NCBI GenBank assembly: GCA_031213475.1
Contig: JARUPZ010000002.1
Location: 1,178,001-1,242,000, forward strand
Origin: Nereocystis luetkeana
Taxonomy: Eukaryota; Sar; Phaeophyceae; Laminariales; Laminariaceae
Length of the DNA stretch: 64,000 nt
Reading direction: 5' to 3'
The notes beneath the pieces were generated by a model that was not told the DNA's origin, searched no databases, and saw only the letters and a list, made by a program, of their open reading frames with translations. This document shows positions 1 through 64,000 of this stretch, in pieces (position 1 is the stretch's first letter; each line of letters starts with the position of its first letter). The position numbers were made by a program, and so were the translations under genes.

Positions 1-48
1 AGTCATTTGGCCATTGACCACGCATCCTTTTCGAGACGGAGTTCGATA
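1..48 (-). mobile_element. 3' end fragment of poly-C-tailed non-LTR retrotransposon
   Basis: Read on the minus strand, this encodes PSRKGCVVNGQ, the conserved C-terminal tail of the same LINE ORF seen near 37.9, 42.4 and 60.0 kb. The tail continues left of the window. On its high-coordinate side it abuts a non-autonomous repeat end (49-115). Confidence 0.7.
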
Positions 49-125
49 TTATGCATGGCCGTAGTCGTATGACCACAATCCCTCGCATCCCTTTATACAA
101 CGCCGGGACGGCGGGGGTGGGTAGA
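49..125 (-). mobile_element. Non-autonomous poly-C element, 3' end fragment
   Basis: The minus strand carries the hallmark GACTACGGCCATGCAT...ATCGA preceded by a degraded CCGGCGTTGTA...GATGCGAGGG block. It joins directly to the LINE tail at 1-48 without an intervening poly-C tract. Confidence 0.6.
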
Positions 126-609
126 GGATAGCAAACATTTTTTTATTCGGCATTCGTTCGTTTAAACCGCTGACCGCAGCCGTTGACCCAGCCGTTCGTG
201 GCGTTCTTCCGGATAATTTGTGCCGCTTCGGGATGTTTTTTTCTGCCGCACGTGCCGTTTCGGGACGTTTTTTCCAACGCAAGCAGGGAACACAGTCTCA
301 GCGCGTAAAGTAGGCGGCAACGAACGTTAAGCTAGATAAAAAAAAAGTCACCGCCAATGAATGAGAAATATCTCCCGACGAAACTAACATTCGGCCCGCA
401 TTTCCCGAGTCATACACGGCATGCAGCAGTAGTGCATAGCACCGTAGCACGAGCGCACGCGAAGAACTCGAGCATGTCCGCTCGCTACTCTCGCTGTTTT
501 GGACAAGGAAGGCCCCACTATGATAGTGATGATGATCATCATGATGACAACGTTATCACAACAATTCATTTCCCTGAAATCCAGCTCGCGGTCACGAAGA
601 ACATGCTGC

Positions 610-925
610 TATTACGGGGGACCATAGTAAATAGGACCAAATATTGTTAGTAAAAATAGCGAAATATATAGGTTTTTATATGGGCCATAGGTTCTATTTA
701 ATATGGTCCCCGTAGTACCTGAAAAAAAGAAGAGGAATGGTTGGTACCATATCAATATTACGGGGGACCATATTAAAAAGGATATGGTACCAACCATTCC
801 TTTTCTTTTTTTCAAGTACTACGGGGGACCATATTAAATAGGACCTACGGTACACACAAAAACCTATATATTTCCCTATTTTTACTAACAATATTTGGTC
901 CTGTTTACTATGGCTCCCCGTAATA
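610..925. mobile_element. MITE family 1: palindromic double copy
   Basis: Two elements with ends TTACGGGGGACC and GGTCCCCCGTAA (or variants) lie at about 610-717 and 813-925 in opposite orientation. Between them sits a 40-bp inverted repeat (712-753 versus 781-822, core GGAATGGTTGGTACCATATC), with a further TTACGGGGGACC start near 757. The whole block folds back on a centre near 767. No ORF. Confidence 0.75.
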
Positions 926-1141
926 GTACTGCACTGTACCGAAACATGTATATAACTCTAATTCCAAGCAATATGCGCCCAACACGGGAGCGCGGTCTTG
1001 AACGGCCTAAGCGTCCCACTGGAACAAAACACAAGCACAAAATAACGCTGCAGTATTCTTTCACGCTGCCAACGATCGTTCAATGTAGGTATTGGATCGG
1101 ATGAGGCCTCCTTTTACCTACGGTAGAGTCTACATACTCAC

Positions 1142-4100
1142 CTTGGTGGCAAAATTGGATGACATGACCGCCAGCATGCCGTCGCGCGAGAAGCAAGCGA
1201 GGAACCGCCCGTTCGGAGCCACCGCCATCTTCACGATGGGCTCCAGGAGCGGGTCTTGCAACAGCCCGTCCTCCACGCCGTTCTCATCAACAGCTTCGAA
1301 CGGAGGGCAATCAAGCACCACCAAGGAAAAGAGTAAGAGCGAGCAGGCGATTAGGGCAAGGAGGGGGGGGGAAATGGGGCAGGGTGGAGTGCAGCGGGGG
1401 GGGAAGGAGCCCAGGGGGAAGGGGGGGGTGTACCCACGTCACGCATGGCCGTAGTCGTATGACCATAACCCCTCGCATCAATACAATGCTGGGACGGAGC
1501 ACGTCGGGATTCCACTGACCAGATATGGGGAGGGGGGGGGGGGGCTCTACGGACCGGTCCCCATATATTGTCTTATCCCAGACGAGTTAGGCATCAACAA
1601 AATGGGCCCCGCACTTACGGTGAAGGTCGAAGGGTGGGGGAGGGGAGGAGGTGTACTCATGTCACGCATGGCCGCAGTCGTAGGGAGAGTTTCTCCGCGT
1701 GCGAAGCTGGTTACTGAATATACGACTCGAACACATCCAGCGTCCGCTCCCGGCTTCCGGCCGACACCCGCGCAGACTGCAGCAACTAGACCCATCGACG
1801 AAACGACACGCTTGGCACTCCGTTCCACTAAAAAACAACAAACAACAGCAAACAACGAACAAAAAGCAGCGAGCAACATAAAACCAACAACCATTCATGT
1901 TAGACTACTGCCATATTCTCCGCGCGCTTCTCTCCCCCCCCCCCCCCCACCTCCCCTACGAAGCGAACGCTGCAAACTGTGTTAAAACCCAATAGTTCCT
2001 ACTTGTCGCCAAAGCGCGTGCGGTAGGGGGTCTCACCGAGAACGTTCCCATCCTCTGTGGCGAGCACAACCTCCAGGGCCCCCGAGGCGGTGAACTGTGG
2101 CTCGAGCACCGCCATCGCCGTCAGGGGGGCCCCGTTGCCCCCCAGGGCGGCGGCCATGCTAAAGTGTCTGAAGGGGTAAGGCGGCGTAAGGTAGGGGAGG
2201 GGAGGGGAGGGGAGGGGAGGGTAGGGCAAGGCAGGGTGAGGGAGGGTAGGGTAGGGTAGGGTAGGGTAGGATAAGGGTAGGGTAAGGCAGGGCAGGGGAG
2301 GGAAGGTGAAGGTAGGGTAGGGTAGGGTAGGGCAGTGTAGGGTAGGGTAGGGTAGGGTAGGGTAGGGTGGGGTAGGGCAGGGTAGGGTAAGGTAGGGTAG
2401 GATAAGGGTAGGGTAAGGTAGCGTAGGGAAGGGCAGGATAAGGGTAGGAAAAGTTGCATGGGGCGACGGAGGAAACGGGGCTTGTCGCATTCGCAGCGCA
2501 GTACCTGGTGGTCAGTACAGCAAAGTATTCGCAGCTCAACAAACCCCTGATAGTTCATCTGACCGCAGTATGATTCATATTTTACCGCTGCTACTAGTAC
2601 GCTCCTTGACATCTAGCATCGTGGCGCCCAAGCCTTGCCTCGAGGCTGGGGCGTGGGTGACTTCATTCCCCAGAACGGGGATCCTCGCGGAAGGCGTGGA
2701 TCGAACGCGCGCGGGGGAGAAAACACAATAAACAGCAGCAACAACAACACAAACCCCCAACATCAACATCAACAAGAAAAAACGCACGTGGCCGCTTACT
2801 TGGCCAGCAGGCCGCTCGCGTCAAACCTCCCTTCGATTTTTCCTTCACGGTTCTGTTCGTGTTTTTTTTCTTAGGCTTAACGACCGCGCGTTCCGTGTTG
2901 GCCCCCTCCTACCGCTTGAACCCGCGCGCCACAAGCGTGGCATCATCAACCGCACCCCCCCCCCCCCCCCCCCCGTCGTGTCGGAAAAGGGTTAGGGTTA
3001 CCTCTTACACCGCAGCAAACCTATTCAAGGTCGTTCCAAGTACTTTGTCTAAAAAAGCGCGGGTGCAGACTAATTCCAGGCAACGTGTAACTGAAAAGGG
3101 GTTACATACAATTATGACCCTTACCCTTTTTCCCACTGCGAGACCTTAACCCCTTTAGAACCGCGGTCCCGTTGAGGGGACAAACCACTCAATTTTCAAG
3201 TATTTTGTCCCCAAAACGGGACTGCGGTTCTAAATCACAAAAACAGTTTCCAAAACGCGGTGACGTTCCAAAGGGACTCACGCGGGGCGTCAAGCGGAGA
3301 AAATTGGGGGCGTCGCTCGTCTGCAAACATGCTGCTGCTATGTGACCGACATAGGAGAACGTGATTTTGATCCCTTGAATGACCGCCTTCCCCACAAAAA
3401 CTAGTACATTAATGCACACAGAGGCCTTGACGCGCCCGACATGACCGGTCTCCTATTGATACAGTAGCACGTTTGCCCACCTGGGCTCGGCGCCGTGGAT
3501 GCCCGAGACGGCCTTGACGCGTCCGCTGCTGAGGAGCGCCACCACGCCGTCCCCCCACACCTCGCACGCCATGACCTTGTCGGGGTCCGACGAGCGCCGC
3601 GACGACTCGTCGACGAGCTCGAGAGTCTTCGACAGTTCCCCCTGTTGGTGGGACGTCGTACGGTGCGAGCGGAGCGCGGGGGGGGTTACTGATATGGCTG
3701 GGGCAATCGGTCGAGTGAAGGTCGCGGTCATGCCAGCGCTGTGCTTCGGCACTTTGATTGGCGCTACGATAATGCCTGAAGGAAAATATGTCAGGCAGTG
3801 GCAATTTACGCCTGTGATGCACGGCAGACTAGAATAAGCGTACGGATTTTAGAGTGGGAGTTCCTAAAGGTGTGGCTGGTGATGCCCAAAGTTGCAGCCT
3901 ACTAGTGTACTTGGTTGCGAGCGGAGTGGGTAGGTTGCGGTTATGTGTTGCAGTGCTGTAAGAGCGACGGACGGGGTGAGTATGTCTGCCTCGGGGGAAA
4001 CTCAAGCGCTCCGCGTTCTTTAGCGATCCTGGAAAGTCCCTCGCCTTCTTAGCTCCTTTGCAGCTGCACGCACGTTTCGAGGACAAGCCCATCCTAGCGT

Positions 4101-4445
4101 AGTTGGAAATAAAGTTTGGTCATTTTTGCACTACTCAAAATAAAGAGAGGGTAAAACGCCCCCGCTATGGAACACCTACCTGTGCGTACCCTTCCAACCA
4201 AACCACACCACAACAGCAAGATGCAATCAACATGCCGCGCTTCAGTTACGAGGCGATCGCAAGAGCAGGACATACACTACCACTATTCGGCTGCAAATAA
4301 TACAACTACTACTATTGGTTCTGCTGCTGCAGCTATTTCTGTTACTGATGCTGCTACTCTTACTGCTATTAACAGCTGCGACTACTACCGGTACTACTAC
4401 TACTACTACTACAGTATACTACTACTACTACTACTACTACTACTC

Positions 4446-4479
<34 letters not shown>

Positions 4480-7470
4480 CTACTACCACCACTACCACTA
4501 CTACTAATATTACTACTACCACTACAACGGGCGACCATAGTAAATAGGACCAAAAATTATGAGTAAAAATAGGAAAATATATACCAGGTAGGTTTTTGTG
4601 TGTACCGTAGGTCCTATTTACTATGGCCCCCCGTAATATTACCCCCACTTATACTTCTTCCTCCTGTGTAGCCGCCCCCCCCAGCCCGTAACACCACCAA
4701 TTTACTCCGTATCCACGGCAGCAAACAAGAACTTCCCAAGCCTTCAAAATTCCGCACTCAACTGGGAGTGAATCGCAAACAGCAGCATTACCTTGCCCCC
4801 ACGCCGACACACACCCTCGCTCCACAGATACAACTATTGCGACAGAGGGCTCCACCGACGCCGGCCCATGGTACCAAGCACTCACCATGATGTCTCTGAC
4901 TTCCACCCCCCCCCTTTCGCGAACGACGACCAGCATCTCCCCGTCAGTCCAGCCCATCGTCACCAACCGCCCCCGTTCGGAGGCCGTTCCCGGAGCTTGC
5001 GCGGCGGTGTCCAGCCGGGTCTCCGATATAATTCCCCCCGCGCAGTTACACACCCTTAATGTCGGAACGATCGCGTCCGCCGCAGTCATCTAGACATCAA
5101 GGGCGACCGGTAGCGCGAGAGTTGGATGGGGGTTAGGGGGAGTGGGCTGGGGTAGGGTGGGGTGGGGGTAGGGGTTCGTGCGGTGGGAGGGGTAGGAGGG
5201 GGCCGGTATGGCATCGCACGGCATTGTTTCGTGCTGCAGCAGCGAGCTAGCATAGCGATTTGTGGCGAGTGTCCTACGCCGTCTCTGGCGACTGAACAAC
5301 GAGGACTGTGTCGCTTTTCCAAACGCTGAGTAGTAGATCACTGACAGAGCAGGTGTGGTAGACAGGTGACAGTACAGCAGCAGACCAATGGCATTCACTG
5401 TAACAGCACTGCAGTAGACCACCGGCAGCACAGCGGACTTACCTTGTCTTGGCTTGTGTTGGCTTGCGTTGTCTTGTCTTGGGGACCGACACCATTTCCT
5501 TCTGGTATGTATGATACCGAAGGATGTCATAAGATATGGTTTACCTGGGATATGATACCGCATGGTACCGTATGCTACGATCGTATGTATGATATTTCGT
5601 ATTATATGATAAAACGAACCATGGCACCTGACAGAGACCGGTTGTTGGCCATCACGCCAACGCGAAGCTTGCACGTCCACGCAAGTAGTAGATGAACACA
5701 TGCCTGGTACCACACCACGTAAGTACCCGTGGTGCATAGTACGAGTGAGCATCAGACAGGCACTATGACGAATAGTCTGTGAGCCTTGCGTGACCGTGAT
5801 CATGACCATGCCAGAAGCATCTCCATTCCGGAGACGCTTGATAGGTGGACAAGTAACCCATTGACCCGCTACAGCTAGTACCAGGTACATTGTACTTGCA
5901 TTCATGGATCAACTATAAATATTAACACCAGCGATGAGGTGCGTAGTGGTGTCAACTACGTATCAACTTGAGCCCCTCCTACTCCTTTCGTATGCTAGTA
6001 TTAAAAATACGTACGACCCTAATCTATAACCAACTGCTGTATGGCTCTCACGCGTGCTGCTCGTGTGTGTTTTGTATGTACCGTCGGAATACACCGCAAC
6101 ACATGCCAGAGGATTTCTCCAGATACTTTGTACGTACCTGGTATCAGGTAAGGGCAGTTTGGGCCGGAAACGTAAGGGCCGGTATTCATACAACGGAAAT
6201 ACCGGTAACTAAATGGTCCTTATGTTTTCGGACACAGTGGCTACCAGTAGCCTGGTGAATACTCCTATCGCACCGAACAAATAACACGTACCAGGTAACA
6301 GGTAACACGTATTGTTAGCATCAAGGAGACGGCGGACAGGGTAGCAAGATGCCAGACCGACTACATTACTATTAATATTATTAATAGTACGCAGAACCCG
6401 GCTATGCTACTCGCATCACAAACTGCTGCGGCTGCCTGGAGGGTGCTGTTGTTCTTCGGTTCGGATGTGATTTCCTTTCGTTCTTAGTATTACCCTGTTG
6501 ATATGTGGGGGCATTGTTTCCTTCTGAATTCGTCTGCCACATTATCTACGAAGGGCCACGACACTGTTCCCTTCCTCCTTTCGATTTTTTTTTTTGCTTC
6601 TTTTGTTTTCTCTCCTTCATACCAGGTATATAGGACGTGTATATCGTGCCTGTCATACCCAATACGATGACAAGAGGCATTGCATTGTCTACGCTGCTTA
6701 CACGTACAGCACTGCTGTAGTGTGGGGCGTACTTTCGTGACCATAAAGCTTGTACCTCTCTAGGATTGAAGAATCGGCATAAGACACTATTACGGGGGAC
6801 CATGGTTAATAGGACCAAATATTGTTAGTGAAAATGGTTAAATATATAGTTTTTTTTGTGTGTACCAGAGGTCCTATTAACTATCGTCCCCCGTAATAGT
6901 TGCGCTCGATGTCGAGGGGTAGAAAGAACGGTTTACTCACTATTAATATGAAGAACACAATTACGGGTCTGGTACTGGTACTGTGTAAAGCAGCTGCGAT
7001 ATGATACCGCGATAGACGCCTCACCGCCGTACCAGCAAGCTACGAGTACGAGGCACGAGCTATCATACGTTCTGTAGCTCTATCGCACCGCACGCTGTGA
7101 CGTTGTTGTTAAAAAAAACGTAACACTTCGTACTTACGACGTTGTAGCTGGTAGTCTGCAGCCAGTAATTATCAACGCGAGAGTCACAGCAGTAGGTGAT
7201 GTGCCTTTCTATTGACACGACTATACGGCCATACTTGGTATAATGCTCCTGCAGTATACCACTACCCCACGTACCGTAACGCTAATATACATAACATACC
7301 TTGAGCAGCTTGGTCTCGTCCCTCATCATGGCCACCGCTCCGCCATACTTCGCCACGGCAACCACATTGCGGTCCAGCTGGCGGTCCTCATCGCCGGCCC
7401 AGTCCAGGTCGTACAGGTGGATCTTGCGGTACTGGACGTCTCCTAGGCTTGTCCAATCATCGGCCAGCAT
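1142..7470 (-). CDS. VPS16: VPS16 homologue, N-terminal part (5 exons, 3' end off window)
   Basis: This is the core subunit of the HOPS and CORVET tethering complexes, which drive membrane fusion at late endosomes and the vacuole. Exons are 7300-7470, 4886-5089, 3481-3641, 2037-2158 and 1142-1293. Phases agree at every junction and give 270 residues of the Vps16_N beta-propeller. Family landmarks in order are: DVQYRKIHLYDLDW near residue 11; a VAKYGGAVAMMRD block near 39; LRVCNCAGG then LVTMGWTDGE; ACEVWGDGVVAL; TAMAVLEPQFTASG; and KMAVAPNGRFLACFS near 240. The ATG at 7470 is chosen because it opens the family's usual N-terminus. Acceptors are TAG, CAG, TAG and AAG. The last visible donor (GTGAGT below 1142) leads to exons beyond position 1. 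Introns hold MITEs and simple repeats. The identification rests on remembered family sequence; the C-terminal helical domain is not visible. Confidence 0.93.
1294..2036. other. VPS16 intron 4: poly-C element tails and G/C homopolymers
   Basis: The intron holds two 3' ends of the poly-C element family (1422-1512, 1640-1684), G runs at 1365-1430 and 1527-1544, and a C run at 1935-1950. No coding signal is seen beyond frame shadows. Confidence 0.6.
1422..1512 (-). mobile_element. Non-autonomous poly-C element, 3' fragment (in VPS16 intron 4)
   Basis: The minus strand reads CCCGACGTGCTCCGTCCCAG, then GATGCGAGGG, GACTACGGCCATGCGTGACG and GGGTACA followed by a run of C. It lies in the intron between VPS16 exons 4 and 5. 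A second, shorter 3' end of the same family is at 1640-1684. Confidence 0.7.
2185..2455. repeat. (GGGTA)n / (GGGGA)n pentanucleotide array in VPS16 intron 3
   Basis: About 270 bp of GGGTA and GGGGA units on the plus strand, so TACCC/TCCCC on the gene's sense strand. It begins about 25 bp upstream of the exon 4 acceptor and provides a very long pyrimidine tract. The plus strand has strong G-quadruplex potential. The unit is not telomeric TTAGGG. Confidence 0.85.
3146..3236. mobile_element. MITE family 2 copy
   Basis: Terminal inverted repeats TTTAGAACCGCGGTCCC and GGGACTGCGGTTCTAAA flank a core with a second inverted pair, GGGGACAAACC against TTTGTCCCC. The closest relative in the window is at 55733-55832. 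About 90 bp, no coding capacity. Confidence 0.75.
3362..3456. repeat. Dispersed repeat, copy A
   Basis: Shares AAAACTAGTACAT, GAGGCCTTGACGCGCCC and GACCGGTCTCCT, in order and spacing, with 31736-31833. It ends 25 bp from the VPS16 exon 3 donor. Function unknown. Confidence 0.65.
4385..4525. repeat. (TAC)n trinucleotide microsatellite in VPS16 intron 2
   Basis: Around 140 bp of TAC/ACT triplets, interrupted by CCA and TTC variants, immediately left of a MITE copy. The tyrosine/leucine-rich ORFs over it are artefacts of the repeat. Confidence 0.9.
4526..4638. mobile_element. MITE family 1 copy (VPS16 intron 2)
   Basis: Ends ACGGGCGACCATAGTAAATA and its near-complement CTATGGCCCCCCGTAATA, with an AT-rich core containing AAATATATA. 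It carries a TACCAGGTA insertion in the core. Confidence 0.8.
6788..6899. mobile_element. MITE family 1 copy (VPS16 intron 1)
   Basis: TTACGGGGGACC ... GTCCCCCGTAA flanked by TA on both sides, with the core AAATATTGTTAGTGAAAATG. About 110 bp. A TA target duplication would fit a Tc1/mariner-like or related transposase acting in trans. Confidence 0.8.
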
Positions 7471-8389
7471 CTGACACAACAATGGCACAGCGAACAGCGT
7501 GCAGCCGTACCGAGAGTGCACAGCAGCAGTGCAGCAGGCAGCAATACGTATGACTATGATACATATTCCAATTGCATCACTCATCGAGAACGCGCTGGGT
7601 TGCACTCACTGCTGCTGGTGTGCTGCATAGAATGCAACAAGGACGCGCCTGCCCATTGGTCGATAATCGATTCCATACTCCAATGCGCGCACGCAGACTT
7701 CCTAGCAGCGAAGGAGGGCATGTTATGGGGACTACTTGTGTCGGTACATGCATAGGATGTAGGATGGGCAATCCCTTTGCTGGCTGCACAGCTGCATTGC
7801 CTGCAGTCGTCGAGAGATAAGAGTGAGGGCGGTTGGTCAGTCGATCACTCGATTCAACTGCTTGCTGTCAAATGTTCCAAATTCCGCAACCTGTAGGTGT
7901 ACGAAAACAGGTTTTGAGCAAGAGCAGACTGCATCATCGACCAGCACAAACTAATCGCCAACGAGTACCGGAACACACCTCTCACCTCTACCAGCCAGAT
8001 GGTCAATGCGACCTTAGCTTCGCCCTGTAAAGCAATGCACTCAGCACCCTGTCTAGTCTGCACTCAATGGGAATGACTTCCCATTCCTGTTCGCTGTTCG
8101 CTGTTCGATGTTCAAGTGTTTCTACAGGATATGACGGCGTTTCTAGAGCGGGGCAAAACATTTGCATTGCTGTTCAGTTTTTCCCTTCTTTCCCTCCTTC
8201 CTTCCAACTGCCAGTCCCTATCCACTCCAGAGCGGAACCAATGTCGGAGGGATTGGTGACGTCACCTGACATCTGATACGCTCCGTGTGGTTGCCATTGT
8301 GCTCAACGCAGCAAGTACACTACGAAAAAAAAAGCTCGGGGAAGATGGAAGATAAGATACATGGGAGGATTGGAAGGATATTCTTCTGA

Positions 8390-8911
8390 TTAATAATTAC
8401 CTTGGTATGTAGGAGTAGTATACCGGTTGCGTTTGTTTGCCAACAGACCACACACAGCACAGCAGTTGCTTCGCACGCCGACTCCATCGACATTTATCAT
8501 GCTCGCATTGACTGATATGGAAGCAGACGCCAGCGAAGACGCCCCATCAAAAAACGTTTTTCTGCTGCCCGGGGCATCTAAGGCGACAAGTAAATCGCAT
8601 ACTGCTGTGAGCTGCTGTACGTCGGAACTGGATCCACGTTCCTGGAAACCAAAACGCATGGTGTATGCGCCGTTCATACACAGCGAAACATCGAGCAACC
8701 ACCCTGCACCACCTGCAAAAGTTGTGAAGCTATGCCAAACATGTGGATGTTTAGTTTTTGATGAACATCGTAGGGAGGATTGTTGTAGAACAGTACAGTA
8801 GTACAGTAGGGCTACAACCTCTCCTTCCGAATGCCAGAGTAACATGAGAGTACTAGACAAAAGCCGCTCTGATCTCTTCGAACAGCAAGAAGCAGAAGTA
8901 AGTGGTGTCAT
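8390..8911 (-). CDS. Unidentified ORF, possible exon
   Basis: Open for 173 codons. The stretch from about 8720 down to 8402 is bounded by a plausible acceptor (TTTTGCAG before GTGGTGCAGG) and donor (CCAAG then GTAATT). It encodes a protein-like sequence with LLDVSLCMNGAYTMRFGF and FFDGASSLASASISV. I do not recognise it. No neighbouring exon was found, so it could be a relic of a mobile or captured gene. Confidence 0.25.
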   Translation of the reverse strand: MTPLTSASCCSKRSERLLSSTLMLLWHSEGEVVALLYYCTVLQQSSLRCSSKTKHPHVWHSFTTFAGGAGWLLDVSLCMNGAYTMRFGFQERGSSSDVQQLTAVCDLLVALDAPGSRKTFFDGASSLASASISVNASMINVDGVGVRSNCCAVCGLLANKRNRYTTPTYQGNY

Positions 8912-9235
8912 CCATGCAGGAGGTATAGCTGTTGAATCGGCAGCACAAACAGTTGATCTTGGTAACTGTACTATTCTATACGAGTATATGCAGTCTATAC
9001 TGTACTATGAATACAGCAGTACGCGCCAGGTATGAATAAAAGTGGAGAGCATCAACTGCCAGTTGTTGGTCGTGAACTTAAACTTTCGCACGATCCGTCG
9101 TGTGGCCAAACAATTCAGCGCGGCTGACTTCTGCTACTGTTTACCGCCACCACGATGCGGACATATTCAAGGGTCAGTATAGGCCATCGGTACGATACTT
9201 TCGAGAAGAGAGAGAGGAGTTTATGCTGGGAGGTG

Positions 9236-9325
9236 AGGCGGGGGGGGGGGGGGGGGCGGGGGGGGAGGGGGGGGGGGGGGGGGGTACTCGATATCATGCC
9301 ACGCCGTAGTAGTAGGAGGGGGGAG
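9236..9325 (-). mobile_element. Degenerate poly-C element 3' end with long homopolymer
   Basis: The plus strand shows about 45 bp of nearly pure G followed by TACTCGATATCATGCCACG. On the minus strand this is CGTGGCATGATATCGAGTA plus poly-C, the family's standard terminus. Confidence 0.6.
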
Positions 9326-12300
9326 GGGGGGGCGGATAAACGTTCGTAGCGATACAGGCTGATAGAGGTCTTCTTGAAAAAGGGACACGCAAGACTAAAA
9401 GTTGGTGCGTTGTTTCGGTAGGTACTGTAACAGTATTCGATTATGGGTGATTTTTCGTACTCGAGCTCAATCCAGCGTGGATGGACTATACAGCAGTACA
9501 TACAGTGCAGTACAGTAAATATACTGCTGTATGTTGTACCTGGTACCTGGCAAAATGTACAGTAGTATTATTATGGAGTCATATAATACGTGTCACGTGT
9601 TGCGAGTAAACACGCCTGGTAGAATACACAGTACCTGATGGCATACGTGTTACGTGTTGCGGCGAAGCATGTATACATGGTATATTACTCTCGGGCCGAG
9701 CTCGGGCAGTGCTATTAATTTACGATCGAAAACACGTCTGCGTTTAAGTTTCCAGATATATATGACGCTCCCCATGAGTAGGTGAGCTTGGGGCGACCAA
9801 CCTCGGCGTCTTTGCAAACTTGAAATTTGACGCATACAAAAGGCGGAGAATCTGCCACTACAGCCCGCTTTATATGGCGGCGGCCGATCTTGGACGTGGT
9901 TCAGGTGCTGGAACTCAACTAGGCTTTTTCTTCCGCGGAACTTTGCCGCAGGTAAACTGATGAAACCCGATTTTCCGTTATTAAGTTCAGAATAGCAAGG
10001 CGACTGCACGTGTTCGGCTGACTGATATCATGTTGTTTCTATGCACTGGGAATGCTGTATTGTCATGGACACCGTCAGTGATCGGCGCTGGCTGCAGCCT
10101 TGGGGATATGGTATTCCGACTATCCGACTAGGGCGGTTAATGCGTTCGCAGGAACGGCGGTCACCGTTGCTGACGCCCACAAGGTTTCTTCTCCCAGGCA
10201 TGGTTTCGGTCGATGGTCGTCCGTAGAGCGCAAGGGACGCCGCTATGCGGGTTGGATGCAAGCTACGACTAAGTTGAAATATTTGGTCCACTGCCGTACC
10301 GGTGGGTTATAAATAATCAACTACAGTCGTAGCATTCTGTCCATAAATGTAAGTACCGTTTGGATATTGACGTTAACTAGCTGTATGGCCACGGCTCCGC
10401 CCGTGGCCCTATCGCTGCGTTGCTCACAGCAGTATATGAATCCCTGGTATAGTAGTACTCGTAGTGTGCTGTGGTGTATACTACCCTGAACGGATATTTA
10501 AGGACCCCCGTACGGGGCGGAATCGATCCGGGGATATTCATGACTATCCCCGTGTTGTACATGTATGGAAGGAGTTCTGATCGGGAAATGAAGCCTTACA
10601 TCCCCATGTGCAGCAGGACATCGGCCATGAGGCCCAACCAAGCCTGAAATCAGTCAATGCGGTTGGATTTTTCACAGCTTGCGAGCCGGTAAACCCGGGA
10701 GGTGTCCGATTTCGTCCCCGGCTTGTTGGAGGAGTTGTAGATGTATGGAAGGGTTTCTGGTCCAGGGATGGGGTCTTAGCATCCGCAGGTGCGGCGGAAG
10801 CTCGCCGTTGTCCCGAGGGAATGCTATCGTCAAATTATTACCCTAACGTTGCATATATTTACGGACAGAGTCCTACGAAAAAATAGACTGACCAGAACAG
10901 CCTTTTTCGTAACAAAGAACAAAATGATGCTCCACCGGCCAAAACATGCCTATATGAATAACGCCGTGAAGGCAGGGCTCGGCTCGGATGTTAGCTTGAT
11001 TTCCACGAGCTTACTTGAAGGGGGCGATTAAATTATTCTAAGGATGCCCGTCAACGGTGCGAGGTATACATAATGTTTTATGTTCGAACAAACACTATTA
11101 ATAGGGAGATATGCTACAGAGGGGATCCAAAGGGGTGGGCATGACGAGCGTAGGTGGTGTTCATCACACCATTGCGATCTCAATCAAGAAAAAACTCTGG
11201 TTTTGCCCCCATCAAAATAGGTTTGGTCTCCCGGGGGTGTACGCGTAATCATGCAAAGGATGCGCGGTCACGGTTTTTTTGTGGCATTTCGCCATCACAC
11301 GCACAACAAACCCTGCTCTTCGAAGTCTTACGGCAATGATACAGTAGAACTCGTGAGTATGTATCCGCTCTTTGCCAGTTGAACAAACATTACAACATAA
11401 CACCAGCCGAAAGTTGTAGTTTTTCGGGTGCTCGCCCGACCCTCTGTAGTAGTACCCAAGGTAAGACTGATGTTTCGCACTATTATTAATAAACTTAACT
11501 TCAGGGGCAAGTTAGGTATCCAGATGAGGCTTCTCGAAACTATCGGTACAAAAAATGGGGGATACTCACTATATATACCCTCTGTACTGGGTGATGTCCT
11601 CCACTCGGGGGTACCACCAATGACAGATGGCTAGAACACAGGAATTATATGTGCTCAAATGCAAATGCCGGCGAGGACTCACTTCACCTAACGCAGTACA
11701 ACGGCGCCTAGCGTTCATCTTGTGGCCGCTGTATACACCCAAAACCACAACAGGGATTATGCTGTTGCGGAGATGGGTGCGAAGGATCAAATACGTTTTC
11801 ACTTTGGGCAAGACTTGTTCGAACACTCTCCAGTTTCAAGACTTCGCACATCGGAGATGTCAGACCCCTACATAATTCCATGATACAGATCTGTCAGGGC
11901 CGACGGATCCCTGATATGTATGACCTGCACGGTAAATATCATGTTCGCCGGGTGGGATCTGAGAGACAGCTCGTGCGCACAGAATAGCCGGGTTTAATCT
12001 GAATGATACGGCTCTTCAGGAATATTTCGTGACGGAAAATGCAGGATCTACAGTAGATATCTAAATTTGCCTGATGTGTGCAGTAATTCCCGCACGTATT
12101 CATAGCAATACATACGCCGAGATTCACCGATCTTCGAGTGGAAGGCATGTGCATGTGACAGGTGTGATACTCTAAAGCATGCGTTTCTCAACGATGAAAG
12201 AACGTTCTGGCCGCATCACCAATCACATCCTTGAAAAATACATCATAACAGCAGTGTAGCGCTTCCGTAGCTAAACAAACATTTGCAGTCGCAATGTAGT

Positions 12301-13257
12301 AGGCTACCGGTGTGTGGGTTGTTGGATCTTCATGGACTGCAGCAAGCAGCGACGGGGGTTTTCTTCGATGATTTTTGTGCAATGTACTTCACACACAGAC
12401 AACCGTGGAGAGCGCAATCCTGAGATGAGCATGTTTTACGGTCCCGAGAGACCCCCGGGAAAAGTTGAAGAGAAAAAGGCCCTCCGACACAAAGTGCACG
12501 TGGTTGACCCCCCCTGCTCGCTCCCGCACAGATCACGGCCGTGACGCCGGAGGTGGTTGCTGGGCGCTCGTGGCACCATCTTCAGACTTCACATTGCAAC
12601 ATTGAACGCTTTGGTCCTGAAGATTCGGAATTATATTAAACACTGAAGAGGCTCCTCGCGTCGGATCTGGCGGAGATGTGAACCCACGAACCCCCGACGA
12701 AACACCTCATTCAACAATATCGGACACGCAACAGCCATCCGCCGAATATATGATCACATTTTACACTAAATTAACTTTTACCTACACCAAACAATTGGAT
12801 CTACATTAATAGGTAGTGTTATTCCGCTATGATACTGTTCCCCAGGTAGCCTTTTCGATCTGGCACCTTCTCGCGAAGAGAACCAAGTTGAAGATTCTAC
12901 GGCAACAACTTGTCCACTTCCAACTTGTACTCGTAGACATGTATCATCATACGCATCCCGCATAAAACTGAGCCCACAGAATCAATGGTACAGTACGTGA
13001 CATCACTTTAACAATCATCGGGCCAGACTAAGAAATTACTATTTCGGGCCAGACTAGAACTCATGTGAGGCAGGGTGTGTCCTACACCAATTTAAGTACC
13101 ATAAAATGGCTTTGCCATGTCTCGTGCAAAGGCTACTGTACGAAGGCAAGCCACTTTTTCTTAACTTCAATTTTCTCAAGTGTTTCCGCGAATTGTAGCG
13201 CAAGAGCCTCGAGGTGCGACTGGCCGACGGGGGCGAGCAACAGGGCTGCAAGATAGC

Positions 13258-16126
13258 TCACGGCGCCCGTCGAGCTCGGTGTATTTCTCGCGGCGCCTTC
13301 GACGGCCTCATCACTTGCACTCCGAGCATCCCCTTGTGCCCAAACACGAGAACGAACCCCGCCTGCAATCAGCGCGAGAACAAAAGCATCGGTCGTACGA
13401 GCAAACATCCATCGGTGACGGAAACAGGGGGGACTCGTTAAGGGAAGCATGAGCCATGCCAAAAACTGTAAGATTGAGGGGGTACTTTCTGAGAAACGGG
13501 GTTCATAGGGTCGGGAGTGCATTTTTTTCTCGCGGTCGATTTTCCGGTGAGGAAAGCATGAAGTGCACGAGAGGGAACATGCCAAAACCCGGGCAAGTAT
13601 CACCGACGGACAGGGTGGCGACTCACAACAAATCAGCAATATACCGGAGCTCAGCGATGTTTCCAAGAAATTCATAAGAGGCACGCAAACGCGAACAGTT
13701 CCGGTTGCAGTGCGGGTTGCAGCCACGCCGTGTATTTCCTCCACGCCGGAGGCATTTTTTTTTTACCTGTGAAATGAGGTACCTTCTCCGCCTAATATAA
13801 GACGATCGTTCAGCGCATACTATGCATTCTTTACTAAAAAAAGGCATTCAGGGCGCACCACGTATTTTCAACCCCCGTGAGCAAAATGCCGTCTCACCTC
13901 CGGGTCGTATTCTTGACAGCGCCGTATGATCTGCATCTGGTCGCTCGGGTCTACCCTTGAAGACCGTTCTACCACAACCTCTTCCAGCGAGCGGAACACG
14001 GCGTGGCAGGCGGCCCCGCTGTGCCCTTTGTTGCTGCTGCTCAGCCCCATGTCAACGTTTACCTGCGGATGCGATGCCGCACAGCCAGTAAGTAACACTG
14101 ACAGTGCGCAGCTCTCTCAAGACGTCGTACCGTACCAGTGAGCAAAAATTGCACCTTTCAGCGACAATCAGTACGAGGTACTGGTACCTTTTGAGGCAGC
14201 CTGACGTCTGACACAACTACTACTGCTACAGTGCTACTGCTGTTGTACTCGTAGAGGCTTGAGGTATACGCATACTGTACAACGACCCTGTCGACAAATT
14301 GAGCTTTACTACTGCTATTCATTTACCAGGGTATAGTCGAGTACACAAAGAACGGCGCTTGTTCTACCCGGCCGTTGACGAACAGATTGCTCGTGAGCAA
14401 AGGGTGGGTACAGAAGCGGCGGGTAGATGGATCGCATATGTGGGATCGTGAAACACAAGGGTGTTAAAAAATCGCAACATCAAAAGGGTCAGGGCTACGT
14501 CGTGCGCACCGACGACAAGGCAGCGCACGTCAGTATCAGCACGTACCTCGCGCTACAGCAGCTGACTACCCCACTCGTAAAATATGCCAGGTGCATCCAA
14601 CGACAGGAATGAGTAAATGCTACTGCTGTTGAATGTTGATGTGTCGCAGAAAGTCAGGCAGGTGTTTACCTTGCGCGTACGATCTTATCATGAGTTCCGC
14701 TCTCTCTAAAGCTGTAAATATGGATCTTTCTTCTTCCTACTATCTTTTTTTCACCGGCCGAAAAGCGGAAGCAAATCTCGGTCCCCACACTTGACGAATG
14801 ACTTCGTCATTCACCTTGCGCGCGCACGTGCATGGATATCTCTCGATCTCCACTATTAATACTCTGTCTGTACATACTAAGTTGGTCCAGTGTGGGGGGA
14901 TAGACGGAGGTAAGTCAACCCCTACTCTACGTTGAGCCTGGCGAATTCTCGACCGGTCAGCCCGCGGGGAGATTCTAACCCCCGTGTACACAGATACATT
15001 AACTGTGAGTTCCGCCGATTTTTTTTTTTTTTTTTTTTTTCTCATCCCATTCATTATCTTCGCACATCTTCTTCTCTCTCTCCTTCCAACTCGTAACTCA
15101 GATCCGGGGTCACATAGCAGGCTCTTCTACCCCCCTTCCCGCTACGGTACGTGCCTTCCTTTTTATCGCGAGAAGATTTCAGCCTTTTTGAGTGGTTGAT
15201 ACTCAACTTTGAAAAGTGCATGATACTCGTACGTCGGGCGCGTTTGCTTCAATTCCGATGCGTACCCTGTTGGGTACTTGAAGACTGCGAAACACATTCA
15301 GTATTTCATGACGAGCAGACAGAGTATCGGCACATGTTAACCACGACACAGTCCACTGCAGCAGCAGCAGGTGTATATCAGGTGCTATATAATTACATGT
15401 GCCGCTTGCTGCACGTGACACTTGACCCTACAGCAGTACCAGGTAGTGTGATGCGCTGCTGCTGTAAGACGTCGCACACACATACGAGGACCCAGGCTAC
15501 ACACTACACACAGCAGTACGTACGGCTCTGAAACCGAACCAAATACCTCCTCGACAAAGAACAAACTTCCGCGCGCAGATATTCGCGATGACATACACTT
15601 CGTTCGTCGAACAAGCGCAATGCGAAACACCCTTGAGAACAGCACCCAGTACAACACTCACAAAAATTGCTCCGCGCCCTCGCGTTGAGAAGCCCTCGTA
15701 CGCCTCATCGCAAAGCCTCTCACCCTCCTCCTCTACCGTCTTCAACATCTCCGCCCGCCATTCTCGCTCCACCACCTCCAGCACTATCCCGCGCCTGCCG
15801 CGGATCATGTCTTCCAGCTGTTGTGCTTCTTGGCGAGCGGCGTCCTCGTCGTCGTAGTCCACGTTCTCGAATGGGGACGACAGGGACATCAACACTGCAG
15901 CAGCAGGACGGCGTGCGTTGCGAGTCGTGTGCGAGCTTCGAGTAGTTGATGTAGCTGCTGTACTCGCGATCGCAACAGGGGTAAAAGTGGTCAACCTTGA
16001 GCTTCGGTAGGTCGATGATATTGCAGGAACCGCCGGCGCCAAAACGAACGCTCGAACATCCACGGCCGTGCAGGCCACAAGGACCAACACTATCAATAGC
16101 AACCCTGCTCGACCGAAGGTAGTCAT
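13258..16126 (-). CDS. Plastid-targeted protein of unknown function (3 exons)
   Basis: Exons are 15662-16126, 13898-14062 and 13258-13362, all phase 0, giving 244 residues. Residues 1-26 form a signal peptide (hydrophobic core LLLIVLVLVACTA) ending VRA. It is followed by FVLAP and a Ser/Thr/Arg-rich stretch, as in proteins imported into the four-membrane plastids of heterokont algae. The mature part starts with an acidic, probably helical region (residues near 80-150), then SLEEVVVERSSRVDPSDQM and YDPEAGFVLVFGHKG. I do not recognise a family. Splice sites are clean: GTGAGT and GTGAGA donors, CAG acceptors. The ATG at 16126 is preferred over an in-frame ATG at 16420 because it gives the signal peptide. 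The last exon could instead be read in another open frame to 13133, but that would break the phase. It lies head to head with the Sec23-like gene. Confidence 0.72.
14995..15190. repeat. Dispersed repeat copy without MITE insertion
   Basis: Shares CATTCATTAT, CGTAACTCAGAT and TTTTATCGCGAGAAGA with 29955-30260. That copy carries a MITE family 1 insertion (30032-30143); this one is the empty version. It lies in intron 1 of the plastid-protein gene. Confidence 0.6.
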
Positions 16127-16330
16127 CGCGTATAACAGCGTACCCTGGGCCAGTGGGCACAAACAAAGCCACAGCTCGTTGAATATGTCAGCGTTGCCCC
16201 GGTACAAGTACCGCCTCTTGGTCCTCATCGAACACCATCGCAACGTCTTCCGGGTCCAAAGTCCAAAGTGGGAATTCTTGTTGCTGTTAGCCACCGCTTG
16301 CTTGCGCTTGCCTGACAGCCATCCGCAGCC
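16127..16330. promoter_or_regulatory. Putative shared bidirectional promoter
   Basis: Only 204 bp separate the ATG of the plastid-protein gene (minus strand) from that of the Sec23-like gene (plus strand). Both 5' UTRs and the core promoters must lie here or overlap the first exons. I see no obvious TATA box. An imperfect duplication of GGGTCCAAAGTCCAAAG type lies near 16250-16270. Promoter activity is inferred from geometry only. Confidence 0.5.
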
Positions 16331-19300
16331 ATGACCGAGGCGGAAGAAAATGACAAGAGCATCCCTTACTTCTTCCCGGATGAGTCCCCTGTCCGGTTCA
16401 CTCTGCAAGTGTTCCCGCATTCAGGTAGGTTTGTTGTCCGCAGGACTATCAACAGCTACGCCCCCCGAAGCACTTTTTTTTACTGCTACGAGTATTGCCT
16501 CGTTGCCTGGCGCAGTCTTGTGCTGCGATTCCTCCACTGCTCTGTGCTATCAAGATGAGGTGCACGGGAAGACGAGATGATGTATTCTCGCCGTGGACGA
16601 GAAGTTTGTAGAACACAGTCATAACCACAGTAGCTTCCTAGCGCAACGGTCTAAAAGCAGCTGCGCTGCACCAGTAGCCAGCAACGAAGGTGGTTGGAGT
16701 TCCTTCCTTCTTCCTTCTTCAGTGTTGGTGCAGTTCCGCCCGACCGCGTTCTCGCATTGCTCTGTATGTACGGTGCTTCACGTACGTTGAGCGATGATGT
16801 TTCCACCAAAGAAATACCTCCCCTCTGTCACACCGTCCACTTCGCTTGTTGGCTCATGGACGCTACGAAGAAGCAACATGGGGGACGCAGCAGCTCTGTT
16901 GCACCCGAGCAGCGGACAGATTGAGCAAGCAACTCCAATCGTAGCTGGTATCGGCCACCTTAGCGTACGTACGTAAGAGTTCGAAGGGCCGGATGCTCAA
17001 CGACACGTGACTCTGCTTGTTCTGCTTCGTCTGATAGACCGAGCCTACTCAGGCTCGGCCGGCTCGACCGTATGTCCTGCTTTTTGTTGCAGAATTCGTG
17101 TTTGAAGCGATTGTATTTGACCCACCCCCCACCCCGCCCGGGGGTTCAAGCAATATGCCTGATCAGTAAAAACCCGACGTGCGCCGGGATGCGAGGGCCT
17201 ATGGTCATACGTGAACCTACGGCCATGCATTTTATCGAGTACTCCCCCCCAGCCCCCAGCCTCCGGACGCATGTCGATGTTGGGTCGCCAGCAGCGTTTT
17301 CGAGTTTTTCACTCTGGTTCCACGCGTTCGGGATGTAGTCTATTCATGGTGTGGGACGCGAGACGCGTGACCCTCCTGCCATAGAAAAGTCATGTGCCAG
17401 GGCCTTGATACTGACTGCTGCACACACAACTCTATTATTGCTTGTGCCGACCCAACCGCCCGTCTTGTACTTTCTCAAGGCAAGGCGCAATCGCTGCACT
17501 GCTTGTAGCAGGAACTGATATGTATCAAGCGCGAGTGCCCCTCTGGGTTGTCGGTGCGAGTACCTGGTATTATATACTGCTGTAGATGTCCCGCACGACG
17601 GGCTATTGCTTTGTTTATGGTTTGGCGTGGCTTGGCGTGGCTTGGCGTGGCTTGGCGTGGATTTGCTTAGTTTGGTTTGGTTTGCTTCGGTTGGATTCGG
17701 TTTGGTTGGTTGGTTGTTCGTTTTTTGGCTGGGTATGGCATGGTTTGGTATGATATCAGGCACCGCTTCAACAACGATATGGGTAGTCGGTTGCGCTTGT
17801 CCGTCTTGCAAGTCGGTGTTGTCAACCTGCAACGAGGCGTTTGCCCATCATGCGAATTGGCGTCAGCGATCGGCCACGAAGGGTAGGATGGTGCCGTCAC
17901 CTCCACGTGTCCAAACGGGAACAGCAGTGCGGCTCTGGAGTCCTCTCTTCGCTGCACCTGCTCAAACGTTGGGAGACCGGCTGTGGCCTTCGCTAACCTC
18001 TCCCCCCTACCCTCTGCTCCTGCCCGTGTGCGTCACGTCTCCTTCTTCCCTGAACTACCATACCATCTTCCGCGGTGGCCCACGGACCGCTCTTGTGGCT
18101 GCAGCCGCGGTCAAGGATGCGGCGGGTGCGCCGTGGGCTTGCTCTGTTTCTCCCTTCGTAGACACGGAGACTCTCTTGTTAGGCGACTACGGGGAGAAGC
18201 CGCCGCCGCCGCCACCGCCTGTGCCCATCGACAAGGTGGCGAGGTGCGAGGAGTGCTTCGCCTACATCAGCCCCTTCAGTGAAATCACCGTCAGGTTTGT
18301 CCCAAAATTCGAAAAATCGCCTCCGAAACCGACTACGCACTACTGTACGGAAGGATCGACCAACCATCGGACTGGGTCGAATGATCGCCCGACCGACGGG
18401 ATGAGTGAGTATCCGAATGATGGACCGAATGCGTAACACCAGAACCGAATTGTCGACGGACCAACGGACCTATTGAATGGCCGAATAACCAACGGACCGA
18501 CCGACCGACCAACTGACTGAATTGAGTAACTGTGGTAAATTCTCGTCCATTCCTGCGACAAAATGATCCCACCATGCAACATAATCTTCCATCCATGCGA
18601 CGGAGTGAAGAACTGGTTTGGGTTGGTGCTGGGTAGCCGTGCATGAGGATTTAAATCATCGTAAGGTGTTTGTTTCTCTCTCTCCGGGTTGTGCCATTTC
18701 GTGCGAACCAACCGGTCGCCCTCGCTTCCCGACTACACCCGACAGGTACTGGAAATGCGCGCTCTGCGGGCATATGAGCCGCTTCACGCAGGAGCTCTCC
18801 CGATACCGCAAAAATAACGCCTTCCAAGTCTTGCCGGAGCTGTCTCAAGAGGTTGGTTTCGGGTGATTTTGGAGCGATCCATGTGCTGTGCATGGCACTG
18901 CCGTTGAGAGAAGGATTATATTATACTATTGGATTGGTTGTAGGCGGGCAGGCGAGCGGATGGGTTGGTTGAACGGGCCGCTGGCTTGCTTGTTGATTAC
19001 AGCGCCTGTTTGAGGAGCTTGTTTGAATCACTTATCGCTTGCATATTTCGGTGATCAACCGCTTCGTTATCAATAGTTGAATGGTTGGTCGGTTAGTTGG
19101 TTGGTTGATTGATTGATTGGTCGGTTTTGAAGAATTGCGGTGAGTGGTTGGTTGGTGTTTTTTTGTGGTTAGTGGTCTGTTCATTTATTTGCTTGGCAGA
19201 TCGACAGCAGTCAATGGAGTGGTATCCTGACCGATTGAGGAAAATGGTCGGGCATGCCATCGACGATCCTCTCTTGCTGTACCCATGTATCTGTATCTCA

Positions 19301-22300
19301 GCGTCCTACATACAGTACATACGATATTGATAATGCGCTCTAAAACGAACGCTTGGCACACGTTTACCACCAGGCGTGCTACTGTAATTGATACCTCAGG
19401 CCGCGTTCAAAGCGGTATTCTACTTTATCCTAACCCGTCCTGCAACTGGCGCGTCACGCTCACGGAACCCTGCCATCCTGTCCCCAACACCCGCCACTTG
19501 AACGCCTGTAGACGGTGGAGTTCGAACTCCCGCTCAAGACTAAGGGGGCTAAGCTGCGAAGCGGGGAGGTGAGATGGGGCTGTACTGTACAGCACGAGGT
19601 CTCCCCCCCCCCCTACTTGCTCTTTTGGCGATGCCAGGACAGCTGCAAATGAGAAGCATATGACTGCTGTGCTCGGAGTACATGTGTACGCGTGTCTAGC
19701 TCAAGTGTCAACCACGTGTGGCGAATTAAACCCAAACATAGCTGTGCGTGGAGATGAGTATATCCATGGCATGTAACTATTTTTGGTTCGCTTGTGGCGT
19801 TGGTGGAGTTTTGGAGGCATGTCCGGCGCCTGAAAAACGTGGCCCCGCAGCACCGCGCTACCTTAGCCTGTCCTACGCTAGGATTATCGTCGGAAGAATG
19901 CCACGCCAATCCACCGCCCCCCCCTCCACCTTCCCCCTCCTCCCAAACGCGTGGCGTAGTCAACCTGTTGAGCGGCTAAAGGGTGGGTGTGAATGCGCAC
20001 CCCTCGACCACCCCTGTTGCTCGTCTCTCTTGGGATGGGGATGAAGGTTCTAATAATCCTTGCGCATGCCACGTGGTCGCAGAGCTTATTTCTCCGAGGG
20101 TTCCTACCCGTCGTCGTCGTCGCCGATGCCACCGTGTTCCACCGCGCGCGTGTACGCCTTCCCAGGTGCTTCTTGAGGCGGGCTATTTGGCGAAAGAGCC
20201 GGCGGCCGCGCGGCCTGTGGTGTACCTTGCCGTTGTGGACGAGTGTGGAGGGCAGGAGTATCACGACGTCATGGCCGAGGCAAGCGCGTGATTTTTGTTC
20301 GGCTGATCTCGATTCGATTCTCGCCCCTCCACCGTCTGCAGGACGGTAGTGTACTGCATGGAATGTAGTAGTGTGGTGTGGTGCGGTGGGGTAGGGTGGG
20401 TTGGGGTGGAATGGAGCGGAGTGCTGCAGTGGAATGAGGTGTAGTGTGGTGCATTCGTGCTGTGGCAACGTGTAATATAGTGTATTGTGGTATAATATAT
20501 TGTAAGGCCTACAGCATATTAATTCGACGCACTGTGGTGTTCGGCGGTAGGGGCGAGCGAGAGTGACGGGCCGAGAATTACGGCTATTTATCGATGACTA
20601 CAGTACACGATTTTAATGCATTCGAAGGCATAGTGAGCGTCTATTTTTTTCGTAGTTTATTTCGCCTCCTCTGGTCAAAACGGCGGCGACCGTACCGGAA
20701 CCAGACGAGGACAGGTCGCGACTGGCGAGGATGGTGACTCCCTTACTAAACATTTGCGCTAAGCCCAAACAGAGAACGTTTCAACGATGCTGATTCCGAT
20801 GCCGACACTGCCACCGCACGACTGCCACCGCCACCGCAACTTCCGTTGTCGCGTTCTCTTATCCGTCCTGATTCCCGACCCAGGTTTTGGAGGGATGCGC
20901 GAGGAGTCTGCCGGATGAGACCCGCCTTGGAGTGGTAACGATGTCGGATCGCTTGGGCCTCGTGGACTTGCTGGCGCCCTTGCCCCACGTCCAATTCGTC
21001 GACATGGGGTTGGGACAAGGGGTCGGTCCCGCGGAAAGGGTGGGTAACGGTAGTGTAGCGGTGGCGGTGGCGATGGTGATAGTGGAGTGGCTTGCCCAAC
21101 TTGCCGTGTGTGTTCTAGGTGGAAGAGGGTTTGTTCGGATGTGTTTTTGGACTTGCTGTGTTGTTGCCTTTCGTTTCGTTCTTGCGTTCCGTCGCTTTTC
21201 CTGTTGGAAGGGTATAGGCGAGGTGCCGCGCGGTCTCCTGTCCCCTCTGCTTTTGGGTATACTAGGGAGGTAGTTATCTGTAATACACGGGGTTTAACCG
21301 GCCAGTCTAGTTAGACGATGTTGAGAAGCTCAAAAGAAAGTTGTAGCGGATAATGTTGTACGAGTATCAGGCTATCCTTCTTGAACAGGGGAAAGAACAG
21401 CCGTCGATGTCGCCCCCCCCCCCTCCCCCCCCTACTCCTCTCCCCTCGGCACTATCGTGGTATAAGGGGACCGTGGGCCTGTCGGACGTTATGTCCTTGG
21501 ACGAACTCTTCTGCCCGCTTCGAGGGAACCGAGAGCGCATCTCGGCGAACGTGAAGGGGCTGCGTCGAGCGTGTCGGGAGGGTGGGGACATTCCTACAGG
21601 TGAGTCGATGTGCTTGTTGGGAAACGGAGTGTCGATGGATCGCACTCTTTCCCTCTGCTGCTGTTTGTGTTGGTGGTGTTTATGGTGTTGGTTTGGTGTT
21701 GGTGTTGTTTGTTGATGGTGGTGTTTTTGGTGTTGGTTTGGTGTTGGTGTAGTTGGTTGATGGTGGTGGTGGTGGTGATGTTGTTGGTGTTGTTGGTGTT
21801 GGTGTTGGGGATGTTGTTGGTAGTGTTGGTAGTGGTGGCATTGGTGTTAGTTTCGTTGCTGGTGTTGGTGTTGGTGTAGGTGTCGCTGTGGTTGGTGGCG
21901 GTGTTGGCAGTGGTGTTGTTGTTGCTGTAGCTGTAGCTGCCACTGTTGTTGTTCTTTTTCCTTGCCATTGTTGTGTTTTTGTTATTGCTGCTGCTGTTGC
22001 TGCGGATGGTAATTTCATTCGTGTCGAGAGAGGGTAAGACGGAGGGGGGGGCGACTGGCCTGCTTGTTCGCGTTCAAAATGTGCCGTGAGTTTGCCGTTA
22101 ATGCCGCCGCTCTTGGAACGGGGGTCTTTTTTTCTTGCTGCTCTCGCGGTGGTAGGGTTGTGTGTGTGTGACAGGTGGGCTAACGCTTTCAGGTTGTAGC
22201 CAGACTATCCACACCGCCGTTTCGCTTTTGTGGCTTGTAGTGCGGCATAAAACTATTCGAGAGTATATGCACATCGCCCAGCCTTACCCGACGCGTTCGT

Positions 22301-25300
22301 TCCTACCTAAACGTGCTCTGTTTCTCGAACGCCTCCTCACAACGTTCCCTCCGGTTTTCCATCTCTGCCACAAGGGCAAAGCGGAAGTCGCGCTACCGGG
22401 CTCACCGTCAAGCTCCTGCTAGACCTCCTACTCGGAGCAGGTGCATCATCGGGGGGGGGGAGCGGGGCTGCAGGCGCGGGTTCCGCCGCATCCTCCAGCG
22501 GAGGCGTCTTCCCTAGAAGGGACGGCGGGGGGCAAGGGGACGGGGGGAAACTTCCCCCTGCCGTGGACCGCGGCGAGGGTTTTACTTTCGCAGGCTGTCG
22601 GCTGATGTTCTTCTTAGGGGGCGCCCCCGATCGAGGACCCGGGGCCGTGGGCACGGTTTCCCCACCTTTGACGGTGGCGTCGGTTGGGGGGGGGGGGGGG
22701 GGGCGACGGGGAAGGGGAAGGGGATGGCTTCATCCATGATCAGCTCTTTCGTGGGGAGGTGAGGGGTGGTGGTTCAGGGGGAGGGGTGGAGGAGGCCGGG
22801 GCGGGAGTGAGGGTGGGGGGAAGGAAAATGTGTGTGCGTTTTTTTTTCGATGGGAATGGGACGCGTTCGTGGCAGGCAGGAGAGCTCTACTCTTCATGTG
22901 AACGGAGTGCTGCTGTGTAGCCGTGCTGCTGCTGAATTTTCATTGGTTGTCGGTGTCGTGCGGAGCGTCGACTTTGGTTGTGCATTGTAGAAATATGGAG
23001 GTCGAGGCTAAGGTCGATCGACACCCATCGAAATAATGGGCATGGTATCTCTCGTCCGGCGCTGCGCTCCAGCCGCGGTGCCCCCCTATCAACTGTTTTC
23101 TCTTGCCACAATCGGCGAGATGGTGGTCGTGAATGTGCAATGACATCCAAGGCGAAGCGAAGGTATGCAACCCTCTGAGGGCGCCTGACTCTCTTGCTGC
23201 GTCCTTGCTGTAGTACCTGTGCTCTTTGCTGTGTCCGGTCACGAACATCCGCCTCACCACGACCTGCGCGTTCTCAAATGAGTCGTGGGTATTCTACTTA
23301 AACAAGTACGGAAAGGATAACGAAGAATATAAAAAAACCCCGGAAAAAACGAAGCATTCGCTTTTGCCCGCGTGCTCCGTTCCACTGCACGGGCATGTCC
23401 CCCCCCCCCCCCCCCCCAGTCGAAGGCGCTGGGTTTCTACCGTGGGCAGGCGTACCGCGCGGCTTCACGGGGGGTTAGCGTGGACGTGCACTGCTTCGCG
23501 AGCAAGACTTGCGAGCACTTCGGCCTCTCTTCGATGGCACCGCTGGCGTTGACCACGGGTGGAAGCATTTTCAGGTGATGGGATGGGGGGGTTGTGTGCG
23601 TGACTCGATGGGACTGGCTCGTAATTGGCGGCATTCACATGAATTGTTGCTTCGCGTGGTTCTGGGGTGGTGTGGGGTGTCGGGCGCCCAGTTGTGTGTC
23701 TGCGCATGCGGGCGAAAGGCAAGCGGAAGGGGGTCTATGCGGAAGCGAGCTCGGCGGGTAGGGGGGAGAAGGGATGGTGTGCCTGAGAAGTGGGGGGGGG
23801 TGGGGTCAACGAAAGGTCAACGAATATCTCGCGTCCTTTTGGTTGATTTATGTTGTATTGTGTTGTGTTGCGTTGTGTTGCGTTATGTTGTGTTGTGTTG
23901 TGTTGTGTTTTGGACAGGACAGAACAGGACAACTAGCTCCCCCTGTCTACCAAAGTAGGGGGGATGTTCGAACCGATCGCAATCGGAAGCGTTCGCCTGT
24001 GCTGCCCCCGTCACTGCCTCGTCTACAGTATGACTACAGTATGTGCAACCGTAACACGTCTCACCCAATCCAAGCGACCGGGTCCACCGACCGTTCCCCC
24101 CCTTCTTCCCTCCCTCCCGCTAACGCCTTCCGACGCCTCCCTATTCCGGGAATGTCTACCATATTGTTTACCCTGTCTTCATCGCCGCTTGAGTTTCCTA
24201 TAGGCATTCGCTTCTTCACCAAAGGGAGGGGGAAGAGCGAGTTGAATCCCTGGGAAAGGAGGTGTGCGCAGAGCTGCTGCGGCCCAGGGTCTACGACGGC
24301 GTGTTGCGGTGAGCATCTTGCGGCGCCGAGACCGGAGACGCTCTCTATACATCCCCAGTACCCGTGCCTAGAGCTGATCTCTCCTCTGCCGTTGTACCGA
24401 GATTCGCGAGACCGGATGCCCCGCTTCTCCCCCCGCCGGCACACCCTCCATGCCGCCTTCCAGTATTTGTGCAACACCTATTGTTCCTTCGTCGGTGCGT
24501 TTGCCCTCCTTCCTTCCCACCGAAATAACGAAAAATCCCAGCGTGCGCACATCGGCGGAGTTCAACGTGAACAGGGACGGCGTTTACGGAAACCTCAGCG
24601 CCGACCCTCGCCTCGAAAACCTGTGGCATGTGGCCTCATGCTCCTCGGGGCAGGCGTTCGCCATGGACTTCGAGTTCCGGGGGGGCGGGGGGGGGGCGCA
24701 GCTAGAGTGGAGTGACGAAGCGGACACCAGCTCCATTGTGCAGGTTGGGCCCTGTGGGCATTAGCTTGGGGTGCGCTTTGTGAAACGCTTAGCACGACGC
24801 GTTGCATGGCGCTATGCGCGATGTTTTTTGCTTGTCTCTGCGAGCGCGATCAGTTCGTTCGTGGTTCGCTGTTTAGCCTTGCAAGGCCGACCATCAATAC
24901 ACAGCTCGCGAAGCTTGCTTCGAAAGACTGGGTGATTGATTCGCCTCGGTAGAGATGCGCGCGGCACGCTTGCTTGCGTCCCCTGCGGTCGCATGCGTAC
25001 ACCCTCGCCCGCGATTTTGTCCTCCGCCCCCGTATCCCCCAGCTGGAAAGCGCAAGCCTATTCGGTTGCGACGAGGAGTCCTGAGTGGGGCTTCGCTAGC
25101 GTGCCGCCCTGTTTGTTGTTCGCTTGAAGAGGTTGTTCACAGGAAGGGTGTGGCTGCTGTCGGGAAACGTGTTTTCGGGTTTTGATTATTTGTGGGTATC
25201 CGTGCTTTGGTAATTGGTGTGTGTGTCCATGAGTTGTACGTGTGCATCCATGATTTGTGTGTGTTAAGGATTTCTTGATTTTTTCTTGTCCATGGTTGAA

Positions 25301-28300
25301 CGGTTCGTGTATCTCCTTGATTTGACCATTCGTATGTGTCCTTGGTTTGTTTGCATCTAGCCATGGTTTGTCTGCGTGTCGATTGTTTTCGTGTGTGTCC
25401 CTGCTTTGTAGATGTGCGTGCGCGCATTCTCATGTGTCTGGTATGCGTGTGTTACTGATTTACCTGGGTGAGCTTCCGACTGTGTGTTGATGTGCATGCG
25501 CCCGGCATTTGTCTTGTTTTGTTGTATCATCCCTGTTCCACGCCGACGCCGCCGCGGCCACCCTTCCTCCTCTACCATTTGCCGCGTCTCTTGCTCCGCA
25601 GTCTGCTTTCGCTTATACGGCCGTCATTCCCAGCGACGACGTCGGCGACGAGACGGACATCTCCGGCGGCAGTGGCGGCGGTGACCCAAAGGCGGCGAGA
25701 ATGGTAACAGTTCAGCGACTCAGGGTTTCTACTGTTAAGACGGAGGCGTCGCCTAGCGTCGGTTCGGTGGCGATGATGGCGGACCCGGCAACCGTGGCGG
25801 CAGTGCTGACGCACAAGGTCGTTTCAGAGGCCCGGCGGAGGTAAGAGTCGTGGCCGATCAGAATTCTTTGTTGTTTTTTTTTGTTTTGGTATTGCTTGCT
25901 ATTCGTCGTGTGTGTTTTTTCACTCGTTATCTGTCGCTCATTGCTCTGTGTTGCTTTGTTTCTCGGTGTCACCCGAGAACGTCAGCCGCAAGCCATGAGT
26001 GGATATTTTTATCTCTCGTCAACCCCTTGAAAGTCGAACATAGTACGCCCGGCACGAGTCACTCTCCGCTACCAAACTGAAATCGTTTCGTGTGAAGGCC
26101 ATGACCCTGCCCATGGCCACTGTCTATGGTCACACGACTACGACCATGCAGGCCAATGCGTGCACCCCACCCTACCCCCCTCCCGCTACGACACACTCAT
26201 CCTCCTAGGCGCAGACCGAACGCAAGCCACCGCATTCTCATACTGGTGGCTAAACTCCGCCCCCCTCCCCCCCTTCCAACCGTCTGCCCAAAACGAACAC
26301 CACACAATAACTTTCAAGCGCCTTATACGTGGTTTTGTGTCCCTCGCACCCCCCCCCCCCCCACCCCCGAATCACGCTGAACTTACTGTCGTCCCCCCGC
26401 TGCTGACCCCAAACAATCAGCGGCTTCGCCGAGGCTCGGGCCCTGTTGCGTGATTGGTTGGCCAACTTCATCCACGGGCTATCGCAGAGCTTGACCTTCC
26501 CAGCCGGAGGGGACGAGTCTGGCAGCGGCCCGGAGGCCGAGGGGAAAACGGGGATACTGATGGATCATCCCCTGGTTGTTGGCGTGGCCAGGCAGGTGTT
26601 CGGTCTCCTGCAGTCTCCGCTGCTGCACCCCACGAAGGGCGTGGCTGATGCAAGGTAGGGGCGCGGTATCGGTGTATACAGCGGGGGGTATTGGAAGGTG
26701 CGGGAATATTGTTGACGGTTCTGGGGCGTTAGGCGTAACGACCAGACGCGGCCGGGGTAGGAGACAGGAGACATCTGCGGTGAGATACAGGATACACGAG
26801 ACGGTACACATACGGGATGATAAATATATAAACCAAGGACGATGACCGTACGGAACGGCGAATGCCGATCGCTTAGTGTAACAAACTGTAATAATCCGAG
26901 ACACTCTTCCGACCGATAAGTATTGTTGTGTACAGCGAGATGGCGTGGCGGTAGGGGGTGCGCGTACAGGCTACAGGTATTTGCTCAGCGCTCAAGGCGA
27001 TAGTTGACACGGGGTTGCGCTACTACACCAGCCCGCGACTCTTCATCCTTGTCCTTGTTTGTGTTTTGTCGTTGTTCTCTGGTTTCTGTTCTCGTTTCGG
27101 TTGCATGTTCGTGTTCTTGTTCTTTTTTTTTTATATTATTCTTATTCTTATTCTTGCTTTTGTAACTGTGCTGGTCGTTGTCCTCAACCTTGTTGTCACC
27201 TGCTGCTTCTGCCGCCGCTATCTTCCCCGGTATGTTTCCATCTGCCACAGGGTAAGCCTGCTGAGCCGCCTGTCGTCGCTTGACGCCGCGTCGCTCTCGA
27301 TCGCGCTCTACCCCGAGATGCAGGGCTACGCCACTCCCGACATCCGTCTGGACAACAACTTGCCGCTCTCTAGGTACGCACTCTATACCCCCCAATCCCG
27401 CCCCCCTCCATCTTCTGCTTCCCTCCCCTACCGGCGTTGAGACAAAGGCGGGGTCGATCCGATAGCCCTTGCCGTGAATCCCCCCGCCCCCCCATCCTAC
27501 CCGCAAACGCCACATGCCTCTTTAGGTCTCGTAAATCAACAACAGAGGATCCCCCCCCGCACGCCCTCACCCCCCCCCTCCCCCCGCCCCACTCCGGCTT
27601 CCTTATCACAGGGAGGCGGTGAACCGTGTCTCTCCAGTTTGCCGCATCTTTGTCGTCGACACGTTTTGGAGGGTGGTAGTGCACTACGCGGACTCGGCGG
27701 CGACGTTGGCAGCTAGCGAGGCGGCCGGGGAGGCGCCGCTTCTGTTTCCGCCCCCGAGGGAGTCTGCGATAGGGGAGTTCCTGGAGATGAGAAGCTTGGT
27801 GCGGCCGGCGGCCGGGCGGGAGGTGGTGTACAGCCGGGCCGGGACGCCGGAGGTGCGCAGCGGCTTATTATACGGCGACGTTTTTGTGTGTTCGTTTTTG
27901 TTTTTTTTTGTGTTCGGTTTGTCTTGTATTGTGTCTGCTAGGCTGCTTGGTTGGCGTGTTTAGTATTGGGCGTTTTCTTTGACGATATGTTTTGGTTGAG
28001 TTGTTCGCTTAATTATGTTCTGTGGTTGGGTTTTGGGGGCTGTTTTTGTCTGTTTCGTTATTGTGTTGTTTTTTTGTTTCTGTCGACCGCCGCTATTCGC
28101 GTCTATTGCCGTGTATGTTTTGCGGCTGCTTGCCGGTAAGATGTCGGCTTCGTTCCGCCGGCCGCTCCTCCTCTGGCGCTTTCGCGCACGCGCCCCCACC
28201 CTCCTTCCCGTATCATAGGGGAAATAAATTCCTCCACCCCCGTTCGATTGCGGTTGTAGCGTGTAGTTTGGAGAGACCGGGGGCAAAGATGGGAGACATG

Positions 28301-28708
28301 TGGGCCAATGGCCGTATGAGTCACTTCGCCGACACTACGGAAGTACGAATTCTACACATTTTGGACCTTACCTGGTAGTCTTGGACCTGATATTTTTTCG
28401 GGCGTGTTCGTACGCTGTTTGTCGTTGTTGGATACCCTCACATATGTGGTTCCGTCTCGCTTTTTTGTCCCGTTACGTCGTCAGTCCGACATAATTTTCG
28501 TTCTGTGGTGAGCATATCTTGTTAAATGCGGAGCGTAATTGCCCCCCGTCCCCTCCTTCCCGGCCCGATGCCAAAAATTTAATCGCAGGCGTTTTTCTTC
28601 GAGGAAGCTTTGATCGAAGATCGACCGTTGCCGAAAGCGGAGAACGGGGAGAATTTCAAGGAATTCATAGCTGGGATTATGGCGGACGTTTTGCAAGGGC
28701 AGCAGTAA
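16331..28708 (+). CDS. Sec23/Sec24-family protein, divergent plant/algal Sec23-like type (16 exons)
   Basis: A COPII-coat-like protein, presumably acting at ER exit sites. Exons: 16331-16424, 18105-18294, 18746-18851, 20166-20279, 20884-21039, 21467-21599, 22375-22655, 23307-23378 (tentative), 23420-23574, 24204-24308, 24542-24743, 25602-25840, 26421-26654, 27251-27373, 27612-27852, 28589-28708. They join in phase to 854 codons plus stop. The zinc finger is C79/C82/C99/C102 (RCEEC...KCALCG). Then follow the vWA-like trunk (RPVVYLAVVDE, LGVVTMSDRLGLVDL, DVMSLDELFCP, MFFLGGAPDRGPGAV, GVSVDVHCFAS), LLRPRVYDGVLRVRTSAEF, DPRLENLWHVASC, the helical region (ALLRDWLANF) and a C-terminal gelsolin-like part (FPPPRES, FFFEEALIED). 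It matches the divergent Arabidopsis Sec23-like protein (At2g27460, from memory) better than canonical Sec23 or Sec24. Exon 7 adds a Gly/Ser-rich insertion. Least sure are the ends of exons 5, 6 and 8. Confidence 0.95.
17135..17250 (+). mobile_element. Non-autonomous poly-C element, 3' fragment (Sec23-like intron 1)
   Basis: Carries AAAACCCGACGTGC, GGGATGCGAGGGCCTATGG, GGCCATGCATTTTATCGAG and TACTCCCCCCC, the family order, after a 5'-truncated start. Confidence 0.7.
17618..17760. repeat. GGCTTGGCGT tandem and GGTTTG-rich repeat
   Basis: Four near-exact 10-bp units (TGGCTTGGCG) followed by degenerate GGTTTGGTTTG sequence, in intron 1 of the Sec23-like gene. ORFs over it are artefacts. Confidence 0.8.
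20280..20883 (+). other. GC-AG intron of the Sec23-like gene
   Basis: The exon ending GCCGAG at 20279 is followed by GCAAGC, not GT. The next exon starts after CCCAG at 20884. Joining MAE to VLEGCARSLP keeps the phase and aligns without a gap to the family's helix before the LVTF-type strand, so the non-canonical donor is well supported. Confidence 0.8.
21650..21960. repeat. (GGTGTT)n-type low-complexity repeat
   Basis: About 310 bp of GGTGTTGGT variants at the start of the intron after Sec23-like exon 6. The Val/Leu and Thr/Asn ORFs across it are not genes. Confidence 0.85.
23840..23912. repeat. (TGTGT)n pentanucleotide-like repeat
   Basis: Runs of TTGTGTTGCG and TTGTG units in the intron between Sec23-like exons 9 and 10. 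Confidence 0.75.
26098..26180 (+). mobile_element. Degenerate poly-C element 3' fragment
   Basis: CTATGGTCACACGACTACGACCATGCA matches the family end imperfectly, then a C-rich tail. It lies between Sec23-like exons 12 and 13. Confidence 0.45.
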
Positions 28709-29954
28709 TGACAAGATGTTGTCACCACGGTCCGTTTTTTTTTCTACTCGGTCGCCCCCCCCCCCCCTCCCCGATATTGTGGAAGGTATACACGCTGACG
28801 CTGGTGCTATGTTGGTGTATTCCAATGAAAAATTCCAAATTTGGACGCGAACGGAGGAGCATTGTGTGAATCAGTCATTGTGAAGGGGGGCCATGAGCAC
28901 ATACAGTGCTCCTGCAGCTCGGGTTTCTTCGTAGACCTTACGTCCTGTATGTACGTAAACACGTTGTCGGCACTTGTTGGTATTCAAAATGGTGCCAGAA
29001 CCACCCTGTCCGGAAATGTGAGGACGGTTTGGTTCTATTTTGAGTACCCCAACGGTCCTTCGATTTGCGGGCAGAGGTACCTTGTACCTATTACGTGTTC
29101 GTCTCTTCTTTTTACCGGATTTGTTTCGTCCGCGGCTAAAGTTCGGTACCAGGCACGAGTATGTATGATACAAGTCTCGTACGTCGCTTTTTTTCTAGGG
29201 TGAATACGGCGTTCGTTGTGGCTTGGAGGAACAAGTAAAGTGTTTCAAACATGCAGTTGCCGAGGAAAGAGACGACGAAAAAGGCGAAGTTGACGATGGA
29301 GATGAGATGGAGATGATGAACAAGACGAGGGATGTATACGTGGCTCGACTGTAATAGTAACAACAGTTCAGCGGCAACGGAAGATAATATACATATTTCA
29401 TACCTGGCACCATGCAGTGCCTGTCGCAGTCCGCTTTTTTCGTCTGTCTGGCCGTAAAAAGAACCACGCGCATGATATGACGTGTCCTCGCGACATTACC
29501 GTGTTGTGTTCCCGCATCGATGCTCATTCTCACGTTCTGCCCTCAAGAATGATTGCCAACAGTGGACGACAAGCAAACACGGTCGAAGACGAACAAGGCA
29601 ACGACAGCAACATGACCACAAAACGAACCATAGAGAGGGAGAGAGGTCCAGCTGTCCATTGCTACGTACTGGTAGCCCTTTGAGTACTGCACTACTATCT
29701 GTACATGTACCTAAATTTGACTCTAATTCCAAGTGCTTGACCCCCACAATGGGACTGCAGTACTTGAAGGGGTCAAGGTTGGCGACTCGTTTTTAAGACT
29801 GGGGGTTCGCACGAGCGATTACCCAGATAATGGGAAAAACAGTCGACGCGCGCTTCGATAGAGGTTAGACTTTTTGGCCACAACACGACTGACATCGCTG
29901 AGACAGCAGACACAGAGAGTCGCCCCACATCATAAAACCACGAACCGCCAAAAC

Positions 29955-30260
29955 GAGTCTTGTTTTTTCTCTCTGTTAACTTCTTCCCGTTCATTATTTT
30001 CGCCCTTAAAGTTTGTTTTTCCCTCCTACTGATATTTACGGGGGTACATGTTAATTAGGACCAAATATGCTGTAATCAAAATAATGGAATATAGAGGTTT
30101 TTGTGTATATAATGAGTCCTGATTACTATGGTCCTCCGTAATAATCGTAACTCAGATTCGGGCCACATCGTATTATCGCAGAATCTCCTCCCCCCTCTCT
30201 ACTACGATTCATGCCGTCATTTTCATCGCGAGAAGACTTCAGCTTCGGCATTTTTTTCCC
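29955..30260. repeat. Dispersed repeat copy interrupted by a MITE
   Basis: Flanks match 14995-15190 (CGTAACTCAGAT, TCGCGAGAAGACTTCAGC). A family 1 MITE occupies 30032-30143, so this pair is a filled and an empty site. Confidence 0.6.
30032..30143. mobile_element. MITE family 1 copy
   Basis: Ends TATTTACGGGGGTACATG and GGTCCTCCGTAATA, with an AT-rich core. It is inserted inside the dispersed repeat described at 29955-30260. Confidence 0.75.
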
Positions 30261-31735
30261 TCGTCGACTTGCACTACCTTCTAAATATATTCCTGGTACG
30301 TACGTACCAGGTTAATGTTGTACTTTGGTCTGTCGACCACCGTTGATCTGTTTCTGAAAAAAAAAAGCCAGATCTCACAGATCTCATCGGTTTCGGCGAT
30401 TCTGCTTGCTGGGCGTTTTCCAGCGGTGCCCCTTGTGATACATTTATTATCTCCATCGCTCCTCGCTTTAGAACAGGGGCTGCTGTCGTGGCACCATGAC
30501 GCAAAAGGCACGAGGTACGAGTGAGTGCGTATATGTTCACGCATAGGAGGACTAGAACGGGGATGCGCCCGACGCACGACACTTCGAAAAATATCAGTAT
30601 GGAGCGATTTGATTGGACAAGCTCCCGACCAAACGGTCGGTAGGTCGTTCCGTAGTCGGCCATCCGTTGCACCCGCCGACCCGCCGTAATCAGCCCTGCC
30701 ATCTGCAGCCTATACAGCCCAAACGACGAGCTGCAAACTACCCTCATGTCGCCTCATCCCAGAAGGCCTGCAAAGAGCCCACCGGTTGCGCGGGGTCGGG
30801 GTCGATCTTGCAGCAGAGCGCAGAGCAACACCACACGCGTTGTGAGGTGAGTGGTAAAAAAAGAAGATGGAGTTGGACAGAAAAAATGAAAAAAAAATGC
30901 ACTCTCAACTTTCGAGAAAACAGCAGAGGCTGGGCAAGGGTTGTTGATGTCGCGCGTGGGGAGCGCGAGCTTGCGTGTGCATGTAGGTGGTAGAGGTGCA
31001 GGATCCCGAGTCTGCTACAGTAGTAGCAAGTGGTCTGTTGGCACATACATGTCCGGATATTGCCCCTCTCCCCCTTTCGTGACTTCCATCGTGTTCCATC
31101 GTGTTCTCGACTTCTGTGACCGGACGGTTCCTGTATCTTCTACCGTTTGTTGTAGTGAGTGTGTTGTGTGCTTCTTCTTTTGATGCCCTCTCGGCGGGCG
31201 CTGGTCCGATCCTACCTGCAGTGCGTCCATGACACCTACTAAAGGATGCCAACCGACCCGTCTGTCTGGTTGTTGTGACAAGCGAAAAGGGAGAAAACCA
31301 TCGCTCATCGTCATTCGTTGTGATGCTCGGAGTGGACACATTTTACCGCTGCCTTGATCTTTCCTTCCTATTGTGCCCGCCATTATGCCTGCCGACGGCA
31401 TTAATCTCAGTCATCAATCCCGTGTCGAGGAAAAAAATCGCCAGCCCATTTTTTTGTCAAACGCGTGTGCAGTGCGCACGGTAAATAACAAACAACGCGC
31501 ATAAGAAACCACGCGGCACTCTCGACTAGAAGCACTCTGCTCTGCAACCGCGCAAGCAGCGTACAGCCCGAAGAGGAGTCCCCACTACAGCAAATATTTA
31601 TATATACCTGGTGGTAGGCAGTAGCCCACCAAGACGCTGATCGCAAGGTCGACGCGCCAAGAAACAAATATCTGGGTCCAGGCTTTAGGGCTCCAAGCTG
31701 AACAGCAAGTAAGTGTCCTACGAGCACGAGGAGGA

Positions 31736-31833
31736 GACCGCGATTTGACCCCTTGACTGACCGCCCCCCGACACTAAAACTAGTACATGAAGTCAAGAAG
31801 AGGCCTTGACGCGCCCAACGAGACCGGTCTCCT
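31736..31833. repeat. Dispersed repeat, copy B
   Basis: Matches 3362-3456 in the same orientation: TTGACCCCTTGA, AAAACTAGTACAT, GAGGCCTTGACGCGCCC and GACCGGTCTCCT. Confidence 0.65.
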
Positions 31834-32093
31834 TTGTGCTGGCCAGCCATGCATTCATTCAAAGTTCGAAATGTTTATCGCCTCGGCTGTAAGGCGGATC
31901 ACTACTACTGTACCAGGTATCTACTACTGCTTGCTGTAGATGATCTACAGTTTGCTGTAGATATTATACAGTAGAGTGGATCATCTACAACCTGCCGGTA
32001 TCGGATGTGGTGCAGGATATGTATACTGCCCGTGTAGTACATATTATCCAAGGCAGGAAGTAAGTATGTAAATCGTGCCGATTATTCGGTTCC

Positions 32094-32220
32094 CACCCGG
32101 CAACACGATGAACTCGTAGATCGTGCAAATCGCTCCCACTCGGCAACATAATGAACTCGTACATCGTGCAAATCACTCTCACCTGGCAACATGATGAGCT
32201 CGTAGACCATGCAAATCAGG
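32094..32220. repeat. 43-bp minisatellite, three units
   Basis: Units begin GGCAACAYRATGARCTCGTA and end GTGCAAATC with small changes. A diverged single unit in inverted orientation occurs at 49136-49182. Confidence 0.75.
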
Positions 32221-33441
32221 ACCGTTCAAATATCTAGATCGTCAAGTGGGAACCGATGATCTGCCCGAGATGTGAAAATCTAATATTTTACGTCGTACGA
32301 CGGCGGTTGAAAAGACGAGGCGGGGAGGGTTTCTGAGCAACGATACACGTACAATCGCTGTTAAATACGTTGTGTAGAGGAAACGAGTTTTCGAGATACG
32401 AGCCGCCGTGTCTGCGCAACCAACCGCGTGTCGGGGCGTGCTTGTTGCGCGTTCGGATAATTTGGCTTGTGTGGGCGAGGCTCTTCTTCTCTGGTACATT
32501 ATCCTACTTACTCCAATAATAGTGACAGTCCATACATTGGGCAGATTACGATCTACACTAGATCGTCTAGATCCAATGGTATGATGTTGTGCAAGAGTCG
32601 CAAAGTATCATACAGATCCCAACAGGCGCACATGTGCGCAAGAGCTGTGTCAAACAAATCCCATCCGGAAAACATGATCTAGATCCTCAAATCAGAACCA
32701 CGGAAGGCGGGAAAACGTATAGTACACCGAAGTACCTCCCTATGTCACGAATGGGGAATGAGGGATTGACCTGCCCCATTCCCACCCATGTTTTTTTTTT
32801 TTTTCCGAGCGCGAGTATGTCTATACATTGCTCGAGTTCGATACGCGACGTTTTTAACACTGCCATTGCGGGCTCCTGCTATACGTACAGCCCCTATAAA
32901 CGCGTAGCTGTGTTGTTCGCGCCGTAAGTTTAATCAGTTGTAATCAGACTTATTATTTCGAGCATTTTTATATGATCTGTTTTACAGCATGAACGATTTT
33001 ATTTAATCGTAACAGGCAATCACTCCTCACATCGATGAATGCCACTGCCACTTCAAAGTCAAAGCATGTGTACGTACGCCGTGTGTATAGCGCAAGGGCC
33101 GGGAAGGCATACATAGCTATCTGCTTGCACCCTATCCATAGGTCTCAACTCGGCAGAAATGTTTGCAGCCACCCCTTGAATCGCCATCTGCCAGCTCTGA
33201 AATCGTCAGACATACAGTGATACGCTTTCTACCCATCATAGCCCTTGGCATGCATTTTCCCCTGCTGTGTAAATGATGCGTGCGATTTTGGCCCTGCAGC
33301 ACACACGTGCCTATCCTTATGTGCGATGGCCATACGCAAGGCCTATATCTGCTTGCGATGGCTCCTCTTTTTATATCGTGCTTTCGTGCGGTTCCGATAA
33401 AAAAAATCGTCTCATATCCTTGCTAACTCACACGATACCTG

Positions 33442-33870
33442 CACTATGCCTCACCGGCGGAACCCCCTCCTCACTGCTACCAATATCCTTGTCCGCATCA
33501 ACCATCACATATATGCCGGCAAGTTCTAGATCACCCTTCCTCTCGTAGTGGAGGTTGAGGACGATGCCATTGCTGGGGAATTCTAAACGCACGGACACAA
33601 CGTGTACCCCGGACGGGTCTATGGTTACGGTTTTTTGCTTCCCTGCGTACTGTGGACCACAGGTCCCCTTCCCCTAGATAGTACGGCTTCATTGAACACA
33701 GGTGCAAGGTCACACCCAGGTCTGCCACTCCGTTCCGTGTAGACCCGACGTACCGACCCGTCCACCTCAGTGTGTACTCCACACCACAACCACGCAAGAG
33801 AGAAACCTGCCTGGGGCGCCCGACACATATTGGTGTCGTGGGCTTGGTCTCGTCTTCAGTAATCACAGCA
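33442..33870 (-). pseudogene. Unidentified broken coding sequence
   Basis: Two open stretches in different frames read like one protein: an upstream part with GVEYTLRWTGRYVGSTRNG and a downstream part with VHVVSVRLEFPSNGIVLNL and LELAGIYVMVDADKD, ending at a TGA near 33442. The frame change lies around 33640-33680. No family recognised; no intron fits the junction well. Confidence 0.3.
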
Positions 33871-34030
33871 CGGTGTAAAACCAGATGAAAAAAAGTGCAC
33901 CACCTGGTTCAGCGCGAGCATCCCGTCCTCAGTGCAGCGGAGAACTAAGTCTAGTTTTCCATAGCATAGCAAGGCAATGGCAACGCCTCGAGGTCACCTA
34001 ATAGTCTACGAAGAACCTTGTCGTTTTTCT

Positions 34031-34445
34031 GGGGGGGGTGTACTTATGTCATGCATGGCCGTAGTCGTACGACCATAGACCCTCGCACCCCTACAATGCC
34101 GGGGCAGAGCACGTCGGGTTTTCATCGACCAGGCAAACATTGCTTGCACCAAGCGCAAAGCGCCGGGAGATTTTGGGCGAATCGCATGAGGGGTGAGCTG
34201 CATCCCACTAAGAACCGCCTGTGAGGCGGACTTGCCATGGATGACAGCTTCAAATGGATTGATTTGTTTCCTGCTGTGACCACTTCCGGAGACAGCAATG
34301 GGTATACCTGGTACTATGTATCTGCCTCGTGGGTGCCGTACGATATACGTACTACGTGATACGCTCATTCCCATTGTGCGGAGATAAAGTCCTCCACCCC
34401 GCACAAATCATCTAACTCGACCCGCCAGCCGTGGTGACCGCCCGA
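34031..34445 (-). mobile_element. Non-autonomous poly-C element, nearly complete
   Basis: On the minus strand it holds the family's internal blocks (TCCGCACAA...GGGAATGA, GGCAGTTACATAGTA-like, GCAAGTCCGCCTCACA, CTTGGTGCAAGCAATG, CCCGACGTGCTC) and ends ATAAGTACA plus poly-C at 34031. A short insertion near 34306 contains TACCTGGTA. Confidence 0.8.
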
Positions 34446-34874
34446 AAAATATAACGGTAGTCTGAGCGTCTAGTCTAGCTCTTGCAGTGAGAGACGTGAT
34501 TGACGGCTTTGTCGCCAACCGATGCCAAGCCAAGCCATCTATATCTGCATATCTTTAACTAATATGTTTTAAACATGTAGGCTTTCCTGGGGGGGCACAT
34601 AAATACATGCTCACACCACTAGCGGCCTTATGCATGGTACCCCCGCTGTCGCCTATCCAAGCTTTAGGACCTCCACCCGTAGGCCAAACACGCTCCTGCC
34701 TAGCCGAACCTAACTTGCCTGACGCCTCTAAACATGCCCCAAACTCCCTTGGGCGCTGATGTCCACTGGAGGGGGAACACGATAGTACGTCCTCCCAACG
34801 GTTGACAGAAGTCAGAACGGGCCAGTCAAGCTCGGTGGCAGAGGCGGCGGTGTGATCATGGTGGTGTGTGCCTA

Positions 34875-34981
34875 AAACGGGGGGCCATAGTTAATAGGAC
34901 CTCTGATATACATAAAAACCTATATATTTAACCATTTTTACTAACAATATTTGGTCCTATTAACTATGCCCCCCCGTAATA
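34875..34981. mobile_element. MITE family 1 copy
   Basis: ACGGGGGGCCATAGTTAATA ... TTAACTATGCCCCCCCGTAA with the standard core ACTAACAATATTTGGTCC. Confidence 0.8.
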
Positions 34982-35328
34982 GTTCTAACATACTTCTAAG
35001 CCTCGCGGGGTTGGGGTCGTCGCAACGCGTTATCGTAGCGGCGCACTTGGCGTGACAATCACCGAACTGATAGTACCGATACGTTTCAGTTGAGGCCTAG
35101 ACCGGGGGAAATAGACCCCGTAACTTCTGGTGCCCCTGGCTAGATGCACCTGATCACTCCTTCTTCCTCCGCAGCCACCATCACGACCACCCCCGTTCCG
35201 TGAATAGCCCCGGCCGCCATAACCATTTCCTCCTCCAGTTGGCCGCCGCAAGCTTGAGCGCCGGCGAACAAACAAGCTGACGCCTCTCCTCCCAGTCATG
35301 CGACTACGGCTCTGCGTGATATCGAGTA

Positions 35329-35830
35329 CAGGTTGGGTTGGCCTCGGTTGGCAACGACACTCTGAAACATGCCGCACTACGTGAGCTAGACAACAAGGGT
35401 ACCGGTTCTTTTTTGTTTTTTGCTTTTGGCGGTCGGTCACAGCTGGCAATAGAGTTTTAGATCATTTGTGCGGGGGTGGAGAGCCTTTACTCCGCACAAG
35501 GAGAATGATCGTACCACGTAGTGTTTATGGTAAGGCACCCTCGAGGCAGTTACATAGTACCCCCCTTGCTGTCTCTGGAAGTGGTCACACCAGAAAATAA
35601 AGCAACTCATTGCAAGCTGTCATCCATATGCAAGTCCGCCTCACAAGCGGTTCTTAGGAGGATGCAGCTCCCCCCTTCATACGACTCGCCAAACACCTCA
35701 TGGCGCTTAGCGTTTGGTGCAAGCCTGGTCGGTGAAAACCCGACATGCTCCGTCCCGGAATTGTAGGGATGCGAGGGTCTATGGTCATACGACTACGGCC
35801 ATGCATGAGATCGAGTGCACCCCCCCTGGT
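35329..35830 (+). mobile_element. Non-autonomous poly-C element, complete copy
   Basis: Begins GGTTGGGTTGGCCTCGG directly after another copy's 3' end (TGATATCGAGTACA at 35314-35327), so two units are fused head to tail. It ends GAGATCGAGTGCACCCCCCC. Length is close to 490 bp. No ORF and no clear Pol III A/B boxes. Confidence 0.8.
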
Positions 35831-36239
35831 TTGGAATAGTTGCGATCAATTTATTAAGTACGGAGGACAAGGAATGCTTCCCATGATGATTTTGTTGTAT
35901 AGTTGTATATGGATAAGAGGAATACGCACCTACTGTAAGAGGTGGAGAGAAGGAGCGACAGCAAACTTATTTAAGAAACGAAGACAAGGCTGGCCCAGGA
36001 GACTACGAGGGGATACCGCCAGTAAGCACCGTAGACAACACATTCTGTAACGTTTTGAACGATAGAAGGGGGGCCATGATGAGAAGGAAGAAAAGGTATG
36101 CGAAGGACGAGCGGGGTTCTGGCCAAAACGTACCAGGTAGCTAGCTACGTAGATTCATTCACACACATTAGATAATGTAACACAAGGAAGGAAAGGCACG
36201 GGGCTACTGTATTTATCCTACTGCAGGCGAGCAGAAGGT

Positions 36240-37965
36240 CTATGTCACAGAAAGTCTATGACAGCCTGGAGGAATGGGTTGGGGGAAATGTTGTGGGAAA
36301 TTGGGATCATAGGAAAGATGTGGAGAATGATGAAAACTATGACGGCTTGTGCTAGAAGTGCTGTGTTGCTGGACGGGGAAATATCGAATAGTGCTGATGT
36401 TTTGTGAGGAGTTGCGCAGGGGTGTACGCTATCATCTAACCTAATCAAGGTACATACTAATGACATGATAGCAGCTGTTGAAGAAGCAAAACAGGGAGTC
36501 ACGGTGGGGGAAGATAGGGAGTCGAGATTGATGCTCGCAGACGACTTCGTGGGGATATTGGAAACACCCGAAGGATTGTAGAAACTAATCGAGAAGGCAC
36601 TAGAATATACAATAACATGGAGAGTGACAACGGACGTAAAACGTGCGCAGTAGTTACATGCAATGAGGGTGAAGAGAACTCTGGAACATTCGAAGGGTAG
36701 TATTACGGGGGACCATAGTTAATGGGACCTATGGTATACATAAAAACCTATATATTTGACCATTTTTACTAACAATATTTGGTCCTATTAACTATGGTCC
36801 CCCGTAATAGGGGAAATGTGAAATACCGATCGCGAAGCAATATGCATTGCATCTAAACATTCTGGCGTAGAGATCTCAAAGGCCGCTCTTTTTTTTATGC
36901 ACACATTGTAAAAGTATTAATAGTGGGAAGGGCAAAGCACACGACACTAGGATTCTAATATTAGTTTTGATATATGTATGTGACTGCACCAAAGCTAGAT
37001 TATACAGGTGCGGTATGGAAAGGGTACGCGAAGTGCGTGAATTAGTGGGAAGCAGTGCAGATGACAGGTATAATTAATGGAATGCTCAAGTACGAGTAGT
37101 AAGAACAGAACTGGGGATGTACTCAAAATAAGTAAGGACGTGATAAAGTTGCAATGGCAATGTAAGGTAAGGGGCATGTCACAAGTCAGATTGCCAGCCA
37201 TAGCTAATAGGGCTGTATGGGATAAAACAACGATAAGTTGGGGTGACGCAGTTGAAAGAGTAAGAAAGGAAAAATTAGGGAACCAAGAAGACGCACTGTA
37301 CATACATGGAGAAGTCTTGGGGGGTACAAGACATAAATAAAAAAAAAGGATGGAAATAACGGAAATTAATGCTAGCGTTGAAAAATAAAGTGAAAGAGGA
37401 AGGACACTTATATATAAACGGGAGGTTCACGGAAGAGATTGGAACGAAAGTGTGTTTACAAGGTCCAATGGACTACGCGAAACGTACGAAACTGCAGCTT
37501 CGTGTACGGGGACCTGTCAGAAAAAAAAAAGATATACCAGTAGTAGTCAGGAGGAGGAGGAGGAAGATGCACAGATAGATGCGCCCTTGTGGCAAAGAAA
37601 AAGGAGACTAGAATTCACATCGTGGGAGAATGTAAAATACACAAAGAGGAGCGGGGTGTGTTGGAGGAGGAGCTAAGGGAAACAGGCGAATGCGACGTGG
37701 AGAAGCTTAGTACACCACCAGGTAGTTAATAGCAATATAATGATCGATATCTTAGGAGATAGATGGTGGCCACAAATGGTGAACTAGGAAGAGGATAAAA
37801 GAGACAAATTATGTAGATCTCACATAGAGAAGACGTACTGAGGGCCCAGATGTTGGAGGTATTTCTGCTAGGAGTAGGAGCGGTGCTCCGTCTCGAGAAC
37901 GCTGCGTGGTCAATGGTCAAATCACTATGGCAATGAAAAAATGAGTACGCCCCCCCCCCCCCCCC
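36240..37965 (+). mobile_element. Non-LTR retrotransposon (LINE) 3' part, decayed
   Basis: Broken frames encode reverse-transcriptase and C-terminal pieces: GVAQGCTLSSNL, AVEEAKQGVTVGED, the catalytic-box region LADDFVGILETPEGL (ADD), KLQWQCKVRGM, PAIANRAVW, a degraded CPCG-type knuckle region and ILGDRWWPQM. The end is followed by ATGAGTACG and poly-C. Stops and frameshifts are frequent, and a MITE is inserted at 36700-36811. Confidence 0.85.
36700..36811. mobile_element. MITE family 1 copy inside the LINE
   Basis: TA-TTACGGGGGACCATAG ... CTATGGTCCCCCGTAA-TA: near-perfect inverted repeats, among the best preserved copies. Confidence 0.85.
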
Positions 37966-37978
37966 CCCTATTTTTTAT

Positions 37979-38500
37979 AGGTTGGGTTGGCGTCGGTTGG
38001 CAACGACGCTGTAAAACATGCCGCTCACTACGTGCGCTAGACAACCTGGGTACCGTTTTTTTTTTTTTTTGGCGGTCGCCCACAGCTGGTTGTCGAGTTA
38101 GATCATTTGTGCGAGGTAAAGAACCTTTCCTCCGCACAATTGGGAATGATCGTATCACGTAGTGTTCAAGGTAAGGCACCCAAGAGGCAGTTACATAGTA
38201 CTCCCATTGCTGTCTCTGGAAATGCCTACACCGGAAATTATATCAACTCATTGAAGCTGTCGTCCATATGCAAGTCCGCCTCCCCAGCGGTTCTTAGTAG
38301 GATGCAGCTCACCCTTCATGCGACTCGCCAGACACCTCACGGCGCTTCGCGCTTGGTGCAAGCAATGTCTGCCTGGTCGGTGAAAACCCGACATGCTCCG
38401 TCCCGGCATTGTAGGGATGCGAGGGTCTATGGTCATACGACTACGGCCATGCATGAGATCGAGTACATCTCTCTTATCGAGTACACCCCCCCCCCCTATT
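37979..38500 (+). mobile_element. Non-autonomous poly-C element, tandem unit 1
   Basis: Starts GGTTGGGTTGGCGTCGG just after the LINE's poly-C tail. Contains TCCGCACAATTGGGAATGA, GGCAGTTACATAGTAC and CCCGACATGCTCCGTCCCGG, ending GATCGAGTACATC...ATCGAGTACACCCCC. The doubled GAGTAC end marks a subfamily also seen at 44733-44880. Confidence 0.85.
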
Positions 38501-38505
38501 ACATA

Positions 38506-39075
38506 GGTTGGGTTGGCGGCGGTTGGCAACGACACTGTAAATCATGCCGCTCACTACTTGAGTTAGACAACCAGGGTACCGCTTTTTTTTGGGGGGGGGC
38601 GGTCGGTCACAGCTGGTCGTCGAGTTAGATCGTTTGTGCGAGGTGAACAACCTTTACTCCGCACAAGTGGGAATGATCGTGTCACGTAGTGTTTACGGTA
38701 ACGCACCCAAGAGGCAATTACATAGTACTCCCATTGCTGTCTCTGGAAATGCCTACACCGGAAATTATATCAACTCATTGAAGCTGTCATCCACATGCAA
38801 GTTCGCCTCACAAGCGATTCTTAATAGGATGCAGCTCACCGTTCATGCGACTCGCCGGACACCTCACGGCGCTTCGGGCTTGGTGCAAGCAATGTCTGCC
38901 TGGTCGGTGAAAACCCGACATGCTCCGTCCCGGCATTGTCCCCCCGGTTCGCAAGCAATGTCTGCCTGGTCGATGAAAACCGGACGTGCTCCGTCCCGGC
39001 ATTGTAGGGATGCGAGGGTCACCTTCATACAACTACGGCCATGCATGACAATGAGTACCCCCCCCCCCCCCCCCG
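38506..39075 (+). mobile_element. Non-autonomous poly-C element, tandem unit 2
   Basis: A second full unit directly downstream of unit 1. Near its end the block CAAGCAATGTCTGCCTGGTC...CCCGGCATTGT is duplicated (38888-38940 and 38953-39005). It ends CAATGAGTACCCCC followed by about 16 C. Confidence 0.85.
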
Positions 39076-39229
39076 CTTGCCAGTCTGTAGTTCGGCACAC
39101 CGATCCCGAAGTGTTTCCTGGAGATCGTTACGGGGGAGATCGTGGTGCCTAAGAAGAGCGCGGCATTCCTAGTGATACTCCGGAGAATTTCGCGAATGAT
39201 TCGGCGATGCAGCACAGCTTCGGTCTTGT

Positions 39230-39906
39230 GAATGTCTAGGCACGAAAAATCATGCTCCGAACACCGTCAACGCAACCGATCCGCATCACTTAATCTTCTC
39301 CCTTTTGCGTTTGCAGGGACCCTCAAATATATCCAACCAGATGTCTTGTTAAGAAGCTCCTCTCGGCTCGATCCACTCCGCGGCGACCTTGTCGGCGCCA
39401 CTCAACGACCCCGCCTTCGAAATGTATTTCAAAGGAGGCGAAAATAATCAGTTCCGCTAATAAGGCCCAAGCGCGTGTCGCCTCGTCGATGTCAGGCACG
39501 GAGTGTCGTCTTCGCTGTTCGCTGGGCAATACTCTTTCGTCGCCGACGAGGGCTGGAACAGTCCGCCGTGCATCGGCTCGGCGGAGAGAAGCTAGACCAA
39601 ATCTCTTTCGCCACATCAGATGCTTGGACTAGTCTCCCTGGATTTTTGGAATGGTCTGCATATTAAGCGAGACTGAACAGGTGCCTTGTCAAGCATCAGA
39701 CACTGGTGATGTCATCAGGTGTCTCGCAGTGCCGGCATTTTCGCTTTCCTCGTGGAGCGTCAACAGCTTTGTGGATGTAGTCGTTACTTGTACGGATTGG
39801 GAATCCATCGCCTCAGATTGCGCGTCCATCTTCAAAGATTGGGCGGCCACCAGTTCCGTCAGCTTCTCGACCTTGCCCATCAGCACATCCTGTGTTTCAG
39901 CCATGT
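39230..39906 (-). mobile_element. Ty1/copia gag fragment, minus-strand copy
   Basis: Starts MAETQDVLMGKVEKLTELVA at 39904, a coiled-coil-like N-terminus. A lower block contains VPDIDEATRAWALL, where copia-type Gag has its helical domain. It is the mirror partner of the plus-strand copy from 40062. Confidence 0.6.
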
Positions 39907-40061
39907 GTTTCAGTTCTCAAAACACTCCTACCACCATCAGAGCTGGCTTGCTTCTTGTGGACTATCCTACCGAAAGGAATCCTTCCTCCAGAAGTTCTCC
40001 AACCGAGTGATACGAGCTCGTAGCCCACTCTGACGGTGCTGGGAGCCGTTGAGAACTTCGG

Positions 40062-40980
40062 CAGATGGCTGAAACTCAGGGCGTGCCGATGCGCAAGGAC
40101 GAAGAGCCCGCGGATTTGTTGGCCGCACAACCTATGAAGATGCCCGCTCAGTCTGAGGCAATGGCTGCCAAATCCGCAAAATGACGGAAAGCTGACGGAG
40201 CTCCAATGGGCAAGCTAATATTTCCGCACTGGGGGACACCGGGTGACATTACTATTACGGGGGGCCATAGTTAACAGGACCTATGGTATACATAAAAACC
40301 TATATGTTTAACAATTTTTACTAACAATATTTGGTCCTGTTAACCATGGCCCCCCGTAATAGCGCCTGATGCTCGACAAGGCGTCCCTTCACCCTCGGTC
40401 AGTAGACAGAATGTTTCCAAGTTCAACGGAGACGAATCGAAGCACCTAACGCGGCGGGATTTTTTTCCCCGCCTGTTTCTGCTTAGCTATCGCGTAGCCG
40501 TTGCACCGTGGGCTGTCCCAATCCTCGCCGGTGATCAGCGGGTGTTGCCCATCTAGCTAGAATGACAATACCCATCTGATGATATACCTGCCACGTGGTG
40601 TTGTATCGACGAGGCGACGCACGCTTGGGCCATCCTGACGGGAGGGGTTATTTCACCGCCCTGTCGAACAGGGTTTTCAAGGCAGAGTCATTGAGTGGCG
40701 GCTCAACAAGATATCTCGCAGGATACAATTCAGGCCCTGCAGATGCGAAGGGAAGAATATACAGTGGTTTGGACTGGTCGCGTCGACGACGTCGGCAGCA
40801 TGCTATGGCTTGTTTTCGTCCGCCCCTCTGTCGATCAAGGTTGCGGAGAAGGGTGGTGTTGTGTCCAACCGAATATTTCTGGCTGCAGTTGGCCCGGAAG
40901 GTTGAAGAGTGCGGGAACGATGAGCTCGAGGGAGGCTGGCCGTTTCGGGGGGGATTGTCAGGTACCCTGGTGTGCTAATG
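40062..40980 (+). mobile_element. Ty1/copia gag fragment, plus-strand copy
   Basis: MAETQGVPMRKDEEPADLLA at 40062 mirrors the minus copy. KFNGDESKHLTRRDFF and IDEATHAWAILTGG follow after a MITE insertion (40252-40363). Stops interrupt the frame. Confidence 0.65.
40252..40363. mobile_element. MITE family 1 copy inside copia gag
   Basis: TA-TTACGGGGGGCCATAG ... CATGGCCCCCCGTAA-TA with the standard AT-rich core. Confidence 0.85.
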
Positions 40981-41510
40981 TGGCTCGCGAACCAGACTAC
41001 AGTAGGCCCTACATCTCGAACGCTCTTAGAGCAGTAGCCAGGTATGTCACAATCACCAAGATATGTGCGCTCTGGAAGGCAACGTTTGGTATTTTTGAGT
41101 ATTTGACGACGAAAAATGGTGTTGTTACTTTCTTTCCTCAAGGTTGTGGTTAGGGTTTGAAAGCATTTGCCGATGCGGATTATGCCAGTAAGACAAGCAA
41201 TCGGAGACCAGTGTATGGTGGAACAATCATGTGTGGGGGCGCAGCAGTTAGCTGGCTTCGTAGGACACTGAACTGTGTTACATTTTTTCCACATGCAGGC
41301 CGACTGCATGACCATGTGTCAATAAGGCTCTTTTTGTCAACCACGTTTGGTGTTTTATTTTTCCTGCCCGTGGCGTACGGTGCATGAACGGTTTCGCAAA
41401 CAACCGAGGCGCAGTACAGCTGGCACCCAGTAACGAAGACGAAGTCGAAGCACCTCGAAGTGGGTCCTCATCATCATTTGAGATCATGGTTTGCCTACGG
41501 AGTTATTGTA
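40981..41510 (+). mobile_element. Ty1/copia RNase H region, decayed
   Basis: Blocks in order: PYISNALRAVARYV, ATFGIFEYLTTKNG, then after a stop KAFADADYASKTSNRR and GGAAVSWLRRTLNCVT, the copia RT-to-RNase H region. Integrase and most of the reverse transcriptase are missing between gag and this segment, so the element is internally deleted. Confidence 0.85.
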
Positions 41511-42370
41511 ACTGTCGATGTAGTGCTGGAACAGCCTACAAGTATACTGTAGAATCCGATCGTGATTCTGGACGAACTTGAACTGAATGTGTCGAGACCT
41601 GAAACATACTGCAAGGTGCATATCGCCGCCGCGTCGATGTTAACATGGTGTACGGTGTATTTCTCATGAATGGTTAATGTTATGCAGTGGTCTCGGCGAC
41701 CTCTCGAATCAAGTGTTTATTAAGTCCTGATGCCACGCCATCTTTGCTATTAAGCTTGCGCAGTTGATTATCAATTGCAGTGGTTGCAATAGAAACTGCG
41801 CCAAAACAGACAAAAGTTGAACGAATACCGCGGGATACAACAGTAATAGGTACCAGGTATATACGATGTTTACCGTGAAAATGATAACACCTCGTTTTTT
41901 CAACGATGCTAGTAGATAACCTCTACAAATTTACCCTCGCTTTGTCGGTCAACATGTATGTACGAAACACAAATATATGAAAAAATGTGTGCACCTAGGT
42001 CGGGTTAAGACAAGAAAGGGCGTTTACTGCAACCCAATTGGCAGCATGAAAATCCCCACTCAAGCTCCTCGACCTGAGTCAAACTCGACCTTCAACCGTC
42101 ACAACCTCCAGCCGTTTCGCACGCGTTTCAACTCCAATCAATCTTCGAGCGTTTCATCGGGGATTTCGCGAAAAGCGAACGAGCTTTTACACACACCCAA
42201 AGTCTAGTGTGCCCACCCTTATGGTTCTGAGTTCTGAAAGTGGCTAAAGTAACCGCAGCTGCATGTGCGCGGCATAAGCTGAAAGAAAGAGGCCAACGCG
42301 ATACTGCAATAACTATTCATGTTTCCTCCGTCTCTCTTAGGGTGGGCTTAGGTTTCGTGCTTGACTGCTC
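41511..42370. other. Intergenic, nothing recognised
   Basis: No gene or repeat family recognised. One TACCAGGTA motif near 41852. Confidence 0.4.
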
Positions 42371-42374
42371 CCCC

Positions 42375-42448
42375 CCCGCCTCGAAAGGGGTGCCTGGTCA
42401 ATGGTCAAGTGACTCAGGCAAAAAACAAGTGAGTGCCCCCCCCCCCCC
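42375..42448 (+). mobile_element. LINE 3' tail with poly-C
   Basis: Encodes SKGVPGQWSSDS-like residues equivalent to the LINE C-terminus, then AAGTGAGTG and about 18 C. Confidence 0.7.
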
Positions 42449-42451
42449 CCC

Positions 42452-42562
42452 CGTGGTCTGTGAAAACCCGACATGCTCCGTCCCGGCATTGTAGGGATGC
42501 GAGGGTCTATGGTCATACGACTACGGCCATGCATGAGATCGAGTACAGCCCCTCCCCCCCCG
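42452..42562 (+). mobile_element. Non-autonomous poly-C element, 5'-truncated, inserted behind a LINE tail
   Basis: Begins GTGGTCTGTGAAAACCCGAC directly after the LINE poly-C and ends GAGATCGAGTACAGCCCC plus C-rich tail. Confidence 0.8.
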
Positions 42563-42744
42563 GCTGTTTTGGGCTTATCTGAGTTACCTGGCCTAGCGAA
42601 GTGGAACTTGTGGACGATATGTAATAATCATTACATTTCGTGTTATCAATGGTTTTTCGTCCTCCTTCGCAAACTTCCAGGCCAAGTGAAGCGTGTATGA
42701 TGGACGATCGTTCGCTCAAGTGTTGGCTGTAATAAAAATGCGCA

Positions 42745-43790
42745 CTACTGGTTGTGTATACACCGAAAACAAAGTGAAGCCGGTAGCCTTCAAGTGGAAG
42801 TGGAGAGAAGATTAATAACAGAATGTAGACCGGTACACGTACTTTGGCCTAGAGATATTAAAGTACTGCCTTTTTTAGGGTGCACGCATAGCAAAATCAA
42901 TAGGAACGGGAAATACACACGTAGGCACGATGGATGCGATCTTGCTCATAACAGACTTGCACCTTAACACTAAGGTTGAAATATGTATCCTGATGAATGT
43001 GATTGTATCGAACCTAAAATATGCAGGGGAATTACGGGAAGGGAACGCGAAGCTTGTAAAACGGTTGGAAGCAGAGACGGCAGCTAAAAAAATACTAGGA
43101 TGCTCAAGTACGACGAGTAATAGAGTATTGACAACACAACTGGGAATGCACCCACTCAAGACAAGTAGAGACGTGAGAAAGTTGAAAAGTCAGTATGGAG
43201 TAATGGGCATGCCAAAAAAGAGATTGCCAGCCATAGCCGATATAGCTAGCTGTATGGGAGAACATATCGAAAGGGCGAGCTGGAGAAAGGTGAGATAGCG
43301 TAGTCGAGAAAATGTGGAAGGATTTAGGGTAGGAGGAAATAAAAGAGAGATGCTGTCCATAGACAAAATTGGGAGTGAAATACAAGATAACAATAAGAGA
43401 AAGGCTAGCGCTAAGAAGTAACGTGAAGGATGAAACACACTTAGAGATATACGGGGGATTAAGAGAAGGTCAAATTTAAAAGTATTTGCACGGCCTAATG
43501 GACGTCGCGACAAAGCTGAAACTGCGATTTCGTATAGGTGACCTGGATCCGCCAGAAAATTGAAAAGAGGTATACCAGTAGCCGGGAGGAGGAAGTAGAT
43601 GCACATATGTACCCGTGTGGCAATGCAATAGATAGGGGAGCTCACACAGTGGGAGAATGTGAAACGTACAAGGAGGAATGGGATGTGTTAGAGAAGGAGA
43701 TGAGGAACATAGAAGATTGTGGCTTGGAGAAGTTCGGTACACTAGCGAGGCAAGTATGGCAGCAAACGCATTCAAATATTACGCAACAAC
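42745..43790 (+). mobile_element. LINE fragment, second copy
   Basis: Homologous to 36.9-37.7 kb: VIVSNLKYAGELREGNAK, KKILGCSSTTSNRVL, GMHPLKTSRDVRKL, MPKKRLPAIADIA, YTSSREEEVDAHMYPCGNAI and GECETYKEEWDVLEKEM. The knuckle-like Cys/His arrangement (CG...H...C) survives. Truncated near 43790 before the poly-C terminus, with several frame breaks. Confidence 0.85.
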
Positions 43791-44700
43791 CGCGTGTGTG
43801 TAACCCGAGCGTTGCCACAGACAATTTCCATAGCAGTGTCGAGCCCTACATCCATAAACTGAAATGTATCTTTAACATTGGTGTCGCCGGCAAGACGATA
43901 GGCGAGACTACAGCTACGGTAACAGCACACAAGACTCTTCGCATCACGACTCACCAAATAGTGGAAGCGGAAATTCCAACTTTAGCTAGTACCAACACGA
44001 CCAAACGCCAGGCCAACGTTGCAACGGTGGCCGTCACCCTCCCCTTCAACCCAATCAGGATGATGCTTGAAGCAACCGCCCGTCAGTTAAGTATCGTTTA
44101 GAATAGAAACGGCACGCCTCCGGTGCCCTCTGCTAGCGCTGGTGCGCAAACGCACGGCATGCGTTACGGGTCCACGCGCACTGCGGACAACGGCCCCGAC
44201 ACTCGTCAGCCGGTGAACGTCCGTACTGCTCGACCGGTCAATGGTAGTGTGCTCGAGCTCCCAGATCTGCCGATAATATTATCGAGAAACGAAGCAGGAA
44301 CTTCCATCGACTTCCGTGTTTCTGACGCGCGTATCGGTTCATCACCGCCGGACGATTATTGTCGCGTTCTCATTTCGCGCGCAAACGGCAGTGCTATCCC
44401 CCTGCCATAGGTTCAGCGCCGCCGAGAAAGGACGACCATTGGGTTGCCTTGAGGTGCAGGTGAGGGAGTACAGGAGCATCGAGTTTACTATCGGATCTCC
44501 GCTTGACGTCTACGTGGAAGACCGGCCGGGAGCTTCCGCGGCGCATGATCGACAAGCAAGGCCAGACTACTGTCAACCGCGACGTTCCTATAGATCAGCG
44601 CAAGGCAAGCGGTTCTTCTTCGACTCCTGCGTCTCGCCAGCTACGAGTGAACCGGTGGGGGGTGGGCGTCCCCCGCATGATTTAACCAACGCGACAATCT
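43791..44700. other. Unassigned sequence between repeats
   Basis: Open frames here (for instance 44123-44410, plus strand) have no family I recognise and are probably relics of a mobile element. Confidence 0.35.
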
Positions 44701-44701
44701 A

Positions 44702-44890
44702 CGCACCCCCCCCCCCCCCCCCTCACGGCACTTCGCGCTCGGTGCAAGCAATGTCTGCCTGCTCGGTGAAAACCCGACATGCTCCGTCCCGGCATTGTAG
44801 GGATGCGAGGGTCTATGGTCATACGACTACGGCCATGCATGAGATCGAGTACATCTCTCCTATCGAGTACCCCCCAACCCCCCCCCCCGG
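44702..44890 (+). mobile_element. Non-autonomous poly-C element flanked by C tracts on both sides
   Basis: A C run of about 17 precedes TCACGGCACTTCGCGCTCGG, the family's 3' half follows, and it ends GATCGAGTACATC...ATCGAGTACCCCCC. Same doubled-end subfamily as 37979-38500. Confidence 0.8.
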
Positions 44891-45233
44891 CCTTCCCCGT
44901 ACGAGCCACGGCGAGGTTATCTGAGAGAGCTGACCCCTCGAACTGCCCGGGCATTGCTGACAGCACAGTTTCAATGTGGATTCACTCACAATTTCTTCCA
45001 CACGAGCGGATGAAGATTCGCTCACTTGATCAAGGAGGACAGGTCGGGCTCCCCGTACTCGTACGGGGATGCAGAAACGGCTAGTCACGCAAATGCGCCT
45101 CATGCACAACCCCCAGAGGATGGGCTCCGTTGGGGCTAGAAGATGATTGGGACCCGCCCTCCCGCGGATAGAAAGAAAGAAAGAGGTCCCGAATTATATG
45201 CGGGGGACCTGAAATATTGACCTCCATTTCGGC

Positions 45234-45584
45234 TCACCCGACGATGGACACCACCGCGTTGGACTCTACTCTGGAGTATTGCACAAACAGCACTGTGTTC
45301 TTCCGGGAGCCTCCCTCTTGTTTTCCGTGATGTGCACCTGCCCCGTTCACAGCCGAAAACAACTCTCCTCCGTTTGCCACGGAACGATTCGTCGCCGCAT
45401 AAAAGGGTCTTATCTTCGGCGACTGCAAGACCTTGGTAATTGAATTTTGAATATTGACAGGGCCGGATTTCACTATTATCGCGTCCCAGATAGCGGTGCT
45501 GCCACCACTGCCGCCTTTATGTGTGCACCCGTACGATGTTGTCAAGGCATGCTCATGGAATGGCACCGGTCGTGTCCACAACAA
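45234..45584 (-). CDS. Unidentified ORF
   Basis: 117 open codons with a protein-like composition (TAIWDAIIVKSGPVNIQNS, KNTVLFVQYSRVESNAVVS). No family recognised, no neighbouring exons found. It lies in repeat-rich DNA, so it may belong to a mobile element. Confidence 0.25.
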   Translation of the reverse strand: MLWTRPVPFHEHALTTSYGCTHKGGSGGSTAIWDAIIVKSGPVNIQNSITKVLQSPKIRPFYAATNRSVANGGELFSAVNGAGAHHGKQEGGSRKNTVLFVQYSRVESNAVVSIVG

Positions 45585-46034
45585 AGGAGCCCTATTTCTT
45601 CAGATGAGTGCATGGCGTTAAATGCACAACACTATCCGGTTGATATCAACAGAGCATATTCACGGGGAGACGACCGGGCAAGAGGCTGCGATCCTTTTCC
45701 GTGGTGAATCGTTGTCCCTTAGCCCAGGGGGAAATTGGCGTACAACTTGTTTCGTACCGTACCAGGTAAGTATTAAGCGTGTTGTTCACCTGTGTTTGAC
45801 GATAACCAGCCAGTGCATTACACGGTTTAGGCTTTCTTCGGTCAGGCCAGCGGTGGAATTGCTCAGGCCTTAGCAATACCTAAAAAGGGCCAGGCACAAA
45901 GCTACGCAGTACAATATTCAAACCACTACATAGCTACGTTGCTGCCGATACCGTGTCTCACTCGCTTGGCGGCTGTGCATTGATGGCGGTGCGTTTCTAC
46001 GCGGATTACTCATTCGGGGGGGCGGCGGGTAGTA

Positions 46035-46108
46035 TCATAAGGTCAGGTTGGGACACAGAATACCCCTTGCCAGGTTTGCCCAGTGAGCAGGTACTCATTG
46101 TTTCCAGT
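46035..46108. repeat. Direct repeat, left copy (possible LTR remnant)
   Basis: Shares TCAGGTTGGGACACA, GCAGGTTTG and TGAGCAGGTACTC with 47564-47632 in the same orientation. The two flank the inverted gypsy fragment pair. Confidence 0.5.
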
Positions 46109-46319
46109 CAGCGTACGACAAGCCGACCCTGCGTGCAACGCCACCACGCGCTACATCGTTCTCGGCCGGCCGAAGGCCTTGCCAACCGACTATATGTCGT
46201 GTTTTCCTTGACGCCAACGCTCTTCCTTCTTGGAAGTTCAGGAGCTTGCCGGCAAAGGGGGACTATACACCACCAACGACGGCATTATCTTCTCCGTCCA
46301 TCAACCGTCTCTACCCCTT

Positions 46320-46827
46320 GCGCCTAACTCGCAAGCGCCCGATGAGACGCACGGCTTGTTTGTTAATCTTCGAGCTCGTTCACACTCATGTGCCGCTGTT
46401 CATGCGCCCCTGGGTCGTGCAGGCTTGTCATTCCACGGCTTCCTGCCACCTGGGAACCGCGCGCACCCTGCGTATGCAAAGCACAGCTGCCCTGGGGCAC
46501 GATGAGCCACTCGTAGAGGCCCGTGGGGGTGTTAAACGTCATGAGAGGGACGATGTCTTTGTGCGCGGTAATCTGGTGGAACGCAGAAACCAAAACAACA
46601 AGGGGAAACAAACACCAATCCTTCTCCAGGGCGTCGAGGACCTGATCCACACGGGGGATAGGCAGCTGGCTGAGGCTGTTGTTCTGGTTCAGTTGGTCGT
46701 GGTTCACGGTGGTCTGAATGCCTCCATAGCTCTTCGGGCTGACTGCCAGCGGGCTCGAATATGGAGAGTTCGAGCGCTGGACCAAACCTGCCGCAAGGTG
46801 CTGGTGCAGGGTGGCAGTTTAGGCAGT
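46320..46827 (-). mobile_element. Ty3/gypsy reverse transcriptase fragment, left arm of palindrome
   Basis: The minus strand encodes SNSPYSSPLAV, QTTVNHDQLN, PIPRVDQVLDALEKD, SAFHQITAHKD and TGLYEWLIVPQG, the N-terminal blocks of gypsy reverse transcriptase up to the palm. The catalytic DD box is not present. It pairs with 46836-47345 in mirror orientation. Confidence 0.85.
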
Positions 46828-46835
46828 AGCACTAC

Positions 46836-47345
46836 TGCCTAAACTGCCACCCTGCACCAGTACCTTACGGCAGGTCTGATCCAGTACTCGAAGTCTCCGT
46901 ATTCGAGCCCGCTGGTGGTCACTCCGGAGAAGTATGGAGGCCTTCAGATCACCGTGAACTACGAGAAACTCAACCAGATCAGCAGCCCCAGCCAGCTGCC
47001 TATTCCTCGTGTGGACCATGACCTCGACTCCCTGGAGAAAGGATAGGTGTTTGTTTTTCCTAGTTGACTTGGTTTCTGCGTCCCACCAGATCACCGCGCA
47101 CAAAGACACCGACTCTCTCACGGCGTGTTACACCCACACGGGCCTCTACGAGTGGCTCATCATGCCCCAAGGCAGCAGTGCTTTGAATGCGCGAGGTACG
47201 CGCGGTTCCCAGGTGGAAGGAAGCCGTGAAATGACAAGCCTGCACGACCCAGGGGCGCGTGAGCAGCAGCACATAAATACGAAGGGGCTAGGAGATTAAC
47301 AAACAAACCGTGCGTCCCATCGGGCGCTGCGAGTCAGGCCCAAGG
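46836..47345 (+). mobile_element. Ty3/gypsy reverse transcriptase fragment, right arm of palindrome
   Basis: Plus-strand counterpart of the left arm: KSPYSSPLVV, QITVNYEKLNQ, PIPRVDHDLDSLEKG then a stop, with later blocks (SASHQITAHKD, TGLYEWLIMPQG) in another frame. The centre at 46812-46850 is a near-perfect short palindrome (GGCAGTTTAGGCAGTAG and complement). Confidence 0.85.
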
Positions 47346-47563
47346 GGTGGAAACGGTCGCCGGACGAACAGGACGATAACGTCGTCGGTGGTGTGTAGCC
47401 GTCCTTCCCCAACACTCAGCGAATACTGAGGCCACTGTCTCAACTGCCACGAAGACACACATTTAATTTAAGCGGAGTAAACACCCCTTCATTACGCGAG
47501 CGGTGTTTTCAAATTGACCTCGGACAAACGCGAATTTCGTCCTGCCGTCGACGCCGCATAATA

Positions 47564-47632
47564 TAAGATCAGGTTGGGACACACAGTATCCCCCGGCAGG
47601 TTTGGCTATTGAGCAGGTACTCGTTGTTACTC
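47564..47632. repeat. Direct repeat, right copy (possible LTR remnant)
   Basis: Partner of 46035-46108. Confidence 0.5.
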
Positions 47633-47859
47633 ACGTGTGTTGGTTCCTTCGACATAGAAAACGGGCAGCTTTATTCCTTTAGAGAACGATAGAGCACTGA
47701 GACAAGGGCTTGTCTTTGCGGGAAGCCCCCGGTTTCCTATCTAAGCCACACCTCTCAAGTACTACAAACACGATCCCATACCTGTACCCCGGTAATTCCC
47801 GGCCTTTCCACATAACTCAAAGCAGTACCATAACAGTACTGCTTCTTTTAGGACCAGCC

Positions 47860-48790
47860 GCAGGAGCATATGCAGACCAGAGTCAGTATCTGGATCCCTT
47901 GCCGCAGGACAACAGAGGCCTCGTTCGCAAGGAGATTGAAAAACACGGCTGATCAAGCATGTTGCCCCCACTCGCTCGCAATGATATGCTCAATTTACAG
48001 AGGAGCACAGCCGCCTCTGTTAGTTTTCTAAAGGATAAACCCCAACATATATAAAACAAACAGCCTCAGGCGTGCTGGTCTGTAGGATTGAGGGCTGTGC
48101 GGAGGTCGAGCGGTGTCCATGATGCCGCTAAGATCGGTGCACGCCGACTGATGACCCGGCACGATTCCGCTCCTGCCATCGTTTCCCGCGTCCTCTTGGT
48201 GACTGTGCGTGGGCGGTATTCTGAACTTCCCACCCGGGGCGCGGGGGGGGTAGCACCTGGGTCCGGGCCTACGGTTTTGAGCATATGCAGACCTGATACA
48301 GTACCCGGACCCTAGCCCTTGCCGGGACCTCCTTTGTAGGAAGATGAGGCCTTGCTGTCCATTGATACCGTCGCTTGGTCAAGCATTTTCCCTCACTGTG
48401 CGGCCATGGTTGGTCCTAATTCCCAAACAAGCACAGCCACCGCAGGCGTGCTGCTGCACAGACAAATGTGGGCGTGGTGCTACTTGGAGATCTGCTTGCC
48501 GATTGTCGTCTCTCGAAACGACGCTGTTCTAACGTATCAGTTGGAGGCTGCGCCCCGAAGGCGATGGCTTTCTACCCGGACTGCCCACAACGGGGGCGGT
48601 ATCATCTGTTTCTGGGCCGGCAGCCGGAGCACATGCAGACCAGACACGATACCTGCACAGTTGTTTCAACGCGACAGGGACCCCCTTCGTAGGACTCCCT
48701 TTGTAGGAAGATGAGGCGTTACTGTCTATTGGCGTCGTCGGTCGGTCGAGCAACTGCCCCCCCACTGTGCCTCCATGGTACGCGTAATTT
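47860..48790. repeat. Diverged triplicated unit
   Basis: Three units share GAGCAYATGCAGACC (about 47867, 48281 and 48628), followed by GGAYCC-type and GAAGATGAGGC blocks and a CACTGTGC..CCATGG block. Spacing is about 350-410 bp. No clear coding function. Confidence 0.6.
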
Positions 48791-50550
48791 ACAAGCAAAC
48801 ATAGCCCGCGATCGAAATAATTGCGCTACAGATTTGGTTCTGGACCACCCGCCTCTGCATTCTGTCTAGAGGTTTTATACGCCGCCTCGGCGTTCGCTTG
48901 CTCGCAGAGATTGCTCGTTACTTACTCCATCTACCTGCGCGATTTTTTGCTTGCTCGCCAAGCACTAGCCGCCTTCGCACGAACCTGATTGAATCGGTAT
49001 CCTTTCTGGAGAAGGTTGCATTGGTTGGTCTGTCTCTACGGCCGCAGTATATAGACAAAAATATTTCCCACACACACACCACCCATCTCCACTTCATGAT
49101 CTAGACCAATCACGGCAGGTACACTCCTGCTCTGTATGAACTCATGTTGCCGGGTGGGAGTCGTAAAATCTGCATGAGGTAGCACACGTTTCCTGGGTTG
49201 GACCTACCTGTAATACAGTATACCCTGGTACAGATTATACACAGCATCTCGTAACGGCAGGCTAGGGGCTACGTAGACCATCTAGATTATCATCTGTCCG
49301 ATGCGTGAAATATTTTCGGTATTGTTCTAGGAGGGAGGTGATTGACCGAACCCGCTCGGCCATCTCCGGCGTCACTCTTGTCTGCCCAACGACAGATCGC
49401 CCCGGGTGGGATGCAACTGCTCAAGTTAGGCGGTTGCGAGGCATCGGCGCGCTCACGAGGACGCCCACTTCGTTCGCGTTCGATAAGGCACCAGCAGGAG
49501 AAACTGTAGGCTCGAGGAAATCCGCGTCCCATGCTTGGCGCCGATTCTAACGTTTGAGGGGGAGAGCTCGAGATTATACACGCATAATTTAGCAGCGCTG
49601 GAAATCTCCCATAATATTGGGGCCTATGGGCATCAAGGTTGTAGTCGGAGTCTAAGACGATCACGTCGTCGAGGTAGGCGGTGTCTCACTCGAGGCCTTT
49701 GATAACCTCCCTTTTATGTGACATAGACAAATCTCCCAGGCACCACGTTGCTCCCTTACGGTACGACGTGTCATTCGAAAGTCGAATAGGCGCGTGTTGG
49801 GCGCAAAAAGATGGTACCTGGTACAATGAAATAATGTCTTGTGGTGTTCCCTTGGACGGGGTTTTCGTACTGGTCGTGAGGCATGTAAAGCACTACGCAC
49901 CGGCATATTCGGTGACACTTCCCTGCCCGTATCAAGTTCCTTGACGAAAAACAGCAAAGCATACAAGGTAAACATTTAACATTGTTTTGCTCTCGACGAC
50001 GATCAGTGCTGCGATCCACAGTGACGAGGACAGGGGAGTACCCGTGGGATGCAGGCGCTTTGTGCCTCTCCCCTCCACCTCCTCTTTTGCTTCCAACTTT
50101 ATTTGTTGTAATATTTGGTCAGGCCGTGCTCCGCTGTGCTGAGAACCGCCCATCCGTGGGTGTGCGGGAACCTGTGCGCTTGTATCGTGTTTGATATGTC
50201 CCCGTTCCGCCCTAACCTAAAACCTAACTACCAGATATACGACATCGCCGCGGAAGCACCCGCCCGATCGACGCCACCCGTTCACGCGACAACAACACCT
50301 AACATATGCCCCCCTTGCTGATTCTTCACATCGCCCACGACAGGCACAACGCGCAAGCCCCCCTCGAAGTCTGAAACGCCCCCAACACCCGCTTGTCCTT
50401 GGAATAAAAAACCTCACACGCAACTCTCCCCTCCCCCCCCAACGTCTGCTTCGAACTAACCGCAGCCGGTCACGGCAGAGCTATATAGCACCCCCCTCCT
50501 CCCCCCCCAACTCCGACGGAAACGCCGGACCAAAACGTCGAAATCAGACA
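48791..50550. other. Intergenic sequence downstream of LACS
   Basis: Nothing recognised apart from an inverted minisatellite unit (49136-49182), a TACCTGGTA motif near 49815 and C-rich stretches just downstream of the LACS stop, where its 3' UTR and poly(A) site should lie. Confidence 0.4.
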
Positions 50551-53500
50551 TCACAGCCTCGAAGTCAGCCTTCCCCCTTCTTGCGATTCGGCATACAGTG
50601 CCGCGATAACATCCGTGTACTTCTCCCTCGCTTGGGTCCTCTTGAGCTTTTGGGTCGGCGTCAGGAGGTCGTTTTCACTGCTGAACGGGTCCGCCTCTAG
50701 GTGGATGGCTCGCACCTTGGGCAGGCGGTAGACCGGCGGGAGCCCGGGCAAGGAGGGGGTAGGAGATGCGGGTGAGGTTGGGCGCGAACGCTGGTACTAC
50801 TGCAGGTTTGAAATTACCATATAGCGTCGTGCAGTGATGACTACGAGGTATTGATTAGACACAAGTTTGTTGCTGTTATTGATGTTGTTTTCGTTGATAA
50901 ATGATGGAGCGTGATGGAGTACGTCGAGTTTTCACCGAGCAGGCAAACGTTGCTTGCACCAAGCGCGAAGCCCCGTGAGGTGTTCGGCGAGCGACATGAA
51001 GGGTGAGCTGCATCCTACTCAGGACCGCGTGTGAGGCGGGCGTCTATTCCTTTCTTGCATGTGGATGACAGTGTCAAATGTACTTTTGCGTCTAGCATTT
51101 TCTGACTGGCGGTGCTGCTCAACTGAGCACCTACACCAAATATTTGCAACCGTCTTTGTGTTTTTTATCATTCTACGATTATATCAGTGACAACATGCCA
51201 ATCCCTTGGGATTTCTCATCGGTCTACGCGTGCACTCTAAAAATAAGTTTCTGGGTGAGGTGCAGAATTCCTCATACAAAAAACAGCAACCTGACAAAAA
51301 TAAGCACCCCTCTAGGATCTACCAGGTGTAAATGTAAAATAAAACATGAGATGTGAGATGGAGGAACTCATCTTTGCAAGCTGCGTATATAGAATGACCC
51401 TCTTTAGAGGGTTCGGTAGTCACAGCACAGCCGACGACTCTCCTGGTGCAGGTATACGGCACGCTAGGCATCGCCATATCTGACAACACACAAAACGTGC
51501 GGTACCCTTTTCAGAGGGGAGGGTTCGGTAGTCACAGCAAAAGCGGCGATTTACCCGGTGTATGCATCCAGCACAATCGGTCTCACCATACCTGGTACCT
51601 GATAGACAAACTGTAAAAATGGGGTGGGTGATCCATGGGCTAGCACTATAAACCCATGGGAGACCCTTGGGCGAGCCATGGGCCAGTACTGTAGAGCCAC
51701 GCGTGACCCACGGGAGACTCCTGGCAGACGCATACAAGGCCCATAGGAGTCCCATGGGTGACCCATGGGCCAGCACTTGAAACCCATCGGAACCCCATAG
51801 GAGAGGCCAGCACAAAAAATACAGGGCAAGACCCATGACAAGACCCATGGGTCAGCCCCAAAAAAAACATGGCAGACCCATGGAAGGTCCGTGGGAGACC
51901 TGTGAGCCAGCACTATAAACCCATGTGAGACCCATGGCACACCCATGGCAAACCCATGAACCCATGGGCGACTCATGAGCCTGCAGTATAAATCCATGGG
52001 CCAGACCTATTCTATGGGCGAACCATGGACCAGCACTATGAACTCCTAAGGGCGACTCATAGGAGGCCACGGCGTCCCCGGTGGCTTGGTAGGTGGTCCG
52101 CGTGCCTATCAAGATCAATTTCGTGGGTTCAAGTCTCACCGAGTGCATACTCGTGGCTTTTTCTTGCAAAAAATAAATTGATTAGCGGAAAGCGCGAGAG
52201 CGTGAGTTAGCTACATTCGAAGAAAATCGACGAGCAGTGGGAATGCTGAACCCTACGCGAGACAAAAAATAAAGGCAAGTACCGGGGGGGAGAAGGGTGG
52301 ACACCTGTGACCACGGCTTGTCCAGAAGCTCGTTGAGGGTAAAAACCTTCCACGAGTAAGGCTGGAAAGTAAAAGTGACGTTGAAAAAAAAAAATATGGA
52401 GACCCATGGGAGACCCATGGGCCAGCACTATGAACTCCTAGGGACGACTCATGGGACAGTTGGGCCAGCCTTATAAAGCCATATGAGTGACCCATGATCA
52501 ACCCATGGGCCAGCACCACAAACCCGTGGGAGATCCATGAGTGACCCATGGAGGGCGACTTATGGGCGACCCATCGACGACCGATGGGTGACCCATGGAT
52601 CAGATACACGAGGCAAAAGGGAACCCGTAGTACGCGCGTTCGAATCACACACAGCTTGCAAAGATGAGTTTCGACGAAAGCTTCGATCTCATAGCTGGTT
52701 TTTTTATATATATTTCTCAAATATATGTCAACGGGTGATCGATGGCCCATAGGGCAGCACTGCAAGTCCATGGGGGACCCCGTACGCGATCCATGGGTCA
52801 GTACTGTAAACCCACGAGTGGCCGATGGGAGGCTCATGGCAGACGCGTGGCAGACTCATGGGCCAGCACTTGAAACCATGGGAGCCCCATGGGAGAGGGC
52901 AGCACAACTAATTCATGGCAAGATCCATAGCAGACCCATGGGCCAGCACTATGAACTCATTGGAGACTCATGGCAAACCCATGCGAAACCCATGGGCCTG
53001 TATCATAGACCCATGGGCGATCCACGGGCCAGCACTATAAATCATGGGCGACTCATGAACCGGCACAACGAACTACGGGCGACGCATGGGGGGTCACCCG
53101 CGCGTTAACCATGCCAGGCGGCCCATGGAACCGCTGCCAGACACATGGGTGAGATATCGGGCGCTTGCTGTTGTATGGGGCACGCAAAGAAGCGTTCACC
53201 AACACCTCCACACCTGTACCCCTGAACTCAGCATGCATGCCTACAAATAAGTGGGAAACCCGCTGGGATATACATCCCAGGATAGCCTAGACGCCACGTA
53301 TACCACCGAGGCTCATGGGCGAGCCGTGGCTCACCACTATGAACCCATGGGAGGCCCATGGGTCAGGTACTGTAGATAGACAGACGGGAGACCTATGGGT
53401 GACTAATGTGCGACCCATGGGCACCCCATTGGTCAGATATATGTACCAACGAGTGACCCATGGGCCAGCGCGTAGCCCCTCGGTGACCTATGGGTCAGGT

Positions 53501-56500
53501 ATACCTGGCACATACCGACGGGGAGACCCATTGGTGACCTATGGGCCAGCCTTTGTCAGGTATATATAACAACGAGGAGGCCCATGGGCCAGTACTGTAA
53601 ACCATGGGTGACCAATGGGCAAACCATGGGCCAGCATTGTAAACCCATGGGAGATCCATGAGTGAACCGTGGGCGACCCATGCGCCAACACCCTAGACCA
53701 ATGCGAGGCTCGTGGGCGACCCATGGGTCAGCTATATGTACGAGCGTGAGACCCATGGGCGACCCATGGGTCCCATGAATCGCCCACGGATCACCGAAGG
53801 TTTCCAGTGCTGACCCATAGGTCACCCATGGGTCGCCTGGTGGTACATACAGCTAAACCGTAGGTCAATCATGGGTCGCGCATGGGTCTCCCATGGGTTT
53901 ACAGTACTGGTCCATTGCTTACCCATGGGTTGGCGATGGGTAACGCATGGGTTTGCAGAGCTGGCGCATGATCACCCATCTCACCAGTCTCGTAGTGATA
54001 TACATGGCTGACCATGAGCGCATAGGTTTGCAGTGCTGGCCCATGGGCCACCCATACGCCGCCCACGGGTTTCCTAGTGATATCAATAGGGTTTACATAT
54101 GGTTCCCCATGGGTCGCCCTTGGGTCTCCTATGGGTTTCTTCTGGTGTTGGGCCTTGGGTGTCCCATGCGCATCCTATGGGTCTCCCATGGGCTTCTGGT
54201 GCCGGCCCATGGATCTCCCATGGGCTTCTGGCGCCGGCCCATGGATCTCCCATGGGCTTCTGGTGCCGGCCCATGCGTCTGCCATGGATTTTTAGTACTA
54301 GCCTATGGGTCTCCCATGCAAGTTTAATGCTGACCCTGGATCTGCCATGGGTTTCCCTTCTGTAACTCATGGGTAACCTATGGGCCTTTCGTACTGGCCC
54401 ATGGGTCTCCCATGGGTTTTTAGTGGTGGCCCATGGGTCATCCATGGGACTTCCGTGGGTATCCCATGGTTTTCCCATATGGACACCCATGAAATACGCC
54501 TGACAGGAACGCCAAATCACCCCAACAAAATACCAGGGTACCAATATAAAGCAAAGCAAAGCACAAGGCAGCACACAAGGGATGTCATACGCGGCATCGA
54601 CAGCGATGGTCGCCGGAAGAAATGAAAGTATCACCATTAAATCGACCCCTCTACGACGGCATCTCTCAGTTTCTGCACCCTCTCTCTAAAAGTCCATGCA
54701 GCTCCCAGAAAGAGCCGTTGGGGAGGGAAGGCCTTCGAACCGACTTTAGTTTCCGAACACCAAAACACATCAATAACACACGGGAGTTAACACATTTTCT
54801 ACTCCAACAATAACCCCATTCGAATCCCAAGCGTTTGGTCCCAAAACAAGTGGACCTAGTTGTGTAGGGTGTAATAGCAAGAAGACAAAAACAAAAATGA
54901 CACAACCGAAGAACGCGAAAACAAAATACAACCCCGCCCTTCCCTCGCCCCCGAGAACTTCAAGTACCGACCCCTTCTCTTGTGTTGCTCCCACTCTATC
55001 ACCTTTTCGAAGCGCTGCAGCCCCGCCCGCTTACTAACGGTCTCCAGTTCTTGCATCACGTCCGCCTTCAGTCGTGGGTTTCGACACATCTCCGCCAGCG
55101 AGGCGTTCCTTCGTACACACGGGAGGAGGCCACAAAAAAAAGCGAGAACGTGAAGAGAGAAACATAAAAAACTGAATGTCAAAAGAAACATATGGGAAAG
55201 GTCGGAAGGATGGGCATGCCAAAAAATAGCAGCATGAACGACAGCCAGCGTGAGCAGCCGCAACAGCAGCAGTATCGGCAGCAACAAAGTGCAAACCGCG
55301 TGGATAACCACTCAACTCAGGGCCGGCATCGCTGATACATTCGAGCTATAACCGAAATATTCAGACGACACGCTGGAGACGTTTACGATAGGATTGTGAA
55401 ATATGTTGTGTGGCCGCCGTGTGCGATGCTCGTTCCACAGTAGCAGCATATGTTATCCCCGCTGCATGACCCATACCCCCATATGAAACCCAGGGATGTT
55501 CCAGGACGTCCCCTGACGACCACAGTCCCCCCCTCGAGAGCGAATTCACAGGCCTAAAGGGACTTGGGGAACACGACAGATGGATAAGCACAGGGACAAC
55601 CTGCGACCACCTACCACACCTATAAACACGCAACGCGAAAAGCTAAGAAAGAAGAAAAAAACGACATCCATGTTGTACAATTTCGTACCATATGGCATCC
55701 AGTCGTGACACAATGATTACCAAATTCCTATGTTTAACCCTTTTAGAACCGCAGTCCCATATGTGGGGACAAACCAGTCAAATTTCAAGTAGTTTGTCCC
55801 CAAAACGGGACTGCGGTTATAAAGGGGTTAACCGAAACTCCCAAGAAAACCGCAGTATCATTTTTGACGATAATTACAGTTTGTACCAGGTATCCAATTT
55901 CAAATCCAAACATACAGAACAAAAGTTATCAACTGGTCCTCCTCATTCACAATCGCACTTACTTGCCGATAGGTCAACCGTGAAAAACTCACCAGGGCAC
56001 GTATGTACATGCTGACACAAATTCGAACAGCGACACAAAAATTCGAACAACAATACAAATAACACAATCAATCCATCAGGTTTGTTGTGATCTATAATCG
56101 TCAGCCCGAAGCAGCTACTGGAAAGCGCGTGCTAGAAGATAAAAAATCTGGGTTCAGACGAACAAACATGATCGACAATTATGCAGTTGAATCATCAATA
56201 TTTATCTCAGCACTGGAACCGATAGCCCCGTGGAAAAACACCGCATCTTTTATAGCAACATCGCGCACTTTGCCATCAACATATCTTGCGTTTTTTTTTT
56301 CTTTCTCGAAGAACCTGGCCCTCAAGCTCATCCTCGGGCGAAAAATACAAACCGTACATCGTCAAGCTACAGCAGTAACCATTGCTACCATATGAAGCGA
56401 ATTTGTTGCGTTTGTAAACCACTCTAAAACCTACATTCTCCGTAGCACGCGCGATCGAAGCATCACACTAAGCTTGAAGATAGTTGATGTTTTTTTACCA

Positions 56501-59500
56501 TGACATCTTTCGTGACACCAAGCATTGGTGCTCATAATCGGTTTGCCACTCCCGCAGGAATCAACACGCTTCACAGTATTTACATCCGGAAAGTCGAGGA
56601 GATATTTTCGCGGACAGTGCAACTGATTGCACGATTTATTGTCATCAGGTGACATGGGCCGGGTTGGTCACGTTCTGCTCAGGGCCAGCACCGCTGAAGC
56701 ACCTGAGTGGGATAACCACCCTCGCCGACACGAGTAAAAGACGTCAAGAGTACTACCCAAAATAAAATAACAGACTTACTGCTGTGCGCGTGTTCATAAT
56801 ACAAGCAATATCAGCGCCGTTCTACGCCCCTACATAATACACATACACCTGAAGCCCCGGGGGCGTATTCATGATGCTCCCTGCACGTAGACCGCATTCA
56901 TCATATCATCAGCATGATCCGTACCCATCCATGATACCTGGGGATGTACCCAGCATGTCCCCTGATGACGACCCCCCCCCCCCAAGAGGGAACCCACAGG
57001 CCCAAAGGGACTTGGCGAATACAACATTAATAAACCAGGGATTGTCAGCGAGGTAGCAACTTCGAACGTGGTCGTTATGCAACCATGGAGCATGATACGA
57101 CGAATGTCACAGTGCGAGCAACGCTAGTGGGCATCAGGATTTCGAATACGAGTCGTATCATGCTCCATGGTTGCGTAACGAGCACGCTCGAAGTTGTCAC
57201 CTCCCTGGCTGCCCCTGATTTGTTAATGTTTTCGCCAAGTCTATTCAGGCCTGCGGGTTTCCTCTGGAGGGGGGGTGCTGTGGTCATCAGCGGACATTTT
57301 GGGTACATCCCCGGGGGTGCTGCGGTCATCAGGGGACACCCTGGGTACATCCCCGGATATCATGAATGGGTTTTGATTTTGCGGATGGTAGGACGAATGT
57401 GGTCTAGAGGATCAACAGTAGACATCTTGGGTACATCCCCGGGGTTTCAGGTGTACGTGTAAAATGCAGGGGTATAAAATGGAACTGATGTTGCTTCTGC
57501 TGTGAACACGCGCACAGCAGTCAGTCTGTCCTTTTCATTAGGCTAACGTTAACGTCTTTTACTCGTGTCGGGGAGGGTGGTCATCTCCCTCAGGTGCTTC
57601 AGCGTTGCTGGCGCTGAGAAGAACGTGACCAACCGGGCCCGTCCTAATACATTTTATTGCGCTTGCTCGCAGTATCCACTACGAAAGGAACAGAAACAGC
57701 AGGGCGTGATACTGCTGTAGACGGTCAATATTCTACCATTCCGTGAACACCAGCTTCACGCAAAGGAGCCGCCTTAGTCATCACACACTTAGCACCTTCA
57801 CATGTAGGAGATACCCCAGGAGAACATACCGCTTCAGACTCGGATTCCTCCTATTATTACACCGGCAGTGGAGCAGAAATAACCACAACATAGGGGTCTG
57901 GCACATGGCAAACTGAGTGAGTAGAACCACGTATTCCGGATCTTTATGTTAGGATTACGTCTGTTGCACTGCCGGCGGTATCTGAGGAGCGCGCCTCTGA
58001 GGCGGTATGTTCTCCTGTGGTTTCTCCCACGTGTGAGGGTGCTGAGTGAGTGTGTGTGGTGGCGATGGCAACTTCTTCCGCGCGAGCTTGATGATGACGG
58101 AATGGTACAACCGCGACGGTCTGCAGTAGTATTGCCGTCGGTCCTGCTGTTTTTGTTCGCTGCATATTGGACATCGGGAGCCGGTTCAATTTTATGAGCT
58201 TTGATGTCCTACAGTAGAACAGTATCCTCGACTTTCCTGGTACGGAGAGCGCGAGCCCTGCTGATTTCTCCATAGGAATGGCAAACCAAAACAACAGCAC
58301 CAGTGCTTGATACCGCGAAGCCCATCGGTGTCATGGTCACTCGTGGAGCTGATGGAGCTCTTCGCCTGGGTAGTATTGAATTCGTGGTTGTAAATAGCAC
58401 CAGCGGTCTCTTAACGCTTGATCACGCTACAGTGACTCTGCGCTTGCGCATAGGCATGGACGGAACTTACTCCAGTTCCAGCCCGACGTACATAACTGCT
58501 GCTGCTGCTTCAGGGCTTCGGCTAGAATAAAAAGCACCAGACACAACCGAAAACATCGATTCGTTTTGGACTGTTGATGGAAAGGAGTCCGGGTCTGCCG
58601 AACCCATCACTTTGTCGACGAAAGCTGCACCGGACATTATTGCGCTATCGTCCGAGGTTGGGCTTGAGGACCGCCTTCTTCAATTCTGCGAGCTGGACTC
58701 CAGAAAGGCGCAAACGCAGGGGATCTTGATGGCGAAGCGCGTGACACTGGCTGTCATAATTCAACTTCTTGTCTACGAGTACGGTGCTACCGGTTGCAGT
58801 GCTGGGACTTCTATTGATGATTCAACATGGGAATTGCCGGTCACGTTTGTTTGTCTAAAGCCAGAAGGTGTACCTCCTAGCGCGCGCCCCCCACTAGCTG
58901 CTCAGGACTGACGACAATAGAACCCAACATGAACTGCTGGATCGTTTCTTTCTGAGTGTTGGCTTTCTTCTGGGTGTTGGTAAGTACGAGTGTAATCTAG
59001 GTACGTCCAAATGTAAGAACTGGTACTATTTTCATGGCCGACCTACCAGAAAGTTCGATGATGAATGAGGAGAGTATGAGTCCATGCCGACGCTTATTGG
59101 TGTGTACCAGGTATTGTTATGTTTGGATTTGGACCATTTTCGTCAGAACTTCGCTGGGTTATTATTGTGACTTTCAATCAAACCAAGTCAACTGGAAATC
59201 CTTTTCATCACGGGTGGATACCACATGGTAGGAAACTGGACCGAGAGGATGAGGATTGTGTTATTTTCTTCCTTCTTCGCGTTCCACGTTTAGTCTACGT
59301 GTCTTGTGGATGGTCACAGGCTGTACCTGTGTTTCGTGTTCATGTCGTTCTCGAAGTCCAGCTCAGGGCTAGCATTGCTGAAGCATTTGATTACTGTAGG
59401 TATCGGGTCACCCAGAAAACACAGAACGAAAACACAGAGGATATGTTGTGACGGTAATATTTGAAGTGGCCACTGCGTGCGATGTTCCACAGCAGCAGTA

Positions 59501-62500
59501 TCCGTTAATACATGCTGCAACACCCATACCAACCCATGGAACACGAGGATGCACCCAGAACGCCCGCTGATGGCCACCAGCAGCACCATCGCCATCAACA
59601 CCAGTACAAGTACTAGGAATACCAGTACAAGTACAAGTACCAGTACAAGTACTAGGAATAGCCACACCAACTAAACCGCAACCCAAACCTAAAACTCTCA
59701 CCCTTCTCCGTTAGCCTTGGCCCACGCCACAACAGCTTCTGCGTCCGGAACGATGACGGCAACCAGGTAGCTCTGGAGACTGTCCCCGTGGATGTAGGAC
59801 TGTGCCACCAGCGGGCTTTGGGTGTGGACGTTCTCGAGCTTCTCGGGTGCGACATATTCTCCCTGTTTTGTTGTTTGTTTCGTGCAAAAGGGGGGCGGGG
59901 GGGGGGGGGGGGGGGGGGGCGTACTGATTGGTTGTTTGCCTTACAGCAGTAATTTGGCCATTGACCACGCACCTCTTTCGAAACGGGGCACCGTTGGTAC
60001 TCACCGTTCCTACTCCTAATAAAGACACCTCCAACATTCGTCGACGTCACTTGGATCTTTGAAAATAATTAGGATATTGATATACTCAAATGTGGCGGTT
60101 GGGGAGTGCTTGCAGGAGGGAGAAATACGAGCCCCCGTTTACAGTAGAGTCTATCTCGATGGATGGACTCAGCACAATTCCTGCGCTCTGTTTTTTTTTT
60201 CACTTCAACGACTCGCCGAATTCTGATGGGTTTTTTTCATCTTCGTGCACTCGACACTTGACGTATGTGTCACCTGAAAAGATCATGACAAAATATGTAA
60301 AGCGTCGAGTCGAGCGTCCATGTAGATTTTAAAAAAACAAACAGAATATGCCGAGTCCATGAAGATGAAGAAAAGGCACGAGATATATGACGCGCCCATC
60401 CATCAAGATGGGCTGTACTGTTAGGGGTGGGACTGAAATATTTTTAGACGTAAAAAAGTCACAAAAAATGTCAGGGGGGAAAGATGAATCTTTAACAAAT
60501 TAACCAATCAGCGCCTGGCATAGAATAAGTACGTCACAAAAAAACTCTTCATCATTTGATATCATATACCAGGTACCAGGTACCAGGGTAGTCAGTAGTA
60601 TGGTACGAGAGGAGCTGCAGCGTGTGGCTCGAGAAGGGCGGAGCAGCACACAAAAAAAATAGCACGACGAGTGCTCGAGCAGCAGTGCAGCAGCGCACAA
60701 ACGGGCGCGTGAGCGTGGGGGGGGATTACTGGTGCAGCCCCTGCCAGGCCTTGTTGTGAAGGTGGATCTGCTGATCCCGGCACGGCTGCTGGCGTTGCTG
60801 ACCCGGCTGCTGCTGCTGCTGCTGCTGTGGTGCAAGATGTTCCAATCTACAGCCATCTAACCCGGTCGCGGCTGACCTCCGCCCCCGCGATGCCATGGCG
60901 GATAACAGCATTCGCTCGGGACACGATCGCCGCCGCCTCGTGGACACTACGACCCGTACGCTGCAGATATGCCTCCCGGTTCGCTTGGACAATTTTTTTC
61001 TTTTTGCTCTCGGCCGAGGTTCCTTCTGTTTTTTTCGAAGTACCCATCACGAAATTGATTGTCGTGGTCCCCAAAAAGTACCGATTTTTTGTCGAATCGT
61101 TCTCTACGGATACTGCGTCGATTCGAGCGGGGTTTGTTTTGCTGTAAGCCACATATCCCAATGTAGGGTATACATAAGTCTGCCCACTACTCAAAAGAAC
61201 TCATAGAATAAGAGGAAAAAAACACAAGAGAAAAACATGTTTCTCCGCACCTTTTACTCTATAAATTCGTCAATTGGTACTCCTGTGCTAAAACGAGCAA
61301 AGCATCCGAAAGGTATGGGCCTGTGTGAGATGTCTGTATGACGTCAAGATCCAATTCATCTCCACCCCAGAGAAATATCGTATACAAAGTTCACTATGCA
61401 TGAACACTAAAACCAAGTTCTTGGGGGTATGTCGGTAGTTTTACTTTTTCACATTTTATTTTATTATTTGGTTGGTCGTTTCGAATAGCCTGCCGCTTTT
61501 TTGGGTCAAAACAGGCCTCCAGTCCCACCCCTAACTGTAGATGGGGCTCGTATTCGTCCCCGCTGCACGCACTCCCCAACCGCCGAAGGAGTTGAAACAC
61601 AAAAAACAAAGCAAGTACAACATGTTTGGGGCCCACGCTAAACAGTAGCGCCCTCATTAGGCTGTTTCTTACATCGGTTGGGTTTGTTTTCCAGTCCACC
61701 TTGTTTCTCCGGCCAAGTATTGTTGGGCCTTGCTCGGAAAGCGAGCAAATCGGTCGTATTATTCTCGTGATGAGTCCACCACGGCCCCGCAGGTACCCAC
61801 GAAAAATCCACGTCTCTAACGATGCATTTTGAAATTCTTGAGGGTTGTCATTTTCTACAATTAAATAAATCTGAAAGCGCAAAATATTCAAGATCTTGAA
61901 TTTTCCGACTGGGATGTGCATTCGAGTGATTTTGGTTGGAAGCGCGTGGAAGTGACACAATTCTCAAGAATTCAAAACGCTTCGTGGCAGAAGCCGATTT
62001 TTTATAGGAGCATCTCTGGGATGGTGGCTGAACTTATTCCGAGAAGTGTTTGTTGTTGTTGTTGTTCTCACATTAACTCACAATTTAATGCAGTCCGTGG
62101 TCGCAGGACAGGCTCCAATAACTCTGGAGTGGAAGAAATACCTCAAGTAAAAACAGAGGCAAAAAACAAAAAACAAGCATACGCACTCCACCACTGCGGA
62201 CACCAGGGAAGCAAAAAGGAGACTATTAATAGCAGACAAAAACAAAAACAAAACTGAAGCAGACGCAGATAGCAAAACGCAAAAAAATATATGGAGCCCC
62301 GGGTCAAAAACAGCCATTCTGGCCGAGAAAAAAAATCAAACTAAAGCAAAACCGCTAGACGTAAAAAAACAGCCTCCACTACAGTAGCTGCAATCGCAAC
62401 AAGAGGCGTTACGTACACAAAAACATGATCATTTTCTCTACAAATCCTCACCTGCGACAACTTGAAGATGTTCTTCTTGCGGTCTTCTCACGCCGACCCG

Positions 62501-63664
62501 CATCGCCCGAGCGTAAATGCAGCCAATACCCACCCCGTCAAACCCCATACCGTGAAATACGTCCGATTTCATGAACACGTCCCATTCCATGACGCCACGT
62601 CCCATTCGATGAAACACATCCCATCCAAGAAAACACGCCCCATCCCACATGACGCATCCCATTTCATACCATCATGGACCACCCCATGCCATCGAACCAA
62701 ACCCCGTATCCACCCCATCGAACCAAATCCACGATCCATCCCATCAAGTCGAAAGGGTCGGTTGTTTAATGTTCAAAATCGCGTGCAAAAAAGTATCCGA
62801 TCGGCACGTACAGGACATGGGAAGAAGGGGCGGGCGGGGCAGCGACATAGGGGAAACGACGACAAAAAATAGAGATATCAAGTCAAGATGATGTCGGATG
62901 GGTAGAGAGAACCGACAGCCACAGGACGCCGGTCACATTGTATCCCTGGCTTTGAGAATGTGAAGCCTGGCGACCAACTATGACCAACTTGAAAAAGTCA
63001 GATTAGCTACGGGGGAAGAAGGCAGTATCGTTGCTGCAGGGACAATACTGTACATAAATGATGAGTCGACAACACCAAACGCCAACACGTAAAACATCAT
63101 AGCACCTACACTACTGACAGCAGCGGTAACGAGAACCCGGAAACCACTGCCACCACCACCAACACCACCAGTTCACACACCAATACCAACCCACCACCAC
63201 CAACACCAACACCAACACCAATACTCAACACCACCGTTACCACCCCCCCAATCAACAGCGACACTACCAAAAGTGACCGTGACAACCAAAACTCACCCGC
63301 TACCACCACAAGCACTCCACATGCCGAAAACAACCCCACCACCGACACCATCGCCGTCTCAACCACCAACACCAACACCGACCCATCACCACGAACACAG
63401 ACACCAACACCACCAACAACGCCACCCACCACCACTGCTAACGCCGACACCAACATCACCAGACAAATCTACACCAACACCAACATCACCGACACCATCC
63501 CTTCTATCACACCACCAGCACCCACCGATAATCTTGAGCGCCCCATCCGTAGTCCACAATCCGATATCCCCCGACATGAGCCAGCCATCATCATCAAACG
63601 CTTCTCGCGTCTTATCTTCCTGCCTGTAGTATCCGCCAAAGACATTACTTCCCCGGAAGCACAC
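50551..63664 (-). CDS. Long-chain acyl-CoA synthetase, C-terminal part (5 exons, 5' end off window)
   Basis: This enzyme converts long-chain fatty acid, ATP and CoA to acyl-CoA (EC 6.2.1.3 type). Exons are 63526-63664, 62452-62483, 59702-59862, 55003-55108 and 50551-50715, with matching phases throughout and 200 residues visible. Motifs: [13 protein letters not shown]; the A8 region [14 protein letters not shown] followed by [11 protein letters not shown], which lies partly in a 32-nt microexon; [37 protein letters not shown]; and the A10-type end [10 protein letters not shown] with its conserved Lys. Four of the five acceptors are AAG; the fifth is CAG. Introns are 1.0, 2.6, 4.6 and 4.3 kb and packed with repeats. 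The AMP-binding P-loop and most of the protein lie beyond 64 kb. The subfamily (peroxisomal, plastid or ER) cannot be told from this part. Confidence 0.94.
50915..51085 (-). mobile_element. Non-autonomous poly-C element, internal fragment (LACS last intron)
   Basis: The minus strand carries GCAAGAAAGG...CGCCTCACA, GGATGCAGCTCACCC, CTTGGTGCAAGC and GCTCGGTGAAAACTCGAC. Both ends are missing. Confidence 0.65.
51600..54490. repeat. CCCATGGG satellite with inverted halves, inside LACS intron
   Basis: About 2.9 kb of degenerate repeats built on GACCCATGGG with the spacer CCAGCACTATAAA. From 51600 to about 53765 units read GGGCCAGCACTATAAACCC; beyond 53765 they read as the reverse complement (GGGTTTACAGTACTGG). 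The array therefore has mirror-image halves of about 2.1 and 0.7 kb. Unique insertions occupy 52060-52395 and 52600-52735. ORFs rich in GSPMG/HGSP across it are repeat artefacts. Confidence 0.9.
52064..52150 (+). repeat. tRNA-like sequence, probable SINE head
   Basis: Box A-like TGGCTTGGTAGG is followed about 45 nt later by box B-like GGTTCAAGTCT, and a 5-bp T-stem GTGGG/CTCAC closes on TTCAAGT. The acceptor stem does not pair, so I do not call a functional tRNA. It interrupts the CCCATGGG satellite. Confidence 0.4.
55733..55832. mobile_element. MITE family 2 copy (LACS intron)
   Basis: TTAACCCTTTTAGAACCGCA ... TGCGGTTATAAAGGGGTTAA terminal inverted repeats of about 22 bp, with the internal pair GGGGACAAACC/TTTGTCCCC. 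It is better preserved than the 3146 copy. Confidence 0.85.
56676..57630. repeat. Foldback: 0.95-kb inverted duplication (LACS intron)
   Basis: The left arm (56676-57125) and right arm (57150-57630) are reverse complements with drift. Paired blocks include GCTGAAGCACCTGAG, CGACACGAGTAAAAGACGT, CTGTGCGCGTGTTCA, GGGGATGTACCCA and CAACCATGGAGCATGATACG. The centre lies near 57140. Single-arm relatives occur at 55310-55580 and 59350-59590. Confidence 0.8.
58270..58911 (+). pseudogene. Unidentified ORF with one internal stop
   Basis: One frame is open from about 58270 to 58911 except for a TAA at 58528-58530. Coding-like text lies on both sides: [19 protein letters not shown] before it, [17 protein letters not shown] and [19 protein letters not shown] after. 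It is antisense within a LACS intron. No family recognised. It could be a decayed captured gene or a mobile-element gene. Confidence 0.35.
59575..59660. repeat. (AGTACA/AGTACC)n microsatellite
   Basis: CCAGTACAAGTACTAGGAAT-type units, about 85 bp, starting 42 bp downstream of the LACS exon at 59702-59862 in gene orientation. Confidence 0.8.
59886..60060 (-). mobile_element. LINE 3' end with poly-C, directly upstream of a LACS acceptor
   Basis: The minus strand encodes [12 protein letters not shown] and, after a frame change, [11 protein letters not shown], then CAGTACG and a poly-C tract at 59886-59920. About 24 bp further on is the CAG acceptor of the LACS exon at 59862. The element is in sense orientation relative to LACS. 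Confidence 0.8.
62510..62760. repeat. CCCATYNNA-rich low-complexity repeat
   Basis: Degenerate CCCATTCCATGACG and CCCATCGAACCAAA units starting some 30 bp upstream of the LACS microexon acceptor (62483). Confidence 0.7.
63130..63500. repeat. (CACCAACAC)n microsatellite
   Basis: About 370 bp of ACCACCAACACCAAC-type units, starting within 30 bp of the LACS exon donor at 63526. Val/Gly-rich and Pro/Thr-rich ORFs over it are artefacts. Confidence 0.85.
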
Positions 63665-64000
63665 CTTCGCCAACCACATGCAGCACAGAGGCAAAGCACA
63701 GGGGTTTGCAGGGCGGGCGAGGAGGCGGTTACTCGCAACACCTTGCACAACCCCGCCTCCCTACACAATCTCCACCCACTGACACACGCTGACCCCTTCC
63801 ACACGGGACACGTGGGGTCTGTGGGTAGACTGGCTAGAGCGCTCTACATGACGTGTCGAAACCTTCCTTACGACTTTGAAGTGTAGAATCGTCCTGCTGA
63901 CCCTCTAAAGCTATCGGGGGAACCACATGCTCGGTCTCGACCCACGAGTTTAACGGAGCGTCCTCTTCCAGGTATGCGGTCGATTATCGACCAGTTGCGG

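Follow-up and report, generated by a model that had tools for sequence, protein, structure and literature searches.

A LINE and a SINE-like partner that share a 3′ end and probably insert at runs of C in Nereocystis luetkeana

Do the runs of C that close two retroelement families in the genome of Nereocystis luetkeana belong to the tails of the elements, to the sites into which they insert, or to both? The question is raised by a 64-kb stretch of contig JARUPZ010000002.1 (positions 1,178,001 to 1,242,000, referred to as the window here), for which an initial annotation had described LINE copies and a smaller nonautonomous element that both end in GAGTAC followed by C and that form head-to-tail chains. 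We focused on the copies within the window, verified by reading and by BLAST, and then on their relatives across the genome.

Along the central part of the window, an older full-length SINE (35329-35826, +) is joined to the GAGTAC end of an earlier SINE fragment (35295-35330) and ends in GAGTGCA followed by C7. Downstream lies a degraded LINE copy comprising the reverse transcriptase (RT) and C-terminal part (35845..37949, +), which carries a MITE-like insert (36701-36809) and ends in ...AAAAAATGAGTACG, the TGA being the stop codon. A run of C19 at the LINE end (37950..37968, +) leads directly into a full-length SINE-like element (37969..38485, +) with a TATTTTTTAT leader, a AGGTTGGG head, a putatively LINE-derived 3′ end, and a doubled terminus, ATCGAGTAC...ATCGAGTACA. 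This element is separated by C11 (38486..38496, +) from a second chained SINE (38497..39057, +), which is older, contains an internal partial duplication, and ends in ATGAGTA with a C17 tail (39058..39074, +).

Elsewhere in the window, both families are represented by shorter or more diverged copies. An older, nearly full-length SINE (34031..34533, −) ends in AAGTACA and C8. A 5′-truncated LINE with C on both sides (42370..42452, +) consists of C8, the last ∼60 nucleotides (nt) of the LINE, and C17, directly after which a 5′-truncated SINE begins (about 42453..42561, +). Another 5′-truncated SINE is likewise bounded by C (44706..44888, +), with C17 in front of the SINE sequence (44721-44888) and a C-rich tail, and a truncated SINE at 1421..1544 (−; SINE match, 1439-1522) has flanks of C13 and C8. 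Truncated SINEs at about 9267..9320 (−) and, in a diverged copy, at 17143..17250 (+) end in GAGTA with C18 and in GAGTACT with C7, respectively, while a LINE 3′ end at 59897..60036 (−) reads CAGTACG followed by C23. Two SINE fragments lie at 43-111 (−) and 1648-1682 (−). These results confirm the LINE tails that had been placed near 37.94 (+), 42.43 (+), and 59.92 kb (−), as well as the full SINE copies at 35.3, 38.0, and 38.5 kb (all +). The SINE fragments named by the initial annotation are also real copies, but the one at 34.0 kb is nearly full length and two copies had been missed (50910-51039, −, and 26122-26150, +). The terminus proposed for both families needs correction in the 35.3-kb SINE and the 59.9-kb LINE.

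Genome-wide, the pattern GAGTAC plus C9 matched 5,968 times (2,992 plus 2,976) in the 465 Mb and 1,987 contigs of this eukaryotic assembly, versus 33 matches (21 and 12) of a reversed control pattern. Among 23 tails from 20 loci of one contig (C1), picked by this pattern alone, 22 had SINE or LINE sequence immediately upstream, the exception (L051) having none. This confirms the observation of two families with GAGTAC and poly-C ends. For the LINE, 3′ ends were also collected with a 64-nt query that stops short of the tail; it gave 42 matches, for 39 of which the tail was fetched, leaving 37 distinct ends once two duplicates (L054 and L072) were dropped. GAGTAC was exact in 28 of these 37 ends, and the other nine consisted of eight base-change variants and one end without GAG. 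Copies ending otherwise, which had been named as evidence against the common terminus, therefore do occur, but a C-rich tract follows 36 of the 37 ends as judged by eye, containing T or G as well in some cases (L068, L075, and L078); the sole end without one (L066) leads into another LINE tail. The first 15 nt past the motif are 83% C in the 33 LINE rows of the script's composition count, which leaves out L062, L066, L072, L082, and L084 (outside the script's motif and read by eye). The poly-C tails of the initial annotation were borne out.

The larger family is a LINE, that is, a non-LTR retrotransposon. Open reading frame (ORF) pieces of two sister copies contain the reverse transcriptase domain RVT_1 (E = 2.5e-12 and 4.3e-9, both above the cut-off), with a third piece falling below it (E = 1.2e-4), and the copies display 5′ truncation, a 3′ tail, and variable target-site duplications, of which one case (L029) belongs to the LINE itself. 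A PDB search with an RT piece returned weak matches only, the best being an R2 protein (E = 0.36), and Pfam detected no endonuclease domain in three degraded LINE fragments. The family is probably of the RTE-X kind, a name given by likeness to published elements (PMC12477816). In the window copy, the reading frame stops at the TGA within the motif ATGAGTAC, showing that the 3′ end of the LINE is coding. Given that the stop codon lies inside the terminal motif, the LINE is almost devoid of a 3′ untranslated region, which is reduced to GTAC, often G, and then C(n).

Members of the smaller family are ∼500 bp long; a first look gave 1,229 candidates, 40 of them scored, with at least 41 matches listed. 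LINE and SINE share ∼73 nt at the 3′ end (score of 44, versus a best of 25 in 5,000 shuffles), and the score is still 40 when the terminal 10 nt are left out. The conserved shared end, TGCTCCGTC..GGGATGCG..GGTC.ATGGTCA.A.GACTA.GGC....GAGTAC, is homologous to the coding end of the LINE, and, given this homology, the SINE seems to have borrowed its 3′ end from the LINE. The earlier proposal that the small element borrows the 3′ end of the LINE was thus borne out, except that the shared stretch extends over the whole ∼73 nt and not only over GAGTAC. Likewise, the shared end is real but is not a mere terminus on the LINE side, where it is coding and the TGA of the motif serves as the stop codon. 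As in a SINE, the element is short, has many copies, and has a 3′ end that appears to come from a partner LINE. No tRNA was found in the 64-kb window and no polymerase III (Pol III) RNA family up to an E value of 5 within 34900-43000, and the SINE head folds no better than shuffled sequences (z = −0.08), leading us to reject a known small RNA as the identity of the head. Since the 5′ head has no Pol III RNA match, we filed the family as SINE-like rather than as a classical SINE. When alignments of the 3′ end were folded, neither the LINE set nor LINEs and SINEs together yielded a structure, and the SINE set alone yielded a weak one (−10.7); we therefore do not claim a conserved 3′ RNA stem-loop in the two families.

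Runs of C are found not only behind but also in front of the elements. Overall, 48 of 52 SINE heads are preceded by a C run. In the main sample of 42 heads, composed of loci picked by head (L003-L032), loci picked by tail, and window copies, the script found a run of at least five C within 21 nt upstream of the leader in 39, compared to a background of 2.8% of random 21-mers from the window; ten further heads read by eye had a run in nine cases. Among the exceptions are L045, whose C run lies farther upstream, and the 35.3-kb copy, which adjoins another SINE end. Some of the C runs in front of SINE heads are themselves the tails of an upstream element. Among 5′-truncated copies with a tail, 18 of 31 had a run of at least five C within 25 nt, versus 3.5% of random 25-mers. 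The other 13 (e.g., L052, L035, L033 at 528, and L042) are evidence against a strict rule, although some of them, not necessarily all, may reflect a break in the alignment or a joint within a chain (as in L005 and L032).

Sites without the insertion indicate that the C run can precede the element. In the search for such empty sites, one repeat took nearly all scored places; in a second search, which brought in the other units, two repeats took most of the places. The joined flanks of the SINE at L006 match 41 uninterrupted copies of a host repeat among the 42 matches listed. All 19 of the 41 that were fetched have a C-rich run at the position of the SINE, unbroken in six (C9-C13) and interrupted by T or A in 13, and the filled site reads C17-SINE-C8 without loss of other bases. 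At L022, all ten fetched empty copies are C rich, with a longest run of 6 to 15 C; the sequence of the filled site is C11-TA-C7-SINE-C7. The SINE at L018 sits in the C12 of a 57-bp minisatellite, of which the neighboring unit also has C12; here, the filled site is C13, SINE, and C12. An apparent duplication of ∼57 nt at L018 and L030 is the minisatellite unit and was excluded from the target-site duplications. A fourth site, L047, is weak in this respect, since its ten fetched relatives (82 to 87% alike) have C4 in seven cases, C6 in two, and C2 in one, while in the filled site the element is preceded by C17 and followed by C9-C10. The L047 target may thus have been short, with C possibly gained on insertion. 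Insertion inside existing C runs is therefore established at three sites, all of them SINE insertions (two by empty copies and one by a minisatellite unit), with C on the sense strand of the element. For the LINE, the evidence consists of the duplication at L029 and of C runs that lie 5′ of certain truncated copies. Together, the 5′ runs and the empty sites show that poly-C characterizes not only the tail but also the target, supporting the earlier suggestion that new copies insert at existing C tracts.

Target-site duplications likewise point to the C run. We asked whether C3 plus the six bases after the 3′ C run recur on the 5′ side, which could be scored in 57 of 68 tailed copies. They did so in seven, against a shuffled mean of 0.34 and a maximum of 3 in 500 shuffles; a seven-base version gave 4 of 60 (shuffled mean, 0.17; maximum, 2), and L135 is a further case beyond the seven. 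The low number of readable duplications is partly explained by the fact that a duplication made of C alone cannot be seen. Those that can be read begin in the C run and reach 6 to 12 nt beyond it. Two of the seven call for comment: the C-rich duplication at L044 (TTCCCC) is doubtful, and L033 is part of a repeated array. At L029, a LINE between two SINEs is bounded by a duplication, C7-TATTATAT, that extends eight bases into the leader of the downstream SINE, identifying one LINE insertion inside an existing C run; this chain thus seems to have formed when the LINE entered the C run that separated the two SINEs. In four full-length copies (L020, L031, L008, and L135), the duplication and the leader are separated by C-rich sequence, which is absent there in three truncated ones (L041, L033, and the LINE of L029). 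Moreover, a leader variant with A followed by C5 occurs in 7 of the 42 heads, one of which (L037) resembles an older tail. This pattern suggests, without proving it, that full-length SINE RNAs may begin inside the upstream C run.

Given these observations, we consider it likely, with good confidence, that LINE and SINE both use target-primed reverse transcription and insert mainly where a C run is already present. The bottom strand would be nicked within the G run, the 3′ end of which would pair with the C tail of the RNA beside GAGTAC and prime cDNA synthesis. The top strand would then be cut some 6 to 12 nt beyond the C run; the C tail could grow by slippage, and full-length SINE RNAs may also carry a C-rich leader. 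None of the LINE ORFs read was intact, and the degraded fragments gave no endonuclease, so that the specificity of the nick is putative. In a finer version of this explanation, so that the two probabilities overlap, the endonuclease nicks loosely and priming succeeds only from ends in a G run, which can anneal to the C tail. We rate this version at slightly under an even chance. It fits the same data, including duplications that start in the C run and a target of perhaps only C4-C6, and nothing decisive speaks against it. Also in its favor is L016, where a 77-nt SINE head ending in GGGTAC is joined to a C run with a complete SINE behind it, a unit that looks like a G-ended cDNA that reprimed at an internal GTACC.

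By comparison, it is unlikely that poly-C was made only during or after insertion, by slippage or untemplated additions at ordinary sites with no target preference. In its favor, there is more C in filled than in empty sites: the filled L006 site has C17 and C8, versus at most C13 in its empty copies, and L047 has C17 and C9-C10, versus C2-C6 in its relatives. Extra C also separates duplication and SINE head in L020, L031, and L135, and 13 of the 31 truncated copies lack a 5′ C run. However, the C run is already present in the empty sites of L006 and L022 and in the minisatellite of L018, which refutes this process as the sole cause, and in the truncated copies L041 and L033 and the LINE of L029 the 5′ C run is part of the duplicated target. 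Expansion may still contribute at sites such as L047.

Targeting of existing C runs also bears on the chains. Within the next ∼110 nt, 11 of 33 LINE tails have a SINE match, all in the same sense (one, L064, being of low complexity), while 2,000 random 115-nt windows from element-rich loci gave 179 same-sense and 169 opposite-sense matches. Head-to-tail chains at C tracts, as initially annotated, are real, but the newer unit is not always the downstream one: the 38.0-kb SINE, with 97.5% identity to a young copy, has the LINE on one side and the older 38.5-kb SINE (90%) on the other. Tandem duplication or multimeric transcripts, instead of serial insertion, could account for the same-sense order, the composite at L016, and the internal partial duplication of the 38.5-kb SINE. 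We nevertheless regard this origin as improbable, given that chain units differ in age, length, and family (LINE beside SINE; 97.5% beside 90%) and that the LINE between SINEs at L029 has a target-site duplication of its own. A homopolymer artefact of assembly or sequencing is very improbable, since the same insertions recur on separate contigs (L053/L054, L017/L028, and L018/L030) and the copies number in the thousands, even though homopolymer lengths are generally error prone in some long-read data. With serial insertion into C runs as the preferred reading, the chains would seem to result from a target rule of general reach, where each insertion leaves terminal C runs, the target is renewed, and further units follow. 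On balance, we lean toward the broader view that this LINE/SINE machinery is addressed to homopolymeric C and that the C ends of its copies have supplied thousands of landing sites of its own making, with dense chains, across the genome.

LINE/SINE pairs with a common 3′ end, LINEs that target simple repeats, and nested LINE clusters are already known. Microsatellite-specific LINEs were reportedly described by Kojima and Fujiwara in 2004. One microsatellite-specific LINE is Togen, found in (TG)n (PMC4640811). Like the pair described here, Togen-type LINEs have a simple-repeat target; unlike theirs, the present target is a run of a single base that is common to LINE and SINE. The closest description comes from Ectocarpus, where the ∼600-bp nonautonomous element RTEX-N1_Ec32 is the most abundant family, with more than 6,000 copies; its 3′ end is conserved with the autonomous RTE-X LINEs RTEX-1_Ec32 and RTEX-2_Ec32, it is regarded as a possible SINE, and the source of its 5′ region is given as unknown (PMC12477816). 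As in the present pair, short element and LINE have the 3′ end in common; the comparison is by description only, and the passages on RTEX-N1_Ec32 in that paper mention neither poly-C tails nor C-run targets (PMC12477816). In Chlamydomonas, SINEX-3_CR and L1-1_CR share ∼80 nt of their 3′ ends, and its SINEX/LINE pairs resemble ours in this common end, as do algal LINEs in ending in simple repeats (PMC3747384). Unlike here, none of the green-algal RTEX tails in that paper's list, (CA)n, (CAA)n, (CCAT)n, (ACAATG)n, and (CTTGTAA)n, is poly-C (PMC3747384). The Zepp LINE of Chlorella and Coccomyxa forms nested clusters of copies, about one per chromosome (PMC3446292), and has a poly-A tail (PMC3747384). 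The likeness lies in nested copies within one genome, while the copies studied here are dispersed and end in poly-C. A limited literature search found no poly-C-tailed or poly-C-targeting LINE or SINE, which does not prove their absence.

The pair offers a natural system in which the target choice of a LINE can be read from sequence, since target and tail each consist of one letter and a partner element follows the same rule. It opens the questions of whether the nick or the annealing step acts as the selector, of how tails lengthen, and of how self-made landing sites spread. If the reading is correct, the pair makes landing sites for its own later copies, which accounts for the head-to-tail chains of the window. 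In addition, with its shared 3′ end inside the coding sequence as far as the stop codon, the LINE shows in compact form how constraints can overlap. The results also suggest that insertions are concentrated at poly-C tracts in such genomes, which would make these tracts hot spots. One LINE end (L092) lies after a C run within a candidate DEAH-box helicase gene, so labeled from its translation.

A subfamily of the SINE, the ~500-bp SINE-like element, carries a doubled terminus of the form ATCGAGTAC-ATCTCTCCT-ATCGAGTAC followed by the C tail, as seen in the window at 38440-38496 and 44840-44888. The same doubling is present in many young copies, and was found in 29 of the 46 SINE tails examined, as if the terminal motif were required directly beside the C tail. 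The minus strand of locus L016, elsewhere in the same genome, carries at ~1385-1500 a SINE head of 77 nt with the 3' end GGGTAC, followed by a C run and then by a full SINE, a composite that possibly arose by a template jump at an internal GTACC.

Locus L018 (1420-2160) contains a minisatellite whose 57-bp units are separated by C12, and the SINE occupies one of these C12 runs; L030 shows this same insertion. In the window, C runs of 12 to 20 bases stand with no recognized element adjoining at seven positions (1934, 2955, 22686, 23399, 26349, 28755, and 56972), representing either unoccupied targets or old tails.

At locus L092, a single gene, which looks like a DEAH-box helicase, harbors both a 5'-truncated LINE (the RT-bearing family) and a SINE. 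Additionally, a palindromic MITE-like repeat of ~110 bp occurs at eight places in the window (609-718, 815-926, 4519-4644, 6787-6898, 30036-30143, 34877-34982, 36701-36809, which lies within the LINE, and 40250-40362), with further copies in the fetched loci.
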